Of a DNA stretch of 64,000 bases, positions 1 to 64,000 are shown piece by piece. The stretch is taken from positions 50,568,956 to 50,632,955 of the forward strand of contig CM026426.1 of the NCBI GenBank assembly GCA_014871385.1, read 5' to 3'. The stretch is from Ceratodon purpureus (taxonomy: Eukaryota > Streptophyta > Bryopsida > Pseudoditrichales > Ditrichaceae). A program made the translations under genes and the position numbers. How positions within the stretch are numbered: position 1 is the stretch's first letter; every line of letters starts with the position of its first letter. The notes beneath the pieces are model-generated. The model was not told the DNA's origin. It did not search any database and saw nothing but the letters and a program-made list of their open reading frames with translations.

Positions 1-46
1 GTAGAACGATTTAACTCGACTCGAGCTAAAGTGTGGTAACACTTAC

Positions 47-1442
47 CGCGGCGGCCATGAGGGACTTCGTTCCAGCATAGAGCTGATAAACCGCCCCCCC
101 AGTATTGCAGAAAGTGTCGTGGACCTGCAAGTAGAACTCCATCTTTAACTCGGATGGATACATTGCGTACCTCCTTTCGTTGAACTTCCTGTTGTCCTTG
201 TACAGTGGGTGGTCCGGAGTTGTGTACTTGCTCAGAGGTTCTGGCGTTGACTCATCGTTCTCAAGTAAATTATCATCAATGAGAAACAGGAGTTTGACGG
301 GTTCCATGGCGATTCTGCTCTTTGGGGGGTGTCCGCCGAGTCGCTCGTTAGGAGCGGGTAAATACTCCGAATGGACTCTTCTACGACCAGTCAAGGTGTT
401 TCGCTCCATCCAAGTGAGCACCTGGGCGAAGTCCTCATCGTCTCCGCAAATGAGAAGCCAGTGGCGAACATCGTCAAACTGGGGCTGCCCATACTCATCG
501 ATCATTTTGAAGAACTCTATGAAGAAGGGGTTCTCCAAAGTGTAGTTATGCCTTGTTTTGTAGGTTGGGAGGTACTGGAAGTCGATGATTCCGAATGTGA
601 GTGCGCCGCCCGCCAACCTCCATATATCGGAGGGCCAAGATCCGAAGGCGAGTCGAGGCTCCCTGATGAATGGGAGGAACCACATCTTAGCTGAAGGACT
701 CTGAAATGCATGTCGAACCTTCAGGAAGGTTTTGAAGAACTCAACCGCATATGGGGAGAGATCCTTGGCCGACTTGTTGCGGAACTGTGTAGCTCTGGAG
801 TTAGTCCGGTACGAGTCTGGAATACCTCAATCAAGCAGAACGTGCTTGGACTCCTTGGAGACATAGTAAGCCTTCTTGAAATTCTTCCAAGCCGGTACAT
901 CGAAGCCGTCTCTTTTGAATAGATGGAGCGTTGGATTAATGTTGTTGAACTCCGCTTGAGCTACAGCCTTATGTTTTCTCCACTCCGCCCACTCCTTGAC
1001 CGAGTAGCAGTCCTCCAGTACATTCGTATTCTGCTTGATGGTAACCTTCGGATATGTGTACTTCCGACTTGGCCTAGACTTATGCAGGATGTGCTTACAC
1101 AGCTTCTGATCATCTGCCTCTGTCAAGTTCCCGAGCCATTTGAAGAACTCCCTCGGAAGCGTCCCATCCTTGTCCGGAACGAACCCCTTCTTCTCATAAA
1201 ATTTCTTATGAGGTGCTTCGTTGTTGGGATCAATGGGTCCACCACATGCCGCAGACGCGATCACCTCCTTCCACAGGTCCCATGTTTCATCACTGGATGT
1301 GATGATAAACAGCTCGTTTCTTAGGGAGATAGTGTTCTTCCCTCCCTTCTTCGCCACCATGGCTTGATGCTTCGCGACATCGATCATAGCAAAGCGCTCC
1401 CTGATTGCATTCACAAAGTTACGCATACGCACAGAAAGAAAC
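47..1442 (-). pseudogene. Copy A, 3' part: degenerate permuted DNA amino-methyltransferase-like region (runs off the window)
   Basis: One reading frame runs on the minus strand from about 1442 to 47, broken only by an in-frame TGA at 827-829. It ends at a consensus splice donor (GTAAGT, minus strand, 41-46), so the gene continues beyond the window. Downstream of the stop the frame reads LTFGIIDFQYLP, then a stretch ending WLLICGDDEDFAQVL, then ERRYAMYPSELK and HDTFCNTGGAVYQ. This order (motif-IV-like D-F-Q-Y, then a motif-I-like glycine-rich loop preceded by an E-R/K segment) matches the permuted beta-class amino-methyltransferases and parallels copy B at 43935-44890 ([36 protein letters not shown]). 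The glycine motif is altered (NTGG), so SAM binding is doubtful. The family call rests on motif order and on the resemblance to copy B; overall identity is low. The acceptor near 1442-1456 is not certain. Confidence 0.5.
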
Positions 1443-1470
1443 CTTAGATGATTCTGTCACGGAACTACTC

Positions 1471-1559
1471 TTTAGCTCGACTTGAGCTAAATTGCTCGAG
1501 ATACACCAGAATATTGAAAACAAAGAAGATTATCAATATTTAGCTCAAGTCGAGCTAAA
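1471..1559. repeat. Two palindromes inside the copy A intron
   Basis: Two near-perfect inverted palindromes, at 1471-1491 and 1539-1559, belong to the TTTAGCTCGA-N-TCGAGCTAAA family. They sit between the ParB-like exon and the methyltransferase-like exon of copy A. Each has one base change in one arm (for example CTTGAGC). Confidence 0.85.
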
Positions 1560-1678
1560 CTGCTAATGCTAATGAATCAGTGAACTTACGTCATACGTCT
1601 TCGACGCTAAATTACTTTTTGGACCTGTACTCTAGCGCTCGGCTGCACCAGCGGCAGCATGTTTCTTTTGCGGCTTAC

Positions 1679-3030
1679 CATACTTCACCCACACTTTTCT
1701 TGAGGCAAGTATATTGCTCGCCGAAGTTGGCTTAAAGGGTACGAGATGGTTCACCCGATTATAGAATAATGAGATCTTTCGCAGCTTATCAACATCAAGC
1801 GTCCAAACGATGTGCGCATCCCACCTCCTGAAGTCCCTCACCAACTCCTCACTGGCGTTATCCTCGATGAGAGATTTGGACGCCGCAACGCTGTGTTGCC
1901 CGTTGATGATGTTGAATGTACAGCCCCTTAGATCCTCTTCTAGTTGTGGGCGTGCCTTCGTGTTTGGCATCAGACACAGGGTTTGCTTCTGTGTCCTATC
2001 CGGCATGTTGACCAAGTAATTCTTCATCTCCTCCATGCCCCGCTTCTCATATGCAGGGATAGTCCAATGGGCCGGTGCGGGCTTGCACCGCGTCACGTCC
2101 ACACTGAACTTCTTTGGTTGCCCATTCGTTTTGAAGACGAACTCGTCCTGGCAATCAGCGAAGAAATTCTGGTAAATTCGATTGGCATTATCGAAGTCCA
2201 AGACCTCTCCAACCTTGTTCACCTTTGGAAGTTCCCCGAGAACAGAGTTCAAACTTGTTGCCAAGTCCTCCGCAGATAAGAGCAAGTCCTTCTTGGGCTT
2301 TGGCTTGTCAGTTTTCTTCTCGAGGCCTTTCTTCTTCATTGGTGAGAGGGGTGTGGGAGTTGCAGAAGCGCCCCGGCTTTGGGAAGGAACTATTGCTCTC
2401 CCCCTACTGCGTCCTGTCTGTTGGCTTTCCATTTGGCTCCCGGTTGCTGTCACTCCAGAAACGTCAATATGAGATTTTCCCAGGTTCTGCTTAACCTTTG
2501 CCTCCGTTGCGTGGATCGTAAGGGTGCTGACAACATTCCTCAGTTTCCAGGCCAGGGATTTCGCCGGGAGAGTTCGTCCATCTTTGGTCGCCAACTTCCT
2601 GTCCAGTACTTCTTGCCTCATTGTGGTCACTATCTCGTCGTAGGGTGAATTCGACAAACTTTCCATTAAGGAAATCGAGTCGAAGAGGTTCTGTGCTACG
2701 TCTACTACTATGGAGAAGAGGTATGGATGAGTCCCCATAGATGAGCAGAGGATCTTTATTTGATCTCTCCCCTTATGGTCAAACTCGGTGACCTTGGTTT
2801 CCATGTCGATGACGTGGGGATCATCGACTTCACCCTTGAAAATGGTTGCGAAGGTAAGATATGGGGTGTGTGCAACCCATCGCAATGTCGAATTTTTGAC
2901 CTTCGAGGGGTCTTTGAAGGTCCACGGCTCAAATGTGTTTGAGTCATCCCCGTCATCGTCATCCGAATCAGAGTTAGGAACAGGCTTGAAGAAATGTTGT
3001 AGCGCCTCGAGTACCCTTGCTTTCTCCACA
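1679..3030 (-). CDS. Copy A, 5' part: ParB-like domain exon
   Basis: An open frame of about 450 codons begins after a minus-strand acceptor (TTGCAG, ending at 3031) and reaches a good donor (G|GTAAGC) at 1679/1678; the frame's own stop is at 1632. The N-terminal part is acidic (SDSDDDDGDD). The middle is basic and Ser/Pro-rich (MKKKGLEKK, KPKPKK), like a nuclear localisation segment. The C-terminal third has FNIINGQHSVAASKSL followed by an IVWTLDV strand, which resembles the ParB/sulfiredoxin-fold signature (GxHR..A) seen as [10 protein letters not shown] in copy B. The Arg of the motif is replaced by Ser here. It is probably one gene with the methyltransferase-like exon at 47-1442, separated by a short intron carrying two palindromes. 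No start codon was identified; an upstream exon is likely. Family assignment is moderate. Confidence 0.5.
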
Positions 3031-3072
3031 CTGCAAGGAGGAGACGTTTAACATTAGAGAAATTCAAAGCCA

Positions 3073-3588
3073 TTTAGCTCGATTTGAGCTAAATGTTGGT
3101 TCAATTACAAAAAATAACCGATGACATCCCAAGCAGTTTAGCTCGAGTCGAGCTAAACTGCAAGGGGCCTATGGTAGGGGTCTCAGCTGCTTAGCTCAAC
3201 TCGAGCTAAACTGCAAGGGGCCCATGGTGGGCGTCCCAGCAGTTTAGCTTGACTCGAGCTAGACTGCAAGGGTCCATGGGTGGTGTCTTAGCAGTTTAGC
3301 TCGACTCGAGCTAAACTGCTGGGACGCCCACCATGATCCCCTTGCAGTTTAGCTCGAGTCGAGCTAAACTGTTGAGACTTCATATGGGAGCACTCACAAT
3401 TTAGCTCGACTCGAGCTAAACTGTAGTGGATCTCCCGCGTATGTTTCGGGAGGTTGACCTTTAGTTTAGCTTGAGTCGAGCTAAATTGTGAGTTCTCCCA
3501 TATGAAGTCTCAGCAGTTTAGCTCGACTCGAGCTAAACTGTGGCCAAATGTTACTTAGTACACTACGGTTTAGCTCAAATCGAGCTTA
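3073..3588. repeat. Array of 23-bp palindromes at about 52-bp spacing
   Basis: The core unit is GTTTAGCTCGA, one variable base (C or G), then the exact reverse complement. Eight units start at 3136, 3190, 3242, 3294, 3347, 3399, 3464 and 3516, giving spacings of 54, 52, 52, 53, 52, 65 and 52 bp. Weaker units flank the array at 3073 and about 3568. The 29-30 bp spacers are related. The first three are direct copies. The spacer at 3317-3346 is the reverse complement of that at 3213-3241, and the spacer at 3487-3515 is the reverse complement of that at 3370-3398. The array therefore grew by duplication and inversion. It lies directly upstream of copy A. Confidence 0.9.
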
Positions 3589-4110
3589 CCTACACTGGAC
3601 AAAACAATATTTGGCTGCAGTCACTAGAGCAGAACAGCATTATGTCCTGCGTTAAACTGCGTCATAAGAAACGTAAACCTGGATTTATGGAAATTAGTGT
3701 GGAAATGTGATCCAAATAAACATACAACACGTTAAAGGTTTTAACGTGCACGCGTCACTTTTGACGTTGCTTTAATGGCTTCTGTCAAAGAGTGTCAACT
3801 TGAATTTTGAAGTGACGGTTCAGTGTTAAAAATAACAACATGAGTGACATCGCGTCAACTTAAACATAAATCTGCATTGTGGAAAGTAACTTTTTTGGAG
3901 AGTTTTTTACCTCACAATAGTTTTTTAATGGTTAAATTTAGTCACATCCCACGTCAGCATGTTTCTTTTAACATAGAGGGCGTTTAAGGTGACATCGGAA
4001 ACGTTCAACTATGTTACTAAAAACATATTAACAGATCCTACGTGGAATGCCCTGCTGACTTGGAACAAAGGCGTGGAGGATACGGCTCACCTCGAACGTA
4101 GGTTTCGGAT

Positions 4111-4558
4111 CCTAGAGGGTGTCAATAGTGACGCCTGCGTTCTGGGTGACATAAAAATGCGTTACACTGTGTTTCAAGAAACATATTGATATAGCTTACG
4201 TGTCCCCTATGCGTGCAAGTTAGAGCTGACGTGGCGGCTAGGTTATGACTTGGTCTACATCCTAGGGGGTGTCAGTAGTGACGCGCGCGTTTTGGGTGAC
4301 ATAAAAATGCGTCACACTGCGTTTCAAGAAACATATTGACACAGTTGACGTGTCACATATGCATGGAGGCCGTGATTGACGTGGCGGCTATGGTTTGACT
4401 TGGTCAACATCCTAGGGGGTGTCAATAGTGACACACGCGTTTGAAGTGACATAAATTGCGTTAAATTGTGTTTCAAGAAACGTAATCACATAGCTGACGT
4501 GTCAGATGTGCGTAGAGGCTATGGCTAACGTGGCGGCTAGGATTTTGGTGATGTACAC
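4111..4558. repeat. Three-copy 150-bp tandem repeat
   Basis: Copies begin at 4111, 4261 and 4411 with CCTAG(A/G)GGGTGTCA(A/G)TAG, exactly 150 bp apart. Each contains GTGACATAAA, TGTTTCAAGAAAC and GACGTGGCGGCTA blocks. The copies differ by scattered substitutions. Confidence 0.85.
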
Positions 4559-5083
4559 GTTAACTCATGTTTCCATTGTTCATTCTTTGGTGGAAACATT
4601 CATCTATAAAGGTCTTAGATTAGGGCTTTAAGCCTAGGTTTAGGGTTAGGGTGAGCCGCCACTTCGGCGGCTTCTTATCTTGTATTTGAAAGCTTGTTTT
4701 CAAGCTTTTTGTGTTTTCTTCTTACTCCATAGAGTGTCTCCCATTGTTTTCCCTACCAGTCCCTCGTTTCTTGTTCAAGTAGATTGAGATTTGAAAGAGT
4801 TGTAGATTTCTTCTAGGGCTTTCCAATGGTAGTAAGAACGTCCAATTCTAAGTTATAGGGAGTGAGATATCGCCTACCGAAGTTGGGGTTGTCAAAGGAG
4901 TGCGGCTGGAGGAAGGGTCTCGGATTTTTAGCAATCAATCTTTGAATTTTGATCTTATGATCTTGAGATTTTGAGGGTAAATGCACAATCAACTTAGCTT
5001 TCCAAAAAGCTAAGGTACGCCTTAATCCAATCAAGGATGGAGTAATGGCGACCTATAAACTGAAAGGTACTTCAATAAAATCC

Positions 5084-5108
5084 GGGGGGGGGGGGAGGGG
5101 GGTTGGGG
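5084..5108. repeat. G-rich homopolymer run
   Basis: A run of guanines on the plus strand is interrupted by one A and then TT. It is low-complexity sequence and could form a G-quadruplex. Confidence 0.8.
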
Positions 5109-6032
5109 TTTCTCCTAACTTTATTTTTGTTCTCCATCTTCTTCTTGTCTCCATTCTTCCCTTGTTCCTTGAATGATGTGTTGCTATGAACTCACCGTGA
5201 GCACTGTGATGTGGGGTGTGTAGATTAAGGAGGATCTAGCATGAGCAACCCCTTACATTACGTCATCCTACGTCTAAATACGTTTTCCGAAACGCATTAA
5301 AATATGTGACATATGTGTTTATCAGCGTCAAGTTGAACACTACATTGTATTTTTTTTGACAAAAAAATCAAATTGAATGCGTCACTATTGACATGGCAAA
5401 CATCATCCTACGTCTAAAGACGTTTCCGTAAACGCGTTAAAATAAGTGGTACATGTGTTTATCAGCATCAAACAGTGTCAAAGTTAACGTCCAAGACGCA
5501 CTTCCAAAACACGTCACACTGCGTTTACATAAACACAAAGTAATACAAATCCCAAATTTGATGCGAAAATATATCTTCAACCCACGATCACTCCACTTGT
5601 CACAATCTAGGCCATTGAAAACCTAAATGACACGTCAGATTTCCATGCCACATCAAAATTTTTTTCATCCATCAGGACGACGGAGCCTTGCCCACGTCAT
5701 ATCTGACCTGGAATTAATTAACATTGGGAAATGTCCATGTCACATGCAACGTGGAATGCAAAAAGGAAGGAACTGCTCACGTGGCAAAAAACTTACTCTC
5801 AAAGTTACTTACCCTGGGTAACTTCCATAATCTGTGTTTGCGTCACTTTTACCATAACGTCAACTCTTGTTATATAGTTTAACATAAGGTTGACGCAGCA
5901 CGTCAAACCAATGCGACGTCCGTGACCTTTTTGCCATTTTTGCGTCAAAAAAACTGTCCACGTTAAACTGCGTTAAACCGCGTTAAAAACCGCGTTAAAC
6001 AACGTCACTTTGGACAAGTTCTGCTCTAGTGA

Positions 6033-6201
6033 GTTTAGCTCGAGTCGAGCTAAACTGTAGCAGTTAATGGACTATTTTTAAAGTATTTTTAGTTTATTGA
6101 CCTTTTTTTATACATGCTATATGTGAGTTTAGCTCGAGTCGAGCTATACTGTCAAGCGAGAGTTGTCTACTGCACGCAGTCTAGCTCGACTCGAGCTAAA
6201 C
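6033..6201. repeat. Three dispersed palindromes
   Basis: Copies of the GTTTAGCTCGA-N-TCGAGCTAAAC palindrome lie at 6033-6055, 6127-6149 (one mismatch, CTATAC) and 6179-6201 (one mismatch, GTCTAG). They are spaced 94 and 52 bp apart, the latter matching the period of the main array. Confidence 0.88.
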
Positions 6202-8029
6202 TTTTCTTGATTTTTGAAGGATTGGTTACGCAATTTGCAGAAATATTTAGTACCTGTCGGCCATTTTATTCTTCTCTCTTCAATTTCCTCCGTTCTAAAG
6301 CTGGAAAAACGTGTTCCGTCTGCAGAAATGAAGGATTTTAGATGGTCAGAACACTAACATACACAGAATGAAACAAATGTTTCACATCAAATTACAGTAA
6401 ACCCTGAAAATGCGGAAGTCTAATGACTAAACTTCTTCCAAACAGCTCTGTAATTAGAAACAAGATGCAAATGTCAATGAAATGTAAGAAACAAGACAAC
6501 GAATATGCTACTAAAAGCATATATTAATAATCACATACTTGATACAGACATCTACAAAACAGACAATAATTCAGACACGAACACCGACACCGCTCACAAT
6601 GAATTTCATGTGGGCAGAAATACAGACAATTGCACGCACACACAAATTCTATCAGAACCACAACTTACATACGAAGCACATGCGAATGATACAACCGGAA
6701 TTCCTGGACCAGATGATACAACAACCACAGAGAATGATAACAATGATACATTAAATCAGTATAACTGACCTGAAGGGACGAAGAAACTTATTTACGAAAT
6801 CATACAGAACACTTGGATACGCACAGACAGACAGGGATAGGTTTTTCTTTCCAATCACTCACACAAACAGACAGGTTTTATTTCCAATCACCAAGGTTTA
6901 TTACGAATGGAAAATAAAAATCAAACAGCAAATATGGCTTACAGTATGATGCACAAACAAGCAGGATGGAGGCTCCGAATGAAGAAAACTCCACGCACCA
7001 TAAACTGGACGCGCCCGTTGTCGAGGTCTCGACTCCCAAACGGCACGGGACGAACTCTGCCACTCGCAAATCGCAAATCCTTTGAGGATAGTACGTGAGT
7101 TTAACCCTAAAACCCTCAAACAATATGAGCAGGTCTGCCGAAAACTCGCTTCTGAAACCCTAACCTTGGATCACTCTTTCTACTCTTGAAAGCAAATAAA
7201 AGAAACACAAACCCCAGCAATGAACACCTGAAACGAAAGGCGCGCAAAAACACTTCTAACCGTCCACAGTAAAAATAAACCCTACACACCGCAGTCTATG
7301 TCAATTGAAGAACTCGCACTCTCTGGAGCAAAGAAACGAAACAAACTATATCCCTCGAACTTGCGCGATCAAACTATTTCTCTGTAGCATTGTGGCGCAC
7401 ATAACCCAACTCTCACGAACTCGATTCCCGCACACAGAAACACAGACGCAGTAAGCAAGACACAGACACAGAAAACAAGGAAGACGAGGAAGAAGACCTG
7501 CGTGGACGAGGTATTGGGCGGACCAGTTCCTCTCTCGCGGGGGCCAGTGACCGCGTTGCCAAAAGGCGGATCCCTGTCACCGTCGGTTCGGATTCGTCCT
7601 ATGCCGGCGGGTTAAAATGTTTCCATTCTTTATATACCTAGTAATTTAAACTAGTAGAACTAATGTTTCATAGTGTAGGCTAAATCTTGAAATATTTTTA
7701 AAATTAATCCATTCAATTGCACTCCAACTATTATTTATGTATTGATGAATGGTATAAGATATTTAATCAAATTGAGTTCTACTTAATTCATATATTTCAA
7801 ATATTTTAATATAATTTGAATATAAGACGTCTAAAAATTTGATTAACATGATTATCCTTTCAAATATATGAAGTTAAAATTAGTTCAAAGACAAATTTAA
7901 TTTCAATATACAAGACTAGAGTTTAAATAATAGTTTGTAATTATATTACGAAAGCATCAAATATGAAAACACTATTAGCAATGATAATGAATTTCATATA
8001 CTCAAATTGGAAACATATTTACCTTAATA
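6202..8029. other. Intergenic, no gene recognised
   Basis: The stretch 6202-7600 has short open frames of biased composition (Asn/Thr/Asp-rich) with no recognisable domain. From about 7610 the sequence becomes strongly AT-rich and leads into the inverted repeat. Confidence 0.5.
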
Positions 8030-8535
8030 TAATCATCATATTCCTAAAGTACTTGTTAGTATCATAATTTAATTATAATATAATAATATAGTATAGTATA
8101 CTAAGGTACTAATATATTCATTTACAATTTTATATTTAATTATTGATTATAAAACGAGAATAATAATCTATATTCAAGTACATACAAATCTAAGAATGAT
8201 ATACAAATATATGCAAGTATATATACGAAGTACATTTTGAGAAATAAAAGTATTAAATTATAGAAATCAATTCATTTATTATGGCAAATTCTTTATATTT
8301 TTTAAAAGTTTTATGGTTTTTTATGTTTATTCATGAGAAGCGAATATTTAAACCATGGTATGCTTTCTATGATTGGCATGTAAATTACACAAATCTTAAT
8401 TAATTCATTAACGTTCTATCTTGACTAATATTTGTACAATTTTATTACATTCTAATAAGAAAGTGGAATGTTTGCTTCATTTGCATAATTTTAAAAAACA
8501 AAATTCATAATTCATGGATTCAAACGAAATTTACT
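8030..8535. repeat. Left arm of a large AT-rich inverted repeat
   Basis: This arm is the imperfect reverse complement of 9990-10470. Landmarks are CATTCTAATAAGAAAGTGGA at about 8450 against its inverse at about 10050, and an 'ATGGCAAATTC' block near 8280 against a matching block near 10235. Identity is roughly 75-80% by eye with small indels. The loop of about 1.45 kb contains the LRPW gene. Confidence 0.8.
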
Positions 8536-9137
8536 ACTACATTTATTAGATAGCATGGAAATATTAGAATACGAAATATACAAATATGAAAGCATCAAAT
8601 GAAACACTGGTTTTCGTCTAGAACAACCCTGTTTTGAAGGCATTCCATTCCAAAAATAGTTTACAAATCGCACGGGGAACACCATCAGCGAAAGTTACCA
8701 AAAGATGAAAGTCAAATGTTTTTACATCTATGGTTGCCAAATATCGTATAATATAACGGTCTTGCTAACTACTTCCTGAAGTCCCCTTTCCATATCTGAG
8801 GTGATTAGCAGCAAAAAGTTAAACTGTAGAAGAATATCGAAGATGCCTGCAAGTTTAGGAGCAAAGAGAAAAAGAGGATCAGATGGTATGATGTTTAAGG
8901 TTTAATACAGAATAGTGCATGTCAAAAGCAAGGACTTATCCTCTTGACACTCACCCGAACTCAGCATCAGCCAATGAAATTCTACGCAATACATACATCA
9001 AACGTAATCTATTACTATGAAAACATCAAACTAAGGGCAAGGTTAAGGGTTCTGAGGAGATAGCATTTCACCTACTAGCTCATGTGGTGGGCTCTCCAAA
9101 TTCTCGCTCCCCTCCTCTTTAAAATCAGCCATTAGAA

Positions 9138-9665
9138 TCAGACCTCCTCGGAGGTGAGGGGAAAATTGATGTTGGAAGCGGTCATAATCTCCACTTGCTC
9201 TAGAGTATGTGCAAGAGTCCAATCCCACTCCACACCTGGCTGCATAATGCGTGCAATGAGGTTCCACGGGGGAATCTCCACGCCGCGACCACGGGCGCAT
9301 TCCACCGCCATAAACCACGGACGAAGCTCCTCCACTCCTTGTGGCCAAACAACCGGCTCCCACTCATCCTCATTAGAATCAGCCATAGAGAAGCCCTCGC
9401 CGGAGGTGAGGGGAAACTTGATGTTGGAAGCGTTCATAATCTCCAGTTGCTCTAGACCATGTGCAATAGTCCAATCCCACTCCACACCAGGCTGCATTAG
9501 GCGTGCAATGAGGTTCCACGGGGGAATCTCTACGCCGCGACCACGGGCGCGTCTTACCGCCATAAACCACGGACGAAGCTTCTCCACTCCTTGTGGAGAA
9601 ACAACCTCATCCCACTCGTCTGGCGGGTAACTTGACACCCTAAAACCACCGCCCGACCTCCTCAT
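9138..9665 (-). CDS. LRPW-domain protein with two tandem domain copies (tandem LRPW gene)
   Basis: From an ATG at 9665 the minus strand encodes about 175 residues made of two near-identical 84-residue units (252-bp period). Each unit reads PQGVE(K/E)LRPWF, then ARGRGVEIPPWNLIAR, then EWDWT, then EIM.ASNI.FPL. A third, partial unit (MADFKEEGSEN) follows the stop in another frame at about 9133-9060. The same pattern (EELRPWL, RARERGMDLPP, EWRWT, PYPL) recurs in the single-domain gene at 45769-46140. No known domain was recognised: no transmembrane segment, no cysteine cluster, many Trp and Arg. It lies alone in the loop of the inverted repeat. Function is unknown. The duplication, conserved at protein level, argues for a real coding gene or a recent pseudogene. 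Confidence 0.6.
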   Translation of the reverse strand: MRRSGGGFRVSSYPPDEWDEVVSPQGVEKLRPWFMAVRRARGRGVEIPPWNLIARLMQPGVEWDWTIAHGLEQLEIMNASNIKFPLTSGEGFSMADSNEDEWEPVVWPQGVEELRPWFMAVECARGRGVEIPPWNLIARIMQPGVEWDWTLAHTLEQVEIMTASNINFPLTSEEV

Positions 9666-9989
9666 CACAGCAAATGAACTACAAGTAGATAAAACAAAAG
9701 GGAAACTAAGAATGGAACAACTGTTTCGTCGCCCAAAGGAACTTATGCTTATGAAGCGGCATGGGCAAGAAGCCGAATGTTCCAGAGTAACGAAGGGCAC
9801 TTTTACTAGACTCGGTAACGGGACTTTGACCGATGTGGACTTTCGAAAGTCTGGATTTACTTAAATGTGTCATTTTAATTTATTATTGAAGAATTGATTA
9901 ATGGGATTGTATGCTTGTTCAATCATCTAGAGCCTTTCTCGATATTATATATTAATACTACAATTATAATTATGATCATTGGTTTAATA

Positions 9990-10470
9990 CGTTTCATTTG
10001 AATCCATGATTTATGAGTTTTGTTTTATAAAATTATATGAATGAACCAAACATTCCACTTTCTTATTAGAATGTAATAAAATTGTACAAATATATGTCAA
10101 GGTAGAACATTAATGAATTGATTAAGGTTTATGTAATTTCCATGCCAATCATACAAGGCATACCATGGTGTAATATTTGCTTCTCATGATTAAATATAAA
10201 AAATTCAATCTTCTAAAAAACGTACATAATTTGCCATGATAAATGAATTAAATTCTATAATCTAATACTATTATTTTTAACAATATATTTCGTATATACT
10301 TGAATATACTTGTATATCATTTTAAGATTTGTATACATTAGATTATAGTTTATTATTCTCGTACTATTCTTAATTGGACATTAAATGGTTAATGAATATA
10401 TTAGTACTTACTTGTAAATGAACATATAATTATATTATACATATTATGATACTAACATGTATATTTAAAA
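9990..10470. repeat. Right arm of the large AT-rich inverted repeat
   Basis: This is the reverse-complement partner of 8030-8535 (see that entry). The outer boundary fades gradually near 10470-10500, so a precise element end and target duplication were not found. Confidence 0.8.
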
Positions 10471-10885
10471 TATACATGTTGAGATATAGAGTTCCAGAAA
10501 CGAAAGAACAAATCTACACCTTTCACGGCGTAAAAAACACATTATGAAATAAATAGAGACATAAATAAAAGTACATGAATATATATACATGATAATTATA
10601 TCTGACTAAATATGTAGAATAAATAAATAATTCTAGAGATAAAAATATAGCACCCTAGGTCTATCAAGCACTATTCATGAACTCACATATAATGATTTGA
10701 TTTCATACATCATATATACTAATGAAATTGAGCAAAAATACATACTCTAGTACATGGAGGTATAATGAATATTTGCAACGATATACTTCCCTGTATGAAC
10801 CTTACTCACGAAATTCAAATAGGTTCAAACAATTTTCGATTTAATTTTATTCCATATACGAGATCTTTAATGTCCCTAGAAATGC

Positions 10886-10975
10886 CTTAACCCTATACCC
10901 TAAACCCTTTACCCTGGACCTAAGACCCTAAACCCTTAACCCTGAACCCTATATCCTAAACCCTGAACCCTGATA
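10886..10975. repeat. Degenerate telomere-like CCCTAAA repeats
   Basis: About a dozen units of CCCTAAA and variants (CCCTATA, CCCTGAA, CCCTTAA) occur in tandem. This matches the plant (Arabidopsis-type) telomere unit and is degenerate, as expected for an interstitial tract. Confidence 0.8.
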
Positions 10976-11559
10976 GAGGAGGAAAAGTTCGCGGCCAAAA
11001 GTCAACACTCTGTCTAACGCTATAGGGACTTCCAACCCATCCCATTTGATTTAATGCACCAAATATTTCGCATCTTCATCTATCTAAAGGGCCGAGAAGT
11101 ATGGAAAGTGGTAATTCCCGCGCTTTCTCACACCCCCAAAATGTGGAGGGACGAATGGTCATGCATGATTCCCGCCTATTTTCAAAACTCAAGCGGCATG
11201 AAAACGGTCACACGTTAGAGAATGACCTCTGGAATCGTCCCCGCTCAAAGTCTTTTCTCTACTCACTTGCTTCTCTCGCGTGTAGGAGCCCTCGGCGCTC
11301 ACTTGGAGGTCGTTGTTTTCTGGGCGGAAGCTGTATTGCGCCGTTTCTCTTGTACGTCTTCTCTTTAGTTTTCTCCGATCATCAATACATCTCATTGATT
11401 TCTGGTTGTTGTATGCTTGCGATTTCACAATGTATTAGCAGTGTCTCACTTACTACTTGGAAACGTTTGAGAGCGGACACCGTAAGCGTACTCCAAGTCT
11501 GAGACCCTGAATTCCGACGATGTAAGCACCTATTAAAGCGCCGCTTTTTGCGGACGGCA
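10976..11559. other. Upstream region of the DUF7869-type pseudogene; no gene recognised
   Basis: An open frame at 11101-11502 has no recognisable domain. The segment probably contains promoter or 5' untranslated sequence of the downstream transposase, but no clear TATA box was seen. Confidence 0.4.
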
Positions 11560-11676
11560 GTTTAGCTCGAGTCGAGCTAAACTGCTGCATCCAAAGGGCA
11601 TCATGAGTTTAGCTCGAGTCGAGCTAAACTTCTGCATCCAAAGGGCAGCAGCAGTTTAGCTCGACTCGAGCTAAAC
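11560..11676. repeat. Three palindromes upstream of the transposase pseudogene
   Basis: Perfect copies of the 23-bp palindrome lie at 11560-11582, 11607-11629 and 11654-11676. The 47-bp spacing and similar spacers (TGCATCCAAAGGGCA) show they are a small tandem array. They precede an acceptor-like site (GCATTCCAG) and the ATG at 11771. Confidence 0.9.
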
Positions 11677-11770
11677 TGCGCCTGAGATAAGTTCTCAAAT
11701 TTAAAGATGAATTATCTTCAAGGAGTATAATATGTTCTCATAAAATTGGATCTGTTGCATTCCAGGTACA

Positions 11771-14606
11771 ATGGATTATGTCTCAAATGACGAGGTACCG
11801 GTTGAAGCGCCTGTAAACCTAGACCTTCCAGACTTTGTGGTTGTACCCTCAAGACAATGGCAGAACAAGACCGTAACAATATACAGTGACGACAATATCT
11901 CGTTAGCAGAGGGTTTGATCCGGAACCCACGGTCCAGCTTGGTATCTGACACGGTTGGTCCCCTTGGTGATTCCGTTGTCGTCGTCCAGGTATCACGTTC
12001 GTTAGTCGAAGAAGAGTCACAGGATGATTGGAGGTACTCCTTCAAACGTGGCCTATCAGCCACGTCTATCTGGATGGAGTTAGCCTAGAGCCTCATAGTC
12101 AACGTGATGTGTATAACCGTTGGGTTGCGGAGCGTAACCGATCCCTAGGAGATCGTACACGATCGTATGATAACTCCTCTAGGAATACCCCCCCACCTAT
12201 ATCACGTCACGGTGAGTTTCTAATGACCCAGCCATCTATCAACTCTGTAGCGGCAAACACGTGCTGCGCTCACCTATGCGTCCAACACTATCCCAGAGAT
12301 AAAATCTCTACTCTACGGTCGCGTATGTACGACAAGACCACAGTGCAGTTCCGTAACCACATAAAACTCGACGTGCATAGACAGATCCACAAGAATTCAG
12401 CGCGGAGGAGTGTGGTGACTCTAGAGGGCATAGATGTTTGTCCCTTCGCCTGGATGAAGATTATGGGAGTGAGCTCCAGTACATTTTATAGAAATGCCAA
12501 GTATGCTGCTGCTGGTTTCGAAGCTCAATTTCACGGTAATACTAGTTTACGTAAACCTCAAAATCACACAGTGGTAGCAACTGCCGTCCTAGGGGCCATC
12601 CTTGACAAGCATGCCGACCACATGCCCCACAAGAGTCGTGTTCTGCCTTCAGGGGAGACAGTTGTAGCTAAAGTTCTGCCTTCCAGTTTCAAATGGAAGG
12701 AATAGATTCCGATCCTCAATGAGCATTTAGCGGACTGTGGATTGCCTCCTATGTCCGCATCTAACTTGAGCAAGATCAGGAGGCTTAGCTATCCAGAATA
12801 TTACGCCAAACGGGCAGGAGACAACTTCGCTCGTTGCTCAAAATGTGATGAGTTCCAGTCCCAGAAGAAGTTGACGGTTACAGGATCTCAGGCGTCCCTG
12901 TTGTGGTCTAAGAAAATGAGGCTGCACAATGACTCTGCAATGGCGCATAGGACTTGTACTACCTAAATCGATTCAGGTCAAAGGCTACTCCGCATGAAGT
13001 TCTTACAATTATGCATGACAAAATGGACCACTCGAAGACGGCGTCGCCGGCCTTATCCCACAAGGTCAAACACTTAGACGGTCTCATGAAGCTTCCTCTC
13101 GCTATCACCAGAATGCTTGCTCATGGGCATGTGGACCAACGTTACGCCCATTATGGCCTTGACATTTACTCACACGACGCTAATTACACGGTTGGATCGT
13201 TTGCGAAGCTCCTTTGGGATCTTGAGTCACCCCCTAAATCCACCTCTAGGGAACTCTTTCAAGAAAATCCGTCCCACCCATTGTATGCCGCGCTTTTGCA
13301 TGGTTCAGAGATGTGTTTGGATCCTCTTGGCCCTCCTCCTGAGGTTCCAGTTGCTACTAAACCCTTGCCTCCCATTCTTAACGTCCAAATGGATAACGCT
13401 GTCAGTGATAACAAGAATAGATTTGTATTTTCATTCTGGTCCCTATTAGTCGCGAAGCGGGTGTTTCGCGAAGTATACGTGAATTTTATGCTGGTCGGCC
13501 ATACTCATGACGATATTGATGCCCTTTTCGGGCGATGGAGCATGGCTTTGCGGAGGGAGGACTTCCCCACAGTACCTCTCCTCATGAAGTCCTTCATGAA
13601 AAATGAAGCTGTACCAACAATTCCGCATCTTATTCAGGAGGTCCCAGATTTCAAGAAATTCATCGCGAAGTGGATGCTTGATGGCGACGATACGTTAATG
13701 GGTCACACTAAAGCTCATCAGTTCAAATTCTATGTAGATTCTTCAGGATGCCTAGTCATGAAGTATAAAATCTTCTGTCACGACGACGACTGGTTGCCAA
13801 AAGGAGATGGTTGTGGCATCAAGTTGTGGAAGGAGGATTCAGAAGGTCGATCTTTATGACCCCGTGGTGTTCCTGGTGCCGTGGCGCCTCGCGAGATGCG
13901 GCACCTGCCTGATGTGATTAAGGGCTTGTCGGGTTTTGTAGATCATTGGGAGAGGCTATCTTCGGATTCAGTCCAGTCCAGAACAATCTATGAGCCACTC
14001 TCATACTATTGGAACGATGTTAAAGAGGCTCTTTCCATCCCCTTTGATGCTGTCCCCGCCTTGGAGCATGGTTTTTGGCCATCCACGCGGCTCGCTCACT
14101 CCGTCGAAGACGAGTTTCAGGAAGATGGAACTTTGCGCGAGGAGTTCGCAGAGGATGATCACTTTGTTGGTCACAAACGAGATCGCCCAGGACCGTCATT
14201 CCGTGTTGCGCGAGACCTTTTTGCAGGGTACTTCTTAGCCCTACGACCCTGCGATGAAGACGATCGTCCTTTCCGGCTTGCGAGGGCCTTGACTGACCCT
14301 AATTCGAACCCTGACCTCCCGAACACGCTCCAAGTAGAGTTCTACCGCCCAATTTCCCGAGATGAAAATGTTTTGAAATTCTATACCGGCTGGGATGTGG
14401 ATGGGAGACTTCGTTGGACAGTTGAGAAGGATGTACCCGAGTCGTGGCAGAGTACTGATGCAGTCATAACAGCTTGGAAATCCAAAGTTAAAAAAAATGT
14501 CAACGAGCGGGGCGTTGGCAAGGATCCAACGCTGAAGATCCCACTGAAACAACTGGACATTATAAAGTCCTCCTTGGAGAGATTTGTGTCTCCGGATTTT
14601 GAATAA
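11771..14606 (+). pseudogene. DUF7869-type transposase-like pseudogene
   Basis: Coding pieces on the plus strand use shifting frames: 11771-12088, about 12046-12966 (with an in-frame TAG at 12703-12705), 12954-13859 and 13881-14606. Frame changes lie near 12050, 12950 and 13855. The middle piece has HTVVATAVLGAI and a C-x2-C motif (CSKCDEF). The catalytic-looking core has NVQMDNAVSDNKNRFV and FMLVGHTHDDIDALFGR, typical of the DUF7869 family found in eukaryotic mobile-element proteins. The C-terminal piece (about 240 residues) has no recognised domain. Palindromes flank it on both sides (11560-11676; 14738-15069), so they may belong to the same element. It is decayed, and the exact element borders are not visible. 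Confidence 0.65.
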
Positions 14607-14737
14607 ACATATAGCTTTGAAATTGGTGGTCTTGAAGTTCTGAATTTAGTCACATCCCTTATATTCGTTTGAAGACGACTGAACTGAATACCGTACGTCC
14701 CTTCATCCAACATTATGTTTTCTAGACAAAGGTAGAT

Positions 14738-15069
14738 GTTTAGCTCGAGTCGACCTATTCAGTTATAGCGTATTAGTTCTAGCGTATTTATGTTTTGAAT
14801 ACTAGCTAAATACATATATTTAATTGGAGGGAACACTATTTAAGTGTTTCAGTCCATTCCTTATTTATCATGTGTACCACATTATAGGCAGCAGTTTAGG
14901 CCGAGGCGACCTAAACTGCATTTGGCGTTGAAGCTCGTACTTTACGAGTGCGGGATACCAACAGGTCACCTATAGTTCTTCGTGTAGATTTTTACTTAGT
15001 ACCCTAAAGCGTTGATTCTATATCATATGTACTGCCACATACCAGCCATTTAGGTCGAGGCGACCTAAA
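14738..15069. repeat. Palindromes of two subfamilies, including a hybrid
   Basis: The copy at 14738-14758 has a left arm TTTAGCTCGA and a right arm CGACCTA, so it joins the two subfamilies. At 14894-14916 and 15049-15069 the second subfamily appears (TTTAGGTCG-AGG-CGACCTAAA). Degenerate relatives follow near 15270, 15367, 15515 and 17851. Confidence 0.8.
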
Positions 15070-15532
15070 CGACATCTAGTGCTGAAGTTCCTAGTTTGGA
15101 TTTCTGAAGTAGAGCCGATAACATACATTTGTTGCTATGGGACTATACTGAAGTCCGTATGTTCTTTGATTGCATATCATACTGTGGAAACTGAAGGCAG
15201 CTATGTTGGTCAAACAACTTGATTGTTTGTACAAGTCTGAAAGAGCCTGTCACGGATTCAATATTTAAGGAGTGTCGACCTAATTTGTATTTCCACACAT
15301 ATATATAATATAAGATTTCCCAGCATATCCGTTGTGTCCATTTCTTGTTATTTGTTTGATGTTCATTTAGGGTGGTTCGACCTACCTTGTATTTTTTCAA
15401 ATATTTCTAGTAAATCACTACGTTCTTTCATTTCCCATTAGTACTGTGTAATCATGTCCCAAATTAATGGAAATTGCTTATAAGCTTTTCCTTGCCCATT
15501 GTGCCCATTTTAACTCAACCTGACCTAATGCA

Positions 15533-17436
15533 TTATTTTGGGAGATGATAAATCTCCCAAAATAACGAATACGGTGTTATTTCCTCAGACGGGCCAACGT
15601 CGTCACCGTCAGATCCTGCGTCATCCGATCTGGATTCCTCTAAGTTGCTCTGGGGTGGATCGTCGTCCGCAAGTCCGACACCTCCCATGCCAAATCCGCC
15701 CTGTCCGACACCATCCATGCGGGCATCGTCCGCTACATCGTCCGCCACATGGTCTCTTCTTTGTCCGACGTCTTCCTCCTCGTCGTCCTCGTTCGGATCC
15801 TCGCCATCGAGGTCATCGTCGGAATGAACCTCCTCTAAGCCATACCATTGTGCCGGACGCGGGGCCCGGCGGTGACGAACGAGTCTTATGTTCGTGTAGA
15901 TATACACGAGGTCCTCAACTCCTACATGTTTCAATCTATTGCGCACCTTGCTGTGCACGTAGGAGTACATGCTCCTATTGCGCTCACACGCAGACACGCA
16001 CACGTGTCCAAGTATACGTCTAGCTATTGTTTGGAATGCCCGGGCTCCACCTCCCATTGTGTCCCACCATTTGTGGATAGCAGTGCCGTGCGCGTGGGTA
16101 TCAATTGAATCAACAAATGCCCCCCGATTCTCAAGGAAATCCCGATACTGGACAAGGATCTAGACGTAATTCTCCTCGTTAGACGATAACTTATGAAGAA
16201 CCCGGTTTAAAATGATCCTCGACTCCTCGTGGTTATGAAGTGGCGCCCATCCACGTAGGGTCGGATTCAGCATCGCACCTGTCCAATGAAGATCTGTCAA
16301 CATCATAGCCCATCTGTGGTCGAATGCGAGCATGGCGTGTGCTGCCAGGTCCGCGTTCAATCTAAACGGATGGGAGGAAAAACTGCGGACGTGGTTCTTC
16401 AAATCGTACATCACCCTCCAAGCTAGGCCATTGCAGGTGCCTTTCCATCAAAAAGGCGTAATGCCTTCACCACTGGGATGACCATGTATAAGAAGTTATG
16501 GCACGTGTTCCAGAAACCGTCCGCACGCACATACTTCCGCATCAGGCGGACCTTGCTCCCCGCTGAGCCCTTCACATCAGGATAGGTTGCTAAAATACGT
16601 GCAAACGCCGGATCAATGACCATTCTCTCAAATGCAATCCGAAGTTCCACAAGACGCTCGATCATAATGAAATTGGTTGCGAACCGCATCTCAACGGGCA
16701 AACGGATGGTCAGATTGGGACACATCCTGCGAAACAAAGTCATTGATGAATGATGATTTTTAACCCATACGCAAATAAGTCTCGCCTTTCTGACTATGTG
16801 CCTCACCCAATCCTCCTTCCCCCAATCTTCGAGTAACAGATCCAAGCAGTGTGCGGCACACCCTTGAACATAAATGTGAGGATATCGTGTCTCGAGCATC
16901 CGACTGGATCCAAGCATGTTCGGAGCATTGTCAGTGCAAACTTGGACAACATGTTGCGGTCCGACCCGATCCACGAACGGACGGATCTGAGAAGCGATAT
17001 AATCGCTATCTTTGTCATGTCCCGTCGTGTCTATGGTTCCAAGGAAAACGTCGCCCCTGGTCCCACTCAAGATAACATTCAGAAGAGGACGACTCTGGAC
17101 GTTGTCCCAACCGTCTGAACATATTGTAACACCGTATTTCTCTGTGGAATTGCTCGTGAGATCCTTTACTTGTCTCACCATTTCCGCCTTTCTTGCAGTC
17201 AATGATTCTTTGCGAATAGCATTCATCGATGGCGGCAGGTATGTCGGGAAGCGGGATCGCACTGTTTCCTGAACGGCGTTAACGAAGGCAGGATGCCTAG
17301 CAACGTTGAATGGGATATTGGCTTTGTAGAATGCCGTCGCCCACACTTTATCTAATCGAAGCTTCCTGGAAGCTTTGAATCCTTGCACAATATTCAGGTG
17401 ACGCATTTCCTTGGCTGGAGAACCGTGGGGTGCCAT
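15533..17436 (-). pseudogene. hAT-superfamily transposase (DUF659 plus C-terminal dimerisation region)
   Basis: The 5' block (17436-16423) has the DUF659 signature: YGVTICSDGWDNVQSRPLLN, GTIDTTGHDKDSDYIA, VQVCTDNAPNMLG and HIYVQGCAAHCLDLLLEDW. The frame then shifts near 16425 and continues at 16414. A TAG at 16160-16162 interrupts it in frame. It then carries the hAT dimerisation block (WWDTMGGGARAFQTIARRIL, CERNRSMYSYVH, RNRLKHVGVEDLVY, TNIRLVRHRR) and ends in an acidic tail. With one frameshift and one stop it is unlikely to make a full transposase. The BED-like exon is at 17629-17847. The family is secure. Confidence 0.85.
15534..15564. other. Perfect 13-bp stem-loop at the 3' end of the hAT gene
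   Basis: TATTTTGGGAGAT pairs exactly with ATCTCCCAAAATA across a 5-nt loop (GATAA). It overlaps the final codons of the hAT transposase frame. It may act in RNA processing or be a remnant of the element's terminal structure. Confidence 0.7.
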
Positions 17437-17628
17437 ATTGGGCTCCTAGATAGCTGGCCCATCATTCGCGCGCGCCCCCTCGTTATCGGTAGCTTGAGGT
17501 ATTACCGGATCTGGGACCCCGTCACCTCCCAAGCCAATGTCTTGAAAATCATCAGGCTCTCTTCTAGGAACTTCACCTTCGCAGTCTACGAACAACCTCC
17601 TCACCCGCGCACTCAGTAATCTGAAAAT

Positions 17629-17847
17629 TTATATACCGTAGTTACCTGGACCACCTAAAGGACTGTATCCAAAGTAGGCGAACATTCTATCCCGATGGTA
17701 CACAATAGTCACATTACAAATTCTACACATAACCTGTCTCAAAGGCCTCGCACCCACCACGCCCAAGTCTTGCAACCACTGATCCCTGGCCTCTACTCTT
17801 CGCGGCATGCCTGCGACAGAAAGCAAGAATCTGGAGGGTGAATGCAC
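17629..17847 (-). CDS. N-terminal BED-finger-like exon of the hAT gene
   Basis: The frame encodes a C-x2-C pair (MCRICNVTIV) followed by YHRDRMFAYFGY, placed 5' of the DUF659 block on the same strand with about 190 bp between them. This is the usual position of the BED zinc finger in hAT transposases. The second half of the finger is not clear, and splice borders were not settled. Confidence 0.5.
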   Translation of the reverse strand: MHSPSRFLLSVAGMPRRVEARDQWLQDLGVVGARPLRQVMCRICNVTIVYHRDRMFAYFGYSPLGGPGNYGI

Positions 17848-17869
17848 TATTTAAGGCGAGATGGACCTA

Positions 17870-18830
17870 TTTCAGAAATTGCGCCCGACAATGCACTTCT
17901 AGCGTCGTTGAATGAGGGTTGAGGGATGGACTTGCCCTGATTATGTAGAAGATCTCTGATGGAGTTCGGACGGTTCGTTCCAGTGGGCTATGCTTGACCC
18001 CTCGCGCACACTTGGGTCTCATGCAGAGGAACCTTAGACGAGACCCCAATGTCCTAAGACACGCAGTGCAAAGAAGGGAGAACAGATCGTGGTGAGTCGC
18101 ATCTTTTATGGCACTCTCCGAGCGTGTCCGGGGCCAGGAAGCGGAACATCGCGGAATTGTTCCGGGTGGTGCGGACGAGGTCGAACGAGAGCGGGATCGA
18201 TGGCGATCCACTAACCAGATTCGATTTTGGTCCGCGTTGTAGGAAAAAGATGGTCAGGATCTGCATATATATGGCACTCATGTGCTGACATCGAAAAGGT
18301 GGTTCGCACTCCGTGAGATTGGCCCATGTACGGAGATGGATCAACAACGGACGGGCGGACTATCTATAATCCAATCGATTTCAGAATGTGGTCACTCCGT
18401 ATTCGGACATGGACGACGTACCCCGACGGATTAGAGGCTCGGACGTGGTCCGCCGATCGGAACGTGCGCGTTCTGGAAACGGTCGGACGCAATCTCGGGC
18501 CAGGACTGCTGCGGAGGCGGACATAGTTGATAACAAGGCAATTAAACAATATCACGTCGTTCTTCTAGAGCACCGGACACGGGTCGGAACTTTGCGAAAC
18601 ATAATCCGACTTTGGACAGACGGATTGTATCTGGACAGTGAAAACGGCGCCGGATAATACGAACCTCGCACATCTGGCCTTTGGTAGGAGATTGTGCAGG
18701 TCCGGTCTCGCGCGGATGGTGATCCTATACGGTCGGATTGGGGCAGCAGGCAAAGTACGTTCGGATTCAATCCGAGGCAGCGTCCTCTGGCAAAGGGCGA
18801 ATGGCGGACTATAGTGCGCGAGGTATGCGA
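17870..18830. other. CGGAC/GTCCG-rich region next to the hAT gene
   Basis: Many copies of the pentamer CGGAC or its complement occur, most densely at 18340-18600. hAT elements often have short repeated motifs near their ends that bind transposase. The 277-bp hAT-type MITE at 59134 has the same words. No open frame here carries a recognisable domain. Confidence 0.4.
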
Positions 18831-18833
18831 TGA

Positions 18834-18841
18834 TATATAAG
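18834..18841 (+). promoter_or_regulatory. TATA box candidate
   Basis: ATATATAA lies about 80 bp upstream of the ATG at 18921, in an otherwise GC-richer context. Confidence 0.45.
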
Positions 18842-18920
18842 CGGGAAGTGCAATAACACGGGTCCCTTTTGATGCAGTTAGCCCGCAAGTAATTGTGGTC
18901 GAGTCCTCCCCAGTTTGAAG

Positions 18921-19379
18921 ATGGATCCTTGTGACATCACTAGTCTAGAGGATGAGGTATTAGAGTTCTTGCTCTCTTGGAATCCCGAGAGGAACGAAGT
19001 CGTTGGGGACACTGATAAGGAAACTGCTCTAGGAGCGGGCAGTGGAGACAAGGACATCGGCGTAGACAAGGTACAAGTATTGCGGGGAGGTCTATGCATT
19101 CCAGCTAACAAGGGATGCAAGTGGAAGGACAACAATATGTACGAAAAGCCTGGAGGAAGTAGTAATGGGAGGTCATCCCCAGCACAGGGACGGAAGCATT
19201 CCACCGCTGCTACGACCGCTATAGGTCCTATACGAAGGAACATGCGGGGGAGACCAGCCGATTCCGTAGAGACCGAAACTTCAAAGTCGAGGAACTGGAG
19301 GCGATTTGGCCATCCAAGAATTTGAAACTAAAGAATGACATCGAAGACGCTAGGAAATCTAGGTTGTTCAGAAGTAAAT
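18921..19379 (+). CDS. Small hypothetical protein, probably frameshifted
   Basis: From the ATG at 18921 an acidic protein (MDPCDITSLEDEVLEFLLSW...) runs to a stop at 19323-19325. A neighbouring frame then reads NFKVEELEAIWPSKNLKLK and closes at TAG 19379. That tail looks more protein-like than the end of the first frame, so a one-base shift or a short intron near 19200-19270 is likely. No domain is recognised. A TATA candidate sits upstream. The left end of the LTR retrotransposon lies about 470 bp downstream. Confidence 0.4.
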
Positions 19380-19840
19380 AGTGTTCGATTGAACACGGAG
19401 AATCCTCGTTATCGACACAATGCATTGGCAATTAGATAAGAGGTTGGAAGATGTATGTGTGCTTAGAAACTGCACTGGATGGATAACCTCGAAACAGAAA
19501 GGAGATATCAAACTACGGGGGACGTTCGGAATAGCTCCGTCCTTATAAAACATGGATATACTTAGATCATCAGAAGATCAGCATAATAATAAACGGGAAA
19601 AAACATTATAGTAAGGCCGAAAATTTACGAAAATTCTCGGCCCATATATAAAATAGTTAGAGAAAGAGAAGGCCGGAGATAAGCATTCCAAGATTGGTAG
19701 TGAGCAGAATCATTATCAGCGGCAACCCTTGTCTATTAAAATCAAGCGTTTTCCCAAAAACCCTGCCAAAAACCCTCCTGTTTGTTCACAATATCGGACA
19801 TCTTACCGGGAGAAGGCATCGTTCTCCGGCAATACTGTTG
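19380..19840. other. Flank of the LTR retrotransposon, no gene recognised
   Basis: On the minus strand, rejoining this flank to 52845 across the target duplication extends the open frame at 52840-53019 by about 16 codons, to a donor-like G|GTAAGA near 19807. The flank therefore holds the broken 3' side of that exon. Nothing else was seen. Confidence 0.4.
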
Positions 19841-19845
19841 GAACT
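19841..19845. repeat. Target-site duplication of the LTR element, left copy
   Basis: GAACT directly abuts the LTR terminus TGTTAAAGGG and is repeated at 52840-52844. Confidence 0.92.
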
Positions 19846-20444
19846 TGTTAAAGGGTGATTAAGCTTCACCCTTAAAAAGCTTGGTTACTTCTACTAAGTC
19901 AAATAGAATCTGAAAAAAATGTAGTACTGACCCTTCTTCTTCTACTACTACTAACCTGATCCTGCTAACACCAGAATCCTGCTCCCTGCTCCCTATCTGA
20001 TCATCAATGCAAAGCTTCCTCATTCAATTCTCCCTAACCCTAACATTCAATACTCAACTCAGATCTGTAAATGCAATGTCTTTACTCATTACTTCTCCGC
20101 CAAGTACAACCATACTGCCCATAACTCTGATCTACAGCAGTATCTTCTCCTCTCCTACCTCCTAATCCCTCCTAACTCCTAACCATACCATTGAAAACCC
20201 CAGAGACTGAGAGAGAGAGTGAGAGCCGCCATGCTCTCACTCCTCACTACCCCCCAAACCCTAGCCGTCATCCTCCTATGTCCATTTTTCATCCAGTTCA
20301 GAATTACATCCGACTGTCAAAACTTCATCCAAAACGCAGTGGACAGTAAATGGGCAGTAACTAACTAGTTACTGCTCCAGGCAGTTTTACCGTTCCTGCT
20401 CCTACATTACTGCTCTAGTAAAATGGCAAAAAATCCCTTTAACA
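19846..20444 (-). repeat. 3' LTR
   Basis: 599 bp, with a 10-bp terminal inverted repeat TGTTAAAGGG/CCCTTTAACA. It is the 3' LTR because the element reads on the minus strand and the polypurine tract abuts it. Confidence 0.95.
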
Positions 20445-20458
20445 TTATCCCCCTTTTA
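20445..20458 (-). promoter_or_regulatory. Polypurine tract
   Basis: On the minus strand AAAAGGGGGATAA lies immediately before the 3' LTR, the expected position of the plus-strand primer. Confidence 0.8.
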
Positions 20459-20583
20459 GTCTGCATCTGCCCTCAGATGCTCTGGTGCCTAGTTTTATGT
20501 AGTTAGCCAAAAATAAAAAAGGAAATAAAAATTAAAAAGAGAGTCTACTACTGGTCCTACCAGTACTCTACGTATCCTACTAC

Positions 20584-23500
20584 CTAGCCACTAGCTGGTG
20601 TGGTCTTCATAATGTCTTGGCCCTGTTCGCCTGGTGTCATCTCGGGCTCGGGAACTGCTACTGGTCCGGGTATGGTTCGAGTCGCAACTGGTCCTACTGG
20701 AACTGGTGCCTGAACTGACCCAGGGGCTGAGGAAGTAGAAGGCATATCTGGTCCCAACTGGATCGAACCAAGTCTTGACTCCTCCATTACTGGTACTGCT
20801 ACACCAGTATGGATAAATGCCTCCTGCTGGCCACCTTCATCCTCCACCATTCCCGGCTCCTCATCAGACCAGTACACGAAAGTAGGGTAAGCTTCAGCGA
20901 ACCTTACCAAGTACCTGTTTTGGCGTTCCTGGTCTTCATTGTAGGCCTTGATTTCCTCCCCGACCTGTTTCTTGGTGGTAGCCAAGATGTGTCGCTGGAG
21001 CCCTCGACTGGTTGGTGTAGCACTGCTGTTCGCCACCTCTAGTTGGCGTTTCAGCTCCTGGTTCTCAAGGGCCAGCTGATCGAATCCTCGAAGGCGGGCA
21101 CTGGTGGCCATCTCCAACTCTATCCGACGCTTCTTGACTTCCTCCAGTTCTCCTCCTCGGGCTGCTCGTGCGGTCTTCTCCTGCTGCTGTGCTCTAGTGA
21201 GAGCAGCTAACCGTCCTTGGGTGTCTGCCCATACGGTTTTGAGTGTCGAGAGTTCCAGGGCTGTAGACTGTAAGGTTTCCGCCAACCCCTTGATCTTCCC
21301 TTCCAGTTCCTGATTGACAACCTGCAACGACTCATACGATGGCTGCCTCTCTTCTTGCTCCTGCTGCTGTTGCCTGATGCGGGCGGTCTTCTCCAGGAAC
21401 TGCTGCAGTTGTTCCATCACCTGTCCCAACCCTCCAGCTATTCCATTAGTATCTTCACCCGTAGACTTAAAAGTCTTTCCAAGATTACGGGGGGTCAATG
21501 CCACTATGGGTTTGCCCTTCTGTTTCTTCAGTGTCGAGTCTTCCCTTGGGACCTCCTGCTCCTGCTCTTGTGCTACCTGCTTGGCTCGGGTAGGTGAAAC
21601 TCGCCGGGCCTCCTGCTGTGGTGCTGCCCGTAACTTCAGTAGGGCCCTAGAGACCTCCACTGGCGTATCTCCTGGTTGTACCTGTTTTGCCGTCTTGGCC
21701 TTCTTCCTGCCCCTCGTGACGGGTGTCTTTCTGGCGTCCGAGTTGATTGCTCCTCTCTCCACTTCCTCTGCTTCCTCTGAATCTAAGGATTCTGAGGAGC
21801 AGTCCTTGTACTTGGGCCGCTGCTCCTGCCTCCTTAATCTTTTCTGAGTTGCTCCCTGCCCTCTTGGTGTTTGCTGTTGGTGCTGTTTCCTTTTCCTCTT
21901 TCCTGGTGCGGTTCTCTGCTGACCAGAAGAGGAGGATGACTGGTGTTCGGCTTCGGCTCCTCGTCTCCCTGCCTCCTTAGTTACATTATGGTCCAGTACC
22001 CCCTTGGCTCCTTCTCCACTGATCACGTCCGGTGGTAGATCACCTACTGTCCTTACTGGTGTCTGATCTGGCTCACATTCCCTATCGTCCTTTTCTTCCT
22101 TGCTGATCTGGGCTGGGGGTGGCTCCACGTACTGCTCATTGTCCGGAAACCAATTCTTCAACAGGGCATCTATAAGCTCCGCTCCTTTAATCTCCCGGGT
22201 CTCACTGGTGTGCACCCTGATCAGCATCCTCCTCAGGCTGGATAAGATCAACGGAGCCCAGTTGTGTTCTCCCCTCTTCACGGCTTGGTACATGTTCTCC
22301 ATCAGTTCGTTGCTGGCGTATAAGGACTTCTTCTTCACACACATTACCTCTACCAGGGCCTTGACTCTATCCTGATACGGCTCATCGAACCCACTGACCC
22401 TGGTCCCATCCGTCTTGTGGTCTGCTTTAGTCAAGCCAAACATCTTCATGTACCTCGGGTCCAGGTCTCCACTTGCCTTCGGTATTTTAGATGTCTTGCT
22501 GCCCTCTATCCCTAAAGCCTGTGATATTGTCCATGCCGTGATCTCGATTGGTACCCCCCTGACCGTCGCCCTGATCGGTGTGTTGTAGTCGGCCTTCTCT
22601 CCCCTCAGGTACTGGAAACCTTCGACAAAGTCTGCCACCAATTCTTCCCTTGGCACCGGCCAGGTGTACTCGTAGAAGGCCCCCAAGCCAACCTTCTCAG
22701 CCCAGATGTCGTCCTTAAGCTCCCGCCAGCCCTTCCAGAATTCCATGGGTATGAAGGTCAGGTTGATCTTCCTCCTCCTTTTCTTCTCCACTGTAACTGT
22801 CTTTGGAGCCCGAGCTAGGATCGGGGTCTTCTTCCTCCTTGTGTTCCCCCCGGTCCTCTGTATTTCCTCCCCCTCTGGTCTTGTTTGCTGCTCTTCTCCT
22901 GCTGTCTGCTGGGTTGGTGGTGGCGGTGCATCCTCCCCTTCCTGCTGTACCTCCATTTGCTCCTGCCCTTCTGCTGCTCCTGTTGTTCTGATGTAGTCGT
23001 GTAGAGTCCCCTTTACCCCTGGTCCGTTTGCTGGTGCGTCTTCTTTTTGGCCCCCACTGGTACTTGCGATTCTGTCCATTAGTCCTCCTCTTCTTTTCTG
23101 TTGTACTGGTTCTTCGTGTCTCCAATCCCTGAAAGTCAAGACTGACCCCTGGTTCCTATGCGCTCGGCCTCTCTCGTTTTTTCGCTTTTTGTTTTTCCAC
23201 TCTTTCTGCCTACTACCTCCTGCTCTTTCTCCTATCTTCTTCTGATTTTTCCTATGTTCTCTCTCTAAAGCCCTGATCCTTCGCCACTGCTCTACCCTCT
23301 CCCTGGCTGAACTCTTTAGAACTAGAGATTGATCTAATTCTAATTGAAAACCCTCCCAAAAACCCTGAACCTCTAGAGTCACCTGATCGTTTTGGAGTCG
23401 CCTTGCTCTTGTCAAGTATCTCCGCCCTCCTTCCTCTTGTGACTGTTCTTCGTCCTTGTGATCTTCTCGCGGCTGTTCTGCTCTGTCTCCTTCGTTGCTC

Positions 23501-26500
23501 TCCACACTTCCTCCGGTTAGGGTTTCTTCTTCAGGTCGGCTTCGAAGTTCTGTCCACTGCCGTCGCTGGTCCTTGTCCAGTCGCCGCCAATGCTCGTCTT
23601 GTATCCACCTTCTATGATCCTCCTCCGCTCGGTACCGTTGTTCTTCCTTGAATCGCCGCCGTTCTTCTAATCTTCGCTGCTCCTTGAGCAGCTGCTCTTC
23701 GATCTGTCGCTGTTCTTCGAGTTGTTGCTGGTTCTCGAGCCGCCGCTGCTCCTTGGCTTCTTGCTGCTGGCTCCGTTGCCGCTGCTTCTCAAATCTCCGC
23801 TGTTCCTCAAGTTGCTGCTGGTTCTCGGGTTGCTGCTGCTGTGCCCTCTCTAGTTGTTGCTGCCGCACCCCCTCCTGCGCTGCTTCTCTTCTACCCCCGT
23901 GGTGCAATGCCTTCTCGTCTCGGCCAGTAATGTCTTCTTGTGCTTCTCTATTCCTTCGTCCCGCTTCTCTCCAATCTCCTCTACTCTCGAGGTTCCGTTG
24001 TCGACCCAAAACAAAAGAGTTAAAATGGCCCCTTGGCTCCACCACATGCTCTCGGGTTTCATCCCGGTGGGATGAAATTAGTTGGTTCGTTTCCATTCGT
24101 CGAGCCTGAATGAATGATGGCTCCTGTTCGGATGAACTCCGTCCTCTCTCCTCCTTAATGGGCCGTCCACTTGACCCTCCAATCGTTTTCACCTCTACCG
24201 GTACGACCTCTATTACTCTACAACTTATGACTTCCAATCCTTCCTTTTCCTTTGTTTTTTCTTTTTCTCTTTTTCCTTTATTTTTTTCTTTTTTCTGATT
24301 TTTCTCCTTTCCATTATTTTGTTCAATTGCCTCCTTCATGTCTCTTTCCCTTAACTGCTGCCCTTCTTGTTGTTCATTTTCATTTATCTTTTGACTTTCA
24401 CTTTTTTCCGCACTGTTTTCTTTGCCCCTCTGCTGATTTACTGCTTCACTTTCTCCTTTTTCGCAGCTTTTTCCACTCTCTATCCCTGGATTTTCTAACC
24501 CTGACTGGACACTATCCCCCTTTTGCTCGTTGACCAGTCCTCTGGTCAAATGTGCGGGTGTCCTGGTTTCCACTACTCCTTTCTCATAAAATCGATATGG
24601 TTTTAACTTATTAATGTTAACTAAAACCGGGTCCGGTTCGAAATTTTTTAACTGGACCAGCAGAGCAGTATTGTTGGGGAGCCTGTACTGGACCCTATAA
24701 GGTCCAAACCACCGACTTTTGAATTTCCCCACATGCTCCTTGTGGCCCTTGGGATACCAGAGCACATAATCGCCCACTTGTAAATCCTTTCGCTTGTAGT
24801 GTTGCTGGCTCCAAAGTGCCCTGTTCCACTGTTTTGCTCCTACTGCTTCCTGGGCCTCTAGTCTTGAAGTGTCCATCTGCTCCAAATCCGCAATCCTGGC
24901 TGCCAACACCCTGGTTGGTGTATAATCTATTTCTGAGCTGGTCTTCCTGGTTGGTACTATATACTCTGTTGGCATTAACGGATGTAAGCCATAGACCAGT
25001 TGAAATGGTGTGTGACCTGTAGTGACCTTGTAAGCAGTCCTGTAGGAGAGCAGTACAGTATGAAGATGCTCATCCCAATCTGTTCGCCTATCATTGACCA
25101 ACTTGCTCAGTAGGTGACCAATCACCTTGTTTGTTGATTCAGCCTGCCCATTACCCTGAGGGTAATAGGTTGTTGATGTGCGATGCTGGAGCAGAAAATG
25201 CTCTACCAGGTGTTCTATAGCCTCATTAATAAAATGAGAACCCTGGTCACTTACAAGTGTCAAAGGACACCCGTATCTTGAAAGGATTTGCTCATACAAA
25301 AACTTAGCAGTAACTGCTGCTGAATTAGTTTTTAGCGCCCTTGCCTCCACCCACTTGGTAGCATAATCTGTAGCCACCAGTATGTACCTGTTCCCTGTTC
25401 TGGATGCTGTTGGTTTAATGGGCCCGATAAAGTCCAATCCCCATTTCATGAATGGTTCTGCTGGCATACTGGCCACTAAGGTAGCTAAACCAGTATTTGC
25501 CATGCCTCCCACTCTCTGGCATCTGTCACACGCCTTGCAGTATTCTGCAACATCCCGATGTATCGCTGGCCACCAGTATCCGGCGTCCAGTATCTTCATG
25601 CTGGTGATATCTTGTGAGAAATGACCACCTGCTACTCCATTGTGCATTTCCTTCATTACCACCTGTGCCTGTACTGGGTCCAGTACCCTCCTGACCACCA
25701 GATCATGTCCTCGCTTGTGCAGAACTCCCTGGACCAGTGTATAGGGCAGTGACTTCAGAATCAACTTCCGCTGCTCCTCCTTGGACAAGTCCTGTCATAC
25801 AACACCAGATTTCAGGTAAGACCGTACATCTTCTAACCATTCTGGTTTAACGTAAAACAAATTTGCATCCTTGGTCTGGTCCTCAACACCAGTTGCGGGT
25901 TCTCCGTTGGGCAGTCTTGACATCCCATCTGCCACTCCATGATTTTTCCCTGGCTTATACACCACTGTAAAATCGTACTCTTGAAACAGCAGTAGCCATC
26001 TTGCTATCCTCCCTGATACCTGCGGCTTATTGACCAGATACACCAGTGCCATGTGGTCAACATAGAAAACAAACTTATTGCCCAGTAGATAATGCCTATA
26101 CTTATTCAGAGCATAAACCATTGCCAAAGCCTCCCTTTCAGTGGTACTATAGTTCTTCTCAGCAGAATTCAGTAACCTGCTGGCATAAGAAATGGGCTGG
26201 TCACACTTCCCTGTTGGATTCTGGGCCAGCATCACTCCCAATGCTATATTTGAAGCATCCGAATGCACATGAAACTCCAGGTCCCATCTTGGTGCAATGA
26301 GAATTGACGCATTCTGGTACTGCTCCTTGATTTTCTTCCAGGCCTGCTCACACTGGTCTGACCAGATGAACTCCTCTGTCTTCCTCATGAGCATAGTGAT
26401 TGGCTCCATGATATGTGCATACGACTTAATGTAGCACCTGTTAAACTGGGCAAAACCGTTAAAAACCTGCACATCTACCGGTTTTTCTGGTCTAGTCATA

Positions 26501-26946
26501 TTCTCTACTGCTTCAATTTTCTTAGGATCAGGAAATTTCCCTTCCTTAGACACAATGTGGCCCAGTATAATACCAGAGAAAACCAGTAGTAAACATTTCT
26601 CAGGATTTAGACTTATCCCATACTCCCGGCATTTCTCAAAACACTTCCGCAGCTTGACCAGATGACTAATAATGTCACTGTACACACTAAAATCATCCAA
26701 AAACAATTTCATAAAATCACCAATGAAATCACGAAAAGCTTTGTTTACTGCCCTCTGGTATGTGGGAGGTGCGTTTTTCAGCCCAAAAGGCATGACTATC
26801 CACACAAATGCTCCCCAGTCTGTTACAAAAGCAGTCTTCTGCCGGTCCTCTGGTGCTATCTGAATCTGGTGGTACCCGGAGTACCCATCCAGAAACGAAT
26901 ATATCTCGTGTCCTGCCACAGAATCCAACACTTCCTCAGTAAATGG
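20584..26946 (-). CDS. Gag-Pol, 3' part: RT C-terminal half, RNase H, integrase and long extension
   Basis: The frame continues reverse transcriptase after the transposon insertion ([12 protein letters not shown]; catalytic FLDDFSVYS near 26690) and RNase H ([12 protein letters not shown] near 26265). It meets an in-frame TGA at 25795-25797 and then integrase. Integrase has an H-H-C-C finger ([10 protein letters not shown]...CKACDRC), the D,D,E triad in [16 protein letters not shown] and PQGNGQAES, and a GPY-type end (WFGPYRV). About 1300 further residues follow. These are Lys/Glu/Gln-rich coiled-coil sequence and, at about 22130-22800, a globular block ([35 protein letters not shown]) resembling the plant-transposon 'Transposase_32'-like domain of Athila/Tat elements, then more coiled coil. 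No frameshift was found, only stops. Confidence 0.9.
25795..25797 (-). other. In-frame TGA in pol
   Basis: The TGA lies between RNase H (ending LKSGVV) and integrase ([11 protein letters not shown]), with the same frame on both sides. It is compatible with a C-to-T-type change from CGA or TGG. Confidence 0.85.
26940..26946. repeat. Target-site duplication of the inner DNA transposon, left copy
   Basis: TAAATGG is repeated at 46914-46920. Joining the flanks through one copy restores the reverse-transcriptase frame exactly (PYPMPFTEEV). Confidence 0.92.
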
Positions 26947-27022
26947 GAGGGAAGCTTGTACGTGAGCGGAGAGCGCAGAGCGGAGAGCGGTGAGCGCAGA
27001 TTTGGAGAGCGGAGAGCACAGA
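26947..27022. repeat. Left terminal inverted repeat of the inner transposon
   Basis: The end is built of GAGCGGAGAGC-like direct repeats. From 26959 it matches the reverse complement of 46901 leftwards with one difference in the first 43 bases. It then matches more loosely through GGAGAGCACAGAAT. Confidence 0.9.
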
Positions 27023-27665
27023 ATGGGGGACAGAACCTTAAAATAGCAATTTTTTTACTAAAAATAAATTATAAAATTAGAAGATTCAAATATTCTTAGT
27101 GTATTTTTGGAAATTTACTAATTTTAGTAATTTAATTGACACTATAACCGTGGACTAATTACAGTATTTTCATTGAATTTGTAGTTCGTTTTCTCTTTTC
27201 TTGGTGATTAATTTTTTAACGTGCACCAATTACTATGCTCCAGCTCCTTCTAACTAGTTCAAGCATACATTAATTCCCCTTATCTCCTCAAATTTATATG
27301 CAAATTACCGCTTAAAATGTATTGGTACTGAACCTCTGAACAGGGATCAAGTAACATTTAATTTCGTAACATTTTCTTAACATTGATAGAATTCATCCAC
27401 CATAGTCTACATGCCTTTCTCCTTTTTTTTAATTTTTTAAATTTTTTTGATATTTGTCTTGTATTTTTTATAAAATTTTCTTTATTCTATCTATCTTGTT
27501 AGAGGGGTCAAAAGCCTCCTTTCATTTAATTCTCTCCTTCATTTTATTTTCACAATCATTTTATTTTCACATTCAATTTGTTAATCTCCTTCATATTATT
27601 TTCCACCTTCATATTAAATATTGCTATTCTTTACTTTAATCTTTTTAATTTCAATTTATATAAAT

Positions 27666-27698
<33 letters not shown>

Positions 27699-27925
27699 CA
27701 TTCTTTAATTTAAAAAAAAAATTTAAATGCTAAATGACCTCTGCTAAACCTTCATCTTTTTCCATTCGGTTTAGGAGGATGACAACTTTTAAATGAATGA
27801 ATAGCCGATTTTCAAGGGCGCCAAGCATCTTCTTCAGGGATATTTAAGATAAGAGTAGGGAATGTCTCTGCCTCTTTTGTGTTGGTGTTATGTGAAGCTC
27901 TTTTCCGTAGTGCGGGACAGCAGCT
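27023..27925. other. AT-rich subterminal region
   Basis: No gene was seen. A poly-T run lies at 27667-27698. A candidate TATA-like sequence (TATTTAAG) is at 27841, about 85 bp before the ATG at 27926. Confidence 0.5.
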
Positions 27926-28362
27926 ATGGAAGACGTCAGAGATATTATTGTTTCACTTGCTGACGATGTTTGTCCATTTCAACCATATGTTGAGGTGGAG
28001 GACGAAGAAGAGGTGATGGCCAACAGCCAAGGGCGTCCTTCGACAACGGATGTTGACGTACAATCGGATGTAAGAGCTGACCCTCCACGTTCAGAAAATT
28101 CGGATGATATCAGAGTGCTGGAGGAGGACGCAGATGTGCCTTTGCAACCTCATGCATACTCCAAGGTTGGAAAGATCCCAAGGGGAACCTATTCCAGGGA
28201 ATCAGTGGTGGGGCATTGCTGAAACGTTCATACCAAGGACACGCTCCAAGTGTGGGAACGAAAGTGAATGAGAATGTAGTTTGTCCTGTAGTACAGTCAG
28301 CGGCTGGCAGTCCTGCTGATAGTGTAGTGGGCAACCCTAAACGTGTTAGGTTCGAAGAGTGA
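27926..28362 (+). CDS. Small acidic hypothetical protein with a probable frameshift
   Basis: From the ATG at 27926 an acidic frame (MEDVRDIIVSLADDV) runs 98 codons to a TGA at 28222. An overlapping second frame (LLKRSYQGHAPSVGTKVNEN) continues to a TGA at 28362 and ends in a basic PKRVRFEE motif. One coding unit with a shift or a small splice near 28150-28215 explains both. No domain is recognised. It is the first gene inside the left end of the transposon. Confidence 0.4.
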
Positions 28363-28613
28363 GACATCTAATAACAAGTATATGTTTGCTGTAAGAAAGG
28401 GTACATGTCAGGGGAAACGAGGTACATAGTGCACTTGTTCAAGATAGAATGTATTGAAATAGAATGCAATCAATGAGAACGACAAAGCCTTTATAATGAA
28501 AAAGTCAATATAGCTTTCGTGTTGCGGACTTAGTACATGGTATATTACTAAAATCATTCACTCCGTGACAAATGGCCATTGTGGAAATGGCAGTTCTAAA
28601 GTAGGAGGGCTAC

Positions 28614-31600
28614 CTACTTCTTCGCCAAGGGGTGACGCAAGATTCCACTCTCTAAGAGTAGCTTGACCTCGTTGAAGCTGAAGGTAGGCGCATGGATGAA
28701 AAGCTCGGCTTCGGGATCACGGTTGCAGACCTTCAAGAATATGTAGTAAAGGTGCTTACAATATGTGAACTGAGTCTTGCCACGGAACGTAGTCATCGTC
28801 TTCTTGAATGCTGGGCAAGTGCAACCAGGGTAAGAACTGATGGTAATCTGGTACCGTGTGATGTGTGGAGCGACACCCGAATCCAGCCCAATGATGCAAC
28901 CGTGGCCCGGCTCAGGTACCATTGTGACGGAACGGAGGCGCGCTTTAAGAGACTCAGAGGAGTCCATGGAGAGTCGCTGCGCTTGATTGGGACGAGTGGC
29001 GGTGCGCTTCACCATCTTGCCGTCTCTCTTGCCTGGGTAGCGGTCAGCGTCTGCAGGGACTGGCACTGAGCTGAGATTTGCCGGGGGCGGGGCAGAGGAG
29101 AAGAGGCGTCTTGGGGAGACCGGTTTCTTCGGCGGAAGTTGAAAGCCCGCTGCTTCGAGGGCAAGAATCTCAGTGAGTTTTAGGTTAGTACCAAGTTTCA
29201 CTGGCCACACCTCTGGAATGGAGGGGAATTCCTGGTCCTTTGAGTAGTGTGCTACCCACTTCCGCTTAGAGCCTTTCACGCAGCGCTCAATATCATCAGA
29301 GCAGAAGAAGAACTCAGTCTTCTCGACTAGGTTCCTGCGATAGTTAGTCCAGAGCCCAGTGTAGGTCGGGGGAGCTGTGCAATGGGGCCCCGTGACAATT
29401 CTCTCAGTGCACTTCTTCTTTGTTTGAGCTCTCTGGGCCCAGCAGCACTTCGCAGAAAGTTTGTGAAGTCTCGAAATGTGCCACTCCTTCACGTCGACCT
29501 TCGTTTCTTCAACCGCGTTGACATGGCGAATGCCGCCCTTGTTCACTGGTGAAGGTAAAGGGGAATCAACTTCCTGAGCAGGAGATTGGGTACCTTGTAC
29601 CTCGGTGTCGTGTTCGGAGTCGTCTTCCACAATGACAGGCATCTGCATAGGGCGAGCCCTGACGGCACGTCTTGCGCCTCTTGGGCGTGAGAAGTTTGTC
29701 TTATCCGGGCGATGAGACTCCTCGTCAGCTCCGATAAGGACGTCGGCTTTTCGCTTCTGTGAAACGAAGACTTCCGCTCCAGGCATGATAGGCTGACGGG
29801 TGCAGAACTCATCCGCGCCTGGCATATCGAGCATGGGCTTGTCGAGCAGTGTAGGATTTCCCCATTTCTTCGCGTTGCGTTCAGCCATCCGGAGCCTCAG
29901 TTCCTTCTTGGACGGTCCTGTTCCGCCGACGTCACCTTTGAGGAACTGGTAGTAGTTGACAACCTGAAGAAATGCCCGAACAAAATCGTCCACGGTAGCA
30001 ACGTAGAGGTCGTTCCCGTTGTTTCCTGAAGCTTGGAGCCACTTGTTGTGAACTGTTTCGGCGAGGTTACAGGTGGGCATCTCTGTGAGTTCTTCTTTCG
30101 TGAATTTCTGCAGATTTCACAGTAGATGCCGTTAGATTCACGGATTAGAGTTTTGTAGGTTAGGGCTAGGAAAGCAGTATCAAGAACATGAAAACAGAGT
30201 GCAGAGATAATACCTCGGTCATGAATCCCCCCCACTGGCGGAAGCGGTGGTGCCAGAATGACAGCCACTGATCGAGTTTGATGAGCCCGCTCTCGCCAAC
30301 GACCCCGGTGGATGCCCACCATGCTCGCAACGCGTGGTACAGAGTTTCCGCCTCTGCCATGCTGGTCGCATTCTTGTACTGAGTGCACATCTTCTTGTGC
30401 TGTTCCTAGAGTTCTTCGGGGAAGTGCTTCTGCGTATACGCCAACATGTTCTGAGTCCAGTGGAACAAGCACGACCTCTCCCGGTCCTCCATTGGGTCCT
30501 CTTTGTTGCCATTGCCGTAAAGGATTCGCACTGCATTCCAATTCGCCTGTGCGTTATCCGCCATGAACCCCTTGAAGTTCGGCGCTGCAACGCCATTGAT
30601 CTCCATGACCAGGTTCAGGTTTTTCCAGAAGACGAGTTGGGCGTCCGTGTCCTCGGACTGCATGTCGCAAGTGGCGATTGTCATCACGCGGCAGTAGGTG
30701 GCGTCGTACACATGGCACGCCATGGTCGACCAGTCTTTGACGCGTTTTACATGGTCGAACATGATCCATGCGTTTTCCAAGTCGCCACCAGCTTGCATTC
30801 GGCTGACCAAGTCGACACCACTTCCCGGCCCGATCTCCGACATCTTGAAGACAAAGACTTTGTCACGCATGGATCCCTGACCAGGAAACCTATTCTCCTG
30901 GACATACGCCCAGAGACTGTTACCACGGAGCTTGGTGATACCGTCCATGATTCCGTACCTTTTGAATTTTTTGAAGGTGGCGACTTTGTTGCGGATGTTT
31001 GGTGACGCCATGTCTTTGCAACGATCCAGAACAGGAACCAGCTCCTCCATCGTCAGCTTCCTCGGTGGTGCATCTTCGGGCTGTAGTAGGTAGCTCCCGA
31101 TGAGGAGTTTGCTCCCCTCCAGGACAACGGCGCTCTTTGTTGCTTTGTTGTTCATCTCTACCTGCTCTTCTATTAAGCTACTAATCTCTGCTTTAGAATC
31201 TCTGTAGTCTCCAACTTTCACTGGATGATCATGTGTTTCTATGTGATAACAAGCTCTAGTCTGATTCGGTTTGCCCACAACGTAATAAATCTTAGCCTCG
31301 CATGTAGCTACACATGATGGAGGTTCTTTACATACCTTGCACACTAGCGTCGAGTCAGATGGAGGAGGCTGATCCATGACAAAAGCTTGCAGGGTACAGC
31401 CTTCGAACTCAGTCTCGTTTACCTCGAAGATCTTGGGAACACGCTTCAGGAAGTCACACTCCTCGTTCGTGCAACGCAGCCATCCAACACAGGTGGAACT
31501 TCGAAAAGACAGTCCAAAGTCGTTTTTGATGTTTGTTGTGATGGTCTTGGTCCACAAGTGTCCGTCGTATCGTTTGTCCATTCCCTGCATTGACTTGGCG

Positions 31601-32297
31601 GCGAGCTTAGAGGATCTTGCAGCAGCTGGGGGCAACTCAAAAAGAACCGGACCATCAAACTTCGCAGGCAAGTACTCTACTCTCTCGTGTCTAATAGTGG
31701 AATAGTCTATCTTTTTCAAAATGTTTTTTGACCCACGCGTCTTTGCAAGCTGTTGAAGGAGGGGGACAATGCTAACTGTGACCTGGGACAATGGAGGAGA
31801 CACATTGGAAGGAGGAGCATCTGCGTGGACCTTGGGCACCAACTTGACGGGACTGACTTCGTCATCAGAGGAGAGAGTAATGACTGTCGGAGGCGGAGGT
31901 TTCTCTACGTCTGAAGTTTCAGTACCAGGCTCGACCTTGACCTTGACATCACGAGGTAAGGGAGTCTGAATTGTGCAAGTAGAAGAGCGACGGGGGGTGA
32001 GGATCTCAGTGGATGCAGCCATCAGAGAATCAGTAAGACCATAGACTCTATAGGATCCAGGGAAGAGTCTCCACTGCAACATATTATTCTCATCTCTCAT
32101 TGAAGGTTGCCCGAGGGTGTGGGTAACCTCCGCAGTAACGTCATCGAAGATCTCCTCCTCTATACTGATGGAATCCTCACAAAAATGAAATCTGAGACTT
32201 AGGCAAAGAGAGGAAACTGTAGCTAGACCATCGTCATCTACGCAAAACCTAAGGGGGATACCCATGCCTTGGGCGTACAGACAGACCATTCGCATAT
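28614..32297 (-). CDS. MULE-like transposase with C-terminal SWIM zinc finger (in-frame stop)
   Basis: Exon 1 (32297-30214) begins at an ATG reading MRMVCLYAQGMGIPLRF. It carries a VKVEPG sumoylation-type motif and TVITLSSDDE (like a SUMO-interacting motif) near 31850-31955, then Cys/His clusters (CTNEECDF, CKVCKEPPSC, YHIETHDH). The transposase core follows: VYDATYCRVMTIATCD, FKGFMADNAQANWNAVRI and SCLFHWTQNM, the D...D...C-x2-H arrangement of MULE transposases. A TAG at 30406-30408 breaks the frame, which continues to a donor at 30214. Exon 2 (30107-28614) ends with a SWIM finger (CTCPAF...YCKHLYYIF). The stop suggests this copy is inactive or recently decayed. It is divergent from the ParB/methyltransferase gene across a 580-bp spacer. 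Confidence 0.8.
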
Positions 32298-32879
32298 TTG
32301 CAGGCAATTCAGAGATATTACAGGAAGAAGGGAGAAGAGGGAGTGTACTAGCGAAGCAGTATCGCGAGAGCAAAGTGAGAGGAATGATGCATCGCTGTTG
32401 ATCATTTTATTCTAGTTGGAATGTCCATGTGGACGACTAGGTAATGATTCATTCTGTTACGAAACGAATGTATGATTAAAGAGAGACGGCGCTAACTAAT
32501 TAGAATGTTGCTTTCTGCAGGCATGAGGGTAGGGATTTTTAGAAGTACGCATTTAATATATGAATCGTGGAACCGATTCTATTCGATGTGGAGGATGGTT
32601 AGATTAGACTGAGCCGTCAGTTGTGTCCATATTTAATATAAGTTTTCCAGTGCTTAATTTAAAACTTTTATTATTTTGTGGGCTTCGTTTATTCTCTTCC
32701 AATATAGATTGATCTCATCAGCTTTAATTCAAAATGCAATTATTTATAGTTTTCACTAATTTAAGTAGGTTAAATATTAAGGGCTGAATCAGAGGACTTG
32801 AAGGTTTGGAATATATAAGAGGAAGGGAAGTTAGAAGGAGAGCTATATTGTGAGGAGAGTTCTCTCGTTAGTTAGACAC
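32298..32879. promoter_or_regulatory. Divergent promoter region
   Basis: This AT-rich spacer lies between the transposase ATG (minus) and the ATG at 32880 (plus). A TATA box (ATATATAA) at 32811-32818 is 62 bp before the plus-strand ATG. No equally clear TATA was picked for the minus strand. Confidence 0.5.
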
Positions 32880-35800
32880 ATGAAGGAGAGTGGAGGGTCA
32901 GCTCCCTCCACTTATGTCACTCCTAAACCTAGAAGAAAACCAGGTGGTACAGATTTTACGAATAGGAGAGCGAGGAAAAGGAGAGAATCACGTAGAAAAG
33001 AGAAGTCGAAAGGCAACCTCTTGAGTGCACCTTTGAAGGTTAGAGGAGTAGGGCTGCCTCTGGCAATTAATTTTTGTAGCATTCGGAAACTCATTCTCGA
33101 GTCTATAGTGGAAATAAAAGATGAGGTTTTAGATGTTCCAGTTGGGGACCATGGTGTAGTAAACATGGACGATAAAAGCAATGAGATGACGGAACATTTA
33201 GGGTTTAGTGGTTTAGAAACACCACAGTCTCCGCAGCCTTCGTTTGGCTTAAACGAGTCACTTCTAGAAGAGATAGCTTTAGTATCCACAGAGGATCTAC
33301 TTTCTACAGAAGTAAGTTACTGACCTTCCATTTAAATCTTGAATGTGTATTGGTCAATTCGGAATCAGACTGCTTCGTTTCTGATGTTATTGTCTTGACT
33401 AGCATAATTCTAGTTGTAACCGACGTACTTTACTGTGCTTTATGTTTTGCGAAATCTTAGACTTATTTTAAATGCAGATTTCAGAAAGTAAAATTCTGAA
33501 TTCTCCTTTGTAGTTAAGCTAACTTTGTTCTTTTGAGGAAGTGGACCGAGGGTGGAGGTTCTAGATTTGCTAAACAGAGTCGAGGAGTGAGGGGGGGCAA
33601 TTCAGAAGCTCCAGAAGGAACTGGTGAGTGGGTGGGAGGTGCTGCGAGAGCAAGGAGAGCAATAATGGAGGAAGGAGAGGCAGTGGATCGTCAACACGCG
33701 GCCCGTGGAGGTCTTAAAAAAGGTGGGCGAAAAGGGGCGCTGCGGGGAGGGCGAGCAGGTGGGAGTGGGGGAGGCCGTGGTAGGGGTGCAGAGGGGAAGG
33801 GTTCGAAGATGCAGGTCGAGAGGGGGCGTCGCGGAGGTGAGAGGCGGGGAGAGCAGCGCGGTGGGCGAGGAGCAGGGCGTGGTCGCATCAACGTAGAGGA
33901 GGGCTCCGAAATGGCTGCCCAGGCTTGGGGAGACGAAGATATCCAGAATGGGGATCAAGGACCGGAAGAGCACGAAGAGGATCAGGAGGTTGAACAACAG
34001 GGCGAGGACCAAGAGAAAGACGACGACGACGAGGATGGTGAGGAAGACGACCACGACCAGGATGGAGAAGAGGAAGAGGAGAACGAGCAGGATGGAGAAG
34101 AGGACGAGGAGGACGAGCAAGAAGAGGTTGGAGTAGAGGAGCACGGACAGCAGCAGCGCCGCCGCTACACCGACGTCGAGGTATTGAATTACCGAGGGAT
34201 TGAGTGAGGATGGTGGGTTCAAGTGTATGCTTGAGGTTTGTGGGGATTTGTCAAAATTTGGTTTTGGGGTTTTGGGATTTTAGGTTTGGTTGGATTGTTG
34301 GGGTTTGTCGGAATGGCTTTGGTGCTTGAAGCTTTCGGCCCCGAATGTATGTGGAGGGCCTTGAGCAGTGAGCTGCTTGCCGAGGCTCGGCCCCTAAGGC
34401 AGGGCCAATGATGCAGCCATGGCTCTTTTTTTTTTCTCAATGCCATTGGTGCTTGAAGCTTTCGGCCCCGAATGTATGCGGGGGGCCTTGAGCAGTGAGC
34501 TGCTTGCGGAGGCTCGGCCCCTGTGGCTGGGCCGATGATGCAGCCACGGCTCTTTTTTTTTTTTCAATGCCATTGGTGCTTGAAGCTTTCGGCCCCGAAT
34601 GTATGTCGGGGGCCTTGAGCACTGAGCTACTTGCGGAGGCTCAGCCCCTGTGGCAGGGCCAATGATGCAGCCATGGCTCTCTTTTTTTTTCTCAATGGCT
34701 TTGGTGCTTGAAGCTTTCGGCCCCGAATGTATGTGGGGGGCCTTGAGCAGTGAGCTGCTGGCGGAGGCTCAGCCCTTGTGGCTGGGCCGATGATGCAGCC
34801 ATGGCTCTCTTTTTTCTTCTCAATGGCTTTGGTGCTTAAAGCTTTCGGCCCCGAATGTATGTGGGGGGCCTTGAGCACTGAGCTGCTTGCAGAGGCTCGG
34901 CCCCTTGTGGCTGGGCCAATGATGCAGCCACGGCTCTTTTTTTTTTCTCAATGGCTTTGGTGCTTGAAGCTTTCGGCCCTAAATGTATGTGGAGGGCCTT
35001 GAGCACTGAGCTACTTGCGGAGGCTCAGCCCCTGTGGCAGGGCCGATGATGCACCCATGGCTCTCTTGTTTTTTCTCAATGCCATTGGTGCTTGAAGCTT
35101 TCGGCCCCGAATGTATGTGGGGGGCCTTGAGCACTGAGCTGCTTGCGGAGGCTCGGCCCCTGTGGCAAGGCCGATGATGCAGCCATGGCTCACTTTTTTT
35201 TTCTCAATGCCATTGGTGCTTGAAGCTTTCGGCCCCGAATGTATGTGGGGGGCCTTGAGCATTGAGCTGCTTGCGGAGGCTCGGCCCCTGTGGCTGGGCC
35301 GATGATGCAGCCACGGCTCTTTTTTTTTTTCTCAATGCCATTGGTGCTTGAAGCTTTCGGCCCCGAATGTATGTGGGGGGCCTTGAGCACTCAGCTGCTT
35401 GCGGAGGCTCGGCCCTTGTGGCTGGGCCGATGATGCAGCCATGGCTCTCTTTTTTTTTCTCAATGGCTTTGGTGCTTGAAGCTTTCGGCCCCGAATGTAT
35501 GTGGGGGGCCTTGAGCAGTGAGCTGCTGGCGGAGGCTCAGCCCTTGTGGCTGGGCCGATGATGCAGCCATGGCTCTCTTTTTTCTTCTCAATGGCTTTGG
35601 TGCTTAAAGCTTTCGGCCCCGAATGTATGTGGGGGGCCTTGAGCACTGAGCTGCTTGCAGAGGCTCGGCCCCTTGTGGCTGGGCCAATGATGTAGCCACG
35701 GCTCTTTTTTTTTTCTCAATGGCTTTGGTGCTTGAAGCTTTCGGCCCCGAATGTATGTAGAGGGCCTTGAGCACTGAGCTACTTGCGGAGGCTCAGCCCC

Positions 35801-38800
35801 TGTGGCAGGGCCGATGATGCACCCATGGCTCTCTTGTTTTTTCTCAATGCCATTGGTGCTTGAAGCTTTCGGCCCCGAATGTATGTGGGGGGCCTTGAGC
35901 ACTGAGCTGCTTGCGGAGGCTCGGCCCCTGTGGCTGGGCCGATGATGCAGCCATGGCTCACTTTTTTTTTCTCAATGCCATTGGTGCTTGAAGCTTTCGG
36001 CCCCGAATGTATGTGGGGGGCCTTGAGCATTGAGCTGCTTGCGGAGGCTCGGCCCCTGTGGCTGGGCCGATGATGCAGCCACGGCTTTTTTTTTTTTTCT
36101 CAATGCCATTGGTGCTTGAAGCTTTCGGCCCCGAATGTATGTGGGGGGCCTTGAGCACTGAGCTGCGTGCGGAGGCTCGGCCCTTGTGGCAGGGCCGATG
36201 ATGCAGCCACGGCTCTTTTGTTTTTCCTCAATGCCATTGGTGCTCGAAGCTTTCGGCCCCGAATGTATGTGGAGGGCCTTGAGCATTGAGCTGCTTGCGG
36301 AGGCTCGGCCCCTGTGGCTAGGCCGATGATGCAGCCATGGCTCTCTTTTTTTTTCTCAATGCCATTGGTGCTTGAAGCTTTCGGCCCCGAATGTATGTGG
36401 GGGCCTTGAGCAGAGAGCTGCTTGCGGAGGCTCGGCCCTTGTGGCTGGGCCGATGATGCAGCCATGGCTTACTTTTTTTTTCTCAATGCCATTGGTGCTT
36501 GAAGCTTTCGGCCACGAACGTATGTGGGGGGCCTTGAGCAGTGAGCTGCGTGCGGAGGCTTGGCCCTTGTGGCTGGGCCGATGATGCAGCCACGGCGCTT
36601 TTGTATTTTCTCAATGCCATTGGTGCTTGAAGCTTTCGGCCCCGAATGTATGTGGGGGGCCTTGAGCACTCAGCTGCTTGCAGAGGCTCGGCCCTTGTGG
36701 CTGGGCCAATGATGCAGCCACGGCTCTTTTTTTTTTCTCAATGGCTTTGGTGCTTGAAGCTTTCGGCCCGGAATGTATGTGGGGGGCCTTGAGCACTCAG
36801 CTGCTTGCGGAGGCTCGGCCCTTGTGGCTGGGCCGATGATGCAGCCACGGCTCTTTTTTTTTTCTCAATGCCATTGGTGCTTGAAGCTTTCGGACCCGAA
36901 TGTATGTGGGGGGCCTTGAGCAGTGAGCTGCTTGCGGAGGCTCGGCCCCTGTGGCTGGGCCGATGATGCAGCCAGGGCTCTTTTTTTTTTTCTCAATGCC
37001 ATTGGTGCTTGAAGCTTTCGGCCCCGAATGTATGTGGGGGGCCTTGAGCACTAAGCTGCTTGCAGTGGCTCGGCCCTTGTGGCTGGGCCGATGATGCTGC
37101 CATGGCTCACTTTTTTTTTCTCAATGCCATTGGTGCTTGAAGCTTTCGGCCCGGAATGTATGTGGGGGGCCTTGAGCATTGAGCTGCGTGCGGAGGCTCG
37201 GCCCTTGTGGCAGGGCCGATGATGCAGCCACGGCTCTTTTGTTTTTCCTCAATGCCATTGGTGCTCGAAGCTTTCGGCCCCGAATGTATGTGGAGGGCCT
37301 TGAGCATTGAGCTGCTTGCGGAGGCTCGGCCCCTGTGGCTAGGCCGATGATGCAGCCATGGCTCTCTTTTTTTTTCTCAATGCCATTGGTGCTTGAAGCT
37401 TTCGGCCCCGAATGTATGTGGGGGCCTTGACCATTGAGCTGCTTGCGGAGGCTCGGCCCTTGTGGCAGGGCCGATGATGCAGCCATGGCTTACTTTTTTT
37501 TTCTCAATGCCATTGGTGCTTGAAGCTTTCGGCCACGAACGTATGTGGGGGGCCTTGAGCAGTGAGCTGCGTGCGGAGGCTTGGCCCTTGTGGCTGGGCC
37601 GATGATGCAGCCACGGCGCTTTTGTATTTTCTCAATGCCATTGGTGCTTGAAGCTTTCGGCCCCGAATGTATGTGGGGGGCCTTGAGCACTCAGCTGCTT
37701 GCGGAGGCTCGGCCCTTGTGGCTGGGCCGATGATGCAGCCATGGCTCTCTTTTTTTTTCTCAATGGCTTTGGTGCTTGAAGCTTTCGGCCCCGAATGTAT
37801 GTGGGGGGCCTTGAGCAGTGAGCTGCTTGCGGAGGCTCGGCCCCTGTGGCTGGGCCGATGATGCAGCCACAGCTTTTTTTTTTTTTCTCAATGCCATTGG
37901 TGCTTGAAGCTTTCGGCCCCGAATGTATGTGGGGGGCCTTGAGCATTGAGCTACTTGCGGAGGCTCGGCCCTTGTGGCTGGGCCGATGATGCAGCCACGG
38001 CTCTTTTTTTTTTCTCAATGCCATTGGTGCTTGAAGCTTTCGGCCCCGAATGTATGTGGGGGGCCTTGAGCAGTGAGCTGCTTGCGGAGGCTGGGCCCCT
38101 GTGGGTGGGCCGATGATGCAGCCAGGGCTCTTTTTTTTTTTCTCAATGCCATTGGTGCTTGAAGCTTTCGGCCCCGAATGTATGTGGGGGGCCTTGAGCA
38201 CTAAGCTGCTTGCGGAGGCTCGGCCCTTGTGGCTGGGCCGATGATGCAGCCATGGCTCACTTTTTTTTTCTCAATGCCATTGGTGCTTGAAGCTTTCGGC
38301 CCCGAATGTATGTGGGGGGCCTTGAGCATTGAGCTGCGTGCGGAGGCTCGGACTTGTGGCAGGGCCGATGATGCAGCCACGGCTCTTTTGTTTTTCCTCA
38401 ATGCCATTGGTGCTCGAAGCTTTCGGCCCCGAATGTATGTGGAGGGCCTTGAGCATTGAGCTGCTTGCGGAGGCTCGGCCCTTGTGGCTGGGCCGATGAT
38501 GCAGCCATGGCTTACTTTTTTTTTCTCAATGCCATTGGTGCTTGAAGCTTTCGGCCACGAACGTATGTGGGGGGCCTTGAGCAGTGAGCTGCGTGCGGAG
38601 GCTTGGCCCTTGTGGCTGGGCCGATGATGCAGCCATGGCTCTCTTTTTTTTTCTCAATGGCTTTGGTGCTTGAAGCTTTCGGCCCCGAATGTATGTGGGG
38701 GGCCTTGAGCAGTGAGCTGCTTGCGGAGGCTCGGCCCCTGTGGCTGGGCCGATGATGCAGCCACAGCTCTTTTTTTTTTTCTCAATGCCATTGGTGCTTG

Positions 38801-41800
38801 AAGCTTTCGGCCCCCAATGTATGTGGGGGGCCTTGAGCAGTGAGCTGCTTGCGGAGGCTGGGCCCCTGTGGGTGGGCCGATGATGCAGCCAGGGCTCTTT
38901 TTTTTTTTCTCAATGCCATTGGTGCTTGAAGCTTTCGGCCCCGAATGTATGTGGGGGGCCTTGAGCACTAAGCTGCTTGCGGAGGCTCGGCCCTTGTGGC
39001 TGGGCCGATGATGCAGCCATGGCTTACTTTTTTTTTCTCAATGCCATTGGTGCTTGAAGCTTTCGGCCACGAACGTATGTGGGGGGCCTTGAGCAGTGAG
39101 CTGCGTGCGGAGGCTTGGCCCTTGTGGCTGGGCCGATGATGCAGCCACGGCGCTTTTGTATTTTCTCAATGCCATTGGTGCTTGAAGCTTTCGGCCCCGA
39201 ATGTATGTGGGGGGCCTTGAGCACTCAGCTGCTTGCGGAGGCTCGGCCCTTGTGGCTGGGCCGATGATGCAGCCATGGCTCTCTTTTTTTTTCTCAATGG
39301 CTTTGGTGCTTGAAGCTTTCGGCCCGGAATGTATGTGGGGGGCCTTGAGCAGTGAGCTGCTTGCGGAGGCTCGGCCCCTGTGGCTGGGCCGATGATGCAG
39401 CCACAGCTCTTTTTTTTTTTCTCAATGCCATTGGTGCCTGAAGCTTTCGGCCCCGAATGTATGTGGGGGGCCTTGAGCAGTGAGCTGCTTGCGGAGGCTC
39501 GGCCCCTGTGGGTGGGCCGATGATGCAGCCAGGGCTCTTTTTTTTTTTCTCAATGCCATTGGTGCTTGAAGCTTTCGGCCCCGAATGTATGTGGGGGGCC
39601 TTGAGCACTAAGCTGCTTGCGGAGGCTCGGCCCTTGTGGCTGGGCCGATGATGCAGCCATGGCTCACTTTTTTTTTCTCAATGCCATTGGTGCTTGAAGC
39701 TTTCGGCCCCGAATGTATGTGGGGGGCCTTGAGCAGTGAGCTGCGTGCGGAGGCTCGGCCCTTATGGCAGGGCCGATGATGCAGCCACGGCTCTTTTGTT
39801 TTTTCTCAATGCCATTGGTGCTTGAAGCTTTCGGCCCCGAATGTATATGGGGGGCCTTGAGCAGTGAGCTACTTGCGGAGGCTCGGCCCTTGTGGCTGGG
39901 CCGATGATGCAGCCATGTTTTTTTTTTTTTTTCTCAATGCCATTGGTGCTTGAAGCTTTCGGCCCTGAATGTATATGGGGGCCCTTGAGCACTGAGCTGC
40001 TTGCGGAGGCTCGGCCCTTGTGGCTGGGCCGATGATGCAGCCATGGCTCTCTTTTTTTTTTTCAATGGCTTTGGTGCTTGAAGCTTTCGGCCGAATGTAT
40101 GTGGGGGGCCTTGAGCAGTGAGCTGCTTGCAGAGGCTCGGCCCTTGTGGCTGGGCCGATGATGCAGCCACGGCTCTTTTTTTTTTCTCAATGCCATTGGT
40201 GCTTGAAGCTTTCGGCCCCGAATGTATGTGGGGGGCCTTGAGCACTGAGCTGCTTGCGGAGGCTTGGCCCTTGTGGCTGGGCCGATGATGCAGCCGTGGC
40301 TGTCTTTTTTTTTCTCAATGCCATTGGTGCTTGAAGCTTTCGGTTCCGAATGTATGAGGGGGGCCTTGACACTGAGCTGCTTGTGGCTGGGTGATGAGGC
40401 ATTTTCTTGCACTTATTTCCTTACATTGGTTCGCCGGTCATGGTTTTTGGTCGTTGCTTGGGATGGGCGGGGGCCTTATTTGGCTCTCTTGGTCAGGGCA
40501 CTTACATTGCAGGCTGATGATCCTAATGCTCATTTTATGGTCTGTAATTTAGGAGTCATCTGAGGATAACATGGGGAGCCAAGTACAAGTAGCGACTCCA
40601 GCGGAGACCGAGGTACTTTAATTTGTACCTTATTCCTTACATGATTTAGCATTTCTGAAATTATTTATGTTTTTTATTGTTTAACTTTTGTTGACATTGG
40701 AATTTAATCTTTTTTTTTTCATAATCTAGGTATATTCCGATGCTCCAGAGCTTTCTGCCAATTCCCCCATATCAGTAATAAATGTTTCCGACCTTTCGGA
40801 TTCATTTGATCTGCATAACTGTACTTGTGATGTAGCAAACCCTGTAGGTTTTGGTAGCGTACCTTTAGCGGTCCATTCTCCACAGTACATGCCTACATCT
40901 CCAGTGTACATGCCTACGTCCCCTGTCTATGAGCCTACTTCCCCTCGCTACATGCCCACCTCTCCTACACAGGATTCACCACCGATGTCTCCACCCTCTC
41001 CATCATTGCCTATCAGACTTAGGCGGCCAGCTCATGTTGTGTTTGCCCTTCCGGCAATTCTGCCATGCCCTGTCCAACAAACGAGGCGTTTCTGGAGGAG
41101 GCGCCGTCATTGGAACTGTAGACAGTCTAAGGAGTATTATAGGCGATCATCACGTCGATAGAGTCTTCAGGCTTAAATGATATTGTACTTGTTGTATTCG
41201 AATTATCATTATGAAGTGATTTCATATTTCTCTATTTTGCAAGACTTTCTAAGTTTTGATTCCAACATTAATCTGCACATCGTTTTGCAGGTTACTCAAA
41301 CACAAGAAGTGTTGGTAAAACAGTCTTGTCCTAAAGACTTGAAGACTGCTTTTGAGGGCGAATTGGAGCACCGTAAACAATACAAGCTGGACTCCATAGG
41401 CGTCATCAACAAACTCAGGATTCAACCGGAAAGGAAGTCCCGCTTGATGGTGCCCCTGTGCAGGATGATATCAATGGCCAAGGTTAGACCAGTGGGCGAA
41501 ATGGGGGTACAGCACTTGGAGCGGGAGTTTGTTAAGGGGTATAGAGATGGAGAACGCGTCATGTACATCTCCATATACAACAGTGAAGAGCAGACGAAGG
41601 ATGTTACGGCGGAGACCATAGGTGGTTGGAGCCCTTTATGGAGGGCCGCGAGTGATCGTTTTGATGATGACATCCGTGGAGACGAGGAGTGGATGCAATT
41701 CACCAACAAGATGTTCTTTGTCTGGGAAGGTAACCACCGCCTCGCTGCCTGGCTCCGACATATAAACAAGCACCATGCGGACGACCCAGCATGGCACATC

Positions 41801-44800
41801 TCAGTACATTGCATTATACTAGACCCCCGCGGCCATGTGGGCAAGTTGCTTCACGCCATGCACGACATTAACTGGTAAGTATCTCCGTTGTTATCCTTCT
41901 TTGTGTACACTCAAACCTTTGAGCTACTGCATTTTATTCCTCTAATATTCAACTTTGTTTTTCAGGTCAACTGAGAATGACCACGTCAAGAGTAATCTTC
42001 CAGCAAAGTTGTTTCGAATCCGCTCATTCGGGATGATGAAACTGGAGGATTTTAAAGACCTCCTCAGCCCTAAAGAATATGATGCATGTCTGAAACACAA
42101 GCCACCTAATCCGTCGTGGTTTCCCTTGACAACCAAGATTTTTATAGCATTTCTATACCGTGTAAGTTTTGTTGCCATCCATTCTTCGCTTCTGCAACTT
42201 GGATAAATTTCAATATCCTGATAAATACTTTTGTTTCAACAGCGGGAAATCGCACAAGCCTCCGACGACGCAGCGAGGGCCTACTATGAGAAGACACCAG
42301 AGGAGGATCAAACAGCAAATGGAGTTTGGGAAGTCATGAATGAGGCATCTGAGAAAATGGTCGAATCCATCAAGAAGAAGGACTTTACCAAGTACTTGGC
42401 CATTGCGAATCCCAAGAACGGTGACGACTTCCTTAATGAGGTGACACACTCACTAATGCCATTTACAATACTTCGTATGTCAACGTGATTTTCTTAATTC
42501 GTAGCGTCTAAAACAATCACTCTTCATGCAGATCAATCGACATTACAGTGACTTCTCGAAACCGGAGATGACCCTTGAGAAGCTACAGAAAATTGTCCCA
42601 GCAGCAGTTGAGCCCAAATACAAGGCTCGCTGGTTGAGGTGGTGGAACTCATCCCCAAATTCCAGACTATCTTACAGAATCCTTCCGCTCGAATTCAAGG
42701 AAACCGACCTCGACCCTTGGTTGAACAAGGCTTCATTTTGGGCTGGGGTATATTCTCTACATTTAGTATTCAAACTACATTATAGTTTTAATTTTTCTTA
42801 ACTTCTACCTCGTCGCTAATATATTTTCGTCTATATTATAGTTGGAGGAAGCTGTCATCAATGAAGTCGAGGACATATGCAAAGCGGAGAACCTCATCAT
42901 CAATTGGAAGGATTTTCCTGATGTCCAAGAACCGGGGGCTTATGTGGAGAGTTCACGTATTCTTTTATGGGACAAGGCCTTCCCGACGTTCCTTGGAAAG
43001 CAGGCTGAGAAGGTTTATGACAAGAAGTCTAACTTCGCTAAATTCCCTGGAACCGCTGAGGTTGTCAAGCGGGTTACTTATCCGTACGTATGTTATCTTC
43101 ATGTCATTCGTTTTCCGCAATAATGGGCTGTTTTTATTTTACTGATGCTAACCTTCTTTAAAATTGTTTATTTAGGTACTTTAAGACAGAGCTTGTTCCA
43201 AAAGGCGTCCTCACCGTCCAGCAGCTCCCCAGCTACTTCCTTGCTTGGACGTCGAGAACCTCGGACCAGTGTATCTATTCTCCACAACAGTTGAAAAGGT
43301 ACAAAGCTCCCCACTTGCTTGAGGGATGCTGGTACCTTGATTGTTTTCGCGGTTTCACTATTGACTCTGAGGTGGACATCAAGACTTTACATGATGCCGG
43401 TGAGGTAGTGGCCAAAGAAGCGGTGGAAGCTACTGAAGATGGCGGAGGCCCTGAAGACCAATCATCGGCTCCTCCACCGAAGAAAGGGAGAGCTCGGCGA
43501 CTGAAATCTTTGCGATCACATTCACAAGCTTCACAGCAAACTGGTGCGGCGTCTTCTGCTCCAGAGCAGACGGCACCAAAGCCCTCTCCAGGTAATGTGG
43601 TTACGAAGCCCTCTTCAACCTCTTCACCGGGTCCTTCCTCGATCAGTGCTTCGGAGATCACCAGAGGTCTCCTTCAGCAGAGGAAGGCCAAACTATATCC
43701 TCAAACAACTTCTTCCGCTGGAGCTTCATGCTCAACACAAGTTTCCGTCTTCAACTCATCTGTGGATTCCTTGTTACGGCGAAATAAGAGACAAGAGAGA
43801 AAAGGTGGCGACCCGGATTGGATCAAGACTCAAGACTTCATTCGCAAGGTATGTTCCAATATTTTGACATTTAATGGATTCTGCCACCTCTACTCGCTAT
43901 GTAGTTACTAACTCTCGTTTCTTGTTTCCTCAAGTTTGGAGCAGGCCGCGAAAACGAAGTTCCGGACCGGTGCAAACAAGAGGACCATCTGGGAGTCGAC
44001 TTGATCATTGCCGACATCCCTGAGAATCTTCCCGTCCCTTCCGTTTCCGTTCCCCCCACGAGTATTCCGCCTTGGAACTCTCGCGGGAAGGATTATTTGT
44101 ACGACATCTTCCATTTTGCAGATAAATACCTGCAGAAAAATGGTGCCATCTGCCTCATCTACAACACTGATCAGAAGCTGGCTAAGGATATCGAGGAAGA
44201 AGCTGCTGGTGGTCACTACGTGCTTTTCAAGGACTGGTGGGGTGTCAATGTACTCGGCCTGACTTCTCCAACGAACCCCGAGAACTTGGTAATTTCCCTA
44301 AACATACCCTTATCTTTACTTATTGATAACCCTTCCGCTTAATTTTACTCACTAGTTTTCCTTGACTGCAGACTATGCGGTTCTGGATTCGCGTCTACGT
44401 TCGTAGTGGCAGTACTTTCTCCTTCCAGACGAAGAAGGAAGAGCTGATACATGGGCTCCTCAACATTACCGAGAGTGATGCCATTTTCAACTTCACCGAT
44501 GTGGATTTGCAGCTCATGAATGGGGAGGTGCCGTGGAGAGGCGCAAGCGAGAAATCCATTGACATGATGCAGGGCATACTTGAGGAGCTGTCAAAGCCCG
44601 GCGACATAGTCCTTGACTGGAATGCTGGGACAGGTAACTATTCATGCATATCTTTGGTGAATTATTCCTCTCGTTTTTACCACAGTTTCTCATTTGTTTG
44701 TATCTCTCCGAGTTTTAAGGAGCCTCCATCAAGGCTGCCCAGGCTATTGGTCGCCACATTCTCGCTTTTGAGGAGGACGAAGCCATATTCAACGCCCTTC

Positions 44801-45252
44801 TCAAACCATCCGCCATGGGCCCTCCTAAACATCCTAGGCCGGCAGCAGCAGACGAAGCCCCTCCAAAGAGACCGAGACCTGATAAGTGGTGTAAGCCTTC
44901 TATTCTTTGTTCAAATTCTCCAAGCATTACTTCTCTTTGCAGCTCTACGTACTCGATCTAATTACAATCGGTTCTCTATTGCAGAGTAGTTTCAGCAACA
45001 CCGCCACGTGGGCCAACATCAGTGTCCACTCCATCGTGGCGTCTTCATTCCAGCCCGATTCAGCCTTTCATACTTCCGGACTACGCAGAAGACTTAGCAC
45101 AGGCGTTTCAATTTGGAGCCCTTACATATGTTCCTAGTCGGCCAACTACTTTTGATCCCAGGGCCCTTCTATTCGTCGATGACGAGGCGGTAGAAGGAGA
45201 TTCGGAGTCATCTAGTTCTGAGAGTGAAAGTAGCGACTGTAGCATGTTGTGA
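32880..45252 (+). CDS. Copy B: ParB-like / permuted DNA amino-methyltransferase-like fusion with CTD-like heptads, about 14 exons
   Basis: Inferred exons: 32880-33311, 33551-34180, 40553-40612, 40730-about 41161, 41291-41874, 41966-42161, 42243-42440, 42532-42747, 42842-43083, 43176-43848, 43935-44288, 44372-44633, 44720-44890, 44987-45252. Apart from the uncertain end of exon 4, all have GT..AG borders and agreeing phases, with no internal stop. Domains in order: basic N-terminus; RGG-rich then Asp/Glu-rich segment; four YxPTSPx heptads; ParB-like fold ([17 protein letters not shown]); helical middle; basic Ser/Pro linker; methyltransferase motif-IV position ([13 protein letters not shown]); motif I ([12 protein letters not shown] then [16 protein letters not shown]); acidic Ser-rich tail. 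The order IV then I is that of beta-class N6-adenine/N4-cytosine enzymes. The GxG loop is intact, but the aromatic of (D/S)PP(Y/W) is missing, so catalysis is uncertain. Start chosen 62 bp after a TATA box. Confidence 0.7.
34312..40395. repeat. Minisatellite: about 47 copies of a 128-bp unit
   Basis: Each unit has GGTGCTTGAAGCTTTCGG, CCTTGAGCA, GAGCTGCTTGCGGAGGCTCG, GGCCGATGATGCAGCCA and a T-rich run, with periods of 127-129 bp caused by T-run length. It fills nearly all of the intron between exons 2 and 3 of copy B (34181-40552). Subtypes (CTTACTTTTTTT, CGCTTTTGTATTT, CTCTTTTGTTTTT) recur in the same order in blocks, showing higher-order duplication, for example around 36100-36600 and 37120-37620. 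Confidence 0.95.
40886..40966 (+). other. RNA polymerase II CTD-like heptads in copy B exon 4
   Basis: The frame reads [27 protein letters not shown]: nearly four units of the Y-x-P-T-S-P-x pattern of the Rpb1 C-terminal domain (consensus YSPTSPS). The repeat is short, and Ser2 is replaced by Met or Glu while Ser5 is kept. Confidence 0.8.
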
Positions 45253-45768
45253 GTTTGAAGTAGGCTTCGGTCTATTGTTCATTTCATTGGATTTGATTTG
45301 ATTTAATTGGAGTTTGTATTGCGTAATCCTTCGTCTACTCTACTACCCTAAACCTAAACTTGTTATGATTGTCATATCCAATTTGTCTCCGTGTTTGTAA
45401 AGGATGAAATGTCACAACCATAATGCTCAAAATATAATATGAAGAATGAAATGTTACAAAAGAAATGCTCAAAAATAATATTGTGCTGTTATTTATATTT
45501 TACTCATTCAAAATCCCACATTTGCATAGCCATGTTACCTATTCTTGACTTGGTGTACATCTTGGTTTCTGCTACTCCAGTATTGTACACGAACTCTGAA
45601 ATATTCCACGAACTTTTAAGACCATTTGTTTTAGTTGGTTTCGAGTTCTCTTATTTCTAGAATCATCTATATTATCTAAATCCATCATGCTGGAATACTC
45701 GTATCTAGATCCAATAAAAGACCAAATCTTAAGGATTGTATTCGAACACCCCGCTAGACTTCACAGTA
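45253..45768. other. Convergent 3' flank, no gene seen
   Basis: The AT-rich spacer lies between the tail-to-tail ends of copy B (plus) and the LRPW gene (minus). One short open frame at 45439-45660 has no recognisable features. Confidence 0.5.
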
Positions 45769-46140
45769 CTAATCCTTTGGAGGATATACAGTCCAACTCT
45801 TGTCCATATCAAACCAGCAAGTTTCGCCATCCGATATGATCACTTCGGGCAGCTGAACAACTGGATTCTCATCGACGTTCGAAAGCAAGGGATACGGGAT
45901 TAGGGACAATTCCATAATACGGAGAAGCTCATTGGTACAAAGCACTGTCCAACGCCATTCACCTTCACCAACATGGAGGCTTCCGATGTGCCTAAACGGT
46001 GGCAGGTCCATGCCTCGTTCCCTGGCGCGCTCCACCTCCAACAGCCACGGCCGCAGCTCCTCATAACTCGCCGGTGCCTTTGGGGGCAAACCTACAGCCG
46101 CTCTCGTCCTCCTGGATCTCGCATTACACACCTTCGGCAT
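45769..46140 (-). CDS. LRPW-domain protein, single domain (transposon cargo)
   Basis: From an ATG at 46140 the minus strand encodes about 123 residues: a short basic start (MPKVCNARSRRTRAAVG), then one LRPW unit (SYEELRPWLLEVERARERG, MDLPPF, GEWRWTV, LRIMELSLIPYPLL) and an acidic, aromatic C-terminus ending YPPKD. It matches each half of the tandem gene at 9138-9665 over about 65 residues (ELRPW, RAR.RG, PP, EW.WT, IM, PL). The frame remains open upstream to 46257 without a better ATG. It lies tail-to-tail with copy B near the right end of the inner transposon. Function unknown; no known domain recognised. Confidence 0.6.
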   Translation of the reverse strand: MPKVCNARSRRTRAAVGLPPKAPASYEELRPWLLEVERARERGMDLPPFRHIGSLHVGEGEWRWTVLCTNELLRIMELSLIPYPLLSNVDENPVVQLPEVIISDGETCWFDMDKSWTVYPPKD

Positions 46141-46843
46141 CGCGCAACACACTGAATTCTTGTAGTCTTCAAACGTTACACTCAAGCATGCAGATTGACA
46201 TCCCCGAACTCCTACGCTACCTTCGCATACAGCACAACATGCCAAGGACTGTGTCACTATCCAAATACGCCACCTAGAGACAAGCTATAGAAACCAAGAG
46301 TGACCTCCTTCTCTGGAACCCAGCTTACCAAGTGCTGTTTGATGATGAAAATCTCCTACTTGTATCACTCAAATGAAGATGCTTCGCTGCCTAGGAAGAC
46401 AGAGTAATCTTCGATGAAGACAAGGACTCTAACAAGGTATATCTTGGTTTCAGCAGTTAAGATATTATACACGAATTCTAAAATATTCCAGGAAGTTTTC
46501 AAACCTTGCCTCCTTTACGTTCTTTCAAATTTGTTTTTTCCCTTGTGCATTTACATAATCCTATGAAAGAATTATTTGTTTGATCTAAAACTTAACGCCT
46601 GATCATTGTATCTTGCCTAAACCCATGACAAATCTAACAAAATATATGCATGACGTCATCATGACATCAGCCCTAATTTGTCTCATAGAGAACAAACGTA
46701 AGAAAATCTTACCAGAGATAACCCTGATTTCCACGGTAATATACTCTTTTTCTAAAAAAAGTGTCATAATTAAGCCTTAATTTAGTAATTTTCCACGGTT
46801 ATAGGGTCTACTTTGCTTTTGAAAATTTTCCTAATTGTCAATT
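46141..46843. other. Right subterminal region of the inner transposon
   Basis: AT-rich sequence with no gene seen, leading to the right terminal inverted repeat. Confidence 0.5.
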
Positions 46844-46913
46844 CTGTGCTCTCCATTCTGCGCTCACCGCTCTCCGCTCTACGCTCTCCGCTCACGTACG
46901 AACTTTCCCCCCA
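46844..46913. repeat. Right terminal inverted repeat of the inner transposon
   Basis: It is the reverse complement of the left end, with the shared core CGCTCTCCGCTCACGTAC. Its outermost dozen bases (ACTTTCCCCCCA) match the left tip (GAGGGAAGCT) only loosely. Confidence 0.88.
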
Positions 46914-46920
46914 TAAATGG
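46914..46920. repeat. Target-site duplication of the inner DNA transposon, right copy
   Basis: TAAATGG, identical to 26940-26946. The flanking bases differ (A here, G at the left), so the direct repeat is exactly 7 bp as it stands. Confidence 0.92.
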
Positions 46921-49900
46921 CATTGGATACGGGTCCTTTTTAGTGGCAGCATTAAGTTTACGAAAGTCAATACAAATTCTCAACTTCCCATTTTTCTTAG
47001 GGACAATAACAATAGGGGATAACCAGGTAGCATCCTCTACTGGTGTAATGAATCCAGCCTGAAGCAGTTTATCCAAGTCCTGCTTCACAATACTGGCATA
47101 ATTTGGATTCATGCGATATCTGGCCTGATGGGATGGTGGGATATCCTTCTCCAACTCAATCCTGTGCTGTGCAATTGAGGGTGGGATACCCTTCAGGTCC
47201 TTATAGGTCCAGGCAAATACATCCTTGAATTCCCTGAACAGAGCCTCTGCTTCAATAGCCTGTTCTGGACTAATGGCTGCATTAATCTTCAGATACTGTG
47301 GCTCCTCCTCCGTTCCAAGGTTAATTTTTCTCAACTGCTCTGACTCTGGTAAGGTCCAGGATGCTATTTTCAATTTCTTCACTTTCTCCCGGGCTGGTGT
47401 CTCATCCACTTCAATGTCGCCCTCCTCAAAGTTGTAGAAGTGGTCTGGGTAGGCTCGCTGTGATCCCCCCTCTTGTCCCTGGTCCTGGTCTCGATTCTTT
47501 GTCGGGCTCTTGATGTCGTCCTGGTCCTTACTGTTGTCCTGGACCTTGTTCTGCTCCATTCGAGGCAGAGTGACTGTTCCAACGGCCAGTAAGTCCTGCT
47601 CACTAGCTAACCACAAGGCTTCCTCCTCATCTGTCAGTCCTTCCGTAAAATTATAGCAGACTAGGACTTCAGGTAACTTAGGCCTGGGCCCCTTTCTCTG
47701 ACTGACTGATATCGTTTTTACAGTACCATTACCTCTGATCGTAACCAGGTTATTACCCCAGTCATGGTTTACCTTAGCATCAATTAACCAAGGTCTGCCT
47801 AACAGCATACTATAGGCTTCATTCACTTCTTTATTTTTAATAACAGTCAAGGTGATAAGGTAAGGAATACCGTGAATGTGAATTTTCACATTGCGAATCA
47901 TCCCCACCGGGTCAACGACTGTCTGGTCCGCCATTCTTAATCTGAAAGGAGCAGGCTGTGAGTCCTTGAGGCCCAGTCTTTTTCACTCCTCCTCAGTTAT
48001 CAGGTTCACACCTGATCCTCCATCCAGTAGGACATTCTCCAGCGTCCCATTGCCTATCTGCACGGTTAACACCGGCAGTTCTCTATCAACATCAATAGCC
48101 AGACTGCCTATTAAATCGGTCTTACCTGGTTGACTGGTTGTGGGCTTCTTGCTTGGTGCTGGCTCTGGCTGACTTGGCTGGTGTGCTACCATTTCTGGGA
48201 ATACGTGGGCCTTCACAAATTCTGTCAAATTAGGAGCCATCTTCAGCAGCTGTCCTAGTGAGACTGTGATGGGACTGTCCAGTATTTTTCTTCCAACTAC
48301 AGTTGCATAGTGCTGCTCCTGGTTGTTCTCTGTACTGGTCTCCCCTTCTGCGCCCAATTCCTGCTCGACGGTCTTGGTGCTGTAGGCTAGTGTATCTGAG
48401 TCTGGGAATCCTGCCCACTCATTATCCAACACTTCACCATCTCCTTCCTTCTCTGCTGTTTTTAGAGTCGCCCTGAGTCTCTCTGCTTCTGCTTTCTCCT
48501 GCTCTGCTTGAAGCTCAATTTCCTTCAAGGTTTCCAGCATTGAATTCCTGATTTTCTCTTCCTCCTGCCAGTCCTCCTTCGTTCTGGCCTTTCTTGGTTC
48601 AGGATCCCTTGATTCATCCTGGATAGGTAACAGTCCTGCCTTCAACCGCTGGGCTCTGGTCATGGTAGCTACCCCCACTGACTCTTCAGGTTCCTCTATT
48701 AGCTCAATCTCCACATTACTGACATGGTGATCCTGCTTCTTATTGGTCTTCTCCTGGTCTGCCAAAAACTGGTCCCATTGTGTCTTTTTGGGGCAGTTCC
48801 AGCTTCTGTGGTCTGCTCCTCCACACAAGAAGCAGCACGGTGGTTGATCACCATAACTCTTTTGTTGGCTGCTGCCTGCCCTGGGATTAGGTGGTCGCTG
48901 GTATCCTTGGTTGTAACTGTAAGTTCCTGCTGGTTTAGAAGCAGAGACTTCATTGACACAAACATGTTCTTCTCCTTCCTTTTTCGCACCTGACCCCCTC
49001 TGGTTAGCTGGGTTATACCAACAGTTCTTATCATCATGGCCCAGCTTCTTACAAATACCACAGGCTTTCCCTGGAGCCTCCTGGTCTGGTTCCTTCCTGG
49101 TCACTGTGGCTGCCTTACTGTTGGTCTCCACTTTCTTCACCTCGATCTTAGTGGGTTTACCACTAGAATCAGTGCAGTTCTCCTCGCATCTCAAAGCTGC
49201 ATCCACCAACTCTGTCAAACTCCTGACTGGTGCCACACTGGTAGTGATCTTGATATACTCCAGCAGTCCTGCCCGAAAGTTAGTGATTCTGAACCCTTCT
49301 CCTGGATCAGATTGTAGACATTTAATTAATGTCATAAACCGATCATAGTAGTCCTGTACTTTCTCTCTGTCCCCCTGTTTGAAGGACTTCAATTCCCTGT
49401 ATACTGCCTCATCCGTAGTCTGGTCTCTGTACCTCCTCCTGAAAGCAGCTTTAACATCCTCCCATGAGCAGTATACATGGTTCTCCAGGAAATTCTCATA
49501 CCATGCACCAACTTTGTCCAGCAAGGTAGTACCCATCAGGTTGATTATCACCTGTTCATCAGTTTCTCCATTGTGCCACAGGGTCCTTTCAAACTGCCGT
49601 ATATGGGCATCTGGATTCGTCCCTTCCTTGTACTTCGTGTAGGTCAGCGGCTTTCTCTGTGCCACAAGGACTGGTCCTGTCACTGGGGGTACTCTAGGTC
49701 TAGCAGCTGGTGGGTAGGCTGGTGGACCATGCCTCACTAGATAACTGCTGTCCGCTGTATCCCCTGGTACTCCTATTCCTGCAGGTGGCCTAGTGTCATA
49801 TGGCATCCCTCTCATTATCTCCGCTGGTCTTCTGTATCCTGTTCCGGTGTCAGGAACTCCTGCTCCGGCTTCTGCTCCTCCACTTGGCCAGTATGCAGTT

Positions 49901-51312
49901 CTGTTGTCTTCTGGTCTGTACTCATCACCTGTAAGGTGATCCACATAAGTAGACTGTACCCTGCCTCCTCCTGTTGGGCTCACCCGAGTCCTCGAAGTTG
50001 GGAAATGGTCTGCTCCTGGCCTTCCTGGTACAGCAGATGTAGTGTAGGGTGCTCCCATCAATTCTGCTTCCCTCAGCTGACCTGGTCTGTCCCCCTGGAC
50101 CACTGATTGGTCATATGCTGCCCACGGATCCGCCCTTGGTTTGGCCTGGAGTTTCTGGCTCTCTTCCCTCAGTATCTCCTGCCATTTGTATAGGGTCGCC
50201 TGCCGGGCAGCTTCCTCCTTCTTATTCTGATCCTCCAATCTCTGTGCTTCTTGTAATAAACGCAGAGCCTCTTGCCTTAGCAAGTCCTGCTGCATCGCTT
50301 CTTTTCTTTCAGTTGCCTGCTTCATTTCCTCCCTCCTTTGAGCCTCCTGCCAGGTTCTAAGGGCCTCCTATCTCTGCTTCTCCTGGTCCTGCTCTTCCAG
50401 TTTCTTTGTTTCCTGCCATAGTTTCATGGCTTCCTTCAGTTTGATCACCTCCCGATTCTTCTCTTCCCAAGCCTCCATGGTTTCTCTGAACCTAGCTGCC
50501 TGGCCTAGCTCCTCCATCTGCCTCCTGTACAGGTCCTCCGTTGCCTGCTGGTTTCTTCGTTCTCTTTCTGCCTGCCTTCTAGCCTGCTGTCGAGCCTTTA
50601 ACTCCTCCAGCTGTCTTCTGTCCTCCTCATCTTCCTCCAGCTCCATTCCTTGGAACTGCTCTTGTGCAAAATGTACCACAGGTCTCCTGGGATTCACCTG
50701 TGCTGGCTTACCCGTTTTGTACATCTCTGACAGTGCTGCTGCTCCTGTCTGGATTCTGTCTCCAGTGTGAACTTCTTCCAATTTCTTTTTCAGCGTTTCC
50801 AATGTCTCCACCAAATCACCTGGTGTCTTCTCCCTTGGTTTTGGCGTGTGTGGTCTGCTGCCTCCTTTCTTCTCCTCCTCCTGGTAATGGTCATATGCTG
50901 ATGCCATTCTGGTCTGCGGGTTCCAGCAATGCTGTTTGTCTCCTTCACCTGGCCTTGGGAATTCACTCCTGCTGGTCCTAGGTGATAGTGGATGTCCCTC
51001 ATACTTCCGAATTTCTTCTTCATCCTCCTGCCAATTCTTGAAGCTTGGGCCAGGTTCTCCTCTTGCTGACCCTGTCCTCCTGCTTATTCCAAGTATTGTC
51101 TCCTGGCTCGAATTTTCTCCTACCAGGTCCATGTCAATGAGGTCCCTGGTTCTCCCTTTTGCTATGCTTTCTTCTGAACTTAATTGTCCTCCCATTGGTT
51201 TTCCTACTTCTGCTGCTGCTCTTTGCTCCTTGAGTTCGTATCTTGCCAACCGTTCTGCTGCTTGTCTCCTGGCTATCTCTTCCTTGTCCCACCCTGGGTA
51301 TTCTCTATCCAT
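46914..51312 (-). CDS. Gag-Pol, 5' part: Gag, zinc knuckles, protease, RT N-terminal half
   Basis: The frame opens at an ATG (51312; MDREYPGWDKEE). A Gln/Glu/Arg-rich coiled coil comes first, then the Gag capsid-like region (LWHNGETDEQVIINLMG, WYENFLENHVYCSWEDV, near 49550-49290). Two CCHC knuckles follow (CGICKKLGHDDKNC near 49020-49065; CFLCGGADHRSWNC near 48790-48835), then the aspartic protease (VLLDGGSGVNLI near 48020) and the start of reverse transcriptase (WLSPIVIVPKKNGKLRICID). It stops where the DNA transposon enters. Two in-frame stops, TAG at 50368-50370 and TGA at 47983-47985, interrupt an otherwise continuous frame. The latter falls inside protease, so this copy cannot make full Pol. 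Confidence 0.9.
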
Positions 51313-52222
51313 TGCAGTACAATTTTGCTGCTCTTCCCTTGGTACTCCCTGGTCAGGTGTTCAACTGGTCCGGCTGGTGTCTCCAGTAACTGAGTCTGCT
51401 TCTCCAAAACTCCCGGGTAGGTGCTGTCGGCTACTGTCCTCAGCCCTCCTCTGGTCTATCGAATGCTAGTCCTGCTGTTTCCTGTTTTCTGCCCAGTCCA
51501 TCTCTTTGCCACCTTTCCACTCCGGTTCCTTAAGGAGCTGTCAGTCTTTTATTGTCCTACTGTAGATAGTTTCATGCCTTTAGTTTTTCAAGTTCTAGCA
51601 TAGTCCTAGTTTTTCCAAGCTTCCATGCATTACAGTTTTGCAAGCTTCTTCCATGGATTTTTTTTTTGGTTCATTTATTGTCCATTCATTTTTGTTTTTT
51701 ACTTTTCCAATTTTCTGAATTTTCATTTCTCTTCTTAGGCTATTTACTGTTTGCAGTTTTTACCCTCTGTTCCCACTGTTACCTTTACTATCCGGCCATT
51801 GGTTACTAACTTCGCAAATTTTTTATTTTTACTGCTACTTTTACTGGATAGTAACTTTTTAATTTTTTAACTGCTACTGTTTACTGCTGGTTTCTTCACA
51901 CAACCTACTGTTCCTTTTTTCTTACTGCCTGAATGCAACAGTAGTTTGAGACATACCTGGACATGGCAACTATCCCCCCTCGACTGTGGAGCTGTCCTCA
52001 GCTCCTGTGGATGTTGACTGTCCTGCCATTGGCTCCTCCACCTTAACTTCTGAAACTGAATCTGCTCGCAGCCACGTACTGAGCCCCCGGCTGCCTTGTG
52101 TGACGAATCCTTTGACTGTGATCTGTAACACGTATCCTGTGCCTCGGCCACTGTGCCTGTAGATCTGGTTCACCCCTGTCCTAGGTATGTACAGAATCGC
52201 AGCCAGAGATTCTGGTCCGTTC

Positions 52223-52240
52223 TTAATGCATGGTCGCCAA
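52223..52240 (-). promoter_or_regulatory. Primer-binding-site candidate
   Basis: On the minus strand TTGGCGACCATGCATTAA follows the 5' LTR end directly. TGGCGACC is the usual kind of 5' end for a tRNA-complementary site in Ty3 elements; the matching tRNA was not determined. Confidence 0.65.
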
Positions 52241-52839
52241 TGTTAAAGGGTGATTAAGCTTCACCCTTAAAAAGCTTGGTTACTTCTACTAAATCAAACA
52301 GAATCTGAAAAAAATGTAGTACTGACCCTTCTTCTTCTACTACTACTAACCTGATCCTGCTAACACCAGAATCCTGCTCCCTGCTCCCTATCTGATCATC
52401 AATGCAAAGCTTCCTCATTCAATTCTCCCTAATCCTAACATTCAATACTCAACTCAGATCTGTAAATGCAATGTCTTTACTCATTACTTCTCCGCCAAGT
52501 ACAACCATACTGCCCATAACTCTGATCTACAGCAGTATCTTCTCCTCTCCTACCTCCTAACCCCTCCTTACTCCTAACCATACCATTGAAAACCCTAGAG
52601 ACTGAGAGAGAGAGTGAGAGCCGCCATGCTCTCACTCCTCACTACCCCCCAAACCCTAGCCGTCATCCTCCTATGTCCATTTTTCATCCAGTTCAGAATT
52701 ACATCCGACTGTCAAAACTTCATCCAAAACGCAGTGGACAGTAAATGGGCAGTAACTAACTAGTTACTGCTCCAGGCAGTTTTACCGTTCCTGCTCCTAC
52801 AGTACTGCTCTAGTAAAATGGCAAAAAATCCCTTTAACA
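52241..52839 (-). repeat. 5' LTR
   Basis: 599 bp, about 99% identical to the left LTR. It is followed outside by GAACT. Confidence 0.95.
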
Positions 52840-52844
52840 GAACT
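52840..52844. repeat. Target-site duplication of the LTR element, right copy
   Basis: GAACT, identical to 19841-19845. Confidence 0.92.
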
Positions 52845-53690
52845 CGTAGTCCATCATTTCGCAAGTCTCGTTACTTTCATGCTCCAAATCGTCTTCCTCC
52901 TCGTCCACCTTTAACTTCTTGGCATTACCGGAAGATCCGCGTGTCGCATTAGGGGATTCTGCATTCGCCCTTATGAATCTACGAGATCCCAGCGCAGCGT
53001 CTCCCGCTTCCATCTCCAATGAAACCTGGCCAACTCCTCTGATTCTATCCCGGTGGAGTGGCGTCGTTCTCGTCCGACTTCCAGCCCTCCACTATTGGGC
53101 ATGCGCGCATGCACACCCCTCACGCACTCGATCGTTTGATGGACCTCCAATCCGTGTCCGCACGATCTTCTCACCCTGCTCGTCACCCCGGACGCCACTT
53201 TGCACCATCCGTTCTATCATGCATGATGCCTGTGCAGTGCGCCACGGATTGGAACTGCAACACTGCGACTAGGTCCCAGTTCAACGCCCATAGGCAGGTC
53301 TCCATGAGGCGCACGGCGGAGAAGTTGGGACACAAGAGGCGATACTCTTCCTGAAACGCGTCGACGGATTCGAGCCAAGTCCGTAGACATGCCTTGGATC
53401 TCGGCACATCTCTCGCATGTTGATACTCCCCTCCTCTTCTCCTTGCTGCATCAGCCCACACTGGCAAATCCACGGATTCGTAGTCTGATCGGAGAAACTC
53501 GCTTAGGCACCGGCTACTCCCTTCCATACATGATGGCGAGCACTCGCGCGAGCAAGCCATCGGGCACGGCTCGGAATGAGTTGAGGTTGGTGCAGGTCAG
53601 CGTGCGGAGAATAGACAACGCTACACCACCCATGAAGAACGTTTTCCGCAATGGTGCTGCATTACCAACGGCGCAGAACACATACAAGAA
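52840..53690 (-). pseudogene. Unrecognised gene remnant disrupted by the LTR retrotransposon
   Basis: Minus-strand coding-like pieces are 53690-53545 (SILRTLTCTNLNSF, LLARVLAIMYGRE), 53560-53183 (RCLSEFLRSDYESVDLPVWA, ACLRTWLESVDAFQEEYRLL, NWDLVAVLQFQS) and 53019-52840, which is acidic with a basic KKLKV motif (DEEEDDLEHESNETCEMMD). The last frame runs straight into the target duplication and continues across the element into 19840 after rejoining. Frames shift between the pieces, so the gene is decayed or spliced. No domain was recognised. Confidence 0.4.
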
Positions 53691-53759
53691 GGGAGGCGAT
53701 GATCATCATAGTTCCAAATGGGCATTTAATTTTCCCTCTCAATTGCAATAAAACTAGTA

Positions 53760-54483
53760 ATCCACCTAGATTTTGGATTATGAAATCAATCCCAAACTGC
53801 GAACAGACGTACACGCAGTTATAACAGGGCCGACGGTATAATCTTAAAACGTAACACGCTCGATACGTCCAGGGATTATGATATCAGTCATAATTCACCC
53901 TATTACACCAGTATAACTCAAGAGCATAATTGGTAGTCGCCCCTGGACATGTATTGTCATCATGAAGTTATTAGTGACCACACATGTAATAGTATGATTA
54001 CAGTATCATCAATGCTTTAACAATTAAAGTTTCATGATGCCAATACTTAAGGATTTGATATCATGATAAACCAGCCTTATTTGGGAGCAATGTAGTGTCC
54101 GACCCGTTAACCGATAGGTGCCGGACAATGGTCGACACCAATCCGACCATCGCATATCTCCAGCTAGGCTAAACCCTAAGCTTAAACGCCGGTTCAAAGT
54201 GTATCTAGGAGGAAAGACATGCAGAAATTAAGAGATTACACCACGTACAAAACCATTCAACATAAACAGATGACTTCATCGTTTGGAGGAGACCTGTAAA
54301 GATAGACAGTAAATGCGGATTCAGAGTCGAGGATCACAAGCACAAATGGCGACTGCATTCGCCTGCGTATTGTGGCACTTGTTCCACAATATGAACCGAT
54401 TGATAGAACCGACAATACGAATCTAGTTGTACTAACCTTCGATGTTCGGTACCCTACACCTTAGTGTTTCAACGAACAATTTC
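53760..54483. other. Intergenic; remnants with CCGAC words
   Basis: No gene was seen. A cluster of GTCCGAC/CCGGAC words near 54090-54160 resembles the hAT subterminal motif noted elsewhere. Confidence 0.4.
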
Positions 54484-54831
54484 CTAGGACTCGTCTTCAG
54501 AATCCATATAAGGCCGCAGGTTGAATGCAAGTCGGCTCTGGTACCAACGTGGCTGAATATCCACAAAGTTCTTCCACCCCCTGCAAACACAACGGAGGAC
54601 AGTGCATGTTCTGTAGTTCTTGATGTCGTCATCCTCGACCATCGACATCTTCCAGATGATGCCCTCAGAGACGTCTCCCGGGATGGCAGGTAAGAAACTC
54701 GGCCTGACTCTCGTCCCCATCTCCACGATCGCTAAATACTCTTCATCGTCGCTAAAGTCAAAATCGTTCCTAAACAGGGCTGGCCCGAACAAGGCGATAG
54801 GATTCCGTGGACTCCCAGCACTGTGAGCCAT
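54484..54831 (-). CDS. F-box-like protein, short
   Basis: From the ATG at 54831 (just after an acceptor-like TTTCAG) 115 residues are encoded. The middle reads LPAIPGDVSEGIIWKMS, then TVLRCVCRGWKNFVD, then IQPRWYQ. This fits the F-box pattern (LP.....I...L....L...VC..W......P.W) used to bind SKP1 in SCF ubiquitin ligases. No C-terminal substrate-binding repeats are present, so this may be a first exon, a fragment or a standalone F-box protein. An acidic stretch precedes the motif (DFDFSDDEEY). Confidence 0.45.
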   Translation of the reverse strand: MAHSAGSPRNPIALFGPALFRNDFDFSDDEEYLAIVEMGTRVRPSFLPAIPGDVSEGIIWKMSMVEDDDIKNYRTCTVLRCVCRGWKNFVDIQPRWYQSRLAFNLRPYMDSEDES

Positions 54832-55330
54832 CGCTGAAATGCAGTAAAAGTGTCACGTTTCAACGAGCCGATGCCACTATGCGAAGTGGAAGATAATGCA
54901 CCGATTCCTAGAACGACCATGAAGATAAAGCAGGCGTAGCATAGTACGCCAGTCCATTTGATGGGAGGCGGACCAAGATATGTTGTCGGACATTCGGAAT
55001 TCGATAGGCGCGGACGAAGCGGACTAGTAGTGGGGCCCACCGGTATCAGACAACCTTTATCGCAGACGTGGACAACGGCTGTCCGAGGTGTCGCCTAGGC
55101 GGAAATGTAAAAGTGAAAAGGTTGCCATAAATATTCGGGCCGTCGCGATAAAGACCGAATGGGACGTCCGGTCGTGACTGTAAACAGTCGTGACGTCCCG
55201 ACATTATGACGCAAGAGGGCCACGTTGCGACCGAATAGAAAACCCTGCCGGTTGTCCGTGTCGCACCAACCCAGGAGCCTGCAATGAGCATTGACGAGCT
55301 CGGGCCTCTGCGCCAGTCGGCGGGCTGCTG

Positions 55331-56784
55331 ATGGGAGACGAGCAAACTTCATCTAACCCCACTGCCAAGTCCAAGGGAAAAAAGATGACAATCTCATTCA
55401 TCCAGGATGGTGTGAAGGGCGCATCTAGGATGATTGCCCTAGATGAGAACCCTGACGGCAAGACACGCGCAGCAAAGAGAAGTAAGACCTATGATACTGC
55501 TCAGGCTTCCCCTCTTGTGGGTAACGTTTTCTGCGATTCCTCAGGAGTTCAGGAAGGGGAAGAGTCATCAGGGAAGGGCAAACGGAAGGGTCCTTATAAA
55601 AAGACTTCCTCCAAGAAGAGCACATCTGGGGAACATAACATGAGTCCAAAACACGTCGACGCTCCAAAGGGTGTGATGTCACTTCCGCGGGCACCCAGTA
55701 AGGGGCATAGGTCGAAGAAGATCAGAGGAGGTCAGTAAATCAGGCGGTGGCCCAGTCCATCTTTCATATGGCTGCATTGATAATTTAGTGTAGTGTATCG
55801 GCGCTAGGATTGTGTTAGATGTTTGTTCCACCAACTTTGAATAAATGCTCGGTAAATGCCAAGTTATAGGCTCTCTTTTTCTCCATATAATGTTGCTTGG
55901 ATGTTGGATGTCCGCCTACCGTTGTCCTAACCGTCACGTTTGTTTTCTGCTTCGTTTGCTATCACTCTAGAATTCGCGGACAATGAAGTCCAAGGAAAAC
56001 TATGCGAAGATAGATCCAGTGCAGGTCTCGAGCAGGGTCCTCCACCTTTGAATGCAGTTCACATAGCCCCCGAACAAGTTAGTATTCAGGTACACGATCC
56101 TGTGTTGAAGTACTTTCTGGTTTAGAATATCAACGGCCTGCTATTAGACCAGACGAAGGTGGGCATTCAGTGGAATACTAGAATTAGACCGGGTTTAGTG
56201 GAGTTCCTAGAGTTCTGCTTGGACAATTTCGAGGTGGTCTTCTAGAGCTGCGTTCAGGAAAAGAAGTTCGGATTACTGAGGAAAGAATTGCAGCAGCGCT
56301 TGCCTCGTCTAGATGCTACAAGTTTGATTAGAGTTTCTGCGAGACTTGCGTACATAAGGCTGGTAGGGAGTTTTATTTGAAGAGACTCCAGACCCTCTTC
56401 GACCTCGATGACGGGCTGAAGGGGACGGGGGCGTCTTCAATTAACACTCTCTTAAAGGATGATTCCCTATATAAGAATGTCGCAAACACTCCTTGGAATG
56501 CTGTGCATCCTACAGCATATACCTTAGAGTCAAAGGAGTCGGAAAATAAGCGGAATTATCTGGTGGGAGAATTGATTCCTTGGCTTACAAGTTTGAAAGA
56601 ATCCAAACTCCCCGTGCTTGAGTACTGTCAGAAACACTTCGAATTTGGTCATCGTCATTTGTTTCCAGTGCTGCAGTTCCGTACTTTTTTTTGTAGATCC
56701 ATGCATGAGATTTCCCTCGCTGCACATTTACCTTTGAGGTTTCTTCAATGCATCGATTTGTCGGCAGTTCGCCGACGACTTTGA
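55331..56784 (+). pseudogene. FCP1/NIF-like phosphatase-domain gene, degenerate
   Basis: Exon 1 (55331-55730) encodes a basic, Ser/Lys-rich N-terminus (KGKRKGPYKKTSSKK) and ends at a GTCAGT donor. Exon 2 starts at 55971 in matching phase. It reaches the FCP1-homology region but carries a TAG (56123-56125) where the first catalytic Asp is expected, before NINGLLLD. RPGLVEFLEFCLDNFEVVF follows, with a second TAG at 56243-56245. After a frame change near 56350 the C-terminal half reads NTLLKDDSLYKNVANTPWNA and ELIPWLTSLKES, the DD-containing end of FCP1/SCP-type HAD phosphatases. The plant LDLNGLL subfamily is the likely parent. With two stops and a shift it is probably inactive. Confidence 0.6.
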
Positions 56785-56857
56785 ATATAGTCCATTTTTT
56801 CATATACTTCCTCCTGTTCTTTGATGTCATTCACTGATTGCTTTTCATATTCTTTAG

Positions 56858-57535
56858 GGTACCTTGTTTTATTTCAAATGCCTTCACGGTCCACCCAATC
56901 ATGTCAAGAAATGTATTGTCCTAGGCGTCAATGGCCTTCTCTGCTATGTGGATCCCAATATACCTATTTTGCCATGGGATAAGCATAGGAATGTAGTGCA
57001 GCGCCCAGGTTTGAAGAAGCTTTTCGACATGCTTTTCTTGCATTTTCATGTTGGTCTGTGGTCGAAGATGCCATTGGGAGGACTGAAGCCTTTACTCACA
57101 CATATTTTGCTGGCTGGTGTAATGGAGAGGCTGTCTTTCGTGTATAGCAAAAGTGATCTTGTCGACGCGAAGAATTTCCCCTGGAGTTATAAGACGTTAG
57201 GTCAAGTTTGCTCCAAGGTACAGTCTTGTAACGTCTGCAAACTAGATCAGGTGCTCTTTGTGGATGTTGACCCGAGGTCGTTGAGGAGGACACCAAACTG
57301 TATGTGCTACATTCCTTGGCCTTTTGAAGGTCATCTGAATTTTCCGAACGATGACGGCGTTATACCTAACGTTGCTACAGATATCCTTTTTCAAGTATAT
57401 CCCTTGCATAAGTTCGGATCTGTACCGGAGTATATGGCGCAAGCCCAGAGGCCGGGGCGAGTGCACTGGGAAATTCAAGGTGCGAGACGGCTTGGACGTG
57501 CACGAGTGGACTGGATTGAAGTGTGCTGGGACTGA
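56858..57535 (+). pseudogene. Second FCP1/NIF-like domain, catalytic residues altered
   Basis: After an acceptor (TTCTTTAG) the frame runs 224 codons: VKKCIVLGVNGLLCYV (motif 1, first Asp replaced by Gly), QRPGLKKLFDMLFLHFHVG with LWSKMPLGG (motif 2), and QVLFVDVDPRSLRRTPN (the usual VDDSP.K changed to VDVDP). These are the FCP1-homology motifs in order. Key Asp residues are missing, so phosphatase activity is not expected. It lies directly downstream of the first copy and may be a tandem duplicate or the start of a second gene. Confidence 0.6.
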
Positions 57536-57659
57536 GTTTAGCGGACTTTTCCACCTACAAGTTCCACTTCCTCCCTCTTGCTGACCAACACAACACCTTC
57601 CATTGGCTGCCCTCCAACTTGGTCGATCCGTTTGTGCGGCCTTCAAATATATGATTTAC

Positions 57660-59125
57660 TCATCGACCTTACGGCTATGCTTTCAGAGAAATAGTTCCTC
57701 GAGTAGGTTATAATGTAATAGGATTTACGTCAACCTGGTACATAGAGGTGGTAGTAGACTTAATGTTGTAGGACTTAATGTTTCAAATCGGTACGGGACT
57801 AGGAAGTTTAGCGTGTTCTGTTATCGGCGGGATGCTAACTCTGTAATATACATTTCAATACTTGAATCAACATGATATTCTCTAAAGAACTCATTGTAAC
57901 TCTTATTTTACATCATATGTCTTAATCTTCAGTTTGATACATCCATCACAAGCAAGTTCCGCCCATGTACATGTCGATGTCCATTTTTGCATTCCATATT
58001 GTCTGGTATTCATATACTCTGACAGTAATCGTCCACAGTCTCCATCCATCGGCGGTCCGCTGAGTTGGAATTGGTCATTTCAGAATTCTGGACTTTTTTT
58101 GTCCAGAATTACGTAAATATCCCTTTAATTTTTTTAATTTTTTTTCATATTTCTTACTTTTCCTACCAAGTATTTTATTTTATTTTGAAATTTTTTTAAT
58201 CTAATTTATAATTTCTTTAAATTTAATAATATCAGAAATTCGAGGAAAAGTTCAAGAAAATTGGGAAAAGTCCAAAAAATAACAGAATTCCTCATTCATG
58301 TTTTGTGCGTCTCTGGAAAAAAAATGATGTTCAAATTTTTATATTAGAAGGAGGAGATAAAAATAGAATTAAAAAACATAAATCCATTAAAGACGTCTAA
58401 AATATACTTTAAAAAAAATAAGTACTAATGAACTTGTCTCCTCAACCAAGTCTTATAGACTATATTCATCAATAAAAATTAAAACAAAAAGTATATGGAA
58501 ATATAGAGAAACCAATAATTAGTAGTTATCAAGAGAATAAACAACAAGTACAGCTTATTCTACGATATCTATAATTGAAATTTGCAATTAAAGTTAGAAA
58601 ACATCATTTTAAAGATATGAGAAATAAAGGAAATTTGACAAAAATAAAGTTGTATATATTATTATTCATATTTGATAAATTTAGGGGAAATGACTTATGT
58701 AAGTTTTGTAAGAGGTCACAACTCTTATAATTTATTCTAGAATATCTTAACGGAAAGGTGTCTTTATTTCCATTATTCAATTTTTTTAATTTTTTTTCAT
58801 ATTTCCTACTTTTCCGACCAAGTATTTTTAATTTTAATTCTTTTGATTATTTCAAACTAATAGAATTTCTTAATAATAAAAAGCGTCCCTTAGTATTTGA
58901 AGAACAAAGGATGAAAATGAATTATGAGAATAAGTTATGAATTATAACAACAATGCAATTGTAGATATATTTGACTTCAATTTTATTCATTCCTTATTCA
59001 TGAAGTTTCTCCATCATTTTCCTCCTCACAACAATTGTATCGGAGGCATAAAAAAAATTCAATGAAAGTATTGTCCAATTATAATCTGACTTTTTAATGA
59101 ACCCCTTTAATTCGAACTCACTATA
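57660..59125. other. AT-rich non-coding region with duplicated blocks
   Basis: No gene was seen. The block near 58123-58190 (TTTTTCATATTTCTTACTTT) recurs near 58775-58840. The block 58370-58500 recurs, diverged, at 60390-60520. Confidence 0.55.
58084..58110. other. 10-bp stem with 7-T loop
   Basis: AATTCTGGAC and GTCCAGAATT flank seven T's. This perfect hairpin sits at the start of the AT-rich region. Confidence 0.6.
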
Positions 59126-59133
59126 GTGGGATA

Positions 59134-59410
59134 CAAGGTTGTCATAACGGACGGACATGGGCCAAATCTGGCGGCCCGGACGACACTTCGGACGGACGGA
59201 CCGGTTGGTCCTCGACATTTATCGGACATAACCGTGCGCTAAAAAAATTAATAGGTATACATCTTTAATAGGTGCAAGATAATCTTCAATATATGCAAGA
59301 TTGGAACGATCAACCCTAAGTTTCGGTCAAACAGTCCTCCCGTGACCCCTAACGGATGGACGAGCGGACTGGACGGCACTTCAGACGGGGAGGTCCTGTG
59401 AACAACCATG
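59134..59410. mobile_element. hAT-type MITE, 277 bp
   Basis: A perfect 8-bp duplication GTGGGATA (59126-59133 and 59411-59418) flanks ends that read CAAGGTTGT and, inverted, CATGGTTGT. An 8-bp duplication and CA.GGTTG ends are typical of hAT elements. CGGAC words repeat inside both ends. There is no coding capacity. Confidence 0.8.
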
Positions 59411-59418
59411 GTGGGATA

Positions 59419-61129
59419 TTACGTACTGTATGAATAAAAAGTACCTCTAAACAAATTATGAAGTAATTTGGAGGTGATATCTCCTAAACTTTTGACTCTT
59501 CATCAGGAGATTAGACGTTTTACGGTACTAAGTTTCATGACACCCTGCCATGCATGTTATTTGATTTTCTTTTCTGGTTTATGAATTATTTATTGTCATA
59601 AATGTAGGCTCTTCATATTTTAATCAGTTTCGCTAAATGATCACCTCGTAAATAAGAGAAATTCATTGCTATTAGCTAGATGGTACCTTTGGGTGTCACC
59701 ATCAAAAGTGCTCGGTTTGGGGTCAATTTTTCTTGCACGTAGGAATGTCAAAGGCTCCTTCTAGAGTACGTTTACTGCTAATGCTTTATCTAGGAATACA
59801 AGTCGGCTATGAACGGAAAATACATTGTTTTCAATTTTGCACATGAAAATAGGTTGAACGAGGATTAGTCAGGGGTTCTTTCTACTCCGTCTACTTCTAG
59901 GACTGGATGAGCGCAATGGCGGAATGTCTTAGTCAGCGGGCAACGACATGGACCGATAGGGTTGTATGGGGAGGAATGCACGGTGGCGCTAACCTGGCTG
60001 AGTACGTGGGCAGCGGGTCTCCTACCACAAGCTACCTGGAGGGCCCCTTTGATTCCCCAAATTTCTCCTAAGTAAGGCGTTGGACGTCTTGAATCCAGTA
60101 GGGGTTGTATCGACAATTCTCCATTGTTGAGCTTGTTATCTTACAAGATTGGGTCTTATAACTGTGAACGAAGCGAATGAGGCAGAAAATTAAAAAAAAA
60201 AACTAAAAAGAAATTAGGAAAAGTTAAAAAAAAAAAAAAAAAAAAGAAAAACCAAAAAAACAAAGTAACATCACAACATAATAAAAATTGAAACAAAACA
60301 AAACCTAAAATAATGAAAGATAAGAGAATTATCTAAAATTGGAAAGAAAAAAAAATTGTTTGAAGACCTAATAAAAACCAAATGAAAATTAAAAAAAAGA
60401 AATCCATTAAAGACCTCTTAAATAAATTTGAAAAGAAATAATAACTAATGAGCTTCTCTCCTTGTTTCGGTTTTGTAGACTATATTCATTAATATAAATT
60501 AAAACAGACCAAATCAAATTAGAAAGATTTCATCTATACTATTTCCCTCTAAACTTTCTTAAATTATAGAATGCATTGTGAAACATAAAATTAAAAAATT
60601 TAAAAATAAATTTGAAAATTAAAAAAAAGAAAATTCAATTTAGAAATGATAAGACCTGCCACTAAAATCTCGTAGAAAACACTAAGAAATATGAAATGAA
60701 AAAACTTATTAAAAAATGACATATGATCCAACATCAAGAGAAGTGAATCTGAAAGGAAGATTATTTTATAAGAGAACATGATTTAAAAGTTTAAAATAAG
60801 GCTTTCTGTAATATTTTTTTCTATAAATAAAATCAATATTTTCTAAAATTTAAATATGATAATCCAAATGTAAGATCTCTAGAAATGAATTCCAATCTTA
60901 TTTGCCAGAGCATGGACAATGTTCCCTGACTACGTATTTGCACATCTCCTAAATTTAGAATGTGTATTGCCGTAATGTTTTTTTTACTTTTTATTTTTTG
61001 AAAGAAAGTGTACATTTGAAGACAATTTCAGCATCCATGAAGCTGTTCACTTCAGTATACTTTCAATAGGATACAATTCAAATGAAAGATATTACTTCTC
61101 TATAACATCACCCTTCTACAAAACATTGT
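59419..61129. other. Non-coding, mostly AT-rich
   Basis: A GC-richer patch at 59865-60116 has an open minus frame without features. Poly-A runs lie near 60190-60245. The diverged repeat copy 60390-60520 pairs with 58370-58500. No gene recognised. Confidence 0.5.
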
Positions 61130-61263
61130 ATGTCAAGAAAAAACATATCAACTATGCCTCAAGCTCTGAGCCCCTTTGTCGCTGTCAGCATGTTCAATGT
61201 CGACATCGCGGGTAACATCCTCCACGCCAACACTATTCCCAACTTCCTCGATGTCCACATCGT

Positions 61264-63654
61264 TCACAACAGTGTCCTTGTGCTCATCTTTGTCGCCCCC
61301 GCTTCCAACCATGTTCCCATTGGCATTTCATTCTGGCTCTTCTTCCACGAAGCCATCTCCTCCACCTTCCACAACTTCTTCAATAACATTTGCTCTGCCA
61401 ACACGCAAACTCCTTGACCTCCACTCTTCGCAGGCATTGACAGCACTTGATTGATGCCACCGCTCGCGTCTTCTAGATGCCGCTACAGCCCTAGGTCCAT
61501 CAACTGTGTCAGGTACAGCTCCCTGAATCTCCAATTTCTTGTTATATCGATGTTGTATGTTTCGGTACCAATGCTGGAATTGTTGGAGAATCGCACTAGT
61601 ACGGGCTTTTTCACCACCATCGGCTGTATGTGCTTGATGTGCCGCCTTTGCTTGATGGTGTGATTTCTCCATACCTTGGCAACTCCAGACTCCTAGGCTC
61701 CCATAGTGATCCACTAACCAAGTAGAGTGCCTCACAATTACATGCTGCCAACAACAAGAAGGAAGTTAAAAGGCGCTTGCGGAGGTCAAGTAGGCGGCCC
61801 CTGAAGAAAGACTGAAAGCATCAACAGATAGATTAGAGAACATACCATGTAGTGGGTAACATGTTCCTTTCCAAAGGCCTTTAAGTATGCCCTCCCCACT
61901 TGTGAATCTTTTGTTAGAATTGTATTCTTTGCTCTACTGTCAATATTAATCCGGTCATATATGGTAGAACCTCTTCAAAGGCTTGCCACATCTGAGCCTT
62001 TGCAATGCGGTCAGCTCCACTGCCGATATTATTATGCTCGGCTTGACAAATATCTTTCCAGGCCTTATCATTGCCAGACCAAACGCTTGGCCTAAAAAGT
62101 GTGCTGGCAACAACACCACTCAGAGATGGTTTCTGTCGCACGTTTCCAGTGTTGCCACTAAGCTCTGGGTTCCTCCTAATCTCCATGTTTCCACCATGAG
62201 CCTGACAACGGCTTCTCCATCTGTTCAATTGCAGTAGCCTTAAGTCTCTGATCTTGTATGTTCGAAACATACATGATATGCATGTGCACAATCTTCTCTA
62301 TCAATCAAACCTCGGCATGCAGTGTACAAATGTGCACTCTCGCCAAAGGAATTGGCAGGATAGGCCTCCACCTAGTAGATGCTGTCATGTCACAAGGTTC
62401 TTTTGGTACGCTGCTCGAATCTGTTGGATACAGAAATGGAGCTGTTGTTTGCAGCATCAAGGTGAAATTCTGAAGGCTCAACAACTTCTCCTTGTTGGCA
62501 GCAATGGCACGAGCTGCTCACTCAACTGCATTGGCAGCCTCTGGCAACTTGCTAGTCTTGATGACTGGTATGGATTCCTCCGTCTTTTGTTGCGAATCTG
62601 ACATTTCAATCAGCTTCTCCAATAAATCCTTTCCCTCACGCCACTTCTGAGCGGACAGCTGGTTGCTACCTCTTAGTTTCAGCTCATTTGCCGCTGCATA
62701 AGCTTCATTATACTCCTCTTGAATTGCACTCATCTGTTCGCCATTGAAGAGAAGTCCTTCTTTCAACTTAATCACAGTCTGCAGCAGATCGTCTTGGACA
62801 GCCATTGCTTCTTCCTGAAACTTGTAACTATCTCTCAAGGCTGTCTCTACCTTGCGTATAGCCTGATCTCTCTGCAACTTAGGCGATTTAAGGTGTTTAG
62901 GGGAGCTCCTCTTAAATCCAATTGCCACTTTGTTGGCAGCAACGACGGCGCACAAGGAGGCCAGTTGCTCCCACATCGCCACAGGGCCCAATTTGTGGCG
63001 GTTTAGGGACTTAGTGGACATTCAAATTTTGTGCCTCTTCACAGCCTCTGCCACCCAATCAACCTTGACGTTGTGCACAAGTGTCGCATAGCAAGCCCGT
63101 AAAAACCTCATAGAAAAGGAACTGTTGGTCGAATGGCCTCCATAGACAAGCCTGTAGTGCTCACAGAACTGTGCGGCTTGGTCTTGGTCAACACATTTGT
63201 CAATTGCAAACCTGTACTTGTCTGTTGAAGGCGACCACTTTGTGAGAATTTTGGCGTCAGAAACAGCTGCCACCGTCTGGACTTGGTCTACCTCAACACC
63301 ATGGTTACAAAGTCCACAAACAAGGGTGAAGAATCGCTCGTCATAGACACCCTCACGGCCTTTAAGCATGGGCGCCACAGCATACATTCGTTGTTGAAGA
63401 TCTTCCGGAATTCCATCCAACATAATCGGCTCTTGGATTTCATCGTTGCCAATATCTCCCTTGCCAATAGAAACAGTGCCGTCTCCAACATCGCTGGGGC
63501 CTGTTTCCAACATCGCTGGGCCCACTGCATCTACTCCATCGTGAAGCTGCATGGAATCCCCTCTACACTTGCGACGAAGTCTCCTCATATCTGCAACCAG
63601 ATTCAAGCGATCGCAACTTCTGTTAAAACTAGAATCCACAACTGAATACAACAT
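61264..63654 (-). CDS. Unrecognised multi-part gene
   Basis: From the ATG at 63654 the minus strand is open to a TGA at 63022-63024 (MLYSVVDSS...; GIPEDLQQRMYAVAPMLKGR). The same frame continues at once with ATG (63021) through a helical, coiled-coil-like segment (AIRKVETALRDSYKFQEEAM) to 62518. Further coding-like pieces are 62291-61914 (FRPSVWSGNDKAWKDICQAE) and 61735-61328 (HYGSLGVWSCQGMEKSHHQA, QQFQHWYRNIQHRYNKKLE). The last block has conserved-looking His/Trp/Cys residues and may come from a mobile-element protein family, but I could not name it. The in-frame TGA may be a nonsense change. Splice borders are unresolved. Confidence 0.4.
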
Positions 63655-63659
63655 CTAAT

Positions 63660-64000
63660 TCAAAGGCCATACACGATGACAACAACACTATGGCACTTCA
63701 ACATCTACAACAATCTGAATGGTTCTAAAATACTATACTAAATAGAATTACCTTATGTTGCGTACTACTATCTGCACTCCCCTTCCGCAACTTTAGAAGT
63801 TAACATATGTATTGAAGCCCTAAAGTTTTGGATGATCAAAATCTGCAGCCCATCTAAAATAAGTTCGAGGTATATATTGGACTCAGTCTATCACTTACAC
63901 ATCTAGACCACAACACATAGTGCTATTAATACGACTGAAGTCCTACCCATCAGCAACCAACAAGAGAATTCCAACAAAAGGAAAAAAAACAGCATGGAAA
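63660..64000. other. Upstream flank of the minus-strand gene
   Basis: AT-rich sequence that should contain the promoter of the gene starting at 63654. No clear TATA box could be singled out. Confidence 0.4.

Follow-up and report, generated by a model that had tools for sequence, protein, structure and literature searches.

A high-copy MULE-like transposon in the moss Ceratodon purpureus carries a mosaic gene with a ParB-like motif and an amino-methyltransferase-type domain

The element, its ends and its transposase

The window, a 64,000-nt stretch of the C. purpureus genome (contig CM026426.1), contains a complete MULE-like DNA transposon of 19,967 bp (26947..46913, no strand assigned), delimited by its inverted repeats, its empty site and its recurring left end. 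Besides a transposase gene and a short ORF that is conserved, the element carries a long spliced gene in which a region that is ParB-like by motif is joined to an amino-methyltransferase-type domain. It is nested within a retrotransposon pol gene. When the element and one target duplicate were removed, the joined stretch showed a pol frame of 569 codons that is open throughout.

The left terminal inverted repeat lies at 26947..27000 on the forward strand, with GAGCGGAGAGCGCAGA-type repeats within, and the right one, found by inverted-repeat search, at 46857..46913 on the reverse strand. Aligned as 26943-27000 and 46857-46914, they span 58 nt and are 91% complementary. The window copy is flanked by the target duplication TAAATGG (26940..26946 and 46914..46920, no strand), which is exact over seven bases and matches at 7/9 when nine bases are compared. 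All five other copies that were read at both ends have exact duplications of 9-10 bp. Target duplications of the Mutator superfamily measure 8-11 bp, usually 9. The duplication of copy c13 is a C-rich stretch.

The left boundary was examined with a query starting at 26940, and 40 places were scored among 1513 first-look candidates in the genome. The left end recurs, with 97-98% identity, at at least 39 other places; in 30 of them, similarity begins at 26947, and in the other nine 1-5 bases further left. The interior is about 93-97% identical at 29/29 other fetched loci, a comparison whose query was cut at 26947 and which hence does not test the boundary. Both the inverted repeats and the target duplications named in the original prediction were confirmed, and the search for the same ends elsewhere in the host genome that it had proposed yielded the 39 places scored here. 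The window copy is one member of a MULE-like family that has been active recently and is present at high copy number in this moss genome.

The transposase gene (28614..32295, reverse strand) has two exons, at approximately 32295-30214 and 30107-28614. The window copy contains one in-frame stop near 30409, whereas the same codon is free of a stop in all six other copies. Among seven copies, including that of the window, the DATY motif and a SWIM-like CxC...CxH motif are found in each, and MADNAQANWNAV and CLFHW in 6/7. The spliced transposase matched no Pfam family, MULE and SWIM included, even at E 10, and its core had no match in the PDB. We call the element MULE-like because Pfam recognises no MULE domain in it and the assignment is made by motifs. 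The prediction of a MULE/SWIM transposase thus stands as far as motifs, target duplications and inverted repeats are concerned, but not at the level of a Pfam match.

The divergent gene and its two halves

Divergent to the transposase, on the forward strand, lies a gene of 14 exons with a spliced frame of 1467 aa that is free of stops. Exons 1-2 (32880-33311 and 33542-34180, within 32880..34180), modelled from the window copy, encode an N terminus with basic, RGG-rich and acidic low-complexity sequence. Intron 2 contains a tandem satellite (34319..40383, no strand) with a 128-bp unit repeated 47.5 times. The following eight exons lie within 40553..43848: exons 3-6 at 40553-40612, 40730-40843, 41291-41874 and 41966-42161, and exons 7-10 at 42243-42440, 42532-42747, 42842-43083 and 43176-43848. 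Exons 4-10 form the variable module as measured below, and exon 5 (41291..41874) holds the ParB-like region, marked by an 11-residue motif and not significant in the profile test. Exons 11-14 (43935-44288, 44372-44633, 44720-44890 and 44990-45252, within 43935..45252) encode the N6_N4_Mtase-type domain. Other copies, with introns 70-73% alike, largely retain both the splice sites and the lengths of exons 4-14, and the predicted divergent gene of about 14 exons is therefore real in structure. Together with the target duplications and inverted repeats, it bears out the earlier description of a MULE-like element of a eukaryote whose cargo gene has multiple exons.

The gene was present in 8/8 other copies read in this region; the reading of a ninth (c2) reached the satellite only, a 201-bp array, and its block B (exons 4-10) is predicted to differ in type from that of the window and to be closer to the c8 type. 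Lack of the gene in other copies had been named as evidence against the prediction, and the opposite was observed. An apparent absence in c6b and c6c was dropped, as their first stretches consist of satellite and the gene was found further on. The small conserved ORF lies beyond the cargo gene on the reverse strand (45772..46140; 123 aa, MPKVCNARSRR...). In a codon comparison of five copies, its variable codons comprised 10 synonymous and 4 nonsynonymous ones. A related ORF lies further left in the window.

In a test for the GxxR-type box that ParB/Srx proteins have in an alpha+beta domain, VW[ED]GNHR was found in 35/39 exon 5 rows. ParB was matched by none of the 39 rows in Pfam and by none of five rows in NCBIfam, and three of the 39 matched a ParB PHROG (best E 0.056). 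Alignment to ParB with hhalign, in three versions with and without a putative loop, scored 16.6-18.0, below the maximum of 21.4 reached by 60 column shuffles. Exon 5 may be ParB-like, as its motif suggests; the profile comparison is not significant and does not support the assignment, and the predicted ParB-type domain could not be sustained beyond the motif. The exon 5 profile matched PDB entries at chance level only, IMG/VR contained no confirmed exon 5 relative, and a phage collection gave none at E 10. With the spliced full-length protein as query, no homologue was found at E 0.01, but single-exon queries did find relatives. For exon 5, the public protein set yielded 38, and 29 of these share the splice donor at which they end. 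Single-exon searches succeed because the database relatives are exon-sized pieces.

The C-terminal part of the cargo protein matches Pfam PF01555 (N6_N4_Mtase) with 28.5 bits (cut-off 26.7) over profile positions 164-218 of 221 only, which is the motif I region. By tblastn, 98% of the query aligns colinearly with the ParB-methylase of Wolbachia phage WO (24% identity, E 0.008). These matches uphold the predicted N6/N4 methyltransferase-type domain. Comparison of the exon 11 profile with 13 ParB-methylases gave a P of 0.0065 and a probability of 5.8%, without a shuffled control, and a PDB search returned weak amino-methyltransferase matches with unrelated ones among them. When the domain is aligned to six enzymes from phages and plasmids, motif IV precedes motif I and the SAM motif D..xGxG is present. 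Motif I reads LDWNAGTG in the window. This SAM-binding motif is intact in the window, c6b, c13, c8b, c8c and c5, and has a D to E change in c8a and a stop inside it in c6.

Motif IV is DIPE in 13/13 aligned members and matches [DNS]PP[YFW] in none. It also reads DIPE in c6b, c13, c6, c8b and c8c, and DVPE in c8a; a search of the disrupted copy c5 did not find the pattern. DPPY is present in all 13 of the ParB-methylases from phages and plasmids that were compared. Since DIPE does not conform to [DNS]PP[YFW] and lacks its aromatic residue, catalysis may be lost, and the part of the original prediction that spoke of DNA modification is doubtful.

These observations bear on two other readings of the gene. 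According to the first, the protein would put N6-methyladenine or N4-methylcytosine on its own element. The Pfam score above cut-off and the motif I kept in six copies agree with such active self-marking, and an equivalent proposal is in print for a Sola1 protein of Ectocarpus (PMC12477816), but DIPE in all 13 aligned members, where the 13 phage and plasmid enzymes compared have DPPY, makes it unlikely. According to the second, the protein would belong to the transposition machinery as a subunit for structure, nicking or targeting, acting for instance in end synapsis or site choice, without a role in DNA modification. Its divergent arrangement with the transposase, its presence in every copy read and its non-canonical motif IV are consistent with this, as is a report of nonspecific nicking by the ParB part of a ParB-methylase from Bacillus cereus (PMC5512222). 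However, a machinery subunit leaves the retained SAM motif unexplained and leans on a ParB homology that is itself unproven, and we consider it an improbable account as well.

Old module types on a young backbone

For seven copies, we compared block A (left end and transposase), block B (exons 4-10) and block C (exons 11-14). Block A is 94.8-97.5% identical in all pairs. Block B falls into four types, with 66.5-78.4% identity between and 92.7-97.0% within types. Block C is again 92.8-95.7% identical, copies c8a and c5 excepted, and the right end 92.7-95.8% (five copies). In 4/4 copies scanned, identity steps at about 43,700, inside exon 10. The satellite unit of intron 2 differs by type as well, each exon 4-10 type having its own. 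This mosaic of old, discrete N-terminal module types on a young backbone is what is new here. In a tree of exon 5, two of the types group with different relatives, c13/c6 with P0003 (support 100/100) and the c8 copies with P0001 (86/94).

A similar mosaic could also arise by gene conversion of the backbone, which would even out the ends and the transposase while the cargo, too diverged to be converted, kept old and functionless differences. The likeness of left end and transposase in all pairs fits such homogenisation, as do introns 5-13, which are just 70-73% alike to those of the window in four copies. Against it, copy c8a is 94% alike to c8b and c8c in block B and 77-78% in block C. Sharing one block without the other, it shows that modules have recombined inside the cargo gene in at least one copy. 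The exons of the variable block are, moreover, under purifying selection, and we regard homogenisation as possible but rather doubtful.

Between types, exons 5-10 have a dS of 0.53-1.41 and a dN/dS of 0.14-0.26 (13 pairs, six copies); for the transposase, the values are 0.05-0.16 and 0.10-0.34 (21 pairs, seven copies). The long cargo gene is retained by purifying selection. Recent constraint looks weaker on the methyltransferase half than on exons 5-10, because dN/dS is higher in exon 11 alone (0.41-2.61, 15 pairs with few changes) and in exons 11-14 together (0.26-0.55, six pairs). The cargo frame is disrupted in three of six copies tested (c13, c6 and c5), and c8b has a non-AG splice acceptor. 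MULEs are well known for pack-type gene capture, and this habit, like the broken frames, would suit a captured relic gene that brings the element no benefit. The low dN/dS between types, the gene in all eight other copies read and the 38 exon 5 relatives, 29 with the same splice-donor end, make such a passenger very unlikely.

A possible role for the cargo and comparison with known systems

To our minds, there is about an even chance that the full explanation, drawn from sequence, is that of a selected long gene in which an exchangeable recognition module directs a SAM-domain action that aids the element. The long protein would help the element by binding its DNA through the variable module, perhaps at its own intronic satellite or at the ends. 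The SAM-binding domain would be the effector, either by atypical methylation or, likelier in view of the DIPE motif, without catalysis, as a regulator with a methyltransferase fold that would control transposition or work against silencing by the host. In bacterial restriction-modification systems, exchange of specificity modules changes recognition, and module exchange would likewise alter what is recognised here. A more specific version, in which the N-terminal module reads sequence, the intron 2 array is its cognate site and the cassette carries both, is quite unlikely. If true, a eukaryotic transposon would carry its own counterpart of ParB/parS or of exchangeable restriction-modification specificity modules, with a methyltransferase fold of lost or changed chemistry as effector.

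That eukaryotic transposons carry accessory proteins which modify or read bases is a recent idea that has seen little testing, and the moss family offers for it a high copy number, signs of selection and one module in discrete types. It predicts that module types each bind their own array or ends, and that copies with intact cargo differ in methylation or silencing. It also cautions that a Pfam "DNA methylase" match in such elements need not imply methylation.

Like plant MULEs, the element has target duplications of 9-10 bp (in the five other copies), terminal inverted repeats and, in its transposase, the DATY, C..H and SWIM-like motifs. Unlike them, it lacks a Pfam MULE or SWIM match at E 10, has inverted repeats of only 58 nt and carries a whole gene as cargo, retained across copies.

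The order of ParB then methyltransferase is that of phage and plasmid ParB-methylases such as the Wolbachia phage WO protein (MN180251.1), which matches ParB_N with 25.3 bits in one search and 28.2 bits in another (cut-off 26.3) as well as N6_N4_Mtase. Those compared are single frames of about 400 aa (386-443 in translated stretches) with DPPY, whereas the moss protein is a spliced 1467 aa with DIPE and a ParB-like region that has no significant profile match.

Transposable elements with DNA methyltransferase-type genes have also been described in charophytes and dinoflagellates, but these are retrotransposons with cytosine (C5) methyltransferases, called there structurally unrelated to adenine methyltransferases (PMC5890265).

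The original prediction held that no such transposon had been described. Our literature search found no described MULE with a ParB and methyltransferase cargo, but the domain pair is in print for Sola1, and with it the general kind, a ParB and methyltransferase gene in a transposon (PMC12477816). As given in the available part of that account, Sola1-1_Ec32 of Ectocarpus bears a gene of 1104 aa with ParB and N4/N6 methyltransferase domains, and self-binding and self-modification were proposed for its protein; no mention of motif IV, cassette exchange or satellites was found in that part. It differs in its transposase (Sola1 there, MULE-like here) and its host, a brown alga instead of a moss. 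Like the moss element, it is a DNA transposon of about 20 kb whose accessory gene and transposase lie on opposite strands, with ParB-like and N4/N6 methyltransferase domains, a likeness by description in which the moss ParB part stands by motif (PMC12477816). The moss element thus has the algal-type arrangement of a divergent gene inside a DNA transposon, with a methyltransferase domain and, by motif only, the ParB part.

Ends, copies and transposase of the element

The MULE-like element (26947-46913), which lies within a retrotransposon pol gene, is bounded by 58-nt inverted repeats (26943-27000 and 46857-46914) that are 91% complementary. Exact target duplications of 9-10 bp were found in all five other copies read at both ends (c13, c6, c8b, c8c and c6b), and 7 of 9 bases agree in the duplication of the window copy. 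Terminal inverted repeats and target duplications are therefore present as originally predicted. When the element and one duplicate were taken out, the pol frame was open through the junction. The gag-pol ORFs are flanked by two direct repeats, at about 19862-20503 and 52257-52949, whose translated pieces are 98-100% identical; these are probably the two LTRs of a young retrotransposon hosting the element.

Copies with the same ends had been proposed as a check, and the left end was indeed found at 39 other places. For this purpose, the host genome (362.5 Mb, with the window at C6:50568956-50632955) was searched with 26940-27160, and the best 40 of 1513 first-look candidates were scored, the window among them. 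Identity to the query was at least 97% at all 40. At these best-scoring places, the match started at 26947 in 30 of the 39 others and 1-5 bases further left in nine. At 29 other fetched loci the match continued inward at about 93-97% identity over up to 1.7 kb, a comparison that used an element cut at 26947 and is thus no independent test of the boundary. Left flanks differed among the fetched loci with flanks shown. Contig C6 (110.5 Mb; the other long contigs listed are 16-27 Mb) makes up 30.5% of the genome by length and holds 19 of the 40 best-scoring places (binomial p 0.025), which is only a hint of an excess, drawn from these 40 places. The copies compared here have their left ends at C13:6225866 (c13), C8:1340707 (c8a), C8:15459687 (c8b), C8:12770851 (c8c), C6:62770225 (c6), C5:3889920 (c5), C6:22721759 (c6b), C6:97345716 (c6c, minus strand) and C2:1059960 (c2).

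The transposase is encoded on the minus strand by two exons, spanning about 32295-30214 and about 30107-28614. It carries the motifs DATY, MADNAQANWNAV, CLFHW and CTC...CKHL, which we take to be those of a MULE plus SWIM protein. The predicted MULE/SWIM assignment was only partly upheld: these motifs and the 9-10 bp duplications fit, and are the reason for the name MULE-like, but a Pfam search of the transposase matched no family, even at E 10. The window transposase contains one in-frame stop, found at that codon in none of six other copies; the stretch 32295-30230 is stop-free in four of seven copies (c13, c6, c8b and c8c). Transposase dN/dS was 0.10-0.34 (21 pairs).

Mosaic structure of the cargo gene

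The 14-exon structure predicted for the plus-strand cargo gene, divergent to the transposase, held up: the spliced exons encode 1467 aa free of stops, and exons 4-14 are backed by other copies. Exons 1-3 were modelled from the window copy; elsewhere there are partial matches to exon 1, and exon 3 is found in c6b and c6c. Each of exons 4-14 in c8b and c8c is as long as its counterpart in the window, while the introns are only 70% alike. Exons 5-14 lack internal stops in the window, c8b and c8c and are disrupted in three of six copies: c13 (exon 12 longer by one base, exon 13 with a deletion), c6 (stops, and an exon 5 acceptor that is not AG) and c5 (several faults). This count leaves out c8a, whose exons were not assembled because exons 8 and 9 lie about 13 kb apart. 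The acceptor at exon 6 is non-AG in c8b, and the donor at exon 8 is non-GT in c8a. Unspliced at 40843, exon 4 runs on (40844-41161) into YMPTSP repeats similar to those of the RNA polymerase II tail and then a stop, a possible alternative 3' exon.

Stretches of about 26 kb were taken from six copies, four of them extending to the right end; another three copies were taken in part, two of which were extended. The left end and transposase are 94.8-97.5% identical in all pairs of seven copies. Exons 4-10, in contrast, fall into four types, {window}, {c13, c6}, {c8a, c8b, c8c} and {c5}, with 66.5-78.4% identity across types and 92.7-97.0% inside them (c8a over 2035 of 3151 columns). Identity steps at about 43,700, within exon 10, in all four copies scanned, and returns to 92.8-95.7% in exons 11-14. 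Exceptions are c5 (88.2-89.0% over 719 of 1331 columns) and c8a (68.6-77.9%). The right end is 92.7-95.8% identical in five copies, and 86.9-91.8% over a short stretch in c8a. Because c8a matches c8b and c8c in exons 4-10 but not in exons 11-14, these alignments indicate that modules recombined within the cargo gene.

Across types, exons 5-10 gave a dS of 0.53-1.41 with a dN/dS of 0.14-0.26 (13 pairs, six copies), compared with a dS of 0.06 and 0.14 inside types, 0.05-0.16 for the transposase (21 pairs) and 0.08-0.12 for exons 11-14 (six pairs, four copies). Exon 11 alone gave a dN/dS of 0.41-2.61 (15 pairs), on few changes. A young backbone thus bears old, constrained versions of the cargo. 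Gene conversion of the backbone would produce a similar mosaic picture. An exon 5 tree was built from 38 rows (7 of 45 removed as shorter than 160 aa, c5 left out). In it, c13 and c6 formed a group with P0003 (support 100/100), and the c8 copies formed one with P0001 (86/94), separate from the window type. The types would therefore predate the separation from these sources, unless the sources are the same species.

All ten copies examined, the window included, have a tandem array downstream of the cargo gene start and upstream of exon 5, in intron 2. Taking the top-scoring array per copy (c13 and c8b have further ones), the unit is 128 bp in the window (47.5 copies) and in c6b and c6c (at least 75, the array continuing to where the sequence read ends), 108 bp in c13 (2.4) and c6 (3.4), 210-211 bp in c8a (2.4), c8b (8.2) and c8c (9.2), 127 bp in c5 (2.7) and 201 bp in c2 (at least 47.7). 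Arrays of two to three units are weak evidence on their own. Units are 97-98%, 77% and 63-68% identical inside types; across types, alignments span at most 70 nt, except for c2 against the c8 copies (about 60%). From the 128-bp arrays, window-type exons were predicted in c6b and c6c, and they were found, 96.7-100% identical to those of the window. Array and module type agree in all nine copies with both known. Linkage alone explains this agreement, since the array sits inside the exchanged block; a functional tie between array and module is a candidate reading beyond linkage. In each of the 10-kb stretches from c6b, c6c and c2 (L068, L069 and L070), more than 9 kb is satellite, which shows that the array can become longer than the element's coding part.

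Domains of the cargo protein

The ParB assignment predicted for the N-terminal region was not supported by profile comparison. Exon 5 has 38 relatives (46-86% identity), 29 of which end exactly at the splice donor, indicating a spliced, eukaryotic family. Its motif resembles the GxxR box of ParB. A profile comparison with ParB-methylases aligned this motif with scores of 18.0 (whole exon), 17.9 (core) and 16.6 (putative loop removed). However, 60 column shuffles of the loop-removed exon averaged 12.3, with at least five above 16.6 and a maximum of 21.4. The scores thus lie within the shuffle range, and "ParB-like" is a label based on motif likeness, with homology unproven.

The C-terminal domain scored 28.5 bits against Pfam N6_N4_Mtase, above the cut-off of 26.7, with a match covering only profile positions 164-218 of 221. 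Against phages, tblastn found the Wolbachia phage WO DNA methylase (98% of the domain aligned, 24% identical, E 0.008). This methylase is itself a ParB_N plus N6_N4_Mtase protein, its ParB_N scoring 25.3 bits in one search, just below the cut-off of 26.3, and 28.2 bits, above it, in another. The SAM motif LDWNAGTG is kept in the cargo alignment, whereas DPPY is replaced by DIPE. When the exon 11 profile was compared with that of 13 ParB-methylases (WO and 12 hand-picked among 80 listed phage and plasmid rows), the two motifs were paired (P 0.0065, but a probability of 5.8%). DPPY occurs in all 13 of these; among 12 exon 11 relatives, all have DIPE and none [DNS]PP[YFW]. DIPE is also present in c6b, c13, c6, c8b and c8c, while c8a has DVPE, and EWSTGTG instead of DWNAGTG. 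Of the predicted methyltransferase-like cargo, membership in the fold family is thus supported by the Pfam and phage matches and the retained SAM motif, yet canonical catalysis is not, as DIPE stands where the canonical enzymes compared have DPPY.

Related genes in the window and comparison with known elements

In a third ORF of the element (46140-45772, minus strand, 123 aa), the variable codons over five copies comprise 10 synonymous and 4 nonsynonymous ones; its 16 variable sites in 369 are fewer than in the flanks (69/399 and 115/755). Among the ORFs of the window, its region (45772-46284, minus strand) is related to a minus-strand ORF at 9141-9860 (E 7e-13, 43% over 67 aa). The latter lies about 2 kb away from where a DUF7869 gene starts, and accessory genes may thus be shared between two dissimilar elements. 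This DUF7869 gene (11760-14606, plus strand, Pfam E 7e-43) possibly encodes a transposase. Divergent to it, a second, different multi-exon gene (1-3047, minus strand) seems to pass beyond the window on the left. By visual inspection, it contains a ParB-like INGQHSVAASK and a degenerate methyltransferase IIDFQYLP ... YAGTKSLMAAA and looks like a fusion of the two; Pfam searches with pieces of this gene gave no convincing match. Perhaps the left part represents another class of transposon, carrying cargo of a similar kind. Around both left-part genes (10-15069), the 21-nt palindrome TTTAGCTCGASTCGAGCTAAA occurs 20 times with up to three mismatches, and never in 100 shuffles; these are candidate binding sites. 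A DUF659 protein (16426-17445, minus strand, Pfam E 2e-37) is probably a hAT-type transposase relic.

The original prediction knew of no described MULE with such cargo, and our search of the open literature, with most subscription papers outside its scope and without queries for DIPE or cassette exchange, likewise returned no MULE or land-plant case. The element is a variant of an already known kind of transposon, with an unexpected modular mosaic and a non-canonical motif. Self-methylation was proposed for the Ectocarpus Sola1 transposon, which has a ParB plus methyltransferase gene (PMC12477816), and DIPE is something that this idea must account for.
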